Shown here: one piece after another, positions 1 to 64,000 of the stretch
How positions within the stretch are numbered: the first letter of the stretch is position 1
Layout: every line of letters starts with the position of its first letter
Assembly: GCA_902168205.1 (NCBI GenBank)
Contig: CABHOK010000007.1
Location: 434,001 to 498,000 of the forward strand
Direction: 5' to 3'
From: an uncultured Chitinophaga sp.
GTDB lineage: Bacteria; Bacteroidota; Bacteroidia; Cytophagales; Cyclobacteriaceae
Length of the DNA stretch: 64,000 nt
The notes under the pieces: generated by a model
What the model saw: the letters and a program-made list of their open reading frames with translations, nothing else
Told to the model about the DNA's origin: nothing
The model's database searches: none
Position numbers and translations under genes: made by a program

Positions 1-1147
1 GTCCAAGTTTTGCAAAGTATTGGAAACTCGCATCCGATAATTTACTGATGTCGTCCAGGTATATATTATCGCCTGTTACCCGATACAGATCTGCACCACC
101 GGAAAGCATCGAGCCGCTGTTATAGGTAATTGCAGGACCTACACGATCCTGACACGCGATCCCTTTGCGATACGTTGTACCATTTACCGTTTCGGTCTGT
201 GGATTGCCCGGTGAGCAGCCGCCTCTCATATCGTCATATACACCATCACCGCGCAGTAACTGGCTCTTCTGCCATGCATATATGCGCTTGGCAAAGTCCA
301 GGTAGTAATCACTTTTCTTTACCTGTGTCGTTACGCGGGTTTGCTTATCTGCAGCATCTATATAGCTGTAGGTTATTTCATCGTTCTTGTCTTTATACAA
401 CTCGTGCAGCCACACCAACGGACTGACTATGGGCCCGTTGCTGCAGGCATGTTTCGTTACATAACCAGGCCCCCAGGTAATGCCACCACGTTCAGCGCCA
501 TTGGCATCGCGTGTGCAATCCCATCCATCGAGTACATATTCGGTGAGATACTCGGCTCTCGCCAGATACTCAGCATTGTCTGTAGCCTTATACGCCTCGA
601 TAAACTCACGAACAAGCCACATCTGGTCGTCATATACATTTTGGATTCCTGCTACCTGTGCAGAGCCTTTTGAACCACCGCGGTTTACACCGTATACCGA
701 CCATTCTTTGGTTTGTGTATAGGAGGTCAGTTCGAACGTTCCTTCGTAGTAATCTGCATTCTCATACAACTTGTGAAGCAGCTCGGTATACTTGTTGAAA
801 TGCTCGTTGTACAGGGTAGCACTACCGTGCTCCTTCTGTGCTTCGAGTGCATGAAGAATAGCATTCACAGCTTCGATCGCGCTGGTATACATCCATATAC
901 TTCCTTTCTCTTCAGAACGTACATTGGTATAGGGATTATAGTAACGCGCCATCGCCATACCATCTCCTGTAAAGTGAGCGGTTACAGCATTGTCGGTAAG
1001 CTCTATAGCCCTGCGAAGATTTTGTTCCGACAGACTTACTTCGTTGGGTGGATTAACAGGACCATCTTCAGAAGCCGTGTCGCTGCAAGCCGCTATAGTC
1101 ATTAACAAGGCAAGGCTTGCTGTAGTAATCGAGCGAAATAGTGTCAT
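1..1147 (-). CDS. GH76 family alpha-1,6-mannanase-like lipoprotein (3' end outside window)
   Basis: Reading the minus strand from ATG at 1147 gives an open frame of about 382 codons that runs off the left edge without a stop. The N-terminus is a lipoprotein signal with a lipobox ending IAAC (Cys about residue 21). The following sequence matches glycoside hydrolase family 76, endo-acting alpha-1,6-mannanases that cut yeast-type mannan backbones. The motif VYDDQMW near residues 171-177 holds the Asp-Asp pair that is catalytic in this family, and WGPGYVTKHACSNGP further on is also family-like. It starts 17 bp after the stop of the upstream lipoprotein gene, so the two are probably co-transcribed. 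The product should sit on the cell surface or in the periplasm. Family assignment is by recognised motifs; substrate is inferred. Confidence 0.85.
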   Translation of the reverse strand, partial: MTLFRSITTASLALLMTIAACSDTASEDGPVNPPNEVSLSEQNLRRAIELTDNAVTAHFTGDGMAMARYYNPYTNVRSEEKGSIWMYTSAIEAVNAILHALEAQKEHGSATLYNEHFNKYTELLHKLYENADYYEGTFELTSYTQTKEWSVYGVNRGGSKGSAQVAGIQNVYDDQMWLVREFIEAYKATDNAEYLARAEYLTEYVLDGWDCTRDANGAERGGITWGPGYVTKHACSNGPIVSPLVWLHELYKDKNDEITYSYIDAADKQTRVTTQVKKSDYYLDFAKRIYAWQKSQLLRGDGVYDDMRGGCSPGNPQTETVNGTTYRKGIACQDRVGPAITYNSGSMLSGGADLYRVTGDNIYLDDISKLSDASFQYFAKLG

Positions 1148-1164
1148 TGTATAGTTCATTCTTT

Positions 1165-2976
1165 TTAGTTCAGATTAATCGTGTGGAAAACAAGCTTGTT
1201 CTCACCCGTGCTTGCTTCACCGTTGTATACACCAAACGCGAGCGTTACATTTTTACCCGTAAATGGAGACAAGTCGTACACGAACGATGCATAGCCTTCG
1301 GGATTTCCGACACCACCATCACCATGTTTAAATTTCCAGCAGCCATTGTCTGCTGCGAGTGCTTCCTGTGCTGTGTTAGACTGAGGAGCCAGGTGTGTAA
1401 CCGTACCATCATCTTCAATCGCGGTGAGTTTGAAGTACGTATAGTTGCTGCCGAAATTGCGCGTGGTAAACGTGAGCTGATCCGTGCCTGCTCCTATAGC
1501 AAACTTCGCATACAGGTATGCTTCCGGCACCGTTGTATTCACATCTGCTGTGTTACGGGTTTTGAGAATATAGCCTTCGGAAGGAAATACTTCAGGATCT
1601 TTCAACAGTGGAACGAACGACCACTCTGCAGCAACGTGCGCAACATTACGCCATGCACGATAAGCATCAACATAGTTATCGCGGTTACCGGATATAGGGC
1701 TCAGACCGGTGAAGGATTTTTTAGTGTGAGGCATGATAGAGCGTACAGTCTCCTGAGACAACTTCCATCCCGGAATAACTTCCGTACCCGGCAGCCAATC
1801 CCAGCCCACAACTTTTTTGTTGGCGAAGCGAATCGCACGAAGAACAAGTTGTTTCCAATAATCACCGGTAGACTGGCGATATATACCTATAGCAACAATA
1901 ACTTCTTTGCCTACATAACTGCTCAAGTCAAATTCAAAATCAGCGTAGTCGCCTGAGCCATAGGTTTTGTTCTCACCTATTTTCACAGCTGCGGGTTGAG
2001 CTGCAGAAAGATCAACTACCTGTACACCAAAGTGAGCAGGGCTCGCAGCATCAGCGTTGTGCGTACGCAATCTCACGGATAAGATCTTGTTGTCTTCTGT
2101 GATAAGCTTGCTGCCGTATACATACGAATCGAAAACATTCAGGTCAGCAGGATTGCTGCGTTGATCTTCGTTGTTACGAATCTGCAGCGTAGTGCCTTCG
2201 TTCTGTTCCTGCCATCCTCCCCAGAAGTCAAGCGTAGACATATAGTCGCAGGCCCAGTCCCAATGAGGATATGCATCGGCATTGCGTCCGCCCCTATATT
2301 CGTTGAAGTACCATTTGCCGGATAACAAAAGATCGTCACCCGTTAAACCGCGCAGCAGTTGTTGACTTCCCATCGTTACGTTCAGCGTAACAATACCATT
2401 TACGAAATCGGCAGGTGCTACCGGTTTTGTAATCGTAACATAACCTCCCTTGCTGAAGGTTACTGTGTAACTGTCTTCAATTAAATTCTCAAGCGTATAG
2501 GTTCCATCGCTTCCGGTAGTAACTGTCCCGGCAACGCCTACACTGATCGTTACACCTTCGAGTGGTACACCACCTTTGGTGGCATCGGTAATGGTCCCGG
2601 TAATTTTTGCAGATGCATTTACAAGCGTAGCATTCGCTGTAGCTACCTTGGTACCATCAAAATCTTTAGCCCCGACACTTTTGCTGATGGTTAACCATCC
2701 GGCTTTCGAGAACGTAACGGCATGTATTTTCACCGATACGTTTTCAAGTGTGTATCGTCCGTCAGTTGCCGTAGTGACGGATATATCTTCTTCACTAACA
2801 CCGGAAACAGTAACAGTAACATCGGAAATGGGTTGTCCGGAACCATCGGTAACAATACCCGTTATTGTCCCGACACTTTCGTTGATCGGGTCGTCATCTT
2901 TGTCGCAAGAACTCAGCGACACGAAGAACGTTCCCATCAAAACGATGTACGAAAGGAATCGTAAAATTTTGGTCAT
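1165..2976 (-). CDS. Surface lipoprotein with two carboxypeptidase-regulatory-like domains and a duplicated C-terminal module
   Basis: The start is set at ATG 2976 because translation from there gives a clean lipoprotein signal (MTKILRFLSYIVLMG, lipobox LSSC at Cys 24). A longer frame to 3069 adds non-signal residues. After an acidic CDKDDDP linker come two tandem carboxypeptidase-regulatory-like beta-sandwich domains (GTITGIVTDGSGQPI and GTITDATKGGVPLEG). The remaining roughly 400 residues look like a duplicated beta-rich module: FDLSSYVGKEVIVAIGIY and YDLSPFTGKNVTLAFGVY occupy equivalent places. I do not recognise a catalytic domain. Together with the GH76 gene immediately downstream this suggests a glycan-binding or scaffold lipoprotein of a polysaccharide utilisation locus; that role is inferred. 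Confidence 0.8.
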   Translation of the reverse strand: MTKILRFLSYIVLMGTFFVSLSSCDKDDDPINESVGTITGIVTDGSGQPISDVTVTVSGVSEEDISVTTATDGRYTLENVSVKIHAVTFSKAGWLTISKSVGAKDFDGTKVATANATLVNASAKITGTITDATKGGVPLEGVTISVGVAGTVTTGSDGTYTLENLIEDSYTVTFSKGGYVTITKPVAPADFVNGIVTLNVTMGSQQLLRGLTGDDLLLSGKWYFNEYRGGRNADAYPHWDWACDYMSTLDFWGGWQEQNEGTTLQIRNNEDQRSNPADLNVFDSYVYGSKLITEDNKILSVRLRTHNADAASPAHFGVQVVDLSAAQPAAVKIGENKTYGSGDYADFEFDLSSYVGKEVIVAIGIYRQSTGDYWKQLVLRAIRFANKKVVGWDWLPGTEVIPGWKLSQETVRSIMPHTKKSFTGLSPISGNRDNYVDAYRAWRNVAHVAAEWSFVPLLKDPEVFPSEGYILKTRNTADVNTTVPEAYLYAKFAIGAGTDQLTFTTRNFGSNYTYFKLTAIEDDGTVTHLAPQSNTAQEALAADNGCWKFKHGDGGVGNPEGYASFVYDLSPFTGKNVTLAFGVYNGEASTGENKLVFHTINLN

Positions 2977-3466
2977 AGGTTTGAATGGTTTTAGGTTGAA
3001 CATGTTGCTTGCAAAAGCTGCTTGTTTCATCCGGGCTGTCCGGAACCATCGATTGCAATTCGGATGCAAACGTTAACGACCCCTGGTTAGATTATGGGTT
3101 AAAACAGGGTTAATAACCCGGAGAAAAATGTTAATCGTTGGAATTTGGCGCGTTTTCTAAAAAATACTTTGATGAAAATGACTCGCCCCCTCAGAAAAAA
3201 TCAGCAGTTCGTGTCACTCGCAACGGTATGCCTGCACGCCTTTCATCGCAAGATTTATTTTACAAAAGGCAAAGTTGAAATAACAACTTCAACCGTTTCG
3301 CTCATGACCGTGTGGCGTGTACGCGCACCGTTGTGTGATTGGACCATGAAGAGACCGTGCACAAACGAGGAAGACTTCATTACCTCTCCCACCACAAGGC
3401 TGCAGAAAAAACTAAGGGTCGATAAAAAAGAGTTAATAAAATGGATAGGCACCTATAGCTATACCA
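2977..3466. other. Intergenic region, no gene recognised
   Basis: About 490 bp between the lipoprotein gene and the broken TMEM175 gene. It should contain the promoter of the minus-strand lipoprotein/GH76 operon, but I see no exact TAnnTTTG element there. A short dyad GGGTTAATAACCC lies at 3107-3119, with further TTAACCC/GGTTA-like words at 3085-3111 that could be a regulator site. Open frames on both strands between 3145 and 3483 have no recognisable domain and overlap each other, so I do not call them genes. Confidence 0.5.
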
Positions 3467-4096
3467 TCAATCTGCAGACCTAACCCCGACACGGGACACA
3501 TAACCTATAGCCTGCTCAGGAAAAAGAAAAATTATAAACATGATACCGGACAGAGCGAGACACAGCCATACATTTATAAACGAAAGTATAAATATCAGGC
3601 ACAACAGGATCGCTGCCAGTAAATAATAACGGCTGATGGTTTTAAGAGTCGCGCGAAGTTCTTCTTTCAAAAATCCGGATCGTACACCATACAACCAGAT
3701 ACCAAACATCGACAAACCCATCAATGCAAAATTGAAAGTATAGACGTTAACAGCAGTTTGTTGCTGTTCGGTATTAACTTATTTGGACAATAGCGCTGTG
3801 GCAAACGGAGTAAACGTGACCACCAATAGCTTGAAGCCATTAAGCAATAATAATTTGCTGTTACCCTTATGGATATAGCTAAACATGAAATGATGATTGA
3901 TCCAACAAATCAGAATTGTAAAAAAGCCAATGAGAAATGCTATATAGGTTGGCCAGTCTGCGGCCAAGAGCTGAAACAGCGATTCGCTACCGGTAACAGA
4001 CGGAACATGAATATCCAGAACAAGAAGCGTGATTGCAAAACCAAAAACACCGCCACTGAATGCCTCCAGCCAGGAAGTCATTTTATCTGTTTCCAT
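3467..4096 (-). pseudogene. TMEM175-like (DUF1211) membrane protein gene interrupted by an in-frame TAA
   Basis: Two open stretches, 3779-4096 and 3467-3724, lie in the same frame and together give about 209 codons, the usual length of bacterial TMEM175-type potassium channel proteins. The first half has the family signature region WLEAFSGGVFGFAITLLVLDI (canonical form R..AFSDGVFAIAITLLVLDI) followed by transmembrane helices. The second continues directly with further helices (ALMGLSMFGIWLYGV). Only one TAA codon at 3779-3781 separates them, after ...TALLSK, with 18 sense codons before the next methionine. The Asp of FSDG is Gly here and the leading Arg is Trp. Reading: recent nonsense mutation or sequencing error; two separate proteins is less likely. 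Confidence 0.75.
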
Positions 4097-4304
4097 TACG
4101 AACTTTGAGCGTAGAAATAGAGAATTATTATAAACACCAATGGGATTGGTCTGTCGCTATATATACCCGGGCCTACTACTTTAATCTTCTCCGTTACCGA
4201 GACAAGAGCATTCCGGGATTTAAGCCATAACTGTGATGCCCGGCCGTAGCGTTGTATCAATTAATCGTTAAATTTGGTTTTATCGCTTGCCCAAACCTCT
4301 CTCT

Positions 4305-5792
4305 ATGAAACGATTCCTATTGATTGCCCTGACGATGGTAATGTTCAGGCTCGATGCACAAGTGCTTATTGACTCTCTCCAAAATCAACTTTCAGCAACG
4401 CGCTCCACCGAGGAACAAATTGATATACTGAACCAGCTCTCGCACGCCTATACATTGGTTTCGCTCAGTCGTGCAGAAGAATTAGCACAAAAGGCACTCG
4501 TATCCGCACAGGAAAATGAATATGACAAAGGGATTGCCACAAGCTTTAACAATCTGGGTATTTGTGCTTCGATACAAGGCAAACATGCTGAAGGCATGGA
4601 TTACTTTATTAAAGCGTTACGAATTCGTGAGCGTCTCAAAGACACAAAAGGGATGTCTCATATCTACAATAACATTTCCAGAGTATTGATTTACCAGGGC
4701 GATTACAACCTGGCAATTGATTACTCTAAAAAATCAATAGCGCTTATTGAACGCACCGATGATCCCAAAGCCCTTGCCAATGCCTATGTTTCACTCGGTG
4801 AGATATACCTGAAACGGAACGATCTCGATAAGGCTTTGCAAATGTATACCACGGCACGTGACATAAGCGTACGTGCCAACCTGAGCGATTATAAATTATG
4901 GACAGAAGCCAAGCGCATCAGTGTACTGAATGCCCAGGGAAAATTTCAGCTCGCCTTGCAGACCGGGCTTGCTATTGAGACATCGCTGCCCGTACACCGT
5001 GACTTCTTCTCTACCATTGAACTGCATCAAACGATAGGATTGATATACTCCAACCTGAACGACTTTGAACACGCCACGAAGTACCTGTACAAGGCAAAGG
5101 CCATGGCCGATTCACTGAATGATGCCAACGCCCGGATAACCGCGCGGGCGAATCTAAGCAGCACGTTTCGGAAATTCAGGGCGTATGATTCCGCCTGGTA
5201 CTATAACGACAACTATATAGCGCTTCGCGATGAAGTATTTAATGCGGAGAAGTCGAGGCAGATTGCAGCACTTGAACACCTGTATCAATCCGAACAAAAA
5301 GACCAGATGCTGGCAATGCGAGATCAGAAGATACGCACGTTAACCCTGGCCGTTATCATTGGTAGTCTTTTACTTCTGGCCATTACGGCACTGGTAATTA
5401 TTGTATTCCGGTTATACCGGGATAAGAAGCGATCGCTTGTCGAAATGAAACGCCTGAACAATGATATATATGAAAAGCATGAAGAGATTCTGGCGCAGGC
5501 TGAAGAGTTGACACAGGCCAACGCAGAGATCAGCCGGATGAATGAATCACTTGAAATGGAAGTATCACAACGTGTAGCCGAGATAAAATTGCAAAATCAA
5601 AAGCTCCTGGAGTATGCATACTTTAATGCTCATAATGTACGTGGTCCGTTAGCGCGTATTTTGGGACTTTGCACATTGATGTCGCACGAATCATCTATCG
5701 ATGAACTTCGAGAGTATAATTCACGCCTGCTATACTGTGCAGAAGAATTGGACAGTGTGGTGCGTGAGATCAACCGGAAATTATCGGATTGA
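4305..5792 (+). CDS. TPR-repeat membrane sensor with histidine-kinase dimerisation segment but no ATPase domain
   Basis: Start taken at ATG 4305, which opens a signal peptide (MKRFLLIALTMVMFRLDA); an upstream in-frame TTG at 4287 is less likely. Residues about 30-310 form tetratricopeptide repeats (for example ATSFNNLGICASIQGKHAEG and ANAYVSLGEIYLKRNDLDKA). A transmembrane helix follows (TLAVIIGSLLLLAITALVIIV), then a coiled coil. The end contains YFNAHNVRGPLARILGL, which looks like the H-box of a HisKA dimerisation domain with its phospho-accepting His. The protein stops about 40 residues later, so the HATPase_c catalytic domain is absent. The stop is followed by a convergent gene, not by the missing domain. 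It may act as a phosphoryl-accepting scaffold or partner of another kinase; this is inference. Confidence 0.8.
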   Translation: MKRFLLIALTMVMFRLDAQVLIDSLQNQLSATRSTEEQIDILNQLSHAYTLVSLSRAEELAQKALVSAQENEYDKGIATSFNNLGICASIQGKHAEGMDYFIKALRIRERLKDTKGMSHIYNNISRVLIYQGDYNLAIDYSKKSIALIERTDDPKALANAYVSLGEIYLKRNDLDKALQMYTTARDISVRANLSDYKLWTEAKRISVLNAQGKFQLALQTGLAIETSLPVHRDFFSTIELHQTIGLIYSNLNDFEHATKYLYKAKAMADSLNDANARITARANLSSTFRKFRAYDSAWYYNDNYIALRDEVFNAEKSRQIAALEHLYQSEQKDQMLAMRDQKIRTLTLAVIIGSLLLLAITALVIIVFRLYRDKKRSLVEMKRLNNDIYEKHEEILAQAEELTQANAEISRMNESLEMEVSQRVAEIKLQNQKLLEYAYFNAHNVRGPLARILGLCTLMSHESSIDELREYNSRLLYCAEELDSVVREINRKLSD

Positions 5793-5799
5793 GACTGCG

Positions 5800-6288
5800 T
5801 TACTTTTTTTTCGTTTTTAAAAGATGATAGAACGCCATCATGATGGGCGTTGGATACACGCTTAAAGACTTTTTATAGTACTGATCAGCCTGTGCCATAT
5901 CGCCCTCAAGTTCATATAGCATTGCTACATTGCCATAGGCTTCCGCTGCCTGCCGACTGTATTCCTTTCCTTTCTCATCCGTTGACGCTATTGCCAGAAA
6001 TTCTTTTTTGCCTTTCAATGTCCCCTCCTGTTTCCGTTTATCAAGCGCCTTAAAGTATAACGTTTTGATGTTGGTCATAGTCCTGGTATATACATCACAA
6101 TTCTTCATGAAGTGCAGTATGCTGTTGGTCATCAGCTCATCATCTATAAAATGATCTTTTTCGAGTGCCGTGAGATGCGCAAGGCGTGGTGACTCTTTGG
6201 TTACAACGGAATCAAATGCTGATTCATGCTCCTGATAAAACTTTGCACGACACTCCATTTCCCGCTCCAACGTTGCCTGAAAAATCAT
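5800..6288 (-). CDS. Small TPR-containing protein, start uncertain
   Basis: A 162-codon frame from ATG 6288 whose C-terminal third (EAYGNVAMLYELEGDMAQADQYYKKSLSVYP) is a tetratricopeptide repeat; the rest is helical and unrecognised. The same frame stays open upstream of ATG 6288 to a TAA near 6383. It reads a hydrophobic stretch like a signal peptide (FRQCFAIVFLTVWTSMIFQ), yet no ATG, GTG or TTG lies in that extension. Either translation begins at 6288, the gene uses an unusual start such as CTG, or the true start was lost by a small indel. It converges with the TPR sensor gene, with only 7 bp between their ends. Confidence 0.55.
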   Translation of the reverse strand: MIFQATLEREMECRAKFYQEHESAFDSVVTKESPRLAHLTALEKDHFIDDELMTNSILHFMKNCDVYTRTMTNIKTLYFKALDKRKQEGTLKGKKEFLAIASTDEKGKEYSRQAAEAYGNVAMLYELEGDMAQADQYYKKSLSVYPTPIMMAFYHLLKTKKK

Positions 6289-6487
6289 CGATGTCCAGAC
6301 TGTCAGAAAAACAATTGCAAAACATTGCCTGAAACTTGTGTTCGAGTTTTTGCTGCGCAGCGTTTTGCACCCGGCATAACGCGAGCGGAAACATTAATAA
6401 AAAAGTGTCCGGATAAATAACAGAAGTGTATAGCGTGATTTCATTTACAAAAAAAGATATAGCATGAAATATAAGCTTCTATAAATG

Positions 6488-6521
6488 CAAAAAGGCATAA
6501 GATCGGTGATCTCATGCCTTT
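6488..6521 (-). terminator. Rho-independent terminator of the beta-helix gene
   Basis: On the minus strand a 14-bp stem (AAAGGCATGAGATC / GATCTTATGCCTTT, 3-nt loop) is followed by a T-run. One pair is G-U on the minus strand but A-C on the plus strand, which favours function in the minus direction, downstream of the gene ending at 6558. Confidence 0.85.
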
Positions 6522-6557
6522 ACGTTTACCGGTCATTTCAGTTGAACGGTTATCAAT

Positions 6558-8729
6558 TCACCGCTGCGATTTTACAACCTTGTAGGTTTCCTTCTTTCCA
6601 TCCCCGGAAAGGACATGAACAAAGTAAATCTGGTTGTCTGGCAATGTCGATATATCTATTTGCTTACGTTCTTCACCACTCACTGTCAAAGTTGAATATA
6701 CCTGGTTTCGCGCATCCGAAATGCTGATGGTATACGAGTTATTCGGATCAACTGCTATACCAAGATAATTGGACACCGGGTTTGGATATAGCGATACACC
6801 GAGGCTCTTCGCTTGTGTCGGTTCAACATTCGCTGCCGCTACAGCGGCTGTTACCATATTTGAAACTGCAATGGCATTGATATGTGCGTGCGCTCCGGAT
6901 ACGGCTACCAACTTCAACTGAAGTGTATTGTCAGCTACATGCGTTGTAAAGGAATGAGAGTCCGCACCACTCAGGGTTGAATCATATACATCGTATGTCG
7001 TGATTAAATTTCCTTCTGCATAAATATTAAATCTTCTTTGACCGGATGTAAATGTATCGCCACCTTTCCTGGCAAAGTAAAGTGAAACCTTATACGTTTC
7101 ATTTGATTCCGGAACCGGTATATTGTATTGAATGGTTGTACCATTTCCGCTTGTATAGCGATAGGATCCCAGCACTGCATTTGGAGCATCGGTATTATTC
7201 ACACCGGAGAAGGAACTGGCACTTCCGGTTGTCAATGACGGATAGGTGGTATCAAAATAAGGATGCGGTGTTGTTTGTTTATCACGCTCCCATTGGTTAT
7301 TCACTACATCGCCACCGGCATTTATATATATAGCCCAGGGTTCTGACGGTGTCTCCGGAGATTCAAAGGCACCGGCATCCCATCCCGTTCCTACGGGACG
7401 CGCTACATGGTCGAAGTCAAACGTTACACCATAGCTGCTCACATTAACACCATAGCCAATCGCAGGACTGGAGGATGTCAAATGATAATTTTGATTGGTG
7501 GCATCTGCGAATTGGACCGTATTGATATTCCTGGTTTCATAGTTACCGGCAGAATCGATGTTAACACCGTTGGAGTAACTGATATACTTTAACTGCGGGT
7601 TAACAATAATATTATTTTTAACAACGTTCATTTCCACCAGCTCACTATATAGCAACAAGCCATTGTTCTTCGGATTGATGATGGTGTTGTTAATGATCTT
7701 GTAACCGGAACCAGGTCCTGTAATGGTAGCGGCTCCTCCCCGCTCGTCAACGAACATACCTCCGTTGCTCGGGTTGATCATGATATTATTGAAGATAACA
7801 TTATCTCCGCGGCCCAGGCATATAATCGAGTAACCCGTCCTGTCAACGGCATTGGCGGGCGGTATATTTAACATAAAGTTATTGTAACATAAACCACCGG
7901 TTCCTTCTCCCAGCTGTATACCATTTCCCTGGTCGTTCCGGTTGTCAAAGGGCCGCTGGCCGTGGCGTTCAATCCGGTTGTCGTATATCTCACAACCTTG
8001 TGTTGCCGATCCTACCTGTATACCATCGGCACCTGTATCGAACACGATGTTATTATATATCTTGGCTCCTACAATCGCGTGAGGATAAACGCGGATCACG
8101 GTATCTCCGCATGTTCGATTCACACCACCTGCGTAAAATGAATTTCCTATATACAGACCTTCGCCCTGGTTGGTGCTGTGTATATAGTTATCGTGAATAC
8201 GAATGTCGTGCATGGTAAAATTCTCCCGCCACGTAGCCGGATTACAATCCGGATCGGTCTTCGCCATGATGCCCGCAAAATTTTGTCCGTGGACATCGAG
8301 GTGATCGATTTCAAAATTGGTACTGAGACTATCAACCGAAATTCCCTGGCTGCCGCCATTCACTTCTATACCATACGTGAGGGACGCATCACCGGTACCG
8401 GTTAACCGGAAGTGAGAGCTGCCGAAAAACTTGATGGAAAAAGACAACGTTCCGGAGTTAACAGTATATTTTCCTCCACAATTCATAATGATAATGGGAG
8501 CTGCCGATGTTCCGTTAAACCTCTTGAACAACAGGTTGCCATTACGTGGTGTAGCAGCATCCAGACAAACAACAGACCCCGGGGGGACATTCCGACCTTC
8601 AACGATATTCTTACCAGGTATCAGCAAATCGGAAAGATGAAAATCACAATCACATTGAGCATCGGCCTGCCGCGCGGTGAAGAGTACCATAACCAGCAGG
8701 AATAAATTCAGACATAGAGTTCTTGTCAT
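6558..8729 (-). CDS. Secreted right-handed beta-helix protein with malectin-like domain and T9SS sorting domain
   Basis: 723 residues starting with a signal peptide (MTRTLCLNLFLLVMVLFTARQADAQ). Residues about 30-460 are a parallel beta-helix with many Asn-rich turns (NNIVFDTGADGIQVG, NRIERHGQRPFDNRNDQGN), as in pectate-lyase-like proteins. Residues about 475-640 resemble a malectin/di-glucose-binding domain (YINAGGDVVNNQWERDK, LYFARKGG, RRFNIYAEG). The last 75 residues are a type A T9SS C-terminal sorting domain (VSLYPNPVSNYLGI...). The protein should be exported through the outer membrane by T9SS and anchored or released. Polysaccharide binding or cleavage is inferred from the fold; no catalytic residues were identified. 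It appears monocistronic, with its own terminator at 6488-6521. Confidence 0.85.
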   Translation of the reverse strand: MTRTLCLNLFLLVMVLFTARQADAQCDCDFHLSDLLIPGKNIVEGRNVPPGSVVCLDAATPRNGNLLFKRFNGTSAAPIIIMNCGGKYTVNSGTLSFSIKFFGSSHFRLTGTGDASLTYGIEVNGGSQGISVDSLSTNFEIDHLDVHGQNFAGIMAKTDPDCNPATWRENFTMHDIRIHDNYIHSTNQGEGLYIGNSFYAGGVNRTCGDTVIRVYPHAIVGAKIYNNIVFDTGADGIQVGSATQGCEIYDNRIERHGQRPFDNRNDQGNGIQLGEGTGGLCYNNFMLNIPPANAVDRTGYSIICLGRGDNVIFNNIMINPSNGGMFVDERGGAATITGPGSGYKIINNTIINPKNNGLLLYSELVEMNVVKNNIIVNPQLKYISYSNGVNIDSAGNYETRNINTVQFADATNQNYHLTSSSPAIGYGVNVSSYGVTFDFDHVARPVGTGWDAGAFESPETPSEPWAIYINAGGDVVNNQWERDKQTTPHPYFDTTYPSLTTGSASSFSGVNNTDAPNAVLGSYRYTSGNGTTIQYNIPVPESNETYKVSLYFARKGGDTFTSGQRRFNIYAEGNLITTYDVYDSTLSGADSHSFTTHVADNTLQLKLVAVSGAHAHINAIAVSNMVTAAVAAANVEPTQAKSLGVSLYPNPVSNYLGIAVDPNNSYTISISDARNQVYSTLTVSGEERKQIDISTLPDNQIYFVHVLSGDGKKETYKVVKSQR

Positions 8730-8967
8730 ACATTGTTAGTTTAAATGTACAGAGTATAATTTCTAATAACAGATTATTTAACTAGAGTATCATCACCGGT
8801 AATGAGTCGGTGAAATTTATAAAATTTCGGGCCAATTGTTGGTATCAGACATATATACTCCGGAGAATATTTCGCAGCTACAGCGATGTATAGTTAAGAT
8901 CCAGGACGCTCTTAGAGGCAAGTCTCGTTTGAGACACTTCGATTCCTATTGAAAGCAAAATGGGGAT

Positions 8968-9012
8968 AAAAAAATGAGACCAGTAAAATCCCGACTGGAT
9001 TCGACTGGTCTC
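8968..9012 (-). terminator. Orphan terminator-like hairpin
   Basis: GAGACCAGT (8976-8984) pairs with ACTGGTCTC (9004-9012). On the minus strand the stem is followed by CATTTTTTTATC, an intrinsic-terminator layout. No minus-strand gene lies immediately upstream (9013-9135 has none), so it may end a short untranslated RNA or limit antisense transcription from the Crp locus. Confidence 0.5.
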
Positions 9013-9119
9013 GATTCCTAACCTACCTGTTTATTCAGGTGGAATTGCAAATATACAACCTGTATATGCCCGTTGAATCACATATTCCGGGTAGTACCAC
9101 TGTCCTTTTCGATTTTTCT

Positions 9120-9127
9120 TACCTTTG
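9120..9127 (+). promoter_or_regulatory. Putative Bacteroidota -7 promoter element for the Crp-type gene
   Basis: TACCTTTG matches the TAnnTTTG consensus exactly and lies 8 bp before ATG 9136, which would make the transcript nearly leaderless. No convincing -33 TTTG was found at the expected spacing. Confidence 0.4.
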
Positions 9128-9135
9128 AACAGTCT

Positions 9136-9714
9136 ATGACTATCAAATTTGAATCATATCTACAGTCGCATGCTAACTTCAATGAAAGTGATTTGAAACG
9201 AATCAGTTCACTTGCTGAGCCCAGGGTATTACATCGTAACGACTTCCTGCTGATGGAAGGAGAGATTTGCCGTCATAAGACATTTATTGTAAAGGGTATG
9301 CTTCGTGTATTCGGTACACGTACGGATGGCAGCGAGCATATTCTGCTATTCTCCCCGGAGCACACGTGGACACTGGATGCTGAAAGTTATGACAAACAAA
9401 TCCCTTCACGTTGCAATATCGCTGCTGTCGAAGAAAGTGAAGTCCTGATGTGGACAAAATCTGATTTCGATAAGCTTCTCGCGGAGATTCCTTTACTCAA
9501 AAGTCTTTCCGAACAACTTATATCACGGGCTATCCATAATAGTCGCCAGCGTTTGCTTTCCGCACTGAGTGCTACACCGGAAGAAAAATACAATGATTTC
9601 ATTCGGGACTCGCCCGCACTCATGAAAAGATTACCGCTGCGAATGATCGCTGCTTACCTTGGTATCTCCCTGAAGACGCTCACGCGCATTCGTCACGCAC
9701 AATTGCATCGCTGA
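9136..9714 (+). CDS. Crp/Fnr-family transcriptional regulator
   Basis: Start placed at ATG 9136 (MTIKFESYLQSHANF), the usual beginning for this family in Bacteroidota; a longer frame from 9073 adds an unlikely N-terminus. The first about 120 residues are a cyclic-nucleotide-binding-type beta-roll (LMEGEICRHKTFIVKGMLRVF, ILLFSPEHTW). The C-terminus is a short helix-turn-helix (LPLRMIAAYLGISLKTLTRIRHAQ). It has none of the cysteines expected for an Fnr iron-sulfur cluster. It precedes an SDR gene by 76 bp on the same strand and may regulate it; that link is positional inference only. Confidence 0.88.
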   Translation: MTIKFESYLQSHANFNESDLKRISSLAEPRVLHRNDFLLMEGEICRHKTFIVKGMLRVFGTRTDGSEHILLFSPEHTWTLDAESYDKQIPSRCNIAAVEESEVLMWTKSDFDKLLAEIPLLKSLSEQLISRAIHNSRQRLLSALSATPEEKYNDFIRDSPALMKRLPLRMIAAYLGISLKTLTRIRHAQLHR

Positions 9715-9790
9715 AAAATATGGTCAAATGACTACGTTTTTTCGGAAGCGCTCGTAGCAATTTTGCGTTCAATAAAAATGGAATAGTTAT

Positions 9791-10690
9791 ATGCGTGTAT
9801 TTGTTACAGGAGCCTCTGGCTTTGTAGGCTCCGCTATTGTTAAAGATCTGTTACAAGCCGGTCATCGTGTTCTCGGTTTAGTGCGCTCCGATAGCGCTGC
9901 CATGGCATTGACGCAACTTGGTGCAGAAGTTTATCGCGGTGATATAGACAATCCGGAAAGTCTAAAGCAAGGTGTTGCACAATGTGACGCTGTTATTCAC
10001 ACCGCATTCAATCACGACTTCAGCAAGTTCAAAGAAAACTGTGAAACTGACAGACGTGTTATTCAGGCGCTCGGTTCTGCACTGCTGGGTTCTGACAAAC
10101 CACTCGTAATCACCTCCGGCATCGGGCTACTCCGCCAGGCACGTCCCATTGTCGAAAGTGATGTTCCTCCTTCTTCGGATCAAATTCCGCGTGCTGCATC
10201 CGAAGAAGCAGCAAATGCTGTGGCCGCTCAAGGTGTAAATGTATATATAGTGCGTCTGCCACCTACTGTGCATGACGAAGGTGATCATGGTTTTATCCCT
10301 ATCATCATTGGCATGGCCCGCGAGAAGCAACAATCAGTATATATGCAGGATGGCACCAATCACTGGCCTGCTGTTCATCGCCAGGATGCGGCTAAAGTAT
10401 ATCGTCTCATCATCGAGCAACGTCCGAAGCAACGGGTGTTTCACGCGGTGGCGGAATCGGGTATTGATTTTCGAATTATCGCAGAAAGTATAGGCAAAGG
10501 ATTGAATGTACCTGCCATCAGTAAAAGTCCTGAAGAAGCTCAAAACCACTTCGGTTGGTTTACCTATTTCGCTTCTATGGATTGCCAGGCTTCCAGCGAA
10601 CTGACCCGTCATACCCTGGGATGGGAACCAACGGCAGCTAAACTTATCGATGATTTGAATTCCGGCATATACTTCAGAAACAATCATTAA
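9791..10690 (+). CDS. NAD(P)-dependent extended SDR / epimerase-like protein
   Basis: 299 residues with an N-terminal Rossmann dinucleotide-binding motif TGASGFVGSAIV (GxxGxxG, residues 7-13) and a DxD-like acidic turn GDIDNPESL, typical of atypical or extended SDRs of the NAD-dependent epimerase/dehydratase group. A clear YxxxK catalytic pair is not evident, as in NmrA-like or other atypical members, so the substrate is unknown. It follows a Crp-type regulator on the same strand and ends just before a strong terminator hairpin at 10708-10746. Confidence 0.85.
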   Translation: MRVFVTGASGFVGSAIVKDLLQAGHRVLGLVRSDSAAMALTQLGAEVYRGDIDNPESLKQGVAQCDAVIHTAFNHDFSKFKENCETDRRVIQALGSALLGSDKPLVITSGIGLLRQARPIVESDVPPSSDQIPRAASEEAANAVAAQGVNVYIVRLPPTVHDEGDHGFIPIIIGMAREKQQSVYMQDGTNHWPAVHRQDAAKVYRLIIEQRPKQRVFHAVAESGIDFRIIAESIGKGLNVPAISKSPEEAQNHFGWFTYFASMDCQASSELTRHTLGWEPTAAKLIDDLNSGIYFRNNH

Positions 10691-10707
10691 TTGAAATGAT
10701 TGATCGG

Positions 10708-10746
10708 TATATAGCCAGTTCCAGTGAGCTGAGAACTGGCTATATA
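10708..10746. terminator. Bidirectional terminator between SDR gene and manA remnant
   Basis: A perfect 14-bp stem (TATATAGCCAGTTC / GAACTGGCTATATA) with an 11-nt loop lies between convergent ends. It is followed by TTTATTTA on the plus strand. It serves the SDR gene and possibly the minus-strand remnant. Confidence 0.8.
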
Positions 10747-10747
10747 T

Positions 10748-11322
10748 TTATTTAATAAATGCCACTACAACCATAATCGCAGTTGCGCCCGTAACACGAA
10801 GCGTATATGCTGGTACGGATGCAGGAATAATAAATGTTTCTGCATAATGATAGCTATACTCTGCGCCATTCACTTCCACCATCACTCCGCTCCCATCTAC
10901 CACGTTAAGTACATTTACTTTACCATTGGTTACCACCACGACCTCTGATTTAATGCTATAGCGATGCACATCATACAGATGCTCTGCATGTGTAGGCAAA
11001 TGATAAAGCACATACGCATCGGACTCTGCTACAAGACGAGGCTTACTTATTAATTCACGAGTCACCATTTCCCCCTTCCGCTCAAACGAAAGATTCTGCA
11101 TACCGCGCGCTATGTTCAAGGGTCTGGGACTTCCATCCAGGTCGACCCGGAGCCAGTCGTACATTTTAAAAGTATATATATACGGTGTCGAACTTATCTC
11201 CAGCACAAGATTGCCCGTACCGGATTCGTGCACGGTTCCCCGGGGGGTATAAGGAAAAGTTCATGCTTGTGCGCAGGAAATAACTTTTCTATATCGATCG
11301 GTGCGCCCCATTTGATGACTTG
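10748..11322 (-). pseudogene. 5'-truncated, frameshifted class I mannose-6-phosphate isomerase remnant
   Basis: The minus-strand frame 10748-11233 reads the C-terminal half of a class I mannose-6-phosphate isomerase (VLEISSTPYIYTFKMYDWLR, HLPTHAEHLYDVHRY, YHYAETFIIPASVPAYT). Further upstream, in a different frame, the protein continues backwards as KWGAPIDIEKLFPAHKHELFLIP, which is the expected preceding part of the metal-binding cupin. The two frames join at a CCCCCCGGGG run (11237-11246) that carries two bases too many, or one too few, for continuous reading. Beyond 11322 an in-frame TAA is reached and the sequence turns AT-rich, so the N-terminal half is missing. The enzyme would interconvert mannose-6-P and fructose-6-P; this copy should be inactive. 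Confidence 0.8.
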
Positions 11323-11394
11323 TTATCAAAGCTCTAATCTGTTGTCTCAATTTCAAATTTCACAGAAAAATGGAATTTCTTACAATAGAACAAA

Positions 11395-11431
11395 ACTAAT
11401 TAAATTAGATATAAAAACTAATATAATTAGT
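11395..11431. promoter_or_regulatory. Twin palindromic operator upstream of imuA
   Basis: Two related 15-bp dyads, ACTAATTAAATTAGA (11395-11409) and ACTAATATAATTAGT (11417-11431), have centres 22 bp apart, about two helical turns. They lie immediately before a TAGATTTG -7 element, so a bound dimer pair would block the promoter of the mutagenesis operon. The repressor is unknown; a damage-responsive regulator is the obvious inference. Confidence 0.65.
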
Positions 11432-11433
11432 TA

Positions 11434-11441
11434 TAGATTTG
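11434..11441 (+). promoter_or_regulatory. -7 promoter element of the imuA-imuB-dnaE2 operon
   Basis: TAGATTTG is an exact match to the Bacteroidota TAnnTTTG element. It sits 2 bp after the second palindrome and 19 bp before the GTG start of imuA. Confidence 0.6.
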
Positions 11442-11460
11442 CAATACCAATTCGCTACAA

Positions 11461-12189
11461 GTGTCTCAACAGAAAGCCGATATTTTCGCAGGACTGCAGG
11501 CCGACATCCTTCGTCTTCAGGGTTTTAAAACTGTGCAAAACACAGTTTTGGAATCCGGCCTGGGCCCTTTGAAGTATGCTTTTCCAAACGCAACGTTTCC
11601 GCTTGGTGCCATCCATGAATTTATATCCACAAGGCCTGAAGAGACAGCAGCCACCATCGGTTTTCTGAATGGACTGCTAAATATACTTATGGGTACAAAC
11701 GGGGCTGTCCTCTGGATAAGTTCTTCGCGCATGCTTTATCCGCCAGCATTAAAGAGCTTTGGTCTGAGTCCCGATCGGTTTATCTTCATCGATGTACAAA
11801 AAGAAAAAGATGCGCTCTGGGCGTTAGATGAAGCACTCAAATGCAGTGCGCTTACTGCTGTTGTTGGTGAACTCCCCCATATAACCTTTACACATTCAAG
11901 ACGCCTTCAACTGGCGGTGGAAGAAAGTCAGGTAACAGGTTTCCTGCTTCGCAATCAGCCACGCGCTGTTGGTACAACTGCCAGTATATCGCGCTGGTAT
12001 ATCAAGCCACTGCCAAGTGCTTCTATCGATGATCTGCCCGGTATAGGTTTTCCCAAGTGGAAAGTAAATCTTCAACGCATACGCAACGGCAAACCTGGCA
12101 CATGGGATATACAATGGATAGACGGACGCTTCGTACCGGTATATCAACCTTCCTTTACCCTACAACAAACACAGCAACAGGCAGGATGA
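11461..12189 (+). CDS. imuA: ImuA, RecA-like SOS mutagenesis protein
   Basis: 242 residues from a GTG start at 11461. The sequence follows the ImuA pattern: GLGPLKYAFPNATFPLGAIHEF near residues 33-54 (as in the FPxGxIHEf region of RecA-like ImuA/SulA-type proteins), a degenerate RecA core without a clear Walker A, and SRWYIKPLPS near the end. ImuA acts with ImuB and DnaE2 as an inducible translesion mutasome in bacteria lacking PolV. It is the first gene of a three-gene cassette with 4 bp to imuB. The promoter region carries twin palindromes (11395-11431). Confidence 0.88.
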   Translation: MSQQKADIFAGLQADILRLQGFKTVQNTVLESGLGPLKYAFPNATFPLGAIHEFISTRPEETAATIGFLNGLLNILMGTNGAVLWISSSRMLYPPALKSFGLSPDRFIFIDVQKEKDALWALDEALKCSALTAVVGELPHITFTHSRRLQLAVEESQVTGFLLRNQPRAVGTTASISRWYIKPLPSASIDDLPGIGFPKWKVNLQRIRNGKPGTWDIQWIDGRFVPVYQPSFTLQQTQQQAG

Positions 12190-12193
12190 TGAT

Positions 12194-13687
12194 ATGGCAA
12201 AGCGTTATGTTTCCATCTGGTTCCGGTACTTGACTACCGACTGGTTTACTCTCCGCCAGCCACCGCTTAAGACATTGCCCTTTGTATTGCGTGCGAGTGA
12301 ACATGGTCGCATGATCATCACTGCTGTCAATGCTATAGCGGAACAACAAGGTATAACACGAGGCATGGCGCTTGCCGATGCGCGCGCCATGATACCTTCA
12401 TTACAAGTGCTGGACGATAAACCTGATCTTTCAGACAAATTGTTAAACCGTTTGGCCGAATGGTGCATTCGCTTTACTCCCGTTGTAGCAACAGATCCTC
12501 CCGATGGACTTGTACTTGATGCTACCGGTTGTTCCCACCTGTGGGGCGGAGATATACCTTACCTGCAGAACATCATAAACAAACTATATATCCGCGGTTA
12601 TCATGTACATGCAGCAATGGCTGATACCATTGGTGTCGCCTGGGGTGTAGCACGTTTTGGTAATACTATTGTAATTGAACGAAGTAAACACATTGATGCG
12701 CTACTGCATTTACCACCGCAGGCACTTCGTCTCGAACCCGAAGTTGTAGAGCGTTTGCATAAACTTGGACTTCACCAGGTAAAACAATTTATTCGCATGC
12801 CCCGCACATCGCTGCGCAGACGCTTTGGCAATCACTTTATGATGCGACTGGTGCAGGCATTAGGACAATTAGATGAACTTCTTCAACCGATAGAAGTACC
12901 AGAGCTTTATCACGAACGTCTGCCCTGCCTCGAACCAATTGTTACTGCACCTGGTATAGAAATAGCATTGCAGCAATTGCTGGAGAAACTCTGCGCACGT
13001 TTACAACGGGAACAAAAAGGACTTCGCAAGGCTATATTAAAATGTTACCGGGTGGATGGGAAAACAGAACTGGTAAGTATAGGTACCCATCTTCCCTCCC
13101 ATCATGTAGAGCACCTCTTCAAATTGTTTCAGTTGAAACTGGCAACGATAGAACCAGCCTTAGGCATTGAGTTATTTATACTGGAAGCACCGGTTGTAGA
13201 GGATCATTACCCACAACAGGAAGCCATGTGGCAAGGTACCGGAGGACTACACGATGTGCGCCTGTCAGAACTTATTGATCGCCTTGCAAACAAGATCGGT
13301 ATACATACTATACATCGTTACCTGCCGGATGAACATTATTGGCCGGAGCGATCATTCAAGGCAGCAACATCGCTACTGGAAAAACCAACCACATACTGGC
13401 CGGATACGCCACGACCGTTACAACTATTGAAGGTACCTGAACGCATTGATGTATCAGCACCTATACCCGATTATCCTCCGATGCTTTTCAGGTATAAAGG
13501 TAAAGTTATCACTATAGCAAAAGCAGATGGACCAGAACGCATCGAACAGGAATGGTGGCTACAGCAAGGCGAGCACCGCGATTACTACCGCGTAGAGGAT
13601 GAAGCCGGCAATCGCTACTGGCTCTTTCGGCTCGGACATTATCATGAAAAGATATACCAGTGGTTTATTCACGGCTTCTTTGCATAA
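12194..13687 (+). CDS. imuB: ImuB, catalytically inactive Y-family polymerase-like protein
   Basis: 497 residues of Y-family polymerase type. The first palm motif reads YVSIWFRYL with no catalytic Asp, and the usual S-[IV]-D-E catalytic motif is replaced by VLDATGCSHLWGG, so two of the acidic metal ligands are missing. This is the hallmark of ImuB, which serves as a clamp-binding hub that recruits DnaE2. A thumb/finger region with helix-hairpin-helix (EVVERLHKLGLHQVKQF) and an ImuB-type C-terminus (ERIEQEWWLQQGEHRDYYRV) follow. PLQLLKVP around residue 418 may contain a degenerate beta-clamp motif. The gene is 4 bp after imuA and 46 bp before dnaE2. Confidence 0.9.
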   Translation: MAKRYVSIWFRYLTTDWFTLRQPPLKTLPFVLRASEHGRMIITAVNAIAEQQGITRGMALADARAMIPSLQVLDDKPDLSDKLLNRLAEWCIRFTPVVATDPPDGLVLDATGCSHLWGGDIPYLQNIINKLYIRGYHVHAAMADTIGVAWGVARFGNTIVIERSKHIDALLHLPPQALRLEPEVVERLHKLGLHQVKQFIRMPRTSLRRRFGNHFMMRLVQALGQLDELLQPIEVPELYHERLPCLEPIVTAPGIEIALQQLLEKLCARLQREQKGLRKAILKCYRVDGKTELVSIGTHLPSHHVEHLFKLFQLKLATIEPALGIELFILEAPVVEDHYPQQEAMWQGTGGLHDVRLSELIDRLANKIGIHTIHRYLPDEHYWPERSFKAATSLLEKPTTYWPDTPRPLQLLKVPERIDVSAPIPDYPPMLFRYKGKVITIAKADGPERIEQEWWLQQGEHRDYYRVEDEAGNRYWLFRLGHYHEKIYQWFIHGFFA

Positions 13688-13733
13688 CATTTACGAAATA
13701 CAGGTAAAAATATAATATATATAACGAGTAAAC

Positions 13734-16700
13734 ATGAGCTATATAGAATTACAGGTAACAACAAACTTCAGCTTTCTGCGCGGTGCATCTCATCCGGAAG
13801 AAATGGTGGAGCAGGCTGTGGCATATGGCTATAAAGCTATAGCGATTACCGATCGCAATACATTTGCAGGATTGGTACGCGCGCATGTAGCGGCAAAGAA
13901 AAATAGTATTCGTATTATACCTGCCTGCCGACTCGATCTGCTCGATGGTCCGAGTCTGCTCGCCCTTCCTACTGATATGAATGCCTATGCACGGATATCC
14001 AATTTATTGACTACAGGGAACATGCGTACTGAAAAAGGTAAATGTTCCCTATACAAAGCGGATGTATACCAGTATGCCGCAGGAACAAAGTTTATCGTTC
14101 TTCCACCAGACACATTGAATCCTTTTTTTGATTTTGATGATGCATTCAAAAACGCTGCACGTGAATATCGCCATGCATTTGGCGAACACCTGAGTATAGG
14201 AGTTTCACGCATTTATAACGGACATGATGCCAAGCTACTGCATCGCATTCATCACCTATCAAAAGAATTAAATATACCGATGGTGGCCACGAATGATGTA
14301 CATTATCATAACGTTGAACGCAGGGAGTTACAGGACATTGTTACCTGCGTGCGTGAAAAATGTACTATACATACGGCAGGCTTCCGCCTGCATGCCAATG
14401 CCGAACGGTACCTCAAGCCTATCGAAGAAATGCACCGGCTTTTCCGGCAGTATCCGGCTGCTATCGAACAAACACAAATTATAGCGGCAGCCTGTACATT
14501 TTCACTCGATCAACTCAAGTATCAATATCCGAAAGAAGTTACCAGCGAAGGACGTACACCGCAGCAGGAACTTATACATCTCACCTGGCAGGGAGCAAAA
14601 CAGATATTCGGAGAATCTATACCGGAGAAGATACAAAGTAATATAGCTTACGAACTCAAATTTATTGAAGATGCTAACTATGCAGAATACTTTCTTACGG
14701 TATATGATATTGTAAGATATGCGCGTTCACAAAAAATTCTCTGTCAGGGACGAGGCTCTGCTGCTAACTCTACAGTATGTTATTGTCTCGGTATAACATC
14801 AGTCGATCCCTCCAAATTTGACCTGTTATTCGAAAGGTTTATTTCCTCTGCCCGAAATGAGCCACCGGATATAGATGTAGACTTTGAACACGAAAGACGC
14901 GAAGAAGTGATGCAGTATATATATGATAAATACGGGCGGCACCGGGCAGCCATCGTAGCAACGGTTACGCAGCAACATCACCGGGGAGCCATCCGCGATG
15001 TGGGGAAAGCGATGGGACTTTCCGTAGATACAATCCAACGACTCGCGGGATTAATCTGGGATTTCCGGGATGAAGGTTTTGACAAAGATCGCATTATCAG
15101 TCAGGGTATAAATCCGGATGATCCTACTATTCGAAAAGTATTACAGCTCACCGAGCAGTTCATGGGTTTTCCGCGCCAGCTCGGACAACACACGGGTGGC
15201 TTCATTATCACACAAGGAAATTTAGCAGACCTCTGTCCTATTCTCAATGCACGCATGGAAAATCGCACCAACATTGAATGGAATAAAGATGATATTGAAG
15301 CGTTGGGGTTTCTAAAAATCGATGTGCTTGCCCTAGGCATGCTCACCTGTATACGCAAAGCGTTCGATCTGGCCAAGCAACATTACAACCTTGATCTTAC
15401 ACTGGCCAATATACCACCGGATAAAAAAGAGGTATACGAAATGATCAGTCACGCGGATACCATTGGAGTATTCCAGATAGAAAGCAGGGCACAACAATCG
15501 ATGCTGCCCCGCTTGCGACCGGAGTGTTTTTATGACCTGGTTATTGAAGTAGCGATCGTACGTCCAGGGCCCATCCAGGGCGATATGGTGCATCCCTATC
15601 TGCGCAGGCGCAATGGCGAAGAGGACGTGGAGTATCCTTCGCCTGAGCTTAGAGATATACTTCATCGTACGCTAGGGGTACCGTTGTTCCAGGAGCAGGC
15701 CATGAAGATTGCTATTGTTGCTGCTAAATTTACACCTTCCGAAGCCGATGATCTGCGCAGAAGTATGGCAACTTTTAAAGCCAAGGGCAAGGTTTCATAC
15801 TTTCAGGATAAACTCATCAAAGGCATGACCGGCAATGGTTACACCCTGGAATATGCACAACGCGTATTCCGGCAACTCGAAGGTTTTGGAAGCTATGGAT
15901 TTCCCGAGAGTCATGCTGTAAGCTTTGCGCTATTGGTATATGTATCCTCCTGGATAAAATGTTACTACCCTGATATATTTGCCTGTGCCCTGCTCAACAG
16001 CATGCCTATGGGATTTTATCAGCCTGCTCAAATTGTGAGCGATGCCCGTAAACATGGCGTGGAAGTATTACCGGTCGATATAAATTATTCTGATTGGGAC
16101 AATAAACTCGAAACAAAATCTGGTAAATATTGTGCGCTTCGCCTTGGCTTTCGTCAAGTAAAAGGTTTGCGCGAAGAAGATATGAAAGCATTGATGCAGG
16201 CACGAAACAACGGATATACTTCTATTCATGCATTGCGTGAAACCGGACTATCCGAAATTGTACTCGAAAAATTAGCGGATGCTGATGCATTCCGTTCCAT
16301 CGGGAATGACAGGCGAAAAGCCTTGTGGAATGTGTCTACGCAAGACTATCAGCCGCGCGCATTGTTCTCTAACCAGGTGCAACAAGATATAGCAGAAGAA
16401 AATATAGCGCTTCCGGAAATGACACCTTCTGAGCATGTTGTGCATGATTATGCTACAACATCACTATCGCTGAAAGCACATCCGGTAAGTTTTGTAAGAC
16501 ACTCGCTGGAACAACTACGCATTCGCACTGCATCTTCACTGGAGTCTGCCAAAGATGGAGACTACGTAAAAGTAGCAGGACTTGTACTTGTACGACAACG
16601 TCCTGGTACGGCCAGTGGTATATGTTTCATTACTATTGAAGATGAGACCGCCACGGCTAACCTGGTGGTGTTCAAAAAACTTTTTGATGAGTATAGAAAG

Positions 16701-16955
16701 GAAATCATCCAATCCAAATTACTCATGGTAGAAGGTAAGCTGCAACGTGAAGGCGAAGTGATACACGTAGTTGTAAAACGCTGCTATAATTTATCAAGAC
16801 TGTTCAACAAATTAACGGCACCTGCGCAAACTGAACTATCGCTCGAGCCACGCTCACGGGCTGATGAAACTACCTCTCCGTTCTTTCCAGGTAAATCCCA
16901 TGAAAACAAAATGATACAAGGCAAAATATTTCCGGAAGGAAGAAACTTCAGGTAG
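13734..16955 (+). CDS. dnaE2: Error-prone DNA polymerase III alpha subunit DnaE2
   Basis: 1073 residues, full length for DnaE2. The N-terminal PHP domain starts YIELQVTTNFSFLRGASHPEE. The Pol3 catalytic palm holds GRGSAANSTVCYCLGIT and the metal-binding PPDIDVDFEHERREEV (about residues 375-390). A helix-hairpin-helix/thumb region and a C-terminal OB-fold (VKVAGLVLVRQRPGTASGICF) follow. DnaE2 performs the actual translesion synthesis in the ImuA-ImuB-DnaE2 mutasome. Its position third in the cassette and the ImuA/ImuB neighbours distinguish it from the replicative DnaE1. It ends about 35 bp before a convergent small gene. Confidence 0.95.
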   Translation: MSYIELQVTTNFSFLRGASHPEEMVEQAVAYGYKAIAITDRNTFAGLVRAHVAAKKNSIRIIPACRLDLLDGPSLLALPTDMNAYARISNLLTTGNMRTEKGKCSLYKADVYQYAAGTKFIVLPPDTLNPFFDFDDAFKNAAREYRHAFGEHLSIGVSRIYNGHDAKLLHRIHHLSKELNIPMVATNDVHYHNVERRELQDIVTCVREKCTIHTAGFRLHANAERYLKPIEEMHRLFRQYPAAIEQTQIIAAACTFSLDQLKYQYPKEVTSEGRTPQQELIHLTWQGAKQIFGESIPEKIQSNIAYELKFIEDANYAEYFLTVYDIVRYARSQKILCQGRGSAANSTVCYCLGITSVDPSKFDLLFERFISSARNEPPDIDVDFEHERREEVMQYIYDKYGRHRAAIVATVTQQHHRGAIRDVGKAMGLSVDTIQRLAGLIWDFRDEGFDKDRIISQGINPDDPTIRKVLQLTEQFMGFPRQLGQHTGGFIITQGNLADLCPILNARMENRTNIEWNKDDIEALGFLKIDVLALGMLTCIRKAFDLAKQHYNLDLTLANIPPDKKEVYEMISHADTIGVFQIESRAQQSMLPRLRPECFYDLVIEVAIVRPGPIQGDMVHPYLRRRNGEEDVEYPSPELRDILHRTLGVPLFQEQAMKIAIVAAKFTPSEADDLRRSMATFKAKGKVSYFQDKLIKGMTGNGYTLEYAQRVFRQLEGFGSYGFPESHAVSFALLVYVSSWIKCYYPDIFACALLNSMPMGFYQPAQIVSDARKHGVEVLPVDINYSDWDNKLETKSGKYCALRLGFRQVKGLREEDMKALMQARNNGYTSIHALRETGLSEIVLEKLADADAFRSIGNDRRKALWNVSTQDYQPRALFSNQVQQDIAEENIALPEMTPSEHVVHDYATTSLSLKAHPVSFVRHSLEQLRIRTASSLESAKDGDYVKVAGLVLVRQRPGTASGICFITIEDETATANLVVFKKLFDEYRKEIIQSKLLMVEGKLQREGEVIHVVVKRCYNLSRLFNKLTAPAQTELSLEPRSRADETTSPFFPGKSHENKMIQGKIFPEGRNFR

Positions 16956-16991
16956 CAAACCGCTATATATACCCTGCTTCCGGATTTAGTG

Positions 16992-17342
16992 TTATACAAT
17001 CCTTGATTCCGAATACAGATCGTATGCAGCGACCAGTGACTCCCGGCCCACGGCTGTTCTGTACATTTCATATTGACCGATTTCGTCTCGCTGTTCTACA
17101 TAAACCGGGCAATAGTTTGATTCGTACCCATCCCAAACGATCAGCAAATAATTATACCGTATCTTGCTTTGCCTGCCATTTTCTAACCAAAGATTAAAAA
17201 CCTCTTCATCCAGAGATTTCGGAAAATCTGCACCATCAAACATAAAAAGATTATTTGGGAGAAAGTTAGGCAAAAGGTCAGCATTTGCCAATGAAACCAT
17301 GATAACCTTACAATCATGTAACATCAGACTTAGGAAAAGCAC
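16992..17342 (-). CDS. Hypothetical small protein
   Basis: A 116-codon frame, alternatively starting at an internal Met at 17300 (MVSLANADLLPN). The composition is balanced and protein-like (YLLIVWDGYESNYCPVYVEQRDEIGQYEMY), with no recognised domain, signal peptide or membrane helix. It lies on the opposite strand just after dnaE2 and upstream of the AlkD-type gene. Function unknown; the gene itself is probable rather than certain. Confidence 0.45.
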   Translation of the reverse strand: MLFLSLMLHDCKVIMVSLANADLLPNFLPNNLFMFDGADFPKSLDEEVFNLWLENGRQSKIRYNYLLIVWDGYESNYCPVYVEQRDEIGQYEMYRTAVGRESLVAAYDLYSESRIV

Positions 17343-17430
17343 TTTAATCCAACACGGCCTTTAGCCCTGCCGTTGTGCCGAACATAAAACTTGTAGTATT
17401 GGGGTTCTCAAGATATACTATATATTTTTA

Positions 17431-18108
17431 TCAGCTAACTTTATCTGCGTTTCGACTTACCATTTCTTTAATCCAGATCGGGGCAAAAGGTGAAGTACAA
17501 CCTTTTGAGACAGGATAGTCGCGATAAATGCCCAGTGATTCACCTATATCAATAGCTCTCCTGCGATGTTTAGGGAAATGAATTCCAATCTGTGCCAAGG
17601 CTGAGTTCATAGTCCACTGTACTTCAAGAGGAGCAACAGCCATCTCCGACTCGATTCTGTCGAGAAGCTTTACAATATCAAGACCTTCGGGCTCACGCGC
17701 TACCCGACCACTGGTAAGGCTCCATCCTGCCCTGGCGGTCCACGGATCCTTTGAGTTCATCCACTTTTCCCGGACAGTTTCTTTTTGAGGATGATCCTTC
17801 AAAACATACGCATTGAACCATTCGGCCTCTTGCACAAATGCGATGGAGTTTACAAGTTCACCCAACTCCTGTACTGATAATTTCTTTGGCTGAATGATTA
17901 GCGTTGCAAGTAACCGAGCATCTATATTTTCAGTCTTCCACAGCTCCAAAGCCAGATCATGGTTTGACTTGATTTTGTTACCGAGTGTGCGAATGTCACC
18001 GAGCTTTACACCAAACTGATTTTTACCGGCACCATGTTTTACATTTTGTGCAAACATCTTTTCGTTTGCCATTGCCTTGAGTGACGCGAGCGTTTCTTTT
18101 AGTGTCAT
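17431..18108 (-). CDS. AlkD-type DNA alkylation repair protein
   Basis: 225 residues made of HEAT-like helical repeats, matching the DNA alkylation repair enzyme family. Landmarks are GVKLGDIRTLGNKIKSNHDLALELWKT, ARLLATLII, AFVQEAEWFNAYVLKDH, DPWTARAGWSLTSGRV (the Trp/Asp/Arg region that contacts the flipped base in AlkD) and WTMNSALAQIGIHFP. The family includes glycosylases that excise cationic N3- and N7-alkylpurines. Its closeness to the imuA-imuB-dnaE2 cassette makes a local DNA-damage theme, but it is on the opposite strand with its own start. Confidence 0.85.
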   Translation of the reverse strand: MTLKETLASLKAMANEKMFAQNVKHGAGKNQFGVKLGDIRTLGNKIKSNHDLALELWKTENIDARLLATLIIQPKKLSVQELGELVNSIAFVQEAEWFNAYVLKDHPQKETVREKWMNSKDPWTARAGWSLTSGRVAREPEGLDIVKLLDRIESEMAVAPLEVQWTMNSALAQIGIHFPKHRRRAIDIGESLGIYRDYPVSKGCTSPFAPIWIKEMVSRNADKVS

Positions 18109-18229
18109 AGCAGATAATATAGTTGTTTATCATTCAAACGATATACCAATGAATAATAACTTCCTTTCAAAATTATAGGAATTACCGAGGACTACTCTCA
18201 TACTTTAGTACCAACTTACAAAAAGGCAT

Positions 18230-18264
18230 AAAAAAACTGCCTGCCAGTATACCCGGCAGACAGT
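18230..18264 (-). terminator. Terminator of the siderophore receptor gene
   Basis: On the minus strand ACTGTCTGCC pairs with GGCAGGCAGT around a 9-nt loop and is followed by TTTTTTT. It lies about 27 bp past the receptor stop at 18291. Confidence 0.88.
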
Positions 18265-18290
18265 TACCAACGAAAACCAAATGTTATAAT

Positions 18291-20750
18291 TTAGAAGCTA
18301 TAGGTTAAGCTTAAGCGAAAATTGCGAGGTGCTTCTGTTTGCCAGCTATAGGTTGGTGACACTTGTCCGTCTCCACCGTTCCATGGTTGAGGACCATCGT
18401 ACATCCAGTCTTCATACGAGCCGCTGTACAGATATTCATCGAGTACATTGAACACATTCAGAGTAATTTTGATTTTATCCTGCTGCCAGAATATACCGGC
18501 ATCAAGCTTGAAATAATCTTGCAGATCTTTATCCGTTGAAGGTGCGGGTGTCCAATAGGTAGCGCGGTCCATTAATTTGGTAAAGCCACCGGATATACCA
18601 AGACCTTTTAATACACCACTTTCAATCTGATAGTTGAGCCAGGCGTTGATCGTATGCTTGGCAAAACCAGGCACGATCGATCCTTCTGTCGGAGACGTTA
18701 CGCCCTCCGCTACTTTCGTTACACGTGAGTCAGTATAGGCATAGTTGGCTGTCATCGTGAGTCCGGGCAGGATCGTACCACGAAGATCAAACTCTATACC
18801 TTGTGCGCGCTTCTCACCGAGTTCAATACTCATGCCTGAATTTGGATTGCCAGGATCTGCTGTGATCTCGTTGTTCTTTAATATCCGGTAGAGTGAAAGC
18901 GTAGTATTCCATCCGCCTGTCCAATCTTTCTTTACTCCTATCTCCATGTTGTTACCCGTGATCGGTTGAACTTTTCGTCCACCTACAAGCGTACCACTCT
19001 GCGGAACAAATGCCTGATCGTACAGTGCATACAGGGAGATTTGCTCAGTGATGGATGCACTCAAACCAACACGCGGTGTAACATGATCAGCTTTATCAGG
19101 CGCTCCACCGTAAGATGCTTGTTCGAGATGCGTATAGCGACCAGCCAATGTAAATCTCAATTTGTTATCGAGGAAAACAAGTTCATCCTGTACATATACA
19201 CTGGTATAGCGTTGTTCAAGTATACCTCCCGAGAGTTGAGCACGCTGTTCCAGCGGCATCGAGCGATCGAACTCCGGGTATCCGGTGACGGGTATGCCCA
19301 GGTATGGATTCTTCGGATCGAATGGTTGCTCCTTCGTGTCAAGATCAAAAGACTGTCCCCAGTCAGCGAGATATTTTTTATTGGCAATGTCCAAACCAGC
19401 CAATACACGATGACGAATGGAGCCTGTTGTTGCTTCACCATTCACGAAGAGTTGTCCCATTGTCATCGTACTCTTCGCATCCCAGATGCTGACACGGCGA
19501 ACATACGTACCATCCTGATATATAGTGCTATCGTTGGGCCACATCGAAGCACCAACCTGATTATACATGAAACGTGCTACCTGTCCGGTAACTTTCCAGT
19601 TGTCGTTAAACGAATGCTGCAGGTTTATATATACACTGTGATCATTCATTACACTTCCCGGTATACCTGCGGGAAGCGATGTAAAGTCAACAGGAAGCGA
19701 AGCATATCCGTCTTTTGAGAATACATAGAATGAGCCCACGTTGCTCATATTCGCACGTTGGTATATATACTCCAGCGTGAGCTTGGTTTTATCGTCCAGT
19801 TGGTAAGAGACTACTGGGGCTATAGCATATCGGTCATTATACTCATTTGCACGATGAGAGTTTTTGTTTTGTGCAGAAAAATTGAGACGATACAAAAGTT
19901 TTCCGTCAGCAGTCATCTTTCCATCAAGGTCAAGCGTGGCTCTGAACAAACCATAGCTGCCCGCTGTAATGGAAGCTTCTCCTTTCGTAACTCCGGTAGG
20001 TTTCTTGGTTACAACGTTATACAATCCGGAAGGATCTCCGCTGGACAACATAAAGCCGGCCGGACCTTTCACAAATTCGATATGATCTACAAATGACATA
20101 TCTTCCGTGAGCGGTCCCCAGTAGGAATTCACAATGTTAAAGCCATTGCGAAATGCCTGAAGTTGTGAACCGCGTGCACTGATATTGGTATACATATCAC
20201 CCCAGTGTTCGGCACGCGTAACACCACTCACATTACGAATAAGGCCATCACTCATACTGATGATCTGTTGATCACGAAGTACATCACGTGTAACTACCTG
20301 TATATTTTGAGGTGTCTCCATCAGGTTGGATTGCAAGCGAAGGGTCAGTGAAGGCTTGTCAGCCTTGTAGCCTTCATACTTACCATATATCTCAATCTCC
20401 GTCAGTTGTTCAGAGGTTTCATTGAGTGTGATGGTGAGCGATGTGCTCTCATTAGCACGAACCTCCACAGGCTGTTCAATGGGATCGAAACTTATAAAGC
20501 TTGCCACCAGCATATATGAGCCGGGCGAAACACGTTTAATCTCAAATTTACCTTCTGCGTTTGTAGTTGTTCCTTTGTTTGTGCCTTTCAGCACCACGTT
20601 AACGTACGGTGCGGCACTGCCGTCCGCAGAGGTTATCGTTCCGTTAATGCTTCCGTGCTGTTGCTGTGCCAGCACTGTGATGTTTAGCAAGCAAAAGATG
20701 GACAGTAACACTGTACACGCCATGCCTGTAAAGGGGTAAAATCTTTTCAT
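18291..20750 (-). CDS. TonB-dependent siderophore receptor
   Basis: 819 residues: signal peptide, a carboxypeptidase-regulatory-like domain (GSINGTITSADGSAAPYVNV, residues about 33-115), then the plug (TPQNIQVVTRDVLRDQQI, RGSQLQAFRNGFNI, FVKGPAGFMLSSGDPSGLYNVVTK) and a 22-strand barrel ending in FRLSLTYSF. The plug matches TonB-dependent siderophore receptors of the FhuA/FpvA kind. It should import ferric siderophore across the outer membrane using TonB energy. It is transcribed alone: a TAnnTTTG promoter lies at 20775-20782 and a terminator at 18230-18264. No Fur box was identified by eye. Confidence 0.9.
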   Translation of the reverse strand: MKRFYPFTGMACTVLLSIFCLLNITVLAQQQHGSINGTITSADGSAAPYVNVVLKGTNKGTTTNAEGKFEIKRVSPGSYMLVASFISFDPIEQPVEVRANESTSLTITLNETSEQLTEIEIYGKYEGYKADKPSLTLRLQSNLMETPQNIQVVTRDVLRDQQIISMSDGLIRNVSGVTRAEHWGDMYTNISARGSQLQAFRNGFNIVNSYWGPLTEDMSFVDHIEFVKGPAGFMLSSGDPSGLYNVVTKKPTGVTKGEASITAGSYGLFRATLDLDGKMTADGKLLYRLNFSAQNKNSHRANEYNDRYAIAPVVSYQLDDKTKLTLEYIYQRANMSNVGSFYVFSKDGYASLPVDFTSLPAGIPGSVMNDHSVYINLQHSFNDNWKVTGQVARFMYNQVGASMWPNDSTIYQDGTYVRRVSIWDAKSTMTMGQLFVNGEATTGSIRHRVLAGLDIANKKYLADWGQSFDLDTKEQPFDPKNPYLGIPVTGYPEFDRSMPLEQRAQLSGGILEQRYTSVYVQDELVFLDNKLRFTLAGRYTHLEQASYGGAPDKADHVTPRVGLSASITEQISLYALYDQAFVPQSGTLVGGRKVQPITGNNMEIGVKKDWTGGWNTTLSLYRILKNNEITADPGNPNSGMSIELGEKRAQGIEFDLRGTILPGLTMTANYAYTDSRVTKVAEGVTSPTEGSIVPGFAKHTINAWLNYQIESGVLKGLGISGGFTKLMDRATYWTPAPSTDKDLQDYFKLDAGIFWQQDKIKITLNVFNVLDEYLYSGSYEDWMYDGPQPWNGGDGQVSPTYSWQTEAPRNFRLSLTYSF

Positions 20751-20774
20751 GCGATTTGGTCATAATTAATTATG

Positions 20775-20782
20775 CAAAACTA
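20775..20782 (-). promoter_or_regulatory. -7 promoter element of the siderophore receptor gene
   Basis: On the minus strand TAGTTTTG matches TAnnTTTG exactly, 24 bp upstream of ATG 20750, with a TTG-containing element about 21 bp further upstream. Confidence 0.5.
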
Positions 20783-21028
20783 CATTTGGATTTATGTGCA
20801 TGACAATCGCTTTTGAAAGTGAAAAATATACCCTTTTGCAGGTATCTGTATTTATCAACAGAAGGTATAAATAACAACGGGAGTCATTTTTAACACATAT
20901 ATTTTTAATACATATAGACTATACTAACTGAGGACAATCAATGTGTCTAAACATTTATTATACTTCACTCCGATTCTGTGAGTTATTCAATATTAAAAGT
21001 ATATATCCTGAAGTATATAAATAAGAAA

Positions 21029-21060
21029 ACCTCCCGAACATGTTCACTCAGGAGGTCTGT
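21029..21060 (-). terminator. Terminator of the DUF4198 gene
   Basis: ACCTCC (minus strand, complement of 21051-21056) pairs across to GGAGGT, followed by TTTTCTTATTT. The right half shares the 15-mer ACTCAGGAGGTCTGT (plus-strand reading) with the terminator at 22044-22073. Confidence 0.7.
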
Positions 21061-21077
21061 CTTATTAGAAATAAAAT

Positions 21078-21791
21078 TTAGTTTGACAGATCAAGTCTCA
21101 ACGTGGCGCAACGCCAGATGTGTTCGTAAGCAACGTTAAAATGACTACCGGTTTCTCTGGAAGTATAAAATCCTTCAAGAGCATAGGTACCTTTCCAAAG
21201 CGGTTCGATTTCCAGTACACCGTTTTTATCTGTCTTGAAATTCTTGCTCCATCCGGCAGGGCCCAAAACAGTAATTGTGATATCAGCGGCAGGTTGTCCT
21301 TTGTAATACGCTTTAACAATTCCAGATTTACCCTTGCTATTTTTTACAGGCTCAAGATATAGCTCGTTACCAGGCAGACTCTGTGCCACTTCCTTTGATT
21401 TACCAACAGTAACGGCTGCACTCGCATTGAACTGATAGATATAGCCACCATCAACTTCTTTCGCATTGTGACTGGTTGTGAGTATATATACACCTTCCTG
21501 ATTGGGTATGAACGTTGCCATATAGTGGTCTCCTGCTTCGGAATAGCTAAGCTGTACTTTCTTACCATCGGGCGCTACCAACCAAAGAAGAAATGTATTC
21601 ACATCCGAATACCATTTATTGGTCTTCTCGAATTCATTTTCAGCATACTCTCCATAGAATATCTTTACAGCATGAGACTTTCCAAGCGCGCCCTGAGGTT
21701 CTGCTTCAATCCATAAAGCATGCGCAAAACTTGTTGAATTAAAAGCAAGCATCAGCAGTGCCGCAAGAATGAGAAATCGGTAGAGCTTCAT
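21078..21791 (-). CDS. DUF4198 periplasmic protein
   Basis: 237 residues with a signal peptide ending TSFAHA. HALWIEAEP, FYGEYAENEFEK and a beta-sandwich with GVYILTTSHNAKEVDGG match DUF4198, a family of periplasmic proteins often found beside metal or siderophore TonB receptors. The second half has a carboxypeptidase-regulatory-like stretch (GQPAADITITVLGP ... LEIEPLWKGTYALEGFY). It lies directly upstream of the siderophore receptor on the same strand but is separated by a terminator and a promoter. A part in metal handling is plausible from context only. Confidence 0.82.
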   Translation of the reverse strand: MKLYRFLILAALLMLAFNSTSFAHALWIEAEPQGALGKSHAVKIFYGEYAENEFEKTNKWYSDVNTFLLWLVAPDGKKVQLSYSEAGDHYMATFIPNQEGVYILTTSHNAKEVDGGYIYQFNASAAVTVGKSKEVAQSLPGNELYLEPVKNSKGKSGIVKAYYKGQPAADITITVLGPAGWSKNFKTDKNGVLEIEPLWKGTYALEGFYTSRETGSHFNVAYEHIWRCATLRLDLSN

Positions 21792-22100
21792 AAATGAAAT
21801 CTTTGTTATTGGGTTATTAGACTTTTATAAAGCACCAAATATGAAGCAGTATGCAAGTCGAATCAATTAATTCGTACATGAGTTTCAAAAAATACCCGGA
21901 TGAGGTTATTACCATCACCATTAAAGGGGATTTCTTCTTGGTTAAGAATACCGGGTGTGTACTAGCCGATTACAAAGGTCGATAGTGATCAGGACACTAT
22001 ATTCCACACTGCTGTATATCTTATTGAACGCCCTACAAAAAGAAGACCTCCTGAATGTGTACTCAGGAGGTCTGTATTCTGCATCAGCTAATTTTATAAA
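21792..22100. other. Intergenic region
   Basis: 309 bp between the giant surface-protein gene and DUF4198. It contains the giant gene's terminator (22044-22073) and must contain the DUF4198 promoter. The short plus-strand frame 21955-22206 overlaps the giant gene's 3' end and has no recognisable content. Confidence 0.5.
22044..22073 (-). terminator. Terminator of the giant surface-protein gene
   Basis: A perfect 11-bp stem, AGACCTCCTGA / TCAGGAGGTCT, with an 8-nt loop. On the minus strand it is followed by TCTTTTTG. It lies 28 bp after the stop at 22101. Confidence 0.85.
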
Positions 22101-25100
22101 TTATTTATCTGTTACGATCAGTTTCCGAACAAAGCCTGAGTCACCAAACTTCAGAACATATACACCTGATGTCAGATTGTCAACAGATACTTCACCAGTA
22201 GCATAACCGGTATCATCTACAGACAACGTAACTTGCAATTGCAATTTTCCTAACTGATCAAAGAATGCTACCTGCATTTCTGTTGTACTGGTTACACCTT
22301 CCATTTCGATTTTTATAGTGTTACCCGCTGTAGGGTTAGGGTAAACATTCAGGCGCGGTGCATCTTCACTTTCGTACTGTACCATCACAACATCGGAGTA
22401 AACAACATTACCATCGAAGTCAACCTGCTTCAATCTGTAATATGTTTTTCCTACCGCTAGCTTCTCGTCAATATATATATACTGCTGTACATCATTCGTA
22501 GTACCATGGCCATCAACCTGTCCTATCGCGGTAAATTTCCGTCCGTCTCTTGATTTCTCAATGTCGAAGTAATCATTATTAAATTCATTAGCGGTCTTCC
22601 ATTTCAATTCTACGCCACGCGTGATTAGTCTTGCAGTGAAAGAGAGTAACTCTACTGGCAAAGGACTGTTCACATCCGTAGAAGCAAGTGTCTGAGGACT
22701 AAAGTTAGTCATGTTGGTTACCGTTACAGATCCCGCAATGTTTGTTCCGGACTGCGAGAATGTACCGCCAGAGGTTGGAGGCAAGTCCCACTGCGTTCCA
22801 TTCCATCGCGCTACACGTAAGCTGGTAACATCACCAATATTTGGAGGTATATAACTTCCTGTATTGTATGTAAGCGTAAGGTCTGCAGATGTTGAACCAG
22901 TTCTGGATATCATCCAGTACTCAAAGGCACTAACTTTATTGATATTGGTTGTGTTCATGGTGGTGTTCGAGTAACCATCCAGTGACGAACTGTGATCAAA
23001 ATATTCAAAGCTCCAGGAATCTGTAGAACTTGTGTTGGCAATAGTTGCCGGTCTATATTTCGATGAAGGAACACTTCCCAACGGAGCAACAAAAGCTCCT
23101 GCCGCTGAGATTGTTTTAGTCATCGGTCCGTCAACAAAGCTGTTAGCTGATCCTCCGGTTACATTCGCTGTTCCAACTGCCAGGACGTTGTTAGAAGAAG
23201 TAATAACATTACCAGCAATTAATGCTAGTGAATTAGTTATAGAGGTGGTACCCGTTCCAGTAAGGGTAACATTATTTGCTCCTTTATCGATGACTAAATC
23301 ATAGAACGAGTTTGTACCTGTTACGGATTGATTGTTGTTACCATCAAAGGTAACGGAACCTGTACCTTCAGTAAAGGTACCATCGTTAGACCAGTTACCG
23401 GCAATCGCTATATCTGCATTGTTCGCGTCATTGCTGAGGGTAGTACCAGCTGCTATTGTCAAATTACCGTTCACAACAATATCAGATGCTGTCATGGTAA
23501 CTGTACCTGTTGAACCTGCATATATACTTATGTTATTATATGTGGTTCTGTTGTTCATAGTCATTGGAGCAATATACTCGATGGTACCTCCACCTGATGA
23601 TACAAAGGCTGTATAATTACCCGCAGGCAAAGTATTGGTACCTGTTCTCATAGTACCTGTTCCACTAATTATACCCAGGTTATGTCCAGTTCTTGTACCT
23701 ACATATAGTAATCCATTGATCGTTGTTTTATAGGCGCGTCTGCCGTTTGAATTGGTATTTATGCGTGCTCCGCTCAGTACAACAACCGGCACCCCGTTAG
23801 GCACAAAAGCAGATGCGGCCCCCATCCCTGTTGGGTCAGCTGTCCAACTGACTGCTGATGTCCAGTTACCTCCTGTACCCGGGTTTGCAACCGATGCTGT
23901 CACCAACCGACTGTATAATGGAAGTATTGGATTAGGTAATGTATTTACTGTACCTACCGAATAATCATAGTAATTACCAGCTGAAGGTAAATTGGTAGTA
24001 GGCGTTGAAATAAAAGTCATATGTGTAGCATCAGCACTACCTCCATGTCCACTTGTTGTCCAGCCCAGAGGATCTGCATTTCCATCCAGATACCCGGCAA
24101 CTAAAGCGCCTCCCGATCCTGCCATGAGCGAAGATGGATAGGAGTATGTATGGTCACCACTTGCTGTAGCATTGAGTGTACTTCCACGCGATACAATCCA
24201 ATAGTATCTTAAGATTTGTTCAGTGCTATTTTGATTGTATGTAGGGTGAGCACTATTAACAGGCGCTACTGATAGTGTTCCTGCACCGGTTACATTCAGT
24301 GAATAAGAAACAGGCGTATAGTTAGTAGAAGATCCTATCTCATACACGAAAGTCTGTCCAGCTCCCACACCCCAATTTTTTACTACTCCCAAATCGCCAG
24401 ATACACCGTTCGTTCTTATATAGCCGATGGATGATGCGTTCGCTACTGATGCATCTACATCAAAAGTAAGTTGATATGATCCTATATTGAAATAGCGTGT
24501 GTTAGAAGAAGGAAAAGTAAGCACGCCTTTTATAGTAGCATTACCATTAACTATAATGGATTTTAAAGCTGCCGTTCCTCCTAAAGTAATATTCGTAAAC
24601 GAGCCGTTAGAGCTGTTAATAGTATTACTCAGAGAAGTTGTAGAGTAAATCAGAATAGACCCCGCTCCGACTTGTGAACTGTTGTTGGTAACACTTGTCC
24701 GCACGTCTAATGCCAATGGACCTACATCGAGAATACCGGAAAGAATGTATAAATTCTGTAAGATTGGTGACGTACCTGACAGAGTCAATGTAGTACCTGT
24801 TGTCTTGTTTACCGTAAAATTATAAAACGAACTGCTGGATGATAACTGTGCTGCCTGTGCCACTGTTCCGTTGAACGTGGTGTTATTAGTTCCCCCGGTA
24901 TAAGTTCCACTACAAATCAGATTTCCTGCAATAGAAACATCCAATGAGTTTGTAATTAAAACAGAAGGCGTTGGTATCGTTAACGTTCCTCCTATAACTA
25001 GGGGATTTGAATACATGCGTACAGTTTGCGCATTGCTGCCTCCGCCATTTTGAACAGTTAAGTTACCAATAGAAGGAGCAATATTTATCCTGAAATTACT

Positions 25101-28100
25101 TTGCGTTGTAGCGGTAGGCAAACCAACCGTAATCGTACTGGTTGAAGCCACATTACTGCTAAGCGGATTGATAAAGACATCTGCATACCCGGTACCTCCG
25201 GTTTGACGCTGAACATTAAGTACGCTAGTGCCGGTCATTGTAAAACTACTTCCCGTGTTAGCATCAATTTCAAATACACCGCGTGTGCTATTTGAATTGC
25301 GTCCGCCAACCGTTACAGTTCCTCCGGTTTGGTTGTATACCAGTGCTCCTGTAATCGTAGTTGTCGATCTTCTGATTGATCCGTTTACATTTAATATACC
25401 ATTATCTGCGACCTGGATGGTCGGTGTTCCTGCCGAAGCATATTCAATGTCATTACCGCTTGTTCCGCCCGCTATATTTACTGTTCCTGTTCCGGTTACA
25501 GCAAGTGTTCCGGTTAACAGCAAATCAGCGGCATCACTTGCATTGGTTAATATGTTAACAGTACCCGCACCAACTTGCAGTTTGGCTGTAGCCGGTATTG
25601 TAAATGTAGTTGCCGTTGAAACCAATGTATAGGTTTGTGCATTATTAAAATATGCTGTTCCATTCGTTAATGTAAGCCATCCTGAGTTCGCTGCAGTCAC
25701 TGTACCACCAACATCAATTGTGAGTGTTGGTGTTTGTGATGTACCCTTGTTAACGATGAGTGTTGCAAGTGTCGTTCCTCCAGCACCAGTTCCGGTAAAT
25801 GATGTGTTATTACTTCCTGTAAAGGTAAGAGCAACTGTTCCTGTGTTGTTATAGTTGACTGTACCATTATTGGTAAAGTTACCAACTACAGAAAGTGTAT
25901 GCGTTCCACTGGTAGTGTTAAAGGTTCCGCTGTTTGAGACATTCCCTCCAACTGTCAATGCATTGTTACCTGCGTTGGTAAGCGTAAATGTACCGGAAGA
26001 TATATTGAAATCTTTAGTAATTACATTCGAATAGGCTCCCGAGTTTGTTACTATACCTGTACCGGTTTGTTGAACCCAGTTATTATATATAGTCAGACCA
26101 GTCTTAGGCAAATATATTGTATAAGCCGATCCGGGATTTATAATCAAATCATAGTAAGAAGTTAAATTCAGGGATTGAGGTGCCGGACCAACCGATGGAA
26201 TTTCATATCCCATATTAGCAGCATTCAAAGTGTAAACTCTGCTACCGGCTCCTCCGAATAACGAACCATTGAATGTAATTGTATTTCCCGATACATAATC
26301 TCTGCCGGGTTGCGTAACCGTAACGGATGCAATCGTATTGGCTGCACTGACCACAACGGTAAATCGTGCTCCTGTTCCGGAACCATTCGTTGCACTGGCC
26401 GTAACGTTGGTATAAGTACCAGTTGTCATTCCGGATAGTGTTCCTGAAGTGGCCGTCAATGTACCTGGTCTTAAAGAGCCATTGTTGGTAAATGCATACC
26501 ATTCAACAGTTCCCCCGGAAGAGCCTATAAAATTAGTAAAGTCTCCGGCAGGGAAGTTAGGCGATCCTATTCTTAAAGTACCTCGGCCGGAAATCACTCC
26601 ACCACTACCGGCTCCAAAGTTAAGTCCTGTTTTATCGCTACAGTCTAATGTTGAACCTGTATTGATTACTAATGATCCTGACCCAAGACCATGGTTGTCC
26701 ATCGTAATGGTATGATTGACAGCAGCTCCATCACCAATAATAACCGGACAACTTGAACATGGAGCTGTAGTAGCATCCACTCCTATATGTGTAGCACTGT
26801 GCGTCCATGTACTCAGACTGCTCCAAGATCCGTTCGCTTTGCTATAGTACGTTTTGATAACATCAAATGCAACAGCATTACCGCAGGTATATTCACCATC
26901 CAGGCGATCACCAGAAATCGTCCATCCGCTGCCTGTATTAAAAGTAGGAATTGGAGGAGTCGTTGTCGCATTGAAAGTAGTTGTGTTGTTATAGCCCCAG
27001 GTGTTTGAAGTTCTGTCGAAACGTGCAACTCTGTAATTAGCCGTAGGATTATTTTCTACGGCAGTGCTATAATCATAACTTAAATGTGTAACCGCTGTTA
27101 TACCTGAATATCCTGAACTCGTAACATTCCAATAGTATTGTACGCTTTGACCTGTTGTTGCTACGTTAGGATGCTCGCTGTTCACAGGTTTCACCGTTAT
27201 CGTTCCGTGCGTTGATGCCGTAACATTGATCGTGTTGGGAGTGTACAACGTACCCGTACCAACCGGGAATAACAAATTACCGGCTATACCTTGACGCGTA
27301 AGACCTCCTGCATTGTGTAAACCACTGGTCAATATTCGCTTCGTATTATTAAATACTACACTCGTTCCCGCATCACTATATATATTCCCTAAAACAGTAA
27401 GGGCGTAAGAAGCAATATTCAAAGTGGTGTTTGTATTCAGCAATCGTAACGTTCCTGTTACCGTCTGAGCACCTGCAGTAGCTACAGTAGCATTTGCACT
27501 GATCGTCAAATTTCCGAATGTGCCATTTGTACCACCGATTGTATTTGTTCCCGTATAGGTAATGCTACCAGTACCAGTTGATGTATGTACAGCATTGTTA
27601 GTAAGACTGGTCGTTACGGTTACAGTTGTACCACCATCGGCAAGTGTTCCTGATGTTAAGGTTAACGCATTCAATGTAGCAGGAAGAACGGGACTTGTCG
27701 TACCTGCAAGCGTCAACACGGTACCTGTTGTTTTATTCACAACCATGGTAGTGTTAGCCAATGTTGAAATAGTTCCGTTGTTGGTTAACAGCTGAGCGCC
27801 TGTACCGTTGAATGTAATGATGCTGGTACCCGGAGTAAAGGTAGCACCATTGCTCACGGTAAAATTTCCACCGATCGTAACATTCTTGCTGTTACCATTC
27901 AGCGTTGGTGTGTTAGCGCCATCTATATATATACTTCCCAACACCGTAAGCGCACTATTCAACACTGCGGTTCTGTTGTCGGTAGTTCCTTCTCTGTATA
28001 TATTGATATTACCAAGCGGTGCTGTTGAATAGATCGTAAAGTTATTGGAACCACTCAACGGACTTGGACTCGTGCTGGGAGCAGTTGGCGATGTATTTCG

Positions 28101-30857
28101 TGGAATGTATACATTTATAGTACCGCCAGTCACACTATAATTAGCAGATGTACTTTGTATGTCCAATCCGCCTGCTAATGCACCTGAACCGCTAGCTCCG
28201 CTCGTAGGAGAACCAATGTTAATGGTACCTCCCGACATCTGGAAAGATGAGTTTGTGTTTCCTAAAGAGAAACGTGCAAATTCATCCGTATACCCTCCTA
28301 TACCATCGTCAGGTCCTGCTGTTGCCGGTGTACCGTTGTAACCTGTTGTTCCTACATACACATTACCACCTGTTTGCTGATAGGTAAATATACCTGTTCC
28401 GGTTGCAATTGGTCTGTATTGCCAGATCTTAACAACAGTGTTAGTTCCTTCTATAATTACACTACCACCTGCAGCAGAACCAATACCTCTGGAGAAACCT
28501 CCATCGAACGTACTACCGTTGGATACTCTGAATAATCCGTTAGCTAATAAGCGCTGGTCTTCGTTGGTTCCAGAAATATTGGTAGTGAGTGTAACGCTCA
28601 CGTTCGGACTGTTCAACCACAAAGCAGCCGTTTGAGGAATAGCGAAAAGATCGGATCCTATACCTGCTGTACCGTTCTCAATCAACGTAGGAATTGTTAA
28701 TGTACCGGTAAGCTGAAGTGTACCATTGACAAGTGAGAGCGCACAGTTTGAATAACTGGTTGAACTTGAACCAGTGCTGAATCGGTTAGCGGGTCCAAAC
28801 AATTTCAGGTTAGATGCTGCCGATGAGTTGATCGTTAATATAGCTTGCTGTCCAGTCCCTTTGTCCACAATCAGGCGATAGAAATTTGTCTGGTTGTTAC
28901 AAGTAACGGTTTGATCACCCGCACCACTGAACGTAACGTTAACAGCGTTTCCTCGTAAGGCTGCGTTTAATACTGTTGATGAAGTATATGCGCTTGTAAA
29001 CGGTGCCTGCGTTGGATCAAAGAATTGTATAATACCGTTGTTAATAATATTCCCATACATAGTAAGACTGTGCGGTGAAGCTGATGCAGAGTTACCAGTA
29101 CCAGCAGTAATTCTTCCTCCGCTGGCTACAGTCAAATTACCATTAAGTGTAATGGTTCGCTGAGTATTCGAGTTGTTGTTGATTTGCCATGTAACAGTAC
29201 CTGCACCGGTTGTTGACAAATCGAAAGTACTGTTCACAGTAAGATCACTTACTTGCACATAGGTTATCCCTGCTCCTGTGCTGTTCGTCATCTTCAATTT
29301 ATTATACGTTGTGAGCGTAGTCGGCAGGTTTCCACCTATATCATAATATTCAATAGTACCGCCTACAGTAGATACGAAGTCAGTATAAGTACCTGTAGGT
29401 AAATTGACACCTTTTATTCTAAGCAAACCAGCACCTGTAATAGTACCTAAATTGTGTCCTGTTGTTATAGACATATCCAGGATACCGCCACCTTGAATTG
29501 TTGTTGTTGACAAAGTCTGGTTTGAGACATTCACAGTTACCGTAAAGCCGTTCAGAATAACAATCTCTTCATAAGCACCCGGATAAACGTTGGCCGGGTT
29601 GTCGAATGTAGAACCAGAAGGATCAAGCGTCCATGTATTGAAGTCATTGTAGTCACCTGTTTGATAAGAATACCAGGTATTACAGGATACAACTGCTGCC
29701 AAAGTTGAAGGTGTACACGTATTATCCGTAATGACAGATATATTTCCGTTTTGTCCCTGCAATCCGGCAGTAACTGTAATTGAAGTTGTATTTTGTCCTG
29801 AAGTAATTGTCCAGCCTGTAGGCACTGTCCACGTATAGCTGCTCGCACCACTTACTGCCGCAATGCTATAGGTTAATCCTGTAATTGATGGACATGTAGA
29901 AGTTATACCGGTTATAGCACCAGGCGTAGATGAGCCTGCATTAACAGTAAATGTAGGTGAAGTTGTATTGTAGTTATTACCATTCGTCACAACAACATTT
30001 CCGGTAGACACACCGCTTGCGGGCACCGTTGCCGTGATTGATGTAGCGCTGTTCACTACAAAGGGAACTGAAACACCGTTGAAAGTTACTGTAGAAGCAC
30101 CTGTAAAATTGGTACCCGTAATATTCACATTTGCACTGGCACCATCACACATTTTGTTAGGTGAAATTGCTGTTACTGTTGGAGGCGTAACCCAAGTTAT
30201 AATCACGCGTCCTGCTGCTCCGTTTCCTCCGTTTCTATCCGTGCCGTTATTCACAAACGCACCGCCACCGCCTCCGCCAGGAGCAGTTCCTGCATTTCCT
30301 GCACCACCTGTATTTCGTTGTGGTCCGCCAGCTCCACCAGAGTTTCCTCCGGCTCCGCCTGCTGCGCCTATAAGTGCTGTTCCATTGGCTCCATTACCAC
30401 CTGCTGCCAATATATCTCCTATGCTGGAAGCAGTAGAACCTGCACCACCTGCAGCTCCAAGTGCACCATTCGGTGCGGCTCCGCCAGCTCCACCTTGCGC
30501 GAAAATTGTTCCCGCTGTATTAAACCATGATGGATTGCCGGCTACACCTGCAGCTGCTGTACCTGTGCGGGTTGCCCCAACGGTAACAGTATAAGTTGTT
30601 AGTGGAGTAACTGTTAACACTGAACTCGCATAGGAACCACCGGCACCTCCTCCTCCTCCGAGGACCGTGCTTGCAGTGCTACCACCACCAGATCCACCGC
30701 CACCCCAACATTGAACGGTCACCTCAGTCACACCAGCGGGTGCAGACCATGTTGTCGTAGTATTGTGTGTTACCGTGGACAGAGATTGTGAAAAACTCGG
30801 TGTACAAAGCAATGCGCCTAAAGCGATACTTAATGCCAAGCCAAGTGTTGTTTTCAT
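22101..30857 (-). CDS. Giant T9SS-exported repeat surface protein (2918 aa)
   Basis: Signal peptide (MKTTLGLALSIALGALLCTPSFSQ), then a glycine-rich domain (residues about 30-230, many GGAGG runs). An IPT/TIG domain follows (PTVTAISPNKMCDGASANVNITG). Most of the protein is Thr/Asn/Ser-rich beta-solenoid-like sequence. A module recurs three times, near residues 390, 1335 and 2330. Each copy has a W-containing opening (DFNTWTLDP, SLSTWTHSA, SAVSWTADP) and ends GTxxxLPAGNYTxFVSxxGGTIEYY or a close variant. After residue about 2720 come a fibronectin-like segment (WKTANEFNNDYFDIEKSRDGR) and a type A T9SS sorting domain (NVYPNPTAGNTIKI). Probably a surface adhesin or structural filament; ligand unknown. 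The gene is intact across 8.76 kb. Confidence 0.9.
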   Translation of the reverse strand: MKTTLGLALSIALGALLCTPSFSQSLSTVTHNTTTTWSAPAGVTEVTVQCWGGGGSGGGSTASTVLGGGGGAGGSYASSVLTVTPLTTYTVTVGATRTGTAAAGVAGNPSWFNTAGTIFAQGGAGGAAPNGALGAAGGAGSTASSIGDILAAGGNGANGTALIGAAGGAGGNSGGAGGPQRNTGGAGNAGTAPGGGGGGAFVNNGTDRNGGNGAAGRVIITWVTPPTVTAISPNKMCDGASANVNITGTNFTGASTVTFNGVSVPFVVNSATSITATVPASGVSTGNVVVTNGNNYNTTSPTFTVNAGSSTPGAITGITSTCPSITGLTYSIAAVSGASSYTWTVPTGWTITSGQNTTSITVTAGLQGQNGNISVITDNTCTPSTLAAVVSCNTWYSYQTGDYNDFNTWTLDPSGSTFDNPANVYPGAYEEIVILNGFTVTVNVSNQTLSTTTIQGGGILDMSITTGHNLGTITGAGLLRIKGVNLPTGTYTDFVSTVGGTIEYYDIGGNLPTTLTTYNKLKMTNSTGAGITYVQVSDLTVNSTFDLSTTGAGTVTWQINNNSNTQRTITLNGNLTVASGGRITAGTGNSASASPHSLTMYGNIINNGIIQFFDPTQAPFTSAYTSSTVLNAALRGNAVNVTFSGAGDQTVTCNNQTNFYRLIVDKGTGQQAILTINSSAASNLKLFGPANRFSTGSSSTSYSNCALSLVNGTLQLTGTLTIPTLIENGTAGIGSDLFAIPQTAALWLNSPNVSVTLTTNISGTNEDQRLLANGLFRVSNGSTFDGGFSRGIGSAAGGSVIIEGTNTVVKIWQYRPIATGTGIFTYQQTGGNVYVGTTGYNGTPATAGPDDGIGGYTDEFARFSLGNTNSSFQMSGGTINIGSPTSGASGSGALAGGLDIQSTSANYSVTGGTINVYIPRNTSPTAPSTSPSPLSGSNNFTIYSTAPLGNINIYREGTTDNRTAVLNSALTVLGSIYIDGANTPTLNGNSKNVTIGGNFTVSNGATFTPGTSIITFNGTGAQLLTNNGTISTLANTTMVVNKTTGTVLTLAGTTSPVLPATLNALTLTSGTLADGGTTVTVTTSLTNNAVHTSTGTGSITYTGTNTIGGTNGTFGNLTISANATVATAGAQTVTGTLRLLNTNTTLNIASYALTVLGNIYSDAGTSVVFNNTKRILTSGLHNAGGLTRQGIAGNLLFPVGTGTLYTPNTINVTASTHGTITVKPVNSEHPNVATTGQSVQYYWNVTSSGYSGITAVTHLSYDYSTAVENNPTANYRVARFDRTSNTWGYNNTTTFNATTTPPIPTFNTGSGWTISGDRLDGEYTCGNAVAFDVIKTYYSKANGSWSSLSTWTHSATHIGVDATTAPCSSCPVIIGDGAAVNHTITMDNHGLGSGSLVINTGSTLDCSDKTGLNFGAGSGGVISGRGTLRIGSPNFPAGDFTNFIGSSGGTVEWYAFTNNGSLRPGTLTATSGTLSGMTTGTYTNVTASATNGSGTGARFTVVVSAANTIASVTVTQPGRDYVSGNTITFNGSLFGGAGSRVYTLNAANMGYEIPSVGPAPQSLNLTSYYDLIINPGSAYTIYLPKTGLTIYNNWVQQTGTGIVTNSGAYSNVITKDFNISSGTFTLTNAGNNALTVGGNVSNSGTFNTTSGTHTLSVVGNFTNNGTVNYNNTGTVALTFTGSNNTSFTGTGAGGTTLATLIVNKGTSQTPTLTIDVGGTVTAANSGWLTLTNGTAYFNNAQTYTLVSTATTFTIPATAKLQVGAGTVNILTNASDAADLLLTGTLAVTGTGTVNIAGGTSGNDIEYASAGTPTIQVADNGILNVNGSIRRSTTTITGALVYNQTGGTVTVGGRNSNSTRGVFEIDANTGSSFTMTGTSVLNVQRQTGGTGYADVFINPLSSNVASTSTITVGLPTATTQSNFRINIAPSIGNLTVQNGGGSNAQTVRMYSNPLVIGGTLTIPTPSVLITNSLDVSIAGNLICSGTYTGGTNNTTFNGTVAQAAQLSSSSSFYNFTVNKTTGTTLTLSGTSPILQNLYILSGILDVGPLALDVRTSVTNNSSQVGAGSILIYSTTSLSNTINSSNGSFTNITLGGTAALKSIIVNGNATIKGVLTFPSSNTRYFNIGSYQLTFDVDASVANASSIGYIRTNGVSGDLGVVKNWGVGAGQTFVYEIGSSTNYTPVSYSLNVTGAGTLSVAPVNSAHPTYNQNSTEQILRYYWIVSRGSTLNATASGDHTYSYPSSLMAGSGGALVAGYLDGNADPLGWTTSGHGGSADATHMTFISTPTTNLPSAGNYYDYSVGTVNTLPNPILPLYSRLVTASVANPGTGGNWTSAVSWTADPTGMGAASAFVPNGVPVVVLSGARINTNSNGRRAYKTTINGLLYVGTRTGHNLGIISGTGTMRTGTNTLPAGNYTAFVSSGGGTIEYIAPMTMNNRTTYNNISIYAGSTGTVTMTASDIVVNGNLTIAAGTTLSNDANNADIAIAGNWSNDGTFTEGTGSVTFDGNNNQSVTGTNSFYDLVIDKGANNVTLTGTGTTSITNSLALIAGNVITSSNNVLAVGTANVTGGSANSFVDGPMTKTISAAGAFVAPLGSVPSSKYRPATIANTSSTDSWSFEYFDHSSSLDGYSNTTMNTTNINKVSAFEYWMISRTGSTSADLTLTYNTGSYIPPNIGDVTSLRVARWNGTQWDLPPTSGGTFSQSGTNIAGSVTVTNMTNFSPQTLASTDVNSPLPVELLSFTARLITRGVELKWKTANEFNNDYFDIEKSRDGRKFTAIGQVDGHGTTNDVQQYIYIDEKLAVGKTYYRLKQVDFDGNVVYSDVVMVQYESEDAPRLNVYPNPTAGNTIKIEMEGVTSTTEMQVAFFDQLGKLQLQVTLSVDDTGYATGEVSVDNLTSGVYVLKFGDSGFVRKLIVTDK

Positions 30858-31801
30858 AGATATAAATCAATAACAAGTTGTAGTGTGGGGGGACATAAAA
30901 GTAGAAGAATTGAACGTAACACTAATGACGGTAATTGAACAACGATACTAATCGCTCGGTTTTAGATGTAATTTTTAGACTGCCTTCAGGATGGCTTGAA
31001 AGGATTTTAGCGCACTTTGCCTCCGATTTCTGCGCTTTTATCTGCGAAAGCTTTCTGAACAGGCCCTAAACGCGGTTTGAACATTTAAACCTGTTTTCCA
31101 AATTTGATCAATAATGTCAATGTGGGAGCTGCTTTTGTCGCGGCATTTCGGGTGATTGACGCTTAGATTTGTTCAGCATCTAGACATTTTCCGGAGAAAA
31201 GTGTGCAATAAATGGTGCAACATTACATGAGCAATTTCCTAACATGAATAGAATCCCGTCTTTTGGCCGTGCAATGCACGTTCACCAATATTTTCATCAC
31301 TTTGGCGAACATTGACCTCCTTTAAAAGAGCGATAAAAGGGGTGTGATTCCGTCCCATCTTCCGCGCTATTTTCCGCAAAATTACGTTTCAACACGGAAA
31401 TTTTTAGAGTTGCGACAATAACAAGATAACCGAAAAATTGGTAATTCTTCATAAGACGGAAAATGCCGCGCGCCAACGATGAGAAACATTTCTGTCGGGG
31501 TTTAATCCAGAGCAATAAAATAAAGCCAAACACAAAAAACGGATTACACCTTGACGAAATGAGTGCAATCAATGAAAAAAGCAGACATCGCTTCAACAAG
31601 AACATTGCGCTACTGTTTCATCAACGTTGCAACAACAGGCACTGAGCAATCGTCCTAAAGTATTTTCATTGCACGTGCTGTAACAGAAAGGGGTATATAT
31701 TTCAGCTTCGCGAATTCCGAATCAACCGAATGTAGCAGGCTTCTATCTGCTCGCCCTTTTATCCTTGCGTATATAATAGCACGCTCTTATATTTAAGCCT
31801 T
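30858..31801. other. Long intergenic region upstream of the RRE/kinase operon
   Basis: About 940 bp without a gene I can support. The left end must contain the promoter of the giant gene. The right end has TATATTTA at 31788-31795, one mismatch from TAnnTTTG and 6 bp before the PqqD-like start, a possible operon promoter. Overlapping frames on both strands between 31297 and 31645 have no recognisable domain. I searched 31640-31801 for a short precursor-peptide ORF and found none starting with ATG that is longer than one codon. Confidence 0.5.
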
Positions 31802-32182
31802 ATGACCTATACCATCGATACAAACAAAGTAGTAAGTGAGATTTTTAATGACGAAGCTGTCATTGTGAATTTGGCGAGTGGAGCGTACTATAGCTTTAAA
31901 GGATCAGCAATTACAATCTGGCAATTATTAGGCGCAGGCTATAGTGTTGAGGAAATCATTGGACAGTTTAAAGAGACAGAGTCTATCAACAAATTTATAG
32001 CGTTCCTGACGCAGGAGAATTTGATTGCACCATCTGATGCAATCGTGAAAGAAACTATACCATTCGATCAGCAATTCATGCTTCCCGAGTATAAAAAATA
32101 TGACGATATGAAGGATCTTTTACTCCTGGATCCTATTCACGAAGTTGATCAAACCGGCTGGCCTCATAAGAAAGCTGAATGA
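31802..32182 (+). CDS. PqqD-family RiPP recognition-element protein
   Basis: 126 residues. Residues 1-90 match the PqqD fold: VVSEIFNDEAVIVNLASGAYYSFKGSAITIWQLLGAGYSVEEIIGQF. This domain (RRE) binds leader peptides in many RiPP pathways. The C-terminal tail DPIHEVDQTGWP looks like tails I associate with PqqD-like proteins encoded beside HPr-kinase-like and nucleotidyltransferase genes; that association is from memory. It is the first gene of a six-gene run and overlaps the next gene by 4 bp (ATGA). The presence of an RRE argues for a peptide substrate, although no precursor gene is visible nearby. Confidence 0.85.
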   Translation: MTYTIDTNKVVSEIFNDEAVIVNLASGAYYSFKGSAITIWQLLGAGYSVEEIIGQFKETESINKFIAFLTQENLIAPSDAIVKETIPFDQQFMLPEYKKYDDMKDLLLLDPIHEVDQTGWPHKKAE

Positions 32183-33204
32183 AAGCTTCAGACCCGGAAA
32201 TTTTCTTCAATACACTTAAGGCATTATATACAAACTCCGTTGCGCAAAACCCCTCAACCGTTCATGTGCAACTGGCTGAAAAAATATTGACTATAAATTT
32301 TTCCAGGCCGGAGTTAAAAGTATATATGCTCGGTTCGCTATCGCATATACGGGTGAATAACGTTTCTTCGTCTGACATTACTATATATTGCTTTGATAGT
32401 CCCCTCCTCACATCGTTTCCCTGGCAAGGGCAACAATATGGTGTGCAAGGTACCATAGAAGGCTTTAATACTGCACGCTTCCAAACCGCATACCAGCATG
32501 GTTCCGGAGCCGTAATGATGTATGATCGCGAAACAAAAGAAGGTATATATTGGATAAGAGACTTTACCGATATTCCGTATTGGGAACGTAGCTTTCCTTT
32601 CCGATCTATTTTGCATTGGTGGTCGCGCGATACATCTTACATTTTGTTACATGCAGCAGGTATTGGACAACACCATAGCGCTGCACTTCTCTCCGGGAAA
32701 AGTGGTTCAGGCAAGTCCAGTACTACCTTGTCTTGCCTGTTGAGAGATGACCTGCTCATTGCAGGTGATGACTATGTGCTGGTAGATACAGCGACATGTA
32801 CCCTATATTCACTATACAACTGCGCGAAAGTTGAATGGGACAATTTAGAAAGACTGGATTTTCTAAAGCCACTGGTAAATACAACTATTAAAGAAGCCGA
32901 GAAAGCCATGATTTTTATGCATGAAGCTTGTGCAGAAAAAATTATGCAACGCAGCAAGCTTGAGTATGCATTCATTCCCATGGTATGCAAAGCAAATAAG
33001 ACTTCCATTGTAAAATGTACTGAAGCTGAAGTTCTGAAAAGCATCGCTCCTACTACAATGTTTCAATTACCTTTCGGACAAAATGAAACATTTCAAAAAT
33101 GTATTACATTAACAAAGAAACTCAGGCCCTATAGAATTGAGCTTGGTACAGATGCCAATGAAATAGCGGCAGCGATCTCGGAGTTTCTGATCGATAAAAA
33201 TTAA
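32179..33204 (+). CDS. HPr-kinase/lasso-kinase-like protein
   Basis: 341 residues. The C-terminal half has LLHAAGIGQHHSAALLSGKSGSGKSSTT with an intact Walker A (GKSGSGKS, about residues 173-180) and LLIAGDDYVLV (about 192-202), the arrangement of HPr serine kinase C-terminal-type proteins. Homologues in paeninodin-type lasso-peptide clusters phosphorylate the precursor peptide (established for PadeK). The N-terminal 140 residues are beta-rich and unrecognised. It overlaps the PqqD-like gene by 4 bp and is followed by a glycosyltransferase after 4 bp. It most likely phosphorylates or otherwise activates the product of this operon; inference. Confidence 0.8.
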   Translation: MKASDPEIFFNTLKALYTNSVAQNPSTVHVQLAEKILTINFSRPELKVYMLGSLSHIRVNNVSSSDITIYCFDSPLLTSFPWQGQQYGVQGTIEGFNTARFQTAYQHGSGAVMMYDRETKEGIYWIRDFTDIPYWERSFPFRSILHWWSRDTSYILLHAAGIGQHHSAALLSGKSGSGKSSTTLSCLLRDDLLIAGDDYVLVDTATCTLYSLYNCAKVEWDNLERLDFLKPLVNTTIKEAEKAMIFMHEACAEKIMQRSKLEYAFIPMVCKANKTSIVKCTEAEVLKSIAPTTMFQLPFGQNETFQKCITLTKKLRPYRIELGTDANEIAAAISEFLIDKN

Positions 33205-33208
33205 TGTC

Positions 33209-33928
33209 ATGTTGCTATCAGTGATTATGCCTGTATACAACGGTGCTGCCTATATAAAGGAAGCTATTGAAAGCATCCTGGCGCAACAGGACATAACCAT
33301 CGCGCTCGAAATTATTGTCGTTGATGATGGCTCTACGGATTCTACTGCCGATATTATTCATGCATTGAATAGTCCTGTCGTTCGGTATATTCACCAATCA
33401 AACAGTGGACCTTCAAAAGCAAGAAACACCGGCATACTTCAGGCACAAGGCAAGTTGATTGCATTTCTGGATGCAGATGATTGCTGGCCTGCCGATAAAC
33501 TAAAACGCCAACTGTCATTCCTCAGGGAGAATCAAAACGTTGATGTAGTGGGCGGTTTGATTGATTATTTTTATATGCCCGGTTCAGAATATAGAAAGGA
33601 ACAGATAAAAATAGATAGCCCTGTTTTTAATGTCCAACTCGGTGGACTCATCGTTCGCAAGAACGTGTTTGATCGCGTGGGATATTTTAACGAACAGCTT
33701 CGTTTTTCCGAAGATCAGGATTGGGTGCTTCGCGTAAAGGAATCAAATGTTAAGATGACCATTCTGAATGATATTGTTCTTTTCTATCGGATTCATCCGG
33801 GGAATATAACCATTCACAAGACACTGAAAGATTTAGGGGTATTGCGGGCATTGAAATTGTCATTAGACAGAAGAAGACAAATGTCTACAGATCCTTTGAA
33901 ACCAGGTAACGATGAAAGCAAAGATTAG
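33209..33928 (+). CDS. Family 2 glycosyltransferase (first copy)
   Basis: 239 residues, GT-A fold: LSVIMPVYNGAAYIKEAIESIL, IIVVDDGSTDST for nucleotide-sugar binding, SGPSKARNTGI, and the metal-binding LDADD (about residues 89-93). EDQDWVLRVKES is the usual catalytic ED region. It ends with LRALKLSLDRRRQMS, a tail shared with the second copy. Soluble, no membrane helix. It overlaps the next glycosyltransferase by 17 bp. It probably adds a sugar to the operon's product; donor and acceptor unknown. Confidence 0.88.
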   Translation: MLLSVIMPVYNGAAYIKEAIESILAQQDITIALEIIVVDDGSTDSTADIIHALNSPVVRYIHQSNSGPSKARNTGILQAQGKLIAFLDADDCWPADKLKRQLSFLRENQNVDVVGGLIDYFYMPGSEYRKEQIKIDSPVFNVQLGGLIVRKNVFDRVGYFNEQLRFSEDQDWVLRVKESNVKMTILNDIVLFYRIHPGNITIHKTLKDLGVLRALKLSLDRRRQMSTDPLKPGNDESKD

Positions 33929-34592
33929 TGTGATTGTTCCTGCCTATAACGCAGGTAAATATATAGGAGAAGCCCTACAGAGTATTCTGGATCAAACTAT
34001 ACCTGTGGATGAAATCATTGTTATAGACGATGGCTCTACAGACAATACCAGAGAAGTAGTTTCTAATTTTCCGGTCCGATATTTTTATCAGACCAATAAG
34101 GGAACAGCGGCTGCGTTGAATGCAGGAATAGAACAATCGTCCGGAGAATACCTGGCGTTTCTCGATGCCGATGATCTATGGATGTCTCAACGACTACATC
34201 TGCAACTGCAGGCCTTCGAAAAAGATACCGCCCTGGATATGGTGTTTGGCCTGATGCAACAATTCATTAGTCCAGAATTACCGGAAGAAGAGCAGCGTAA
34301 AATAGAAGTAAACACGGCAGAAGTAATGGTAGGCATACATAAATCTGCATGGTTAATAAAACGCGAGACCTTGATGCGTGTTGGACTTTTTGCCGGAGGA
34401 TTTTTACTCGAAGAGTTTACCGATTGGTACGCGCGCTCAAAGGAGAAGAAACTTCATGAGGCCGTTATTCAACACGTGGTTGCCAAAAGAAGAATACATC
34501 AGTCCAATACATCTCGTGTTCAAAAGAATATAAAACAAGATTATCCCCGCATCCTGAAAGCTGCGCTGGATAGAAGACGACAGCAAGAGTAA
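33912..34592 (+). CDS. Family 2 glycosyltransferase (second copy)
   Basis: 226 residues, GT-A: ISVIVPAYNAGKYIGEALQSIL, IIVIDDGSTDNT, GTAAALNAGIEQ, LDADD. It ends ILKAALDRRRQQE, so the C-terminal [SA]LDRRRQ motif recurs in both copies and suggests paralogy or a shared docking element. The ED region is replaced by LLEEFTDWYARSKE, which keeps acidic residues. Its stop overlaps the ABC transporter start by one base (TAATG). A second sugar transfer step, or a different acceptor from copy one, is inferred. Confidence 0.88.
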   Translation: MKAKISVIVPAYNAGKYIGEALQSILDQTIPVDEIIVIDDGSTDNTREVVSNFPVRYFYQTNKGTAAALNAGIEQSSGEYLAFLDADDLWMSQRLHLQLQAFEKDTALDMVFGLMQQFISPELPEEEQRKIEVNTAEVMVGIHKSAWLIKRETLMRVGLFAGGFLLEEFTDWYARSKEKKLHEAVIQHVVAKRRIHQSNTSRVQKNIKQDYPRILKAALDRRRQQE

Positions 34593-36226
34593 TGAAGATT
34601 TTAAATTCCATTCGTGTCTTGATCGCTTCCTTCCATCAGAAAATATGGATCGTTGTAATCTTTGCTGTTCTCTTATCAGCGCTTCTTATACCGGTAAGTT
34701 TTTTAGTGAAAGTAATTTTTGATCAGGCTATCCCCGATAACGATGTCAATTTGTTGCTGAAGTTAACCGTAGCACTGATCGCACTGATGACATGCAATGG
34801 TATTCTCTCGATATATACACGGGCTACAATATTGCGCTATACGAAAGACGCAGTGTCTAATATACGCAACGCTTTGTCTGAAAAATTACTCCGACTGTCT
34901 CATGCCTCCTATCAACAGGCTGACATATCCCGAATCCACAAGATTCTTGTTTATGACACCGAGAAGCTTGACAATTTTGCCAACGCTATATTTTCAGTCA
35001 TGATACCTTCTGCCTGTATAAGCCTTTGCCTGGTGATTATACTGATAATCCTCAATTTACAAATGAGTCTGTTGCTCCTCGCAATTACTCCACTCATTAT
35101 ACTGATTACCGAATTCCTGAGAAGAGCCAGCAAAAAAAGCTTAAGCCAATTTCAAGCATCTTTTGAAAGTTTTCATAAGAAATCCCTTTTTCTTCTTGAG
35201 TTCAACAAACTGATCAAAGTCTCATCTACACAACAAAAAGAAGCTGAGCATCATAAAAGTATTGTCCGTGAATTGAACAATTCAAGTCTCCGAATGGCCA
35301 TTGGCTTCATCAAGATGTCCAATTACCAGGAAGTAGTGTTCTCCGTCAGCAGCATTATACTCCTGGCATGGGGCAGTTATACTGTTATGCAAGGCAGCAT
35401 GACTATCGGAACGTTGATGTCATTCTATTTTTGCCTCTTCTTGCTGAAACGATATTTGAATACAATTGGCAGTGCACTCCCCTCTGTTATAGAAGGAACT
35501 GATTCATGGCAGCAATGCACCCGGTTGTTATCCGAACAGCATGATGAGACCTATACCGGCACAATACAACATGTGTTCGATGGTAAAATTGAATGCAGAG
35601 ACATTACGTTCTCTTTCGGCGAACTACCCTTGTTTAAAAACTTCAACCTCTCCTTACGTCCCGGTGAGACAACGCTGGTGATCGGCCCCAACGGCTCTGG
35701 TAAAAGTACATTGGTAAATCTTATACTGGGCCTATATCAACCGCATGAAGGCACTGTATACGCAAGTGATATGGCCTACACCCAATGGGATATTCAATAC
35801 CTGCGAAGCAAGATAGCCGTGGTGTTACAGGAAGACACTACATTTCAAGGCACTATACTGGAGAATATAACGTACGGAATTCCCAACGCAGGTCCTGGCG
35901 CTGTGCAAGAGGCTGTTCAGTATTCAGGTTTACACGAATTTATCGAGTCTCTGCCTGAAGGACTTCACACGGTTATCGGAGAAAAGGGAGCAAGCCTCTC
36001 TGGTGGCCAACGGCAGAAGATTGCTATAGCAAGATGCTTTCTTGCCAAAGCATCGCTTATAATTTTAGATGAACCCACAAACCACCTGGATGAATCTACC
36101 GTAGAACTCATAGCAAGCTCATTAAAAAAACAAAAGCATACGCCTTCGGTTCTCATCATCACACACACCGAGCGATTGCGTTCACGCTCAGATCAAGTTA
36201 TCGAATTAAAAACAGCTTACGCCTGA
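34592..36226 (+). CDS. ABC-type exporter, fused membrane and ATPase domains
   Basis: 544 residues: a six-helix type I exporter membrane domain (residues about 1-310), then an ATPase with Walker A GPNGSGKST (about 370), the Q-loop region VVLQEDTTFQGTILENI, signature LSGGQRQKIAIARC and Walker B LIILDEPTNHLDE. There is no N-terminal C39 peptidase domain, so leader removal would need another protein. It is fourth in the operon and overlaps the downstream gene by one base (TGATG). In RiPP-like clusters this class exports the mature product; a glycan or glycolipid cargo is also possible. Confidence 0.9.
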   Translation: MKILNSIRVLIASFHQKIWIVVIFAVLLSALLIPVSFLVKVIFDQAIPDNDVNLLLKLTVALIALMTCNGILSIYTRATILRYTKDAVSNIRNALSEKLLRLSHASYQQADISRIHKILVYDTEKLDNFANAIFSVMIPSACISLCLVIILIILNLQMSLLLLAITPLIILITEFLRRASKKSLSQFQASFESFHKKSLFLLEFNKLIKVSSTQQKEAEHHKSIVRELNNSSLRMAIGFIKMSNYQEVVFSVSSIILLAWGSYTVMQGSMTIGTLMSFYFCLFLLKRYLNTIGSALPSVIEGTDSWQQCTRLLSEQHDETYTGTIQHVFDGKIECRDITFSFGELPLFKNFNLSLRPGETTLVIGPNGSGKSTLVNLILGLYQPHEGTVYASDMAYTQWDIQYLRSKIAVVLQEDTTFQGTILENITYGIPNAGPGAVQEAVQYSGLHEFIESLPEGLHTVIGEKGASLSGGQRQKIAIARCFLAKASLIILDEPTNHLDESTVELIASSLKKQKHTPSVLIITHTERLRSRSDQVIELKTAYA

Positions 36227-37422
36227 TGCACACCTTACCAAAAAATTTTTACAACCCATTGCCTACTGCGCATCAAACGCTCTTGTTGAAAGCATGCCTT
36301 TTGGACAATGGTCAGGCTGTTCAATACTGGGAGAAATGGATGTTGGTAAAGGGCTTCCGTGATCTGACCAGCCAGCCATCAAACGGTATACTTCCCCAGG
36401 TTTACGATCGTCTTGATTTCGCCTCTCAGCGTTTACTTGCGTTGCTATATAAAAAGATGTCTGCGGCAGGCGTTAATCATCCGTTGGTCACCGCGCTGAA
36501 AGGATACTACCGCTATATATGGGTGCGAAACCAGTTGTTGAAAGATGAACTTAAAAACATCGCTGAGACATTCAACGCGCAAGGTATAAAACACATTGTT
36601 ATCAAAGGTTTCCCCATGACCGAAGTATACTATAAAGACCTGGGCGTTCGATCAGTATTGGATCTCGATATTATGATCCACCATGATTCCTGGCATCAGG
36701 CTCTGAAAATCTTATCCGAAAACAGATGGGTAAGCAAGGAAGCACAGTATACTCCGGAGGCCGTGACGCATAGTCTGCACCACGCAACACACCTTGTTAA
36801 AGATCAGTTTGAAATCGACCTTCATATCCGTTTTCATGATTTTCCGCTTACCGAAAATACGGTGGAGAGTTTCTGGAAAGAAGCGATTACTTACAAACCG
36901 GGACATAAAATGCTACGCCCTGAACATCAGTTTATCAGTGCCCTTATTCATGGTTATGATCTTGGTGGTGATACTATACTTCGTGCAATTGTCGATACAA
37001 CCTATATCATTCAGAATACACCCGGGTTTGACTGGAAACTGGTTCTCGAAGTTATACAACAAAATAACCTGCACATTCCCGCGAAGGTGCTCCTGGAATA
37101 TCTGAACAACGAAGGAATCTGTCCCATACCGGAATATGCTCTGGCAGCATTGCAAAATTATTCTCTCACCAACAAAGAAGCCCGGTATTTCAACCTGCTT
37201 ACTACACCTGATGTTGGCAACGGGTATAAACTTCTTAAGCTACGGCTATTACAACTCGGCTTGGTAAAAGTATCAATCTTTGAAAAAGTGAAAATTCTGA
37301 TCAATACCTATAAATACCAATGGGGCGCATCATCGTTATTCACATTAGCATATCGCACAACCCTTGTAATGATTGACAAATTCAAGTCTCCGGAAAAGTC
37401 TGTGGTGACAAGAAAATTTTAG
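36226..37422 (+). CDS. NTP_transf_5-type nucleotidyltransferase
   Basis: 398 residues. HIVIKGFPMTEVYYKDLGVRSVLDLDIMIH (about residues 124-153) matches the uncharacterised nucleotidyltransferase family NTP_transf_5: a KG motif, then R...DxD with the two metal-binding acidic residues. The rest is helical. Homologues occur beside PqqD-like and HPr-kinase-like genes in lasso-peptide-type clusters, where they are thought to modify the kinase product; this is from memory. It is the last gene of the operon, ending about 37 bp before a terminator-like hairpin. Confidence 0.8.
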   Translation: MHTLPKNFYNPLPTAHQTLLLKACLLDNGQAVQYWEKWMLVKGFRDLTSQPSNGILPQVYDRLDFASQRLLALLYKKMSAAGVNHPLVTALKGYYRYIWVRNQLLKDELKNIAETFNAQGIKHIVIKGFPMTEVYYKDLGVRSVLDLDIMIHHDSWHQALKILSENRWVSKEAQYTPEAVTHSLHHATHLVKDQFEIDLHIRFHDFPLTENTVESFWKEAITYKPGHKMLRPEHQFISALIHGYDLGGDTILRAIVDTTYIIQNTPGFDWKLVLEVIQQNNLHIPAKVLLEYLNNEGICPIPEYALAALQNYSLTNKEARYFNLLTTPDVGNGYKLLKLRLLQLGLVKVSIFEKVKILINTYKYQWGASSLFTLAYRTTLVMIDKFKSPEKSVVTRKF

Positions 37423-37458
37423 AGACAGTCCAATGTAAAATCACATATCACACTATAT

Positions 37459-37482
37459 GAGCGCGTAACATCATTCGCGCTC
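37459..37482. terminator. Hairpin at the convergent end of the six-gene operon
   Basis: GAGCGCG (37459-37465) pairs with CGCGCTC (37476-37482) around a 10-nt loop, followed on the plus strand by TTCCCTTG. It overlaps the last codons of the minus-strand DUF3592 gene. It is a weak terminator by T-run but well placed for the plus operon. Confidence 0.5.
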
Positions 37483-38103
37483 TTCCCTTGCTTCGATCAC
37501 GGATACTTGTGTGGATATATCTATATCGCCCACTTGAAATATAAATTTACCAATTCCCAGCGCCCATATAACCAGGGTAACTACAAGTACTTTCTTCATT
37601 TCTAATTTCCTTTTCAGTGCCCGTAATAAAAATGTAAGAAGAAGCGAATTCCACATAATTGAAAATATGAGCATACCAATCATGGCATTGGTTACGCCCC
37701 TTATTACTACCGATTCTGCCGGGTCATTCTCATTCACATAAATCTGAATGACTTGCGATTGATTCAGCGCATTATACAATTCCCCGTAGTGTTCTATATT
37801 ATTCATTCCGGAGTTAAATGAAACCGAACTTCCCATAAACGTTTGTGAGCTAACGCTATATTTATACTTCATCTCAACCTTGTAGGATGTCGACTCTGAA
37901 TCACTACTGGAAACCATCTCCACCGAAAGGACTTTTGCATGCACAGGTGTCCAATTCCTTGCCTGAGCGACTTTGCCAAATTGATATAAAGCCAATCCGA
38001 ATGTGCCGATACCAATTAAAACAAATGGTGTTATAAACAAAACCAGGCAGCCCATTGACTTTATACTTTTCTTCTGACCCGTTGGCTCCGACTCTTTAAG
38101 CAC
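37471..38103 (-). CDS. DUF3592 membrane protein
   Basis: 210 residues. An N-terminal transmembrane helix (CLVLFITPFVLIGIGTFGLALYQF), a periplasmic-type beta region with WTPVHAKVLSVEM, YKYSVSSQTFMGSSVSF and IYVNENDPAESVVIRG that matches DUF3592, then two more helices. Function unknown in the family. It lies 25 bp after another membrane protein gene on the same strand, so the two are likely one transcript. Confidence 0.8.
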   Translation of the reverse strand: MLKESEPTGQKKSIKSMGCLVLFITPFVLIGIGTFGLALYQFGKVAQARNWTPVHAKVLSVEMVSSSDSESTSYKVEMKYKYSVSSQTFMGSSVSFNSGMNNIEHYGELYNALNQSQVIQIYVNENDPAESVVIRGVTNAMIGMLIFSIMWNSLLLTFLLRALKRKLEMKKVLVVTLVIWALGIGKFIFQVGDIDISTQVSVIEAREERE

Positions 38104-38128
38104 CTCCTTAAAACTATTTATATCAGCA

Positions 38129-38668
38129 CTATATATCTCTTGCTGCTCCTGAAAAGTAAGATGTGTATCGGGCGCAGTTATATTTTTGCAGAAATAATTT
38201 GAGCGCCTGTTTTTGTTCCGCGTTCTTCAGATAGAAATTAAATTCATACTTCCTGTTATGAGCGTGGAAGGTAAGTCTATTTTCAGTTCCGTTATAGTGA
38301 CCAGACTCGTCTTCACCAGGCTTTACTTCGCCATCAAAACCCCGAACCTGCAATTGAGTACCTCGCATCGCTGTCCAAAGAAATTCTTTCTGTCCGGTAC
38401 TGCTGATTATCTTTACGCCGCTCAGGGTAAATTCAACAAAGAAATCTTTTTGAACCCAGTTCCTGTGATTGAACTTCCCCTTACTCACCAAATTAGAAAT
38501 GAACAACAATACAAATGCGGCCGGAAGACTTAGCAGCAGCCATTTGTTCTCAGAAAAAATCCCGATAGCAAAGGGTACAAACATCAGGGCTATAATGATT
38601 GCTCCAATCGTTTTCTCCGCTCCCGTTGCCTTCGGTATTAAGGCAATGTTCGTTTTAAAATGATCCAC
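38129..38668 (-). CDS. Hypothetical membrane protein
   Basis: 179 residues with two adjacent transmembrane helices near the N-terminus (IGAIIIALMFVPFAIGIF and WLLLSLPAAFVLLFISNL) and a soluble C-terminal part (FFVEFTLSGVKIISSTGQKEFLWTAM) that resembles a small PH-like or YcxB-type beta domain, a tentative comparison. It is upstream of the DUF3592 gene. No recognised function. Confidence 0.6.
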   Translation of the reverse strand: MDHFKTNIALIPKATGAEKTIGAIIIALMFVPFAIGIFSENKWLLLSLPAAFVLLFISNLVSKGKFNHRNWVQKDFFVEFTLSGVKIISSTGQKEFLWTAMRGTQLQVRGFDGEVKPGEDESGHYNGTENRLTFHAHNRKYEFNFYLKNAEQKQALKLFLQKYNCARYTSYFSGAARDI

Positions 38669-38776
38669 GTTGAAATTAACTGCTTACGCATCAATATAAT
38701 CACATTTTTACGAACACGCTTGATATCTCGCATCAGTCACACATGACAACTGCTTTTAAAAAATCTCAAAAAATTA

Positions 38777-38820
38777 TGTCGTTAAATGACGGCATGTTAT
38801 ATTGTCGTCAAATGACGACA
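38777..38820 (+). promoter_or_regulatory. Twin 18-bp operator of the first ArsR gene
   Basis: TGTCGTTAAATGACGGCA (38777-38794) and the perfect palindrome TGTCGTCAAATGACGACA (38803-38820) are two copies of the same dyad, with centres 26 bp apart. The second ends 2 bp before the ArsR start codon at 38823. They are almost certainly autoregulatory sites for that repressor. The 8 bp between them (TGTTATAT) overlaps the expected -7 region. Confidence 0.8.
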
Positions 38821-38822
38821 CA

Positions 38823-39149
38823 ATGATTTTAAGACGAGATATTTTCCAAGCTATTGCCGACCCAACCAGGAGATCAATTCTGGCGCTTCTGGCGTCACAG
38901 ACTATAACTGCTGGCGCTATTGCCGATCAGTTTGACGGAGCACGGTCCACCATCTCCAAACACATTCAAATACTGACGGAATGTGGCCTGGTAGAGTCCA
39001 ACCAGCAAGGCCGGGAAATATACTATCAGATCAAAATTGAGAAGATGAAAGAAATTGATCTGTGGTTAGATCAGATCCTGAAAATCTGGGAAAACCGCTT
39101 TGACAATCTCGATACATATCTGGAAAAAATTCAGAAAAATAAACGATAA
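38823..39149 (+). CDS. ArsR-family autorepressor, first copy
   Basis: Start at ATG 38823; an in-frame TTG at 38802 lies inside the operator and is rejected. About 108 residues of winged-helix ArsR type: [30 protein letters not shown], recognition helix STISKHIQILTECGLV and wing QQGREIYYQI. No metal-binding cysteine pair is present, so it belongs to the SdpR-like class often paired with SRPBCC proteins. It is 4 bp upstream of an SRPBCC gene. It is closely similar to the ArsR at 41719-42042. Confidence 0.88.
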   Translation: MILRRDIFQAIADPTRRSILALLASQTITAGAIADQFDGARSTISKHIQILTECGLVESNQQGREIYYQIKIEKMKEIDLWLDQILKIWENRFDNLDTYLEKIQKNKR

Positions 39150-39153
39150 AACC

Positions 39154-39612
39154 ATGGAGACTAAACAAAGCAACGAGATACGCAGTACGCGAACATTCAA
39201 GGCTCCGATCGACCTTGTATGGGAAGTATGGACAAAACCCGAACACATCGTCAATTGGTGGGGCCCTAACGGATTTACCAATACCATTCACACCATGGAT
39301 TTTAAAGAAGGTGGTGAATGGACATTAACGATGCACGGACCAGACGGAACAAACTATCCAAACAGAAGTATCTTCAAAGAAATTATACCACTGAAGAAAA
39401 TCGTGTTCGAGCATTTCAATCCGCACTTCATTACCACCGTTCTCTTTGAAGCAAAAGGCGAAGAAACGAAAATAGACTGGTCACTAGAATTTGACACCGC
39501 AGAGATGCGTGACATTGTTGTAAAAGCACACAAAGCTGACGAAGGTCAAAAACAGAATCTGGACAAACTCGAACAATACCTGGTGTCGAATGTTCTGAAG
39601 CCAAAAGTATAG
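39154..39612 (+). CDS. SRPBCC (AHSA1-type) protein, first copy
   Basis: Start at ATG 39154 (METKQSNEIRSTRTFKAP); a longer frame from 39100 overlaps the ArsR gene. About 152 residues of the START/AHA1 C-terminal-like fold: DLVWEVWTKPEHIVNWWGPNGFTN, then GGEWTLTMHGPDGTNYPN. These proteins form a hydrophobic ligand cavity; ligand and role are unknown here. Co-transcribed with the ArsR regulator, as is common for this pair. Confidence 0.87.
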   Translation: METKQSNEIRSTRTFKAPIDLVWEVWTKPEHIVNWWGPNGFTNTIHTMDFKEGGEWTLTMHGPDGTNYPNRSIFKEIIPLKKIVFEHFNPHFITTVLFEAKGEETKIDWSLEFDTAEMRDIVVKAHKADEGQKQNLDKLEQYLVSNVLKPKV

Positions 39613-39639
39613 TATATATAGCGTACGAATTACGAATAC

Positions 39640-40206
39640 TCAGACGCGCAGCGCACCCCGGAACCCTCTCGCAGCATAGTAGGATTCTGCTCCGTTGTGA
39701 TACAGGAAGACCTGGTCATAACGGCGATCACAAAAGAGAGCGCCTCCAAGTTCACGAACGGCAACCGGAGTCTTTACCCAACTGGATGTTTTCAAATCGA
39801 ATTCTCCAAGCTCCTGCAGTTCACGGTATTGTTCTTCGGTTAAAAGCTCTATGCCCATGGCAGCCGCCATTTCGATGGCGCTGTTCTTGGGCTTATGTTC
39901 TTTTCTCGACTCCAGTGCTTCTGCGTCATAACAGATGCTTCTGCGTCCCTTCGGGGTTTCTGCAGAACAATCGTAGAAAATATACTCGTCCGCTTTTTTA
40001 TCGTAACCGACAGCGTCCGGTTCCCCCCCGCTTATTTCCATTTCACTAAGCGACCAAAGTTTTTCCGCATCCGCATCGAGCTTTGCTTCCACATCTGTCC
40101 ATTTGAGACTTTTATGGCGTTTCATATTTTTCTCGAAGCGACCTTTCAATATTTTAAGTAATTCATCGCGGTCTTCCGCTGACAATTTCTTTTTACTGCT
40201 CTTCAT
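39640..40206 (-). CDS. DUF4256 protein
   Basis: 188 residues matching DUF4256: LLKILKGRFEKNMKRHKSLKWTDVEAKL, LWSLSEMEISGGEPDAVGYDK, FYDCSAETPKGRRSICYD, FCDRRYDQVFLYHNGAESYYAARGFRG. No function is established for the family. It is on the minus strand 57 bp downstream of a YdeI-type gene and may be the last member of the ArsR-SRPBCC-DoxX-YdeI run. Confidence 0.85.
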   Translation of the reverse strand: MKSSKKKLSAEDRDELLKILKGRFEKNMKRHKSLKWTDVEAKLDADAEKLWSLSEMEISGGEPDAVGYDKKADEYIFYDCSAETPKGRRSICYDAEALESRKEHKPKNSAIEMAAAMGIELLTEEQYRELQELGEFDLKTSSWVKTPVAVRELGGALFCDRRYDQVFLYHNGAESYYAARGFRGALRV

Positions 40207-40263
40207 ATATATACTATATAGTTTCGGTTTAAAGATTTACTGTTCGTTTATGAATTTCAAATG

Positions 40264-40845
40264 CTATTCGTCATCCATTCCCCTGCCATCCATAATCTGG
40301 TCCATATATTTTTCAACTCTGGCTGCACGTGTCTTGGATTGTTTTGCTGATGAAAAATAAAACAGGTATGCACGTTGCCGGCCCGGTGTAAGAGAACTGA
40401 AAGCGTTTTTCAACGCACGGTTCTTGTCAAGTTTACTTTGAAACTCTTCGGGTACCTCAAAGTCTGAGGTCTTTTTAAAATCAACTTTCAAACCAGCTTC
40501 CTCAACTTTCACAGCTTCATAGATATAGGACTTCAACGTTGCCTTCAGCTTGATGATCTCCTGTACATTGGTAAAACGAATCTGCCTCGCAGACTGTACG
40601 TTCTCCGTTTGTTGAACCAGGATTCCTTTCGGATCTTTCAACAACGCGCCTTTGAAAAGCAGCAGCGCACAATAATCCTTAAACCCATGTATTAAAACTA
40701 TATTCTTCCTTTCAAACGTGTAACACGGGTTGCCCCACTTCAATTCTTCCGTTAGCTGACAATCAAGAACGATCGACCGCAATGTCTCAAATTCCTTCTT
40801 CCATTTCTTAGCTTTGATAAAATAGAAATCAACCTTGGGATTCAT
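40264..40845 (-). CDS. YdeI-family protein (DUF1801-type N-terminus)
   Basis: 193 residues. The N-terminal DUF1801-like part (LRSIVLDCQLTEELKWGNPCYTFERKNIVLIHGFKDYCAL) and the C-terminal YdeI/OmdA part (LTPGRQRAYLFYFSSAKQSKTRAARVEKYM) match Bacteroidota YdeI-family proteins. Members in other bacteria are linked to peptide or polymyxin sensitivity, but the biochemistry is unclear. It lies 6 bp after the DoxX gene, so it is co-transcribed. Confidence 0.85.
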   Translation of the reverse strand: MNPKVDFYFIKAKKWKKEFETLRSIVLDCQLTEELKWGNPCYTFERKNIVLIHGFKDYCALLLFKGALLKDPKGILVQQTENVQSARQIRFTNVQEIIKLKATLKSYIYEAVKVEEAGLKVDFKKTSDFEVPEEFQSKLDKNRALKNAFSSLTPGRQRAYLFYFSSAKQSKTRAARVEKYMDQIMDGRGMDDE

Positions 40846-40851
40846 GTTACA

Positions 40852-41235
40852 TCATTTTTGGGTTACTAATATTACTTTTCTTTCGGCAGGTCTGAAATAC
40901 CAGGATACTATTGTAAGTGCCAACAGCAGCAACGAAGGGTATATTTCATTCAGCGTACCCGATGCTACATGTGAAAATGCAGCGCCCGTCATTGAAAAGA
41001 AAAAGCCTGCATAAGCCCATTCCTTCACCACCGGAAACCTGGGGACAAGTATAGCTACAACACCTAAAATTTTCCAGACACCTAGTATAGTTAAAAAATA
41101 ATCAGGATACCCCAGGCGCGCCATTAAATCTATTTCCTCTTTCCTCTTTAACAATTGTACCAGTCCGGTTGATACCATACCCAATGAAAGCCAGAGGGTG
41201 GCAATCCAATAGATGATTTTATTTCTCTTTGACAT
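40852..41235 (-). CDS. DoxX-like membrane protein
   Basis: 127 residues, four transmembrane helices (IYWIATLWLSLGMVSTGLVQLL, YFLTILGVWKILGVVAILVP, AGFFFSMTGAAFSHVA, LLLLALTIVSWYF), with the DoxX-like landmark LGYPDYFLTILGVWKILG. The role is unknown; DoxX-like proteins are often found beside ArsR/SRPBCC genes. It is 7 bp after the SRPBCC gene. Confidence 0.87.
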   Translation of the reverse strand: MSKRNKIIYWIATLWLSLGMVSTGLVQLLKRKEEIDLMARLGYPDYFLTILGVWKILGVVAILVPRFPVVKEWAYAGFFFSMTGAAFSHVASGTLNEIYPSLLLLALTIVSWYFRPAERKVILVTQK

Positions 41236-41242
41236 AGTGTTT

Positions 41243-41710
41243 TTATTTTAGTTTGCTTACTACTTTTTGTAAAAGGTTATGCGCCATATTTATACCCTGC
41301 GCGAAAGGTAGCTTCAGCATCTGATCCCTGAGTCCAACAGATTTATATACTATATGTATAGTGAGTTTGCTTGTGTCCTCTGTAATTTTTTCAAACTCAA
41401 GAAACTCGAGTTGAGGAGCAAAAGGTGTATTCTCCATTTCAAATGTCCGTGTAATTTTTTGCTCCGGAACAAATTCATGAAACACTCCGCTCGCCTGGAA
41501 CACCACGTTCCCGTGTTCGTCTCTGGTTTGGTATTGCCAGCCTCCATGCTTTTTACCTTCAAACTTCAGTACGTTCGTACTCATCCATTGTTCAATAATT
41601 TCAGGCTCGATATGCGCTCTGAAAAGCAAGTCCAGCGGTAAATCAAACTCACGCGTTATCAGTATGTCGTGCTTGCCTTCTTCGGCATCAATTTTGGTTT
41701 TTCGTTCCAT
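41243..41710 (-). CDS. SRPBCC (AHSA1-type) protein, second copy
   Basis: 155 residues with the AHSA1 pattern ILITREFDLPLDLLFRAHIEPEIIEQWMSTNVLKF and GGWQYQTRDEHGNVVFQASGVFHEFVPEQKITRTFEME. It is 8 bp after the second ArsR gene, paralleling the first ArsR-SRPBCC pair at 38823-39612. Ligand unknown. Confidence 0.87.
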   Translation of the reverse strand: MERKTKIDAEEGKHDILITREFDLPLDLLFRAHIEPEIIEQWMSTNVLKFEGKKHGGWQYQTRDEHGNVVFQASGVFHEFVPEQKITRTFEMENTPFAPQLEFLEFEKITEDTSKLTIHIVYKSVGLRDQMLKLPFAQGINMAHNLLQKVVSKLK

Positions 41711-41718
41711 GATTATAA

Positions 41719-42042
41719 CTATTTTTTGGGTTTGTATTTTTTCATGATGGACTCTAATTTATTAAACCGATCGTCCCACAATTTGCGAAACGGCTCGATG
41801 AAGTCTGCTATCTCTTTGATCTTCTTAGGATTTAGGTGATAATATATTTCTCTTCCGTTTTGTTCTTGCGCCAGCAATTCACACTCGGTAAGTATTTGCA
41901 AATGTTTTGAAACCGTTGGTCTCGCTGTATCAAAGTTTGAAGCTATTGCACCTGCTGTCATCGACTGCGAAGCAACCAACAGAAGTATAGCCCTTCGTGT
42001 CGGGTCCGCTATGGCCTGAAATACATCTCTTCGTAAATTCAT
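41719..42042 (-). CDS. ArsR-family autorepressor, second copy
   Basis: 107 residues: [30 protein letters not shown], recognition helix [16 protein letters not shown] and wing [10 protein letters not shown]. Close paralogue of the ArsR at 38823-39149, and like it without metal-ligand cysteines. It heads a minus-strand run of ArsR, SRPBCC, DoxX, YdeI and probably DUF4256. The upstream region carries two dyads (42045-42088) around a TATATTTG promoter element. Confidence 0.9.
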
Positions 42043-42044
42043 CG

Positions 42045-42088
42045 TGTAGCTATTTGACTACAAATATACGCGTAGCCACTTAACTACA
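42045..42088 (-). promoter_or_regulatory. Twin operator of the second ArsR gene
   Basis: TGTAGCTATTTGACTACA (42045-42062) and CGTAGCCACTTAACTACA (42071-42088) share GTAGC...CTACA arms and have centres 26 bp apart, the same spacing as the operators of the paralogous ArsR at 38777-38820 but with a different half-site sequence. The first ends 3 bp from the start codon. Confidence 0.75.
42061..42068 (-). promoter_or_regulatory. -7 promoter element of the second ArsR operon
   Basis: On the minus strand TATATTTG matches TAnnTTTG exactly. It lies between and partly inside the two ArsR dyads, so repressor binding would occlude it. Confidence 0.6.
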
Positions 42089-42147
42089 TAATTTTTTAAT
42101 AAGATTTTTTTAATCTTGAAGAAAATTACCTGATCCAACATATATCG

Positions 42148-43248
42148 ATGAACAAATCCGCGACAACCGAATCAGTGGCTATTCTATACCAGGCTGATAC
42201 TCCTCCTGCCAAAAACAGAATCATAAAGCCTATGAAACCTGGCGGCTATTCCGATAGTGGAGCAGATATAGGATTCGCTTTAAAACAGGCCGGGATAGAT
42301 GTTATTACACCGGTTGATTTACCGGATGTCGAGCGAGATCTGGATTGGGTGTTTCCTGATACAAGAAAAGGAATAGCAGATGCACGGGCACGAGGCGCAA
42401 CGATACTTTGGCTGAATACGGTTTTGTTTGCTGGACATCCCGTTGAGGATGTTATTAACAACGGTATGGCTATTATCGGACAAGTTCCTCGCGTGGCAGA
42501 TATCTATGATGACAAACTTGTTACAAATGAACTTCTGCGGAGCAACCATGTGCCTATACCCGAGTCGGTATTGATACATGCCAATGACGTTGCAAGCATG
42601 TCTGTGCCTTTTATATTTCCGGTAGTAGTCAAGCCTGTACGAGGTCGCGGAAGCCAGGGAGTTGTTGTAGTTCGGAATGCAGCAGATTTACCTAACGTAT
42701 TAAACGAGCTGTTCGCGGAGCAACGGTATGGAGATGCTATATATATGGAGCCTTATTTACCCGGAGAAGAAATCACCATCACCGTAATGCCTCCCGGTAA
42801 TTATATACTGAATGGTAAAGAATGTATATATGAAAAATACTGGAGCCTCCCTCCGGTAAAACGGTTTAATCATCAGGATGGTGTTGCTCCTTACAACGGA
42901 GTCGTAGCCGTGATTAACAATAGCAGAGTGCTGAATGAATATGAACTTGAAACTGATCCGATAAAATCAGTGTGCAGGCAGTGTGAACGTGCGGCTTACC
43001 TCGTACACGCAAAAGCTCCTGTCCGGATTGATTGTCGGGCAGATGCGACCGGTACGTTCTTTTTATTCGATTTGAACATGAAGCCTAACATGACCGGAGC
43101 ATCAAGACCCAACCGAATAGGCCAGGACAGTTTAACAGCATTGGCGGCCCGGAAAATCGGATGGAGCTTTACCGACTTGTTGCTCAATATGTTCAGGCAG
43201 CGATGGACACTTCACAAGTCAACTGATACCGATACATTTGTGCTATAG
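42148..43248 (+). CDS. ATP-grasp ligase-like protein of unknown substrate
   Basis: 366 residues. Central ATP-grasp region: YDDKLVTNELLRSNHVPIPESV, FPVVVKPVRGRGSQGVVVVR (glycine-rich ATP loop) and AIYMEPYLPGEEITITVM. Near the end, FLFDLNMKPNMTGASRPNR supplies the metal-binding Asp/Asn pattern of the D-Ala-D-Ala ligase superfamily. The N-terminal domain (VAILYQADTP... GFALKQAGIDVITP) is also ligase-like. Such enzymes join a carboxylate to an amine via acyl phosphate. The WYL-type regulator starts 2 bp after it, so the pair is one operon, divergent from the ArsR run. Confidence 0.8.
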   Translation: MNKSATTESVAILYQADTPPAKNRIIKPMKPGGYSDSGADIGFALKQAGIDVITPVDLPDVERDLDWVFPDTRKGIADARARGATILWLNTVLFAGHPVEDVINNGMAIIGQVPRVADIYDDKLVTNELLRSNHVPIPESVLIHANDVASMSVPFIFPVVVKPVRGRGSQGVVVVRNAADLPNVLNELFAEQRYGDAIYMEPYLPGEEITITVMPPGNYILNGKECIYEKYWSLPPVKRFNHQDGVAPYNGVVAVINNSRVLNEYELETDPIKSVCRQCERAAYLVHAKAPVRIDCRADATGTFFLFDLNMKPNMTGASRPNRIGQDSLTALAARKIGWSFTDLLLNMFRQRWTLHKSTDTDTFVL

Positions 43249-43250
43249 CC

Positions 43251-43940
43251 ATGGACAATACCGAGAAAAAACGAATTGCGCGACTGACTGCAATACTTAC
43301 TCAACTGCAAACGAAAAGACTGATAACAGCCAAGGAACTCGCTTCGAAATACGCGGTAAGCGTTAGAACAGTTTACCGAGATATTAAGACGTTGGAACAA
43401 TCCGGCATCCCGATCATAACGGAAGAAGGCATGGGATATAAACTGATGGAGACCTACAGGCTCCCTCCTGTCATGTTTACCGAGAATGAAGCCAATGCGT
43501 TGATTACTGCAGAACAACTGGTGCTTCGGAATAAAGATGCATCGCTTATCAAAGATTACGCAGACGCGATCGACAAGATCAAAGCTGTTCTGAGCCATAC
43601 TGCAAAAGACAAGGTTAATTTACTGGTCGAACGTACGCATACTGATCAGTTAAAGAATATTGAAAGAACGAGTGACAATCTTTCAGTCCTCCAATTCGCA
43701 CTTACTAATTTTTACCTCACCAAAATAGAATATAGAAACGAAGCAAATAGAATATCCGACAGGATCATAGAACCCTTTGCATTATTAAGTACCGACAACT
43801 GGTTGCTGGTTGCGTGGTGTCGCTTGCGCAAAGAGTTCAGGTACTTCCGTCTTGACCGGATCACAAAACTGGAAGTACTCTCCGAAAAATTTAAACCTCA
43901 TAACATGACCTTGCAGGAATATTTTGACCGGCATCATTAA
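43251..43940 (+). CDS. YafY-type HTH/WYL transcriptional regulator
   Basis: 229 residues: N-terminal winged helix (RLTAILTQLQTKRLITAKELASKYAVSVRTVYRDIKTLEQSGIPI), then a WYL domain (YLTKIEYRNEANRISDRIIEPFALLSTDNWLLVAWCRLRKEFRYFRLDRI). WYL domains bind nucleotides, nucleic acid or small ligands. It follows the ATP-grasp gene by 2 bp and probably controls that operon; the ligand is unknown. Confidence 0.9.
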   Translation: MDNTEKKRIARLTAILTQLQTKRLITAKELASKYAVSVRTVYRDIKTLEQSGIPIITEEGMGYKLMETYRLPPVMFTENEANALITAEQLVLRNKDASLIKDYADAIDKIKAVLSHTAKDKVNLLVERTHTDQLKNIERTSDNLSVLQFALTNFYLTKIEYRNEANRISDRIIEPFALLSTDNWLLVAWCRLRKEFRYFRLDRITKLEVLSEKFKPHNMTLQEYFDRHH

Positions 43941-43979
43941 TTCCTCCTACCCCTGACACAAGGCTGTCGCAGCCCGCTA

Positions 43980-43987
43980 TACTTTTG
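43980..43987 (+). promoter_or_regulatory. -7 promoter element of the DUF1761 gene
   Basis: TACTTTTG matches TAnnTTTG exactly, 33 bp before ATG 44021. Confidence 0.5.
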
Positions 43988-44020
43988 CTGAATCATTTTA
44001 AACTAACAAAGTATCGCATC

Positions 44021-44437
44021 ATGTTTAATGTATTAAAAGACATCAATTGGATCAGCGTTCTCCTTGCCTTTACAGCATACTTCATACTGGGCGCAGTATG
44101 GTTCACATTATTTTTTAATAAGCAGTATCGAAGTTCCCTCGGAAAAGAAAATGATCAACAAAAAAATGTCGCCCCTATTTTTATTATAGGTCCGGCATTG
44201 TGTTGTCTCGTCATTACTATTGCCAGTGCTATGTTAATGCATTCGCTTCAGATTGACTCCATTGGAAAGGCTCTTCAATTTGCCTTTCTGGTGGGAGTTG
44301 GGTACCTCGTTGCCAATACCGTTAATATTGCCATCAATCCCAATATACCCAGGCCGCTTTATTATAGCTTTATCAGTGGAACCTATCACCTCGTTGGCAT
44401 TGTGATCGTAACGGTTATTCTGGTAGTCATGAAATAG
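44021..44437 (+). CDS. DUF1761 membrane protein
   Basis: Start at ATG 44021 (MFNVLKDINWISVLLAFTAYF). The 139 residues hold four transmembrane helices and the DUF1761 landmarks NWISVLLAFTAYFILGAVWFTLFF and VANTVNIAINPN. Function unknown. Single gene with its own promoter element. Confidence 0.83.
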   Translation: MFNVLKDINWISVLLAFTAYFILGAVWFTLFFNKQYRSSLGKENDQQKNVAPIFIIGPALCCLVITIASAMLMHSLQIDSIGKALQFAFLVGVGYLVANTVNIAINPNIPRPLYYSFISGTYHLVGIVIVTVILVVMK

Positions 44438-44547
44438 TATATATTTCAATATCTTTTTATGGTAGCGATGCAATGGCGTTGAGACAATGAACAAGCACCT
44501 GGCATCCATACTGGTTATTTTCGGATTATGCTAACTTCAAACATGAA

Positions 44548-45126
44548 ATGAAAGAGTCCTCAATCGAATCATTTACCCCTGGCAGTCGGCAGCAATGGCG
44601 AAAGTGGTTAGAGAAAAATCATAGTAAAAAACAATCAGTATGGCTCATACTCTACCGAAAGGAATCTGATATACCTACCCTTGACTGGAGTGACGCTGTT
44701 GACGAAGCGCTTTGCTTTGGATGGATCGATAGCACTCGAAAATCTATTGACAAAGAAAAATTCATGCAGCGTTTCAGCATACGAAAGCCCAACAGTACCT
44801 GGTCGAAAATAAACAAGCAGAAAATCAAACGACTTATGAAAGAAGGGCTTATGACAACAGCCGGGGTAAAAGTAATCGAAGCTGCCAAGGAAAATGGATC
44901 GTGGTCTGTTTTGGACGAAGTGGAAGAACATGTTATTCCGAAAGACCTCGAAGATGCTTTTAAAAAGAAAGCCGGTTCAAAAAATCATTTCCTGAGTTTA
45001 AGTAAATCGAGACGAAGAGCTATGCTGTTATCGCTGGCCTTAACGAAACGACCGGAAACACGGGCAGCACGCATTTCTAAAATTGCAGAACACTGCGCCA
45101 AAAAACTGACAACCGATTTATTTTGA
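44548..45126 (+). CDS. YdeI/OmpD-associated family protein
   Basis: 192 residues: WRKWLEKNHSKKQSVWLILYRKES, LDWSDAVDEALCFGWIDSTRKSID, RFSIRKPNSTWSKINKQKIKRLMKEGLM and the C-terminal LSKSRRRAMLLSLALTKRPETRAARI, characteristic of the larger YdeI/OmdA class. It differs from the shorter YdeI-type protein at 40264-40845. Function is not established. Confidence 0.87.
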   Translation: MKESSIESFTPGSRQQWRKWLEKNHSKKQSVWLILYRKESDIPTLDWSDAVDEALCFGWIDSTRKSIDKEKFMQRFSIRKPNSTWSKINKQKIKRLMKEGLMTTAGVKVIEAAKENGSWSVLDEVEEHVIPKDLEDAFKKKAGSKNHFLSLSKSRRRAMLLSLALTKRPETRAARISKIAEHCAKKLTTDLF

Positions 45127-45178
45127 CACACTACTCACCGGGAACAAGTTTTTATTAGTCTCATCTATATATAGGCCT

Positions 45179-45751
45179 ATGAAAACAGAAAAACAAAAAA
45201 TGCTTGCCGGTGAGCTATACAATGCTCTAGACAAAGAGATCTCCGATGAAAGAACCGCTACACGTCTCCTGCTGAAGCGATTGAATGAAACAGCCGAGAA
45301 TGAGACTGTGCTGCGTGCTGAAATACTAAAACAACTGCTGCCGCATGCTTCCGATGGATTGTGGATTCAACCTCCCTTCTATTGTGACTATGGCTATAAC
45401 ATAAAGATCGGAGAGAAAGTATTTTTCAATTTCAATTGTGTTGTGCTGGATGTAACCTATGTTACGATAGGACACCGGACACTCTTTGGTCCGAACGTGC
45501 AGATCTATACCGCTACACATCCTGTCGATTTTCGTGAGCGCGCCACGGGCCTTGAGTATGCCAAACCAATAACGATCGGAGAAGATGTATGGATTGGTGG
45601 AAGCGCTGTGATCTGTCCCGGGATAAATATTGGAGACAGAACCGTGATTGGCGCAGGGAGCGTTGTAACAAAAGACATTCCTTCCGATGTATTTGCAGCC
45701 GGCAATCCCTGCAAAGTCATCAGGTCGTTAGATTCTTCTCGTACTGACTGA
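45179..45751 (+). CDS. Maltose/galactoside O-acetyltransferase-type sugar acetyltransferase
   Basis: 190 residues. N-terminal Mac domain (KMLAGELYNALDKEISDERTATRLLLKRLN), then a left-handed hexapeptide helix (YNIKIGEKVFFNFNCVVLDV, TYVTIGHRTLFGPNVQIYTATHPVDFRER). The catalytic His lies in TATHP (about residues 111-115), and WIGGSAVICPGINIGDRTVIGAGSVVTKDIP closes the acetyl-CoA site. It transfers acetyl from acetyl-CoA to a sugar hydroxyl; acceptor not predictable. Confidence 0.92.
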   Translation: MKTEKQKMLAGELYNALDKEISDERTATRLLLKRLNETAENETVLRAEILKQLLPHASDGLWIQPPFYCDYGYNIKIGEKVFFNFNCVVLDVTYVTIGHRTLFGPNVQIYTATHPVDFRERATGLEYAKPITIGEDVWIGGSAVICPGINIGDRTVIGAGSVVTKDIPSDVFAAGNPCKVIRSLDSSRTD

Positions 45752-45899
45752 GATCCCATTCCCTGCCAAGCGTGAAAAATTCCTATGAAAATGGATTCAT
45801 CAAAAAATCTCTCAATATACTTTGAAATACAAAGTACTTTTAAATATCTTTACATGTCTTTCAGAAAGGGCGCAACAAACAGCATAACAGAAAATAACT

Positions 45900-46211
45900 A
45901 TGAACAACAAAACAGAAGTAGCGATGAGCAGGAATTCAATCATTTTGAACTCGATAAGCCTCCTCTTTGGCGTGGTATTTTTTGCGATCGGTGTGATAAA
46001 CACCTTCTGGGGTAACGATCCCGGCTTCGGAGTTTTTATAGTACTTCTTTCGCTTGTATACTTCCCTCCTATAACTGCGATGATAAAAGAAAAGACAGGT
46101 CGTTCCGTTCCGCGTATCATCAAAATTCTGTTAGGTGTTTTTATTCTATGGGCTGCCCTGGGTGTAGGCGAACTGTTCGACAAGATCGATTTGATGATGG
46201 CGGATCTATAG
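45900..46211 (+). CDS. Small hypothetical membrane protein
   Basis: 103 residues with three transmembrane helices (IILNSISLLFGVVFFAIGVI, VFIVLLSLVYFPPITAM, IIKILLGVFILWAALGVGEL). No recognised family. A competing frame at 45785-46015 overlaps it but has no membrane or domain signature. The start could also be the internal Met at residue 9. Confidence 0.6.
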   Translation: MNNKTEVAMSRNSIILNSISLLFGVVFFAIGVINTFWGNDPGFGVFIVLLSLVYFPPITAMIKEKTGRSVPRIIKILLGVFILWAALGVGELFDKIDLMMADL

Positions 46212-46268
46212 TCTGCTATAATTCTTCCCGCTAACGATTCAGGATTCAAAGTATATTCCGAATGTCTA

Positions 46269-46276
46269 TAACTTTG
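46269..46276 (+). promoter_or_regulatory. -7 promoter element
   Basis: TAACTTTG matches TAnnTTTG exactly and lies 76 bp before ATG 46353 of the secreted protein gene. Confidence 0.5.
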
Positions 46277-46352
46277 TTTACCTGAATTGTTAACGCATTC
46301 ATCAAAAGAAAGCATATTTGCATCGGTGAACTATATATTCTCCGATTCTTCT

Positions 46353-47120
46353 ATGAAACTGATTCCCGTCCTGTTTTTATTCTTCTCTGTTCCGGTATAC
46401 GCACAACATTCTTCAAGCGATCTGCTCAGGCAATTTGAAAGAATATCCTACTGGGCCGAGTATGATGGCTCCGACTCAAAAGTTGACAAATACGATTCGT
46501 TGGAGCACGCAAACCAGGTATTTACCACAAAACTGCTGGCCTATACATCGCGACAGCCTTCTTCAATAACTGATACGTTTACAGCCCTGCGCGACAAAGG
46601 TCTTCGGATAGCAACCTCCGATGACGGGCTTTTCAGAATATACTCCTGGGACGATCAGGGTGGCGGTACCATGCGCTATTTCAAAACTATATTTCAGTAT
46701 AAAAACGATGGAAAGCTATATTCAAAAATCATTCGCGTTGAGACTTCGCAGGAAGAACTGGGCGATTGGTATTCTGACATCTATACATTAAAAAATGCCG
46801 GCAAGACTTACTACCTGGCCGTGAAGCATGGCATTTACTCTTCTAAAGATTGCTACCAGGGTATAAAGATATTCAGTATTGTGAACGGCACCTTACAACA
46901 CGATGTAAAGCTGATCAAAACAAAAACCGGTATACGGAATGAGCTTGGATTTAACTTCGATTTCTTTTCTGTTGTGGACCGAACCGAACGGCCGGTAAAG
47001 CTCATCAATTACAATACAAACGAAAAGGCAATCAGCATTCCTATAGTCTGGGAAAATGGCAAAGTAACCAGCAAGCTGATCATATATAAATTTACAGGTG
47101 AGTATTTTGAGAAACAGTAA
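46353..47120 (+). CDS. Secreted protein of unknown function
   Basis: Start at ATG 46353, which begins a signal peptide (MKLIPVLFLFFSVPVYAQ); the longer frame from 46287 does not. About 255 residues, beta-rich, with blocks such as LRIATSDDGLFRIYSWDDQGGGTM and TYYLAVKHGIYSSKDCYQGIKIFS that suggest a beta-propeller-like or related fold. No recognised family. Confidence 0.7.
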   Translation: MKLIPVLFLFFSVPVYAQHSSSDLLRQFERISYWAEYDGSDSKVDKYDSLEHANQVFTTKLLAYTSRQPSSITDTFTALRDKGLRIATSDDGLFRIYSWDDQGGGTMRYFKTIFQYKNDGKLYSKIIRVETSQEELGDWYSDIYTLKNAGKTYYLAVKHGIYSSKDCYQGIKIFSIVNGTLQHDVKLIKTKTGIRNELGFNFDFFSVVDRTERPVKLINYNTNEKAISIPIVWENGKVTSKLIIYKFTGEYFEKQ

Positions 47121-47242
47121 GTATACCTATAGCTGATTTACCGTTGCACCGTGCTTTTTAACGGCTATAGAATTCGTGAGATTTCAGTTTAATCTTACCT
47201 TCCAACGGTATGGATACTGGTGATTGCTATATTTATTAGTAT

Positions 47243-49402
47243 ATGTATAAACTCTTGTCTGCTATCCTTCTTACTGCAACCTGCCTGGGTGCAGAAGCAC
47301 AACGACAATTTTGGGGCACTACCAGTTCGGGCGGCCAATACGAAAATGGCTTCATCTTTAAAACAGACTCTATCGGTGATAACCTTGAGATTGTTCATCA
47401 CTTCAAAAATGAAATTGACGGGTCCAACATTGGTGCCTTGCTACTGGCGAGCAACAATAAACTATATGGTCTTGCAGCCTCCGGAGGCCAGGGAGGAAGT
47501 AACAGTGTATTCTCAAGTGGTACGCTCTTCGAATATGATCTTAACACGGACCAGTTTCGTGTGATCGAACATCTGGGTCCACTGAGTACTAACTTACCAA
47601 ATATATTTACCCCACGGGCGGAAGGAGTGCGTGGTTTAACAGAAGTGTCTCCTGGTCTTATTTATGGACTGGCTCGTCAAGGTAAGTATGTATTCTCCTA
47701 TAATTTCAACACAGGTGTATTCGACAAACCCTTCGTATTACCTACATACCAGGGTGGCCCTACCAACAGCACGATGCAGAACCAGATAGCAGAAGCATTC
47801 TATAAGGCAACCGATGGAAATTTATATGCCTGCACCACGACCAATTCAAGTTGTCCTGTTGCCAATCCTTACATGGGCTCTATCATTCGTGTTATTCCTT
47901 CCACCAATGCACTTGCCATTCGCTACCGGAGTGTGTGCCTGGTGGACAATGGCTATACATACAACGGTCATTTTGCAGAGGCTAACGGTAAACTTTACGG
48001 AACAACAAACAACGGAGGTACATCCAACCAGGGTGTAATCTTCGAATATATACCTTCGTCCAACACCTATAGCAAGCGTCACGATTTTCACGGAGGCGTA
48101 CTTACCAACAGCTTCTACCCTACATCGCTCGTGTTTGCCAAGAATGGTAAACTATATGGTACTGCGCATGGTGGTGGTGTGCCGGAACAAAATCTGGCCA
48201 GTGGTGGAGGTATACTATACGAGTTTGATTTGATCACAAACACGTTTACTAAAAAACACGATTTCCTTCTGGGTATCGGATGGCTTGGAGATGTAGGTAC
48301 CTTCCCTTCTTCGCTCGTCATCAGTGGCAACGGTAAACTGTATGGTTGCACAGAATTCGGAGTCTTTGAGTATAATACTACGACAAGCGAACTTCGTATG
48401 GCGGGTCGCTTCTGGACACGCGGCTTCGCTCCTTCTATGCTCCAGGTCTGCAGAAAACCATCGTATCAACACCAGACCGTTACTACACACGAGGTGTGTA
48501 AAGACGCTGCGTTCACACTTGACCTCGCGAGTCCGAATGCTACAACTATAGTCTGGAAACATAACAATGTTACTGATGCATCGCGAACAACATCACCGTT
48601 GAGTTTTGAGACATTTACGGCAGCCGATGCAGGCACCTGGGTATGTACACTGACCAATGAATGCGGCTCCACGACATCACAGACCTTCACGCTTGTTATG
48701 AACAATCCTTCTCAACCCGTAATAACACCAGGAGGCCCTGCAACATTTTGTAGCGGTGAAACGATCACACTCATTGCCCCTGAAGGATTCGCCAGCTATA
48801 CCTGGTCTACCGGAGAAACATCGCGCGAAATTATAATCAGCGAAAGCGGAGACTATACGGTGAGCGTAAACAATGGCTGCGAGAGTCCGCTGTCTCAACC
48901 GGTAACCGTAACAGTGCTAGAATTGCCTTCGGCACCAACCCATATTGAATCAACAGCCTATAACAAATTAAAAGCTGTTGGAAGTACTACCCGTTACGAA
49001 TGGACATTCAACGGTACACTGCTAAGTGATCAAACGGCCGAGATCACCGTGACCGAAACCGGTGTTTACGAGGTTCGCAGCGTGAGTGACAAAGGATGCC
49101 GCTCGGAAGATTTTGCATCGCTTACTTTTGTAGTCACCGGACTCGAAGCAGCCGGAAAAGAACAACTGGCAATCTACCCGAACCCTAGCCGTGGCATTGT
49201 AAACGTACGTGTTCGCGAGGAACTGATCGGGCCGGTAGAGGTATCGTTGTATAACACAAGCGGTCAACTGGTGATCAAACGTTCCATACACTTCAACCGG
49301 GACGAAAATACGATCTCATTTGGACAACTGCCTGCCGGTATATATAGACTGCTGTTACGAAAAGAATCAAAACTGATTTCCGCCAATGTGGTTATCCGCT
49401 GA
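47243..49402 (+). CDS. GloVer-repeat T9SS-exported protein
   Basis: 719 residues with a signal peptide (MYKLLSAILLTATCLGAEA). The first about 400 residues carry tandem GloVer-type repeats (NNKLYGLAASGGQGG, NGKLYGTAHGGG, NGKLYGTTNNGGTSNQGVIFEY), which form a propeller-like domain of unknown binding function. Two Ig/PKD-like regions follow (SFETFTAADAGTWVCTLTNECG; EGFASYTWSTGETSREI). The C-terminus is a type A T9SS sorting domain (LAIYPNPSRGIVNVRV). Likely cell-surface; role unknown. Confidence 0.88.
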   Translation: MYKLLSAILLTATCLGAEAQRQFWGTTSSGGQYENGFIFKTDSIGDNLEIVHHFKNEIDGSNIGALLLASNNKLYGLAASGGQGGSNSVFSSGTLFEYDLNTDQFRVIEHLGPLSTNLPNIFTPRAEGVRGLTEVSPGLIYGLARQGKYVFSYNFNTGVFDKPFVLPTYQGGPTNSTMQNQIAEAFYKATDGNLYACTTTNSSCPVANPYMGSIIRVIPSTNALAIRYRSVCLVDNGYTYNGHFAEANGKLYGTTNNGGTSNQGVIFEYIPSSNTYSKRHDFHGGVLTNSFYPTSLVFAKNGKLYGTAHGGGVPEQNLASGGGILYEFDLITNTFTKKHDFLLGIGWLGDVGTFPSSLVISGNGKLYGCTEFGVFEYNTTTSELRMAGRFWTRGFAPSMLQVCRKPSYQHQTVTTHEVCKDAAFTLDLASPNATTIVWKHNNVTDASRTTSPLSFETFTAADAGTWVCTLTNECGSTTSQTFTLVMNNPSQPVITPGGPATFCSGETITLIAPEGFASYTWSTGETSREIIISESGDYTVSVNNGCESPLSQPVTVTVLELPSAPTHIESTAYNKLKAVGSTTRYEWTFNGTLLSDQTAEITVTETGVYEVRSVSDKGCRSEDFASLTFVVTGLEAAGKEQLAIYPNPSRGIVNVRVREELIGPVEVSLYNTSGQLVIKRSIHFNRDENTISFGQLPAGIYRLLLRKESKLISANVVIR

Positions 49403-49542
49403 GTAGATACATCCACTCAGCACAACGCAAAGGTTGTCCTGTCAGCACAGCCCTGGCGGAGCTTTGTAAGATTTTCACAGATTTTTTTTACAGGCGGGTA
49501 GGGTAAATTGGGAATTACTTGTATTCTTAATAAATTCAGCTT

Positions 49543-49980
49543 ATGCCCCTTTTATCCGCAAGACACCTCCTATCCGCAGGTATTGTACTAACGCTCTTCA
49601 CATCATCGTGTAAAGACGATGACGCAACTCCCAGCAAACGCCCGCTGCTGGTGGGTAAACAATGGACAACGGTCTATTATGAAATGGATGGTGAAGACAT
49701 CACCGATGATCGGGAAGCATGCGAAGAAGACAACACAACAACTTTTTTTGCTGATGGAACTTTCATCGATGATATAGGTAATGAGCTGTGTGAAGAGTTC
49801 GAAACAGACGTTCAGGGTACCTGGGAGTTCAAGGCGAATGAGACAATCATCAGTATTCGTCCGGCAGGAGAAAGTGCATCGGACTGGAACATTGTTGAAC
49901 TCACCGACAGTACACTCAAAATCTCACAATATATACAGCAGCTTCAGGCTGAGGTTGTGGTTGTGATGACCCCGCTGTAA
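49543..49980 (+). CDS. Lipocalin-like lipoprotein
   Basis: 145 residues with a lipoprotein signal (LFTSSCKDDDATP; Cys about residue 23). The mature part matches lipocalin-like domains of Bacteroidota: LVGKQWTTVYYEMDGEDI, TFFADGTFIDDIGN, GTWEFKANETIISIRP, NIVELTDSTLKIS. It is 70 bp upstream of an ECF sigma gene on the same strand and may be part of that surface-signalling locus, although a separate start is possible. Confidence 0.8.
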   Translation: MPLLSARHLLSAGIVLTLFTSSCKDDDATPSKRPLLVGKQWTTVYYEMDGEDITDDREACEEDNTTTFFADGTFIDDIGNELCEEFETDVQGTWEFKANETIISIRPAGESASDWNIVELTDSTLKISQYIQQLQAEVVVVMTPL

Positions 49981-50050
49981 CTTTAATTTACGTTCATGAC
50001 AGGCAAGCGCTGCAAACCAATATACCGGATCACCAACTCTATATTCAGGA

Positions 50051-50542
50051 ATGACACGGGAAGATTTCAAGTCGGTTTTTGATGAGTACTATCGTCCGCT
50101 AAAGAACTTCCTGTACTATAAACTGGCAGATATAGATTTAGCGGAAGACATCACACAAGAGGTGTTTGTCAAGGCATGGGACAAACGCGACACGATCTTG
50201 CTTGAGACCGTGAAAAGTTATCTCTATAAGATCGCGAATAATCTTGCTATTAATCATTTCAACAGTGCGAAGACGCGATTCGAACTGAAGCTCGAAGATC
50301 ATGATCGCAGTGTTCAGGAATCACCCCACTATGTATTGGAGAAAGATGAGTTTGCTGCAAGGTTGAATCGTACACTAGAAAATTTACCCGAGTCTCAACG
50401 CGTGGTCTTTCTGATGAACCGCATCGATGATCTGACCTATAGCGAAATTGCCGGGCGATTGGACATCAGCGTGAAGGCCGTTGAAAAACGGATGCAGGGA
50501 GCACTTGAAAGTTTACGAAGTATCACACAATCCAGGTTTTAA
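50051..50542 (+). CDS. ECF sigma factor (Bacteroidota FecI-like)
   Basis: 163 residues: region 2 (FKSVFDEYYRPLKNFLYYKLADIDLAEDITQEVFVKAWDKR) and region 4 (LPESQRVVFLMNRIDDLTYSEIAGRLDISVKAVEKRM). It is of the ECF type that directs transcription of surface-uptake genes. A FecR anti-sigma gene starts 3 bp after it, and an STN-containing TonB receptor overlaps that gene, forming a trans-envelope regulatory circuit. Confidence 0.93.
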   Translation: MTREDFKSVFDEYYRPLKNFLYYKLADIDLAEDITQEVFVKAWDKRDTILLETVKSYLYKIANNLAINHFNSAKTRFELKLEDHDRSVQESPHYVLEKDEFAARLNRTLENLPESQRVVFLMNRIDDLTYSEIAGRLDISVKAVEKRMQGALESLRSITQSRF

Positions 50543-50545
50543 TTT

Positions 50546-51454
50546 ATGGAGAACCATAACGATTTTTTTAAGGACTGGCTGGAGGGAAAAGTATCGCCTG
50601 CTGAACTTAAATCCAGGGAAGAAAATGGCAATGCGCTCATTCGGGAGTATGATGAATTGATCACACGATCTGCCAGCTTGAAAGTACCCGACTCCGGTTC
50701 AAAGGAAGACGCGTGGGAAAAACTCTCGGGTAAATTAACCGAGACACCGAAGCCCGAAGCCAAAGTTGTAAAGATTGGTCGCTGGATTCCGTTGAGCATC
50801 GCTGCATCGGTAACATTATTAGTGATTGCATTCTTCGCATTCCATGAAGCTACAGTTACAACAACCATGGCTGAGACAAAAGTATATACTTTGCCCGATG
50901 GTTCGGAAGTAACACTGAACGCTGAATCTAAAATTGCTTACTCCCGATTCAACTTTTCAGACGACCGAACCGTAACGCTCGAAGGAGAAGCTTTCTTCAA
51001 CGTAACCAAGGGAAATACATTTACGGTGAAAAGTGAAAACGGAAATGTTACTGTACTGGGTACCAGTTTCAATGTAAATACAAGACCTGCAGAATTCGAA
51101 GTGTCTTGTTTCACGGGCAAAGTAAAAGTAACTCATGACAAACATGAGGTTATGCTTACCAAGGGGTTGTTTACTAAATTGGACAAGGACAAACTGATTG
51201 CTGCGGAACCGTTCGATGACAAAAAAACTACATGGCGCCAGGGAGATTTCTATTTTGAAGGTAGACCGCTGAATATTGTAATTGATGAACTGGAACGACA
51301 ATTCAATGTCGAAATTATACTGCAGGGTGATGGCACCCGATTATATACCGGTTATTTCAGTAACAAAAATCTGGATGAAGCGTTGGAGATGGTATTTAAA
51401 CCCATGTCTCTGAACTATACACACGAGACAGCTAACAAGATAACGGTGAAGTGA
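50546..51454 (+). CDS. FecR-type anti-sigma factor
   Basis: 302 residues. Cytoplasmic N-terminal part (about 1-85), one transmembrane helix (IPLSIAASVTLLVIAFFAF) and a periplasmic FecR domain (YTLPDGSEVTLNAESKIAYSRF, RTVTLEGEAFFNVTKG). A DUF4974-like C-terminus follows (LNIVIDELERQFNVEIILQG). It should hold the ECF sigma factor inactive until the receptor signals. Its stop overlaps the receptor GTG start by 4 bp (GTGA). Confidence 0.93.
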   Translation: MENHNDFFKDWLEGKVSPAELKSREENGNALIREYDELITRSASLKVPDSGSKEDAWEKLSGKLTETPKPEAKVVKIGRWIPLSIAASVTLLVIAFFAFHEATVTTTMAETKVYTLPDGSEVTLNAESKIAYSRFNFSDDRTVTLEGEAFFNVTKGNTFTVKSENGNVTVLGTSFNVNTRPAEFEVSCFTGKVKVTHDKHEVMLTKGLFTKLDKDKLIAAEPFDDKKTTWRQGDFYFEGRPLNIVIDELERQFNVEIILQGDGTRLYTGYFSNKNLDEALEMVFKPMSLNYTHETANKITVK

Positions 51455-54132
51455 CCCGGAGTATATTTATAGTTCTGTTCATCGTCATTAACATAACACT
51501 GCGGGCACAACAACCTGTAGAGGAAGTTCACGTCCAGGAAATATTTCGAAAAACTCTGCTGTCAAAAGCACTCAAGACTATACAGGATAAATATAGTCTG
51601 AAGATTGCCTATGATCCTTCTCTCGTGCAGAATATAATTGTTGACTTGCGACTGAATGATCTTGGGATATTGCAAAGTCTCGAACGCCTGACAGAAGGAA
51701 CCCCGGTAAAGGCACAACAAGTAGGAAACAACTTCATTATTGTACCGCGTCCAAAGGCCTCAGACGAAAGTATACCGGGGAAGACAAATATCAGTCTGTC
51801 CGGGAAAGTTATTGATCACAGTACAGAAGAAACATTGCCACAGGCAACGATATGGGTACACGGCACAAACATTACGACTACCACCAACAACGATGGCCAC
51901 TTCACGCTATTTGCCATTCCGCATGACACTTGTACGTTGGAGGTGCGATACCTCGGCTATATTACGCAAGCAGTTCGCATAAAAGATCTCGATACTTCCC
52001 GTGAATTCAGTATACACTTAAAAAGCGATACACAGATTTTGAATGAAGTAGTTGTACTTGATGAATATAACCAGGCGGTTCATACAGAAGATATACCAGG
52101 AGCTTTTGTTTTTAATCCGAAAGCACTTCATACACTTCCTTCGCTGGGAGAACAGGACATGTCGCGAACCATGCAGTTACTGCCGGGCGTTACGGCTACC
52201 GATGAATCTTCTTCCGGTATGATTATACGTGGCTCACACGCGAGCTATAATCTTACGCTGCTGGACGGGATGACCATATACCAGCAGGATCATTTCTTCG
52301 GTTCGTTCAGCATCATCAATGCCGATATCATCAAAGACGTGCGCGTGCATAAAGGAATGTTTGACCCAAGGTATGGCGGCCGTGTATCGGGTGTAATTGA
52401 CATCACTACAAAGAATGGGAACAGCGTAAAACCGGCCTTCAACGCCAAGCTCAACATGATCAACGGGAAGGCTACTGTCGAAATACCGATCGCAAAAAAA
52501 TGGTCGCTCTTTGCCGGTGCCAGGCGATCGTTTACCGATGTTGTCCAAAGCAAACTGTTCGACAATCTCTTTGCAATAGCAAGAACCTATAATGATCAGA
52601 TCGATATCTTTCGTTTTGTTGAACCGCTCGGCAGACAAGTAACTCCGCAGTATTATTTTTTCGATACCAATACCAAACTTTCCTTCCGTCCATCCAGTCG
52701 TGATATACTTTCGCTTAGCCTTTATATCAGCCGAGACAGAATGGACATTCGTGACAGCACTTCGCTCGGCAGTGACAACGATACTTTTATAGTAGACAGC
52801 GATGAAGTTACACGCTGGGGAAATAACGGGGCAAGTCTGCGCTGGGCACGTCAATGGAGCGATACATACTATACCAATATCCGCATATCGGACTCCAAAT
52901 TTTTCCGGAAGTATAATTACCAGCACGAGATCGTATTGGATTCGGGACAAAGCACGTATGCATTTAATTTCAAAAACAGTATCAACGACCTGAGCTACAC
53001 TGTCGACAACGAATGGAAGCCACGCAATACGCTCTCCGTCGACTGGGGCCTGTCGGGTACGCGACAGGAAACGGACGTACATATACAAGACCGATATACA
53101 TCCGATATAGTTTCTCCGGATGAAATACCTGAGGACACGAACATCACCGAAAATGAATATAGCTGGCTTCACAGCTTATACGGAGGAATAACGGTTTCAC
53201 CTGCAAGCCGATTAACAACTTCGGCCGGTGCGCGCATGGTATATTATTACAATCAACGTGGGCAGGTATATTTTGAACCGCGACTTACTGCCTCCTATAA
53301 ATTGACCGGGCAGCTAAACCTGAAGACAGGTTATGGTCGCAGCCACCAGTTTATCACACAACTCTTTTACCCTTCACGTACTGGCTCGATATCCGGAATC
53401 AATGAAAACTTCTGGATACTGTCCCGTCCCGGAGATGTGAGCGCTCCGGTTATATCATCCGATCATGTGAGCGCAGGCGCAACCCTGCGAAGTAAACAAT
53501 TCGCGTACGATGCCGAGGTCTATTATAAAACAAGTGAAGGCGTGATCATTGACGAAAATCTGAACTCCGGCAACACAACTATATATGGTCTTGATATTAT
53601 GGTGCAGAAAACAAGCGGTATCCATAAGGGATGGATTGCCTATTCACTCGCGCATGCTACACAAACACATCCCTATATTTTGCAGGGAGCCCACGCGCCA
53701 TCGTGGCAGGATCAACGCCATGAACTCAAGGTTATAGACATGCTGATGTTACGTAACTGGAATCTTTCCTCCACACTCATCTTCGGATCCGGTAAACCTT
53801 ATCCCAAATACACAGTGCGTTATCATCGCAATGAGGATGGTGTGATCAATGACTATGATCTTCTGCTGGACTATAGCAACCAGTCACGGCTGCCGGTATA
53901 TTTCAGAATTGACTTCGCAGCTTCCTATAGTATACGACTTAAGAACTCCCGTGAAATTGAAATGGGACTATCTATCCACAACATTACCGATCATAAGAAT
54001 ATTAAAACACGAAAGATCGATACCACCCGGCTGGACGAAGCCAAGCTCACCAACACGGAAGTTCCGGCAACGTACATGGATATTGTACTGCTGGGGTTCG
54101 CTCCTACCCTCTCGGTAAATGTTTCTCTTTAA
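51451..54132 (+). CDS. STN-domain TonB-dependent receptor (FecA-like)
   Basis: 893 residues from GTG 51451. Signal peptide (residues 1-19), then an STN signalling domain (LLSKALKTIQDKYSLKIAYDPSLVQNI, about 31-100). A carboxypeptidase-regulatory-like domain (LSGKVIDHSTEETLPQATIWVHG) and the TonB plug (LGEQDMSRTMQLLPGVTATDESSSGMIIRGSHASYNLTLLDGMTIYQQDH) come next, followed by the barrel, which ends FAPTLSVNVSL. STN domains relay substrate occupancy to FecR. The substrate is unknown; this could be an iron chelate or a glycan. Confidence 0.92.
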   Translation: MTRSIFIVLFIVINITLRAQQPVEEVHVQEIFRKTLLSKALKTIQDKYSLKIAYDPSLVQNIIVDLRLNDLGILQSLERLTEGTPVKAQQVGNNFIIVPRPKASDESIPGKTNISLSGKVIDHSTEETLPQATIWVHGTNITTTTNNDGHFTLFAIPHDTCTLEVRYLGYITQAVRIKDLDTSREFSIHLKSDTQILNEVVVLDEYNQAVHTEDIPGAFVFNPKALHTLPSLGEQDMSRTMQLLPGVTATDESSSGMIIRGSHASYNLTLLDGMTIYQQDHFFGSFSIINADIIKDVRVHKGMFDPRYGGRVSGVIDITTKNGNSVKPAFNAKLNMINGKATVEIPIAKKWSLFAGARRSFTDVVQSKLFDNLFAIARTYNDQIDIFRFVEPLGRQVTPQYYFFDTNTKLSFRPSSRDILSLSLYISRDRMDIRDSTSLGSDNDTFIVDSDEVTRWGNNGASLRWARQWSDTYYTNIRISDSKFFRKYNYQHEIVLDSGQSTYAFNFKNSINDLSYTVDNEWKPRNTLSVDWGLSGTRQETDVHIQDRYTSDIVSPDEIPEDTNITENEYSWLHSLYGGITVSPASRLTTSAGARMVYYYNQRGQVYFEPRLTASYKLTGQLNLKTGYGRSHQFITQLFYPSRTGSISGINENFWILSRPGDVSAPVISSDHVSAGATLRSKQFAYDAEVYYKTSEGVIIDENLNSGNTTIYGLDIMVQKTSGIHKGWIAYSLAHATQTHPYILQGAHAPSWQDQRHELKVIDMLMLRNWNLSSTLIFGSGKPYPKYTVRYHRNEDGVINDYDLLLDYSNQSRLPVYFRIDFAASYSIRLKNSREIEMGLSIHNITDHKNIKTRKIDTTRLDEAKLTNTEVPATYMDIVLLGFAPTLSVNVSL

Positions 54133-54264
54133 CAGGACACTACGTTTGGGTAACAACTACAGCTTTATTTCCACCAGAATCGCGATTTCAAAAAAAACTT
54201 TAAAAATCTTTTAGGGTAAATCACGGGGTGCCTGTAATCATATTGAAAAACACAAAAACTCAAT

Positions 54265-55095
54265 ATGAAAATGAAAACAAAGACTATCAGTTCGCTTTTA
54301 ATCCCGTTTGTTCTTGTAGCAACATTATTTCTTTCTTCCTGCGATGACGATGCAGAAAAATCATCCGACACCAGTGAAGCCGCTAAAAAAGAAAACGTAA
54401 ATAAGGTTCTTGACTTTCGTGAAGATCTCAATTTTGTCAATCGCTTTGTCAATGAGAGCGTAACCAATATACCTTCTGAAGCAGGACGCAGTACATTTGC
54501 AACCTCTACCATTGCCAGGTTAAAAAGTTCGGCTCCATGTGCAGAGGCAATCGAAGAAGAACTATCAAACGGTTCAACAAGGATCACCATGAACTTTGGT
54601 GACGGCTGCGAAACGGAAGAAGGTACCGAAGTTTCCGGAAGCGTGGTAATTATATTTTCCTTGAGCGAAAATACAATTGAATATAGCCTGGAATTTATAG
54701 ACTATAGCGAGCTCGACTCCGATGAGCACGAAGGAGAAATTGTAAATGGTACAGTAAGCGGAAGCTTCGTGTTCGACCTTGAAGCAGGTATATTTACGCA
54801 GGAAATGGAACAGGATCTTACCGTTACGTACGCCAACAACACGGAAGCTAAATATAAAGTAGCGCAGGCTGCAGAAATGACAGAAGATGGTTTACGGGTG
54901 ATCTCGCTAACAACCAGTGGTAACTTTGCAGATGGTGGAGCATTCTCGATGACACTCCGCAAAAACCTTGTATATGATTTCTCTTGTGCCGGCGATTTTC
55001 CGATTGAAGGCGAAGAAATGCTGATGTTCCAGGGCAACAGCATTCTCGTGAACTACGGGAACCGCACTTGCGATAGAGACTTTACTGTAAAGTAA
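54265..55095 (+). CDS. Hypothetical lipoprotein following the receptor operon
   Basis: 276 residues with a lipoprotein signal (FLSSCDDDAEKSSD). The rest is acidic and beta-rich (MNFGDGCETEEGTEVSGSVVIIFS, FVFDLEAGIFTQEMEQDLTV, FSCAGDFPIEGEEMLMFQGN), with cysteines that may pair, and no recognised domain. It lies 132 bp after the TonB receptor. Together with the lipocalin-like lipoprotein upstream it may be regulated by the same ECF sigma factor; inference. Confidence 0.7.
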   Translation: MKMKTKTISSLLIPFVLVATLFLSSCDDDAEKSSDTSEAAKKENVNKVLDFREDLNFVNRFVNESVTNIPSEAGRSTFATSTIARLKSSAPCAEAIEEELSNGSTRITMNFGDGCETEEGTEVSGSVVIIFSLSENTIEYSLEFIDYSELDSDEHEGEIVNGTVSGSFVFDLEAGIFTQEMEQDLTVTYANNTEAKYKVAQAAEMTEDGLRVISLTTSGNFADGGAFSMTLRKNLVYDFSCAGDFPIEGEEMLMFQGNSILVNYGNRTCDRDFTVK

Positions 55096-55197
55096 ACTTC
55101 AGCTATAGAGAGTTGCGGGCTTCGAGCTCCGAGAGGAAAAAAGCTGATGGCTTCTGGCTGCTGGAGTTGGGAGTGACGGTGCCGTATCAGTATAGTA

Positions 55198-55225
55198 AAA
55201 TCCCGGAAGGCCCTCTCCGGGATTT
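55198..55225. terminator. Bidirectional terminator
   Basis: AAATCCCGGA / TCCGGGATTT, a perfect 10-bp stem with an 8-nt loop between the convergent lipoprotein and oxidoreductase genes. T-rich sequence follows on both strands (TTTACTCTTTT on plus, TTTTACT on minus). Confidence 0.85.
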
Positions 55226-55267
55226 ACTCTTTTAAAGTATATACTTTACTGAATTCAATATTAATTT

Positions 55268-57430
55268 CTATACCTCCGCCAATTGAAAAGGTAATTTCCG
55301 TATGCGTTTACCCGTCAGGTCAAATATAGCGTTGCAAAGTGCGGGGGCAAAGGCGGGCAATCCGGGTTCGCCTACACCTCCCGGCTTTTCATCGTTCTCC
55401 ATAATATGCACTTCAATCTCGGGTATCTCCTGCAAGCGCGGCATAGTATAGGTATTGAAATTCTTTTCAACGGCTTTACCTTCTTTAAAATGCGTGGCAT
55501 GATTTATAGCGGCTCCCAATGCCATGATAATACTACCTTCTACCTGTGCCCGAATGATATCCGGATTTATATACATGCCACAATCAATCAACGCATATAC
55601 TTTATCGATCTTGATTTTCTGGTCTGGCTTGCGCGATACTTTTACAACCTGTCCTACCATCGCACCAAAGCAATCGGTAATGGCCACGCCCCACCCTTCA
55701 TTCTTCGCTCTGCTTTTCCAGTTGCTTACAACGGCAAGCCGATCCACCAATGCGAGGCTGCGGGACGAAGCCAGGTGAGCCTTTCGGAATTCAAGCGGAT
55801 CTTGTAACGCTAGGTGCGCGAGTTCATCGATGAAACTTTCAAAAGCGAAAGCATCTACATTGGCTATCGGTGCCCGCCACCACATGGTTGGTATAGGCGA
55901 CTTGGTCGGGACACCGCCAAAACTATAATGTGGTATTGATTTATAGTAGTCGCTTAGTGAGCCGCCTATCTCACCGGTATTTGCTTTTAGTGATTGAGGT
56001 TGTGCGTCCTTATCCTCTCCCTGTCCTATATATTGTGAAGCCGAAATGATCTGAAGAGCATGTATCTTTTTCTGCGCGTCCACACCTCCACTGCATTTAT
56101 AGAAAGAGCCTGCCCGAAAAGGTCCCATCGTCATATCATCTTCTCGTGTCCACATTACCTGCACAGGTGCCTTTATGGCTTTTGAAATAAGAGCTGCTTC
56201 GAGCGGGTAATCCGGAAATGCTTTTCTACCAAAGCCACCTCCGAGAAAAGTCATATTTACTGCAACATTCTCGATGGGTATATTAAGTCTTTGGCTTAGA
56301 TCCGCCTGTATCCAGTTAGCCTCCTGTATTGGTCCCCATATTTCAATGCTGTTGTCCTTTACATCCGCAATGCAATTGAGTGGCTCCATGCAGCTATGCG
56401 ATTGATAAGGTGCTTCATATATATACTCAATAACAGCGGTAGAATTTTTTAAGGCTGTCTCAAAAGCATCCGGTGTCACGGGTTTGTCGAGGTCCTGTCT
56501 CATTCGGGTTGAGAGCTGTTCTGAATCGAGGTGTTCAAAGCCGGCATCATCCCATTCCACTTTCAACAGCTTGCGACCTTGCATTGCTGTCCACAACGAG
56601 TCCGCTACTACAGCAACACCTTCGTACATCAAACCAAACACAGCACGCTGCACTTTCATCACATGCTTTACTCCGCTAACGGATCTGGTCGCTGCATCAT
56701 CAAAGCTTTTTACTTTTCCCCGAAAGCGCGGACTTCTTTCTACTACCGCATAGAGCATACCCGGTAATTTTCTATCGAGTCCAAATACAGCGGTACCGTT
56801 GGTCTTGGCGGCTATATCTTTACGCCTGATCGGCTTGCCTATAATTTTATAGTCTTTGCGTTCTTTCAGTTTTACCGGTTGAGGTGGTGTGAGCTGCGCG
56901 GCATCTTTTACCAATACACCATAGTTTAGTTTTCTTCCGGTAGCGCGATGTACCACATGTCCATTCTCAGCATAACACTCTGTTGCTGCTACTCTCCATT
57001 GCCTGGCGGCCGCTTCAATGAGCATGCCCCGGGCAGACGCACCCATGCGTAATAACTGCTGATACCAGCCGCGAATGGAGAAGCTTCCCTCCTGTGGCTG
57101 TGGTCCGTATTTTTTTGGATTAGCAGGAGCATACTGTATACGCACGTTGTCCATGGCAACTTCCAGTTCTTCAGCAACAATTTGTGGAATGGCCTGCCAA
57201 GTACCCTGTCCCATCTCGGAGCGATGGTTGAAGAGTGTAACGTTACCCGCAGTATCAATCGATATCCATGCCATCAGCTCGGTTGCTATAGCTTCGGCAT
57301 CCTCTACCGGAACAATTTCTCCCGTGCTTTTTCCGGATGCAGGCCAGTAGCAGCCGATTGTGAGCGCTATACCCGACAAGCCTGCCTGTTGCAAAAAGGT
57401 TCGCCTGGAAAGATGCCGTTTATGCTCCAT
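55268..57430 (-). CDS. Molybdopterin-binding xanthine dehydrogenase-family large subunit (IorB-like)
   Basis: 720 residues with a Tat-type signal (LSRRTFLQQAG). It matches large subunits of isoquinoline 1-oxidoreductase-like enzymes: NHRSEMGQGTWQAIPQIVAEELE, IRRKDIAAKTNGTAVFGLDRKLPGMLYAVVERSP, YEAPYQSHSCMEPLNCIA, FLGGGFGRKAFPDYPLEAALIS, and the C-terminal GVGEPGLPAFAPALCNAIFDLTG with the active-site Glu. These enzymes hydroxylate N-heterocycles or oxidise aldehydes using a molybdenum cofactor and a separate [2Fe-2S] small subunit. No small-subunit gene is adjacent: upstream is a divergent permease gene, downstream a terminator. Confidence 0.9.
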   Translation of the reverse strand: MEHKRHLSRRTFLQQAGLSGIALTIGCYWPASGKSTGEIVPVEDAEAIATELMAWISIDTAGNVTLFNHRSEMGQGTWQAIPQIVAEELEVAMDNVRIQYAPANPKKYGPQPQEGSFSIRGWYQQLLRMGASARGMLIEAAARQWRVAATECYAENGHVVHRATGRKLNYGVLVKDAAQLTPPQPVKLKERKDYKIIGKPIRRKDIAAKTNGTAVFGLDRKLPGMLYAVVERSPRFRGKVKSFDDAATRSVSGVKHVMKVQRAVFGLMYEGVAVVADSLWTAMQGRKLLKVEWDDAGFEHLDSEQLSTRMRQDLDKPVTPDAFETALKNSTAVIEYIYEAPYQSHSCMEPLNCIADVKDNSIEIWGPIQEANWIQADLSQRLNIPIENVAVNMTFLGGGFGRKAFPDYPLEAALISKAIKAPVQVMWTREDDMTMGPFRAGSFYKCSGGVDAQKKIHALQIISASQYIGQGEDKDAQPQSLKANTGEIGGSLSDYYKSIPHYSFGGVPTKSPIPTMWWRAPIANVDAFAFESFIDELAHLALQDPLEFRKAHLASSRSLALVDRLAVVSNWKSRAKNEGWGVAITDCFGAMVGQVVKVSRKPDQKIKIDKVYALIDCGMYINPDIIRAQVEGSIIMALGAAINHATHFKEGKAVEKNFNTYTMPRLQEIPEIEVHIMENDEKPGGVGEPGLPAFAPALCNAIFDLTGKRIRKLPFQLAEV

Positions 57431-57565
57431 CGTTATGAGTTTTTATCTGTTTCGGGACATATACTTCTGCAAACAACACAACGGCTTTGCTACCCTCCAC
57501 ACTATTCAACCTCTCCTGCATGAGACCCAGGTAGAGATACAACGTTCAAACCTTGTATAATAATA

Positions 57566-57573
57566 CAAATATA
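57566..57573 (-). promoter_or_regulatory. -7 promoter element of the oxidoreductase gene
   Basis: TATATTTG on the minus strand matches TAnnTTTG exactly; the leader to ATG 57430 would be about 130 nt. Confidence 0.45.
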
Positions 57574-57747
57574 TCGGGAGTATATATAAATAAAATACAG
57601 TTAAGTGTCGGTATATGAATCCCGTTGAAACACGAAACACCATGTAACTGGTGTGCTTATGCGAATTCATAAAAACGGACTATAGCGCTCGGTATCGGTC
57701 AGTAGAAAAATGGAATGTCTCATTTTTCTCACTATTTTAACGTATGG

Positions 57748-57755
57748 TAACTTTG
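57748..57755 (+). promoter_or_regulatory. -7 promoter element of the permease gene
   Basis: TAACTTTG matches TAnnTTTG exactly, about 40 bp before ATG 57796. Confidence 0.55.
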
Positions 57756-57795
57756 GCACAATTATGAACATGCACCTGGCATTACATAAACGACT

Positions 57796-60237
57796 ATGGT
57801 TTTAACATTACTAAAACTATCGCTTCGGAAGTTATGGAACGAAAAGTCGTTCTCATTTCTGAGCATCGCCGGACTTTCACTGGCTATCGTTTCCGCTACC
57901 ACCATTCTGCTATATACTTTCTATGAACGCAGCTTTGATAGCTTCCGGTCAGCAGATATATACAGGGTAACCTATCACGGCTTCGAGAATAACGTTGAGA
58001 CCGGAAGCTCTGCTCAAATCAATCCGGCTTTGGCACCTGCTATCAAGAATGATATTCCGGAAGTAACATCCGCAGTACGGTTGGTACATACCGGACCGTT
58101 CATGGCTGATCCGGTGATGGAGTACCAGGAAAAGAAATTCCGTGAAAGCAAGATTTACTTTGCTGATCCCGAATTCCTCTCAATGTTTTCATACAACCTT
58201 ATCGAAGGAGATGCCGCCACTGCGTTGGCCAACCCCGACCATGCGGTAATATCACAATCTGCGGCTACGAAATACTTTGGCAACGGTACGGCTATTGGTA
58301 AAATACTGGTCTTTCACCGCGGAGAAAGAGGTTCACTGCCCATTACAATTTCTGGAGTGTTTGAAGATATACCACTCAATTCGCACATCCACACTGATTT
58401 TGTTTTGTCGTTCTCCAGTCTCGGTATAACAGACCTTGATAACAATTGGGACTGGGGTAATTTTTATACCTATATACAGTTGCAACCCGGTCTCAAAGCA
58501 GAAACTATACAAGCTAAGATTCCGGAATTGCTGAATAAACATATCGGAAAAATTATAGCCGATATGCATGCGAACGGCTATCGTGCAGATTTTGAATTAC
58601 AGCCGATCCAATCCATACACCTCGAATCCAAACTATGGGGCGAACTGGAAGTAAACGGAGACGCTACTACTGTTACATTTCTGCAAATTGTAGCAGCCTT
58701 CATTCTATTGATTGCATGGATCAACTATATAAACTTTTCGATTGCACGTTCAACCGAAAACAGTCGTGAAATCAGTATTCGGAAAATCAACGGTGCCAAC
58801 CGGCTCCAACTCCTTGGACAGTTACTAATGGATGCCGCTGCCATGAATTTGATAGCTATCATCGTTTCGGTAGCCGCTATACAAGCTACATTACCTATAC
58901 TGAAGGTGATGATCGATTTACCGGATGCCGTCTCACTCGGCTGGCAAGGTGCAGTTGTCCTGTTCATTATATACCTGGTCGGTACGCTTTGTTCCGGTTT
59001 ATATCCTGCACTCTTTATATCAAGATTGAGCCCGGTATCATTACTCAAATCCAAAGTGTCAAGATCACTGGCGAGTGTTAATCTCAATAAAGCTTTGATC
59101 GTATTTCAGTTCACAGCTTCTGTGGTTCTCATCATCGGTACAATCACCGTTTACCAACAGCTTGCATTTATGCGCAACCAGGCATTGGGTATGGATATAG
59201 ACCAGACCTTAATCGTGAAAGGCCCTTCGGTAAAAGACAGCACCTACAAAGCAATACGTTCTTCGTTTGCTATCGAAACCAAAAGACTTCCGGGGGTTGT
59301 CTCATTTGCGATAACCTCCTCGATACCCGGTGATGAATTACATTGGGGCAGAAGTTTTGCCCGGCAGAATGCACCCGAGAATTCCGTAGGATGCGCGATC
59401 GTAGCCATCGATGAGAACTTCTTTACCCTATTAGGTGCTTCCTTCGCCGCCGGTAAAAATTACCCGGACGGCACAACGGCATGGCAAGACGCCATTATCA
59501 TCAATGAGACCGCTGCAAAATCGTTCGGCTATTACAACCCTGCAGAAGCTATCGACCAGACTATACTTTGGGATGAGAACGATCGACCGCTTCCTAAAAA
59601 AGTTATCGGTGTCGTAAAAGACTTTAACCAGCAATCACTGCGAACTAAAATTGAACCGATTGTCTTTACGCTAAAAGAATATGTCTTTGCACCGTGGGCC
59701 GGAGAGTTTTATGCATTCAAAATCCAGGGCCAAAATATACAGTCGTCCATTCAATCAATTCAACATCTCTGGGCAACACTATATCCACAGAATCCTTTTG
59801 ATTATTTCTTCCTTGACCAGCACTTCAATGCACAATACAAAAATGATGATCGCTTCGGCAAAGTGTTCGTTGTCTTTTCAGGCCTCGCTATATTTATAGC
59901 CTCGCTGGGTCTGTTCGGTCTTACAGCCTATATGACCATGCTGCGAACAAAAGAAATTGGTGTTCGAAAAGTATTGGGGTCCTCCACTTTTCAGCTGGTA
60001 TATTTACTGTCGGCCAATTACCTTAAGCTAGTTTTTATGGCTTTTGTTATTGCGTGTCCTATCGGTATACTGCTCATGAACAAATGGCTAGCACAATTTG
60101 CCTATCGCATTTCGTTTAATGCCTGGATATGCATTATTGCCGGACTCCTGGCGTTAACTATTGCCGGCCTCACTGTGGCAATCAAGAGCTGGCATTCGGC
60201 CAATATAGATCCTGCCAAGGCCCTGAAATACGAATGA
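57796..60237 (+). CDS. MacB/FtsX-type ABC transporter permease
   Basis: 813 residues in the eight-helix layout of Bacteroidota FtsX-like permeases. An N-terminal helix (FSFLSIAGLSLAIVSATTILLYTFY) is followed by a MacB periplasmic core domain (about 45-280), FtsX helices around 290-440, a second core domain (about 470-680) and final FtsX helices (GLAIFIASLGLFGLTAYMTMLRTKEIGVRKVLGSS). These are mechanotransmission-type transporters that need a separate ATPase. None is adjacent, which is common for this group. Substrate unknown. Confidence 0.92.
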   Translation: MVLTLLKLSLRKLWNEKSFSFLSIAGLSLAIVSATTILLYTFYERSFDSFRSADIYRVTYHGFENNVETGSSAQINPALAPAIKNDIPEVTSAVRLVHTGPFMADPVMEYQEKKFRESKIYFADPEFLSMFSYNLIEGDAATALANPDHAVISQSAATKYFGNGTAIGKILVFHRGERGSLPITISGVFEDIPLNSHIHTDFVLSFSSLGITDLDNNWDWGNFYTYIQLQPGLKAETIQAKIPELLNKHIGKIIADMHANGYRADFELQPIQSIHLESKLWGELEVNGDATTVTFLQIVAAFILLIAWINYINFSIARSTENSREISIRKINGANRLQLLGQLLMDAAAMNLIAIIVSVAAIQATLPILKVMIDLPDAVSLGWQGAVVLFIIYLVGTLCSGLYPALFISRLSPVSLLKSKVSRSLASVNLNKALIVFQFTASVVLIIGTITVYQQLAFMRNQALGMDIDQTLIVKGPSVKDSTYKAIRSSFAIETKRLPGVVSFAITSSIPGDELHWGRSFARQNAPENSVGCAIVAIDENFFTLLGASFAAGKNYPDGTTAWQDAIIINETAAKSFGYYNPAEAIDQTILWDENDRPLPKKVIGVVKDFNQQSLRTKIEPIVFTLKEYVFAPWAGEFYAFKIQGQNIQSSIQSIQHLWATLYPQNPFDYFFLDQHFNAQYKNDDRFGKVFVVFSGLAIFIASLGLFGLTAYMTMLRTKEIGVRKVLGSSTFQLVYLLSANYLKLVFMAFVIACPIGILLMNKWLAQFAYRISFNAWICIIAGLLALTIAGLTVAIKSWHSANIDPAKALKYE

Positions 60238-60259
60238 CAATCACTATAGTATATTATTG

Positions 60260-60709
60260 CTAGGCATTAAACTGTCTCAAGTGGTGATCGGCATGTTTAT
60301 AAGCGAAAATGCCGATCTCCTCCTGCGTGATCTTACCAAAGAAATCGTGTATAAAACGTGAGTTTGAAAAGTGTCCGTATTCCGCGACACGTGCAATCCA
60401 TTTCTCTTTTTGCTGCTCTATATTTCCACCACGTTCTTTTACGGCAAGTTTACCGGCAGGCATATTTCGTTTCATCGGTCGGCTGTCGCCCACCGAACTT
60501 TTCAACGCCAGCTTACCAAACAGTAAACCGAGGAAACATTGCTTGTATTCCGGATTATGCGTTCCCAATACCCACTCATCCCATATCGTACAATGCTTGG
60601 CCATCTGATATACATTCATTTTTTCCCATTGTGCCTTGCTGTTTTCATGGAGACGGTTGATTCTGCCGATCAATTCCTGCCGTGTGCTTTCATCAAAAAT
60701 AGTTTTCAT
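60260..60709 (-). CDS. DUF1569 protein
   Basis: 149 residues matching DUF1569: RINRLHENSKAQWEKMNVYQMAKHCTIWDEWVLG, LKSSVGDSRPMKRNMPAGKLAVKERG and the end IFAYKHADHHLRQFNA. The conserved His residues (MAKHC, KHADHHLRQF) suggest a DinB-like metal-binding four-helix bundle. Function unknown. It converges with the permease gene. Confidence 0.85.
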   Translation of the reverse strand: MKTIFDESTRQELIGRINRLHENSKAQWEKMNVYQMAKHCTIWDEWVLGTHNPEYKQCFLGLLFGKLALKSSVGDSRPMKRNMPAGKLAVKERGGNIEQQKEKWIARVAEYGHFSNSRFIHDFFGKITQEEIGIFAYKHADHHLRQFNA

Positions 60710-60760
60710 ATATATAGTGGTCTATTTACCTGTGATGATCGATTGTTCATGTATGTATCA

Positions 60761-62002
60761 TTAGTTGCTTTTACCTTCTGACGGAGTTGCCATCAGCGAA
60801 GCAAAAACAATAACTGCGACAGACATGATCGAAATAGTTAGAAATGACATTTTGAGACTGGTTGCCTCTGCGATGAAGCCGATGATGGGAGGCCCTATCA
60901 ACAGCCCTATAAACCCCATGGAAGACACTGCTGTGAGCGCTGTACCGGGTGAAAGCGATTTGGACTTTCCGGCTGCGCTATATACCATGGGCACAACGGA
61001 AGAAACGCCCATGCCGATGAGGAAGAATCCAATGGTTGATGGTACAATTTCAGGAAGAAGGACCGCTAACAACAATCCCGCTGTTGTCAGTAATCCGCTT
61101 AATTGCAATATTCTTTTTAGTCCAAACTTATCGGAGAAACCATCTGCGAGAAAACGCATGCCCGCCATGGCTACCATAAATATAGTATATCCGAGCCCGG
61201 TATATGCCGGTTTAACATTCACAACTTTAATGAAATATAGTCCGCTCCAATCGAACATCGCACCTTCCACCATCATGGAACAAAACGCAATGATGCCAAG
61301 GCCAAGCAACGGTTTATCCGGCATAGCGAAAAGTGGACGCTTCTCTCCCGCAGCTTCATCTTTCGTTACAAGGTAAAAAGCACAAACGATATTAACTGTA
61401 AAGAACAGGACAGCAACAACTATATAATGTTGAAAGGGCGCAATGGTATGACTGATCATCCACGTGCCGAGTGCTGCACCTACAAAACCCGCCAGGCTCC
61501 ATAAGCCATGAAACGATGCCATGATCTTCTTTTGATATAAACCTTCCACGGCAACGGCCTGCGTATTAATAGCGATGTTGAGAAGGTTAGCAAAAAATCC
61601 AAAGAGGAATAAACAGCCGAACAACGCAACCGTACCGGGTGCTGTTCCAATGCACAGCAACGATACACTATAGAATATAGCAGCCAGTATAACAACGCGC
61701 TTGCTCTTCAATATACCGACAAGCCATCCGGCAAAGGGAAGAGAGACAAAGAATCCTACGGGTAACGCGAAGAGTATAGTACCTAATGCAGAGGAACTGA
61801 GATTCAACTTTTCCTGAATGCTCGGGATGCGTGATGCCCAACTTGCAAAACACAGCCCGTGCATGAAGAAGATTGCACTCACAGCTATACGGTTCATCCG
61901 TAGCATAGAAACTCCGGAAGTAAATCTACTTTCCGTGCGGTCGGGTTTGGCATCAGGTAATATCGCCTGGGTTATCACGCTGACTTTTAGGTTGTCTTTC
62001 AT
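60761..62002 (-). CDS. MFS transporter (YbjJ-like)
   Basis: Start at ATG 62002 (MKDNLKVSVITQAI); the longer frame to 62041 would use a TTG and run across the operator. About 413 residues with 12 transmembrane helices. The opening MNRIAVSAIFFMHGLCFASWASRIPSIQEKLNLSSSALGTILFALPVG is typical of YbjJ-like major facilitator proteins. It is divergent from a DeoR regulator that shares its operator, so transport and regulation are probably coupled; the substrate may be a sugar or sugar-like compound given the DeoR partner. Confidence 0.88.
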   Translation of the reverse strand: MKDNLKVSVITQAILPDAKPDRTESRFTSGVSMLRMNRIAVSAIFFMHGLCFASWASRIPSIQEKLNLSSSALGTILFALPVGFFVSLPFAGWLVGILKSKRVVILAAIFYSVSLLCIGTAPGTVALFGCLFLFGFFANLLNIAINTQAVAVEGLYQKKIMASFHGLWSLAGFVGAALGTWMISHTIAPFQHYIVVAVLFFTVNIVCAFYLVTKDEAAGEKRPLFAMPDKPLLGLGIIAFCSMMVEGAMFDWSGLYFIKVVNVKPAYTGLGYTIFMVAMAGMRFLADGFSDKFGLKRILQLSGLLTTAGLLLAVLLPEIVPSTIGFFLIGMGVSSVVPMVYSAAGKSKSLSPGTALTAVSSMGFIGLLIGPPIIGFIAEATSLKMSFLTISIMSVAVIVFASLMATPSEGKSN

Positions 62003-62006
62003 ATTT

Positions 62007-62122
62007 GCAATATTATGCAATAAACTTAAATAATATTGCAATTAATAGCAATAAATAGCAACATGATTCAGTAAATCTGTACAATATCGTATCATTATTA
62101 GCAAAAAATTGCATAATATTGC
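62007..62122. promoter_or_regulatory. Mirrored operator pair between MFS and DeoR genes
   Basis: The 14-mer TTGCATAATATTGC occurs at 62109-62122, 4 bp before the DeoR start, and as its exact reverse complement GCAATATTATGCAA at 62007-62020, 4 bp before the MFS start. Between them are extra GCAA/TTGC half-sites (ATTGCAATTAATAGCAAT at 62035-62052, TAGCAAC, TAGCAAA). The DeoR protein is the obvious binder, repressing both genes. Confidence 0.75.
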
Positions 62123-62126
62123 TTCT

Positions 62127-62876
62127 ATGTTAAAAGAGGAACGTTTCCGCATTATCCTGGAAAAACTTTCAAAGGATCAGAAAGTGACCTTGAAGTCACT
62201 GAGTAAACAGTTGAAGATTTCCGAATATACCGTGCGAAGAGACTTGAAAGAACTCACGGACCAGGGATTACTGAAAGCTGTGAGAGGCGGTGCTATACCA
62301 CACTCTCCTACTCCCCATCATTTTGCTGATCGATTGGACTATAAAACCGATGCAAAGAAAGTCATTGCCGAAAAAGCATTGAGCTTATTGCATAACGGGC
62401 AAGTTGTGGCGTTTGATGGTGGCACAACCGCGATGGCCATCGCTAGTATACTTCCGCGCGATCTGCAGATAACGGTCGTGACCAATAGCTTCCCCGTTGT
62501 AAATGTACTCGAGTCGCATCCGGCCATAGAAGTGTTATTCGCTGGTGGTCGCTTGTATAAAGCAGCCTTTACTTCCATTGGACATAACGCTATCAATTTT
62601 TTCAACAGTATTCGCGCTGATATATTCTTCATGGGAATCTGCAGTATTCATCCTACTATTGGTGTTACTACAATAAATTACGAAGAGAGCCAGGTAAAGA
62701 AGGCCGTTGCTGAAGTGTCCAAAAAAGTAGTCGCGTTATCACCACACGAAAGAATAAATACGGCTGAAGCTTATTTCATTTGTGATTCCTCCAAGGTGGA
62801 TGTAATCATCACCGATGAAGAAGGAAAGGCCATGGCAGAAGATTCTTTCAAAGGTTCAGGAATTACAATTATGTAA
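62127..62876 (+). CDS. DeoR/GlpR-family repressor
   Basis: Start at ATG 62127 (MLKEERFRIILEKL); an in-frame TTG at 62109 lies in the operator. About 249 residues: N-terminal DeoR winged helix (VTLKSLSKQLKISEYTVRRDLKELTDQGLLKAVRGGAI) and the sugar-phosphate sensor domain (VVAFDGGTTAMAIASIL, TVVTNSFPVVNVL, LFAGGRLYKAAFTSIG, FFMGICSI). It likely senses a phosphorylated sugar and controls the divergent MFS gene and itself through the mirrored sites. Confidence 0.92.
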   Translation: MLKEERFRIILEKLSKDQKVTLKSLSKQLKISEYTVRRDLKELTDQGLLKAVRGGAIPHSPTPHHFADRLDYKTDAKKVIAEKALSLLHNGQVVAFDGGTTAMAIASILPRDLQITVVTNSFPVVNVLESHPAIEVLFAGGRLYKAAFTSIGHNAINFFNSIRADIFFMGICSIHPTIGVTTINYEESQVKKAVAEVSKKVVALSPHERINTAEAYFICDSSKVDVIITDEEGKAMAEDSFKGSGITIM

Positions 62877-63013
62877 CTGCATACGCTCTCCGGTAAATAT
62901 AGAGGGGTTGCTCGCAGGCGTACAAAAAAATCCGGAAAGCGGGAGTATTCGGTATATCAATAAATACTATCAAAGGTATATTTACTACAGTACCCAATTG
63001 AATAGCCCTCATC

Positions 63014-63910
63014 ATGAAAACTCTTCTCCTCCTGCTTATCATCACGCTACCCGGTATCGTATCAGGACAAAAGCAAAAGACAGACACACCCCTGTATCTT
63101 GGAGAGAAACGCCCGGGTACCACTCCTGTTAAATTTGCTCCCGGAGTTATATCCGTGGTGGGCCGAAGTGAATTCGGTTCTGTATTTTCACGCAACGGTC
63201 AGGAGTTCTACTTCGCTGTTGACACTGCCGGCAGAGCGGAGATCCGATTCATGCACCTCAACAAAGGTAAATGGACAAAACCAAAGCGGCTGGTATTCGA
63301 CAATACATTCAGCTTCAACGACCCGATGTTATCCCCGGATGAGACTAAACTATTCTTCATATCCGACAGACCTTTGGCGGCTACCGGAGAGAAGAAGGAT
63401 TACGATATCTGGTATATGGAAAGAACAGCGAACGGTTGGTCTAAACCGATAAACGCTGGTACCGCCATCAACTCCGATAAAAATGAATACTATATATCTT
63501 TTTCGAAGGATGGAACGATCTATTACTCTTCCAACCGGGATCCGCGGAACGAATGGAACTATAATATACTATACGCATCGCCTGCAGGACAGAATAAATT
63601 TAAAAATGCGGTTCCGTTAAACGATTCCGTTAACTCATCTTACTATGAAGCAGATGTATTTATAGCGGGTGATAAATCATACCTGATATTCTGCGGAGAT
63701 AATCCGGACGGACTTGGTCGTGGTGATCTTTACATCAGTTTCAAAAAGGCTGACGGCACGTGGACAAAAGCCCGGAGCATGGGTAAGACTATTAATACCG
63801 AAGACCATGAGCTCTGTCCGTTCGTAACCGCAGATGGAAAGTACTTATTCTATACCAGCAACCAGGACATATATTGGGTGGATGCCAGCATCATCAACAA
63901 ATTACGATAG
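63014..63910 (+). CDS. Secreted PD40/WD40-like beta-propeller protein
   Basis: 298 residues with a signal peptide (MKTLLLLLIITLPGIVSG). Repeating propeller blades of PD40/TolB type: SVFSRNGQEFYFAVDTAG, PMLSPDETKLFFISDRP, ISFSKDGTIYYSSNRDPR, PFVTADGKYLFYTSNQD. No catalytic domain is fused to it. Function unknown. The gene ends 14 bp before the convergent AraC fragment. Confidence 0.85.
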   Translation: MKTLLLLLIITLPGIVSGQKQKTDTPLYLGEKRPGTTPVKFAPGVISVVGRSEFGSVFSRNGQEFYFAVDTAGRAEIRFMHLNKGKWTKPKRLVFDNTFSFNDPMLSPDETKLFFISDRPLAATGEKKDYDIWYMERTANGWSKPINAGTAINSDKNEYYISFSKDGTIYYSSNRDPRNEWNYNILYASPAGQNKFKNAVPLNDSVNSSYYEADVFIAGDKSYLIFCGDNPDGLGRGDLYISFKKADGTWTKARSMGKTINTEDHELCPFVTADGKYLFYTSNQDIYWVDASIINKLR

Positions 63911-63924
63911 CTGGCACGTATATA

Positions 63925-64000
63925 TTAACCTGCGCGCGAACCCAGACCGGTTGGTGTATATCCAAATTGCTTTTTGAATGCATACGAAAAGTGCGAAAGG
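63925..64000 (-). CDS. AraC-family regulator, C-terminal end only
   Basis: The minus strand entering from the right edge reads LSHFSYAFKKQFGYTPTGLGSRAG and then a stop at 63925-63927. This is the end of the second helix-turn-helix of an AraC/XylS regulator (the F..xFKKxFGxTPxxxR pattern). The rest of the gene lies outside the window, so no function can be given. Confidence 0.75.
   Translation of the reverse strand, partial: LSHFSYAFKKQFGYTPTGLGSRAG

Follow-up and report, generated by a model that had tools for sequence, protein, structure and literature searches.

A PqqD-like protein with a conserved, leader-like C-terminal tail recurs with an HprK-like kinase, a nucleotidyltransferase and glycosyltransferases

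Within the window (the whole 64,000-nucleotide stretch of DNA analysed here), six plus-strand open reading frames (ORFs) span positions 31802..37422, and the ORF list confirmed them as an operon. Its genes, and two features within the first of them, are as follows.

31802..32182, plus strand: P*, a PqqD-like RRE protein of 126 amino acids with a conserved C-terminal tail (Pfam PqqD, profile matches, Foldseek)
32075..32101, plus strand: putative leader-like RRE-binding stretch, P* residues 92–100, FMLPEYKKY (column counts, AlphaFold model)
32099..32164, plus strand: conserved tail segment, P* residues 100–121, Y..DM..LLLLDPIHEVD..GWP (alignment conservation)
32179..33204, plus strand: HprK-like kinase (profile of 19 homologues, invariant residues)
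33209..33928, plus strand: first GT2 glycosyltransferase (Pfam Glycos_transf_2, 131.7 bits)
33912..34592, plus strand: second GT2 glycosyltransferase (Pfam Glycos_transf_2, 124 bits)
34592..36226, plus strand: ABC exporter without a peptidase domain (Pfam; MsbA models nearest, with scores below their cut-offs)
36226..37422, plus strand: NTP_transf_5 nucleotidyltransferase-like protein (Pfam 106.9 bits, invariant residues)

The junctions are, in order, a 4-base overlap, a 4-base gap, a 17-base overlap and two 1-base overlaps. The nearest long flanking ORFs lie on the minus strand (22101–30857 upstream, separated from the operon by about 940 bases, and 37471–38103 downstream). These opposite-strand ORFs are unrelated to the operon, which does not appear to lie inside a polysaccharide locus. 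The window's genome (7.3 Mb, 20 contigs) contains a single PqqD match.

Pfam matches were above cut-off for PqqD, both GT2 proteins, the exporter (ABC_membrane 74.2 bits, ABC_tran 116.4 bits) and the NTP_transf_5 protein, and no peptidase domain appeared among the Pfam matches of the exporter. The window kinase alone reached 17.7 bits against Hpr_kinase_C, under the Pfam cut-off of 33.3. A profile of 19 P*-linked kinase homologues, however, found the solved HPr kinases 1jb1 (36.8 bits), 2qmh and 1ko7 as its top matches, and H158, G173, G176, G178, K179, S180, D197 and D198, which include the Walker A motif, were invariant in these homologues. The HprK-like label is firmer from this alignment than from the window protein alone. 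In the NTP_transf_5 protein, G128, R142, D146, D257 and W270 were invariant in 19 homologues. A first-pass annotation of this DNA was right about both the six-gene operon and the six family labels, as judged by the ORF list, Pfam and the kinase profile.

The PqqD-like domain of P* has the features of a lasso-type RRE (B1). It matched Pfam PqqD at 26.8 bits (cut-off 23.4), and a profile built from 108 P* sequences matched TbiB1 at 67 bits, 9x90 at 50.4, TfuB1 at 37.5 and LppB (9x8z) at 32. The best Foldseek matches of the P* model were 5v1v and 5v1u, TbiB1–leader structures. NCBIfam lasso_PqqD_Bac scored 24.7 bits against a cut-off of 80, and a comparison of four P* proteins with NCBIfam yielded weak matches to lasso-PqqD or WgkC models, or none.

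When relatives were compared, the C-terminal end of P* emerged as its best-conserved region, with the consensus [F/Y]xxPxL.KY.DMQ[D/E]LLLLDPIH[E/D]VDExGWP; the first-pass annotation had overlooked it. Scanning the DNA of GTDB genomes with a degenerate pattern encoding DP[IV]H[DE][VI][DE]..GW returned at least 117 stretches. In 114 of the 117 matches listed, the tail belongs to a PqqD-like ORF, and these ORFs fall into a single similarity cluster together with the P* proteins of three further loci (L007–L009). The wider motif is kept in all 114 of these listed scan ORFs, 113 of which end within 25 residues past it; the exception, L058, extends for 164 residues. Of the three remaining stretches and other irregular ones, L119 is a chance match, L112 and L143 end at a contig edge, the RRE is incomplete in L083 and L118, L078 is truncated but has a whole copy in its genome (L163), L080 is whole on six-frame reading, and L088 is a tail without an in-frame RRE.

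The 114 scan ORFs and the three from L007–L009 (L054 and L009 are the same contig) gave 117 P* for column counts. Position −18 is F in 76, Y in 27 and W in 6, and so aromatic in 109; position −15 is P in 99, with proline absent from the other 18; position −13 is L in 69 and F, I, V or M in 44. Further along, position −10 is Y (91) or F (21), −8 is D (112), −7 is M (106) and P follows GW in 113. In a 108-row alignment, the mean frequency of the top residue was 0.44 across the RRE, 0.18 across the linker and 0.81 across residues 100–121. The FxxPxL stretch (residues 91–99, 0.45) is on average no better conserved than the RRE.

The scan pattern itself fixes the D, P, H, acidic and GW places, and for those columns we relied on 12 P* that profile searches had recovered with no use of the pattern, seven of them from the A2 profile, which contains the tail. 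DP[IV]H[DE][VI] and GW were kept in all 12, with two or three residues between VD (or its variants) and GW. Residues 97–109, which the pattern does not touch, had a mean top-residue frequency of 0.71 in the 108-row alignment. Left out of the A2 profile were 5 of the 117 P* that lacked a full RRE start, 3 near-copies among the remaining 112, and then L058 and L082. The tail was absent from all 56 shorter RRE ORFs, and three tails compared alone with Pfam and NCBIfam had no match.

The first part of the tail resembles a leader. In a report on linear polyphosphorylated peptides (LPP; Nat Commun 2026, PMC13381572), lasso and LPP RREs are described as binding the leader through a [Y/W]xxPx[L/V/I/F/A] motif. 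The AlphaFold model of the window P* (mean pLDDT 84.7) places a strand at residues 96–100 within block 91–100, at pLDDT 93, flanked by blocks at 82 before and 61 after. The model of the Oscillatoria P* has a strand at 119–122, and its block 111–120 reaches pLDDT 97, preceded by 61 and 70 over blocks 91–110 and followed by 73, 55 and 63. DSSP calls a strand only where it pairs with another, and the remaining strands all lie in or next to the RRE, so the FxxPx[L/Y] stretch appears to be modelled against the RRE. From these monomer models, which are blind to cis versus trans, we deduce that it would pair with the RRE strands. The DPIH..GWP part was modelled at a pLDDT of only about 50–63.

We then mapped the genes around P* in 120 loci, namely the 117 listed scan loci (each at most 8 kb, three without a callable P*) and L007–L009. 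In these maps, which rest on our own ORF calling and include many truncated loci, the kinase was found in 85, GT2 by profile in 83, NTP_transf_5 in 56 and the exporter in 31. Within 12 kb of P* in 25 wider loci, counted from six-frame matches, the kinase was present in 24, GT2 in 24, NTP_transf_5 in 22 and the exporter in 15. At seven loci, kinase and GT2 form one ORF. A set of 21 genomes (20 picked for holding P*, and the window's own) yielded 21 strong kinase matches, each of them no more than about 12 kb from a P*; in one genome (G593), whose P* is near a contig end, there was no strong kinase match. Among 395 Bacteroidota genomes not picked for P*, we found P* (at least 88 bits) in 6 and a strong kinase (at least 193 bits) in 7. 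In each of the six P* genomes the kinase gene lies next to P*; the remaining strong kinase runs off the end of its contig. G523 may hold a truncated P*, seen as a fragment where a contig stops. The operon is more than a chance arrangement, since P* has the same genes around it in other phyla.

P* matches occurred in 5 of 196 genomes of the family sample, the window's own counted (one of the five, in G034, is a weak match to an unrelated ORF), and in 6 of 146 genomes sampled around an Oscillatoria genome, the centre counted, one of them with a diverged tail. Among the matches listed (104 labelled rows, with 6 unlabelled rows uncounted), the P* set appears under about 25 phylum-level labels, which were taken from submitters' titles and in many cases belong to metagenome bins. 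These sample counts and labelled rows together indicate a gene set that is rare within each sampled phylum yet spread over some 25 such labels. The P* tree rests on few columns and has many weak forks.

Some P* neighbours are GT2, GT1/GT4, epimerase and sulfotransferase genes; a Pfam tally of neighbours (79 of 174 listed genes, 25 of 121 families shown) contained Glycos_transf_1 8 times, Epimerase 7 times and Sulfotransfer_1 3 times. Such neighbours, and an exporter that scores best against MsbA, would fit a set of ordinary surface-polysaccharide tailoring genes in which the PqqD-like protein and its tail are structural and unrelated to leader binding. We consider this improbable, as the tail contains the RRE-binding motif described in the literature (PMC13381572), with spacing that does not vary, is modelled as a strand that would lie against the RRE, and belongs to a protein that is tied to the kinase.

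The first-pass annotation had suggested that the operon might build and export a phosphorylated and glycosylated peptide, or else a modified surface glycan, and had proposed looking for conserved co-occurrence and for a recurring small ORF. The gene set is indeed conserved across phyla, with the kinase in 24 of the 25 wider loci, whereas no small ORF recurs: in unmasked DNA of 135 loci, the window not among them, no family of small ORFs near P* was present at more than four loci. The only four-locus family came entirely from Oscillatoria, two of its loci being the same place. The 18 small ORFs upstream in the window matched only the window's own genome and a near relative (L145). A tail-only profile run on 31 P*-bearing genomes gave 33 significant matches, all within P* genes, so no free-standing tail was found there. 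A separate peptide product is unsupported. The annotation had also named two findings that would refute its view: the six genes never being conserved together, which the conserved set contradicts, or their always lying inside polysaccharide loci with no peptide gene. On the missing peptide gene the outcome is mixed, as a separate small ORF is absent but a leader-like peptide is present, fused to P*, and this fusion is the likely reason for the missing small ORF.

Peptidases and cyclases of known peptide pathways were likewise absent from the vicinity of P*. The window's genome has no match to B2 (Transglut_core3, PF13471) or to archaeal-type SpI (TIGR02228), and none of its five Asn_synthase matches shares a contig with the operon, which bears out the first-pass statement that this is not a standard lasso cluster. 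Across the 21 genomes, some with short P* contigs, none had B2 or SpI on the P* contig, although 6 have PF13471 and 7 have an SpI match elsewhere. Of the 22 P* in these genomes, one (G583, divergent) has an Asn-synthetase-like cyclase (PF00733) at a distance of less than 10 kb. P* has neither B2 nor a precursor nearby, and no cyclase apart from this divergent match; on these grounds we rejected a standard lasso cluster. In some P* genomes, shorter RREs sit beside Asn-synthetase genes (G597 C75 and C62, G591 C1, G592 C20), so the lasso-like sets of such genomes are separate from P*.

RiPP precursors can lie far from their cluster. P* could accordingly be imagined as an ordinary RiPP RRE whose precursor gene lies at a distant, unlinked site of the same genome, its tail being an autoinhibitory or regulatory pseudo-leader. 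The lasso/LPP type of the RRE and the known distance between some precursors and their clusters would suit this idea. We give it little credence, however, as no leader-like ORF recurs near P* and the whole genome of the window lacks a Transglut_core3 or archaeal-type SpI match.

Among known systems, the closest is LPP (lppA-K-B-S-D-N). The window operon has all four of its shared elements, a discrete RRE, an HprK-like kinase, an NTP transferase and an MsbA-like exporter, as well as its [Y/W]xxP leader logic, and LPP loci often adjoin polysaccharide genes (PMC13381572). By the same account, LPP encodes a precursor of its own, with a core that varies, and removes the leader with an SpI-type peptidase, whereas the P* set has a leader-like tail fused to the RRE and no such peptidase nearby; LPP is described as restricted to Bacillota, whereas the P* set carries about 25 phylum-level labels among the matches listed; and GT2 genes are regular members of the P* set, unlike in LPP. 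Since it lacks a separate YxxP precursor and an SpI peptidase, we rejected the P* set as a member of LPP. It amounts to the LPP kit from which these two have gone, and to which glycosyltransferases and a leader-like tail fused to the RRE have been added. Paeninodin-type phosphorylated lasso peptides and pseudomycoidin share the RRE family, the HprK-like kinase and a glycosylation-associated nucleotidyltransferase, but the P* cassette has no B2 protease, cyclase or precursor (passages of PMC7533575 and PMC13381572). The link that the first-pass annotation drew to the RRE, HprK and nucleotidyltransferase kit of phosphorylated lasso or LPP peptides is supported.

Other comparisons were weaker. 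The window kinase scored 31.9 bits against HprK_rel_A (TIGR04352), and four other P*-linked kinases 35.1–38.7, all against a curated cut-off of 200. The SynChlorMet models ScmC and ScmD (TIGR04249, TIGR04248) gave weak profile matches (ScmD 17.1 against a cut-off of 100 bits), and Pfam detected no radical SAM match, a SynChlorMet feature, among the six window proteins. PqqD and MftB are chaperones of cofactor RiPPs, whose precursors PqqA and MftA are conserved. P* has the PqqD fold, and its near-invariant tail across phyla resembles those precursors, but its peptide is fused to the chaperone and the window operon has no radical SAM partner. In passages of an RRE survey, 21% of PF05402 proteins exceed the size of a discrete RRE without other annotation (PMC12710340), and P* would belong to this group. 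We found no description of the tail or of the gene set in the open-access literature, outside which most subscription journals lie.

Our best reading, tentative and a little short of an even chance, is that P* is a self-leadered RRE that serves as an adaptor for a kinase, nucleotidyltransferase and glycosyltransferase pathway, perhaps one making an exported phosphoglycan. The PqqD-like domain would bind the [F/Y]xxPxL of its own tail as an added beta strand, as the models suggest, mirroring lasso and LPP RREs, which hold the leader of a separate precursor. DMQ[D/E]LLLLDPIH[D/E]VDExGWP would then be displayed where those systems show the stretch leading into the core. This segment would most likely dock the HprK-like kinase first, and then the NTP_transf_5 protein and the glycosyltransferases, keeping them in a leader-bound, active state that needs no separate peptide substrate. 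Judging by their families, the enzymes may build a phosphate-bearing glycan on a non-peptide acceptor, which the MsbA-like ABC protein, where present, would export. A non-peptide acceptor is favoured because no peptidase is near, the tail has no invariant hydroxyl and sugar enzymes are among the neighbours. Its other supports are the conservation of the tail, the published binding motif, the two modelled strands, the pairing of P* with the kinase and the lack of a recurring precursor gene. Counting against this reading are the exporter's presence in only 15 of the 25 wider loci, the proline missing in 18 of 117 P*, the average conservation of the FxxPxL stretch, the low pLDDT of the DPIH..GWP part, monomer models that do not separate cis from trans, and the position of the window operon, which does not seem to be part of a polysaccharide locus.

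Alternatively, the tail could itself be the substrate. P* would then be an RRE–precursor fusion whose tail is leader and core, with the conserved segment modified in cis by the kinase, the NTP_transf_5 protein and the glycosyltransferases; a protease encoded at an unlinked site would release the product for export, or P* would stay on as a glycan carrier. No separate precursor was found, the tail closes the protein in all but one of the listed scan ORFs, and the displayed segment occupies the place of the LPP precursor core (PMC13381572, passages on the precursor). We nevertheless regard the fusion as unlikely, while taking it more seriously than a pseudo-leader or polysaccharide tailoring. 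No peptidase is near P*, and the segment is near-invariant, in contrast to the variable LPP cores; moreover, the HprK-type kinases known from this kit act on Ser (both from PMC13381572), whereas Ser and Thr are both missing from position −9 onward in 12 of 116 tails, and Ser, Thr and Tyr from −10 onward in 4. The 12 tails disfavour Ser/Thr phosphorylation as a general rule, and column counts over P* tails showed no invariant hydroxyl residue, which favours docking over phosphorylation. We thus rank P* as an adaptor above P* as an acceptor, the less likely role. Taking activator and acceptor together, we lean slightly towards an RRE and its recognised peptide being combined in one protein, whose self-held, near-invariant tail would activate, or be the acceptor for, the kinase, the nucleotidyltransferase and the glycosyltransferases of a widespread pathway to a peptide-directed phosphoglycan or to a conserved, cofactor-like glycopeptide.

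RREs are a common handle for RiPP discovery, and mining usually seeks a separate precursor nearby; a protein carrying its own leader would be overlooked or filed as a 'PqqD family protein'. P* recurs under about 25 phylum-level labels among the matches listed, in company with a single kinase family. Should the tail dock enzymes, it would be an example of a peptide-modifying kit redirected to a different substrate; should it be modified instead, it would be a new RiPP of unusual conservation. Under either reading, the conserved 22-residue segment is a single, directly testable handle.

We also considered a defence system and rejected it, as PADLOC models matched the ABC ATPase region alone. One P* query found no match in 50,697 phage records. 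Among plasmids, three records matched, one of them at full length (Crinalium epipsammum pCRI9333.04); the genes of a plasmid copy are annotated as PqqD family protein, nucleotidyltransferase family protein, HPr kinase, FkbM family methyltransferase and glycosyltransferase.

The whole gene set built around the PqqD-like protein with a conserved C-terminal tail is also carried by a Crinalium epipsammum plasmid that is typed as mobilizable. Genes for an FkbM methyltransferase, a TPR protein and an SMP-30-like protein lie between the parts of this plasmid-borne set; upstream of it is a gene for a group II intron reverse transcriptase. Additional genes also follow the cassette at locus L009 (genome G042), where a sulfotransferase-like ORF appears to be flanked by two related ORFs of about 270 amino acids each, as if further tailoring genes get picked up by the cassette.

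5896-17248, plasmid pCRI9333.04 (locus L235): whole set
11406-14204, L009: extra genes after the cassette

At locus L190 (genome G680), an ORF on the minus strand (3-1511) adjoins a PqqD-like protein whose conserved tail has diverged. A profile search gave a weak match (29.7 bits) to a second RRE-like region within the ORF, and a putative kinase-like P-loop region, as read from the sequence, would share the same frame. The same type of search returned eight PqqD-like matches in the 2.3-Mb genome G697, several of them in open frames of 315-328 amino acids on two contigs; this multi-RRE arrangement is a different one.

Other genes in the window include two similar pairs, one per strand, whose putative identities were read from sequence, and a long ORF whose end presumably looks like a sorting domain for type IX secretion.

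38802-39612 and 41243-42042, one pair per strand: ArsR-like regulator and AHSA1/SRPBCC-like protein (putative)
22101-30857, minus strand: repeat-rich ORF, 2918 amino acids
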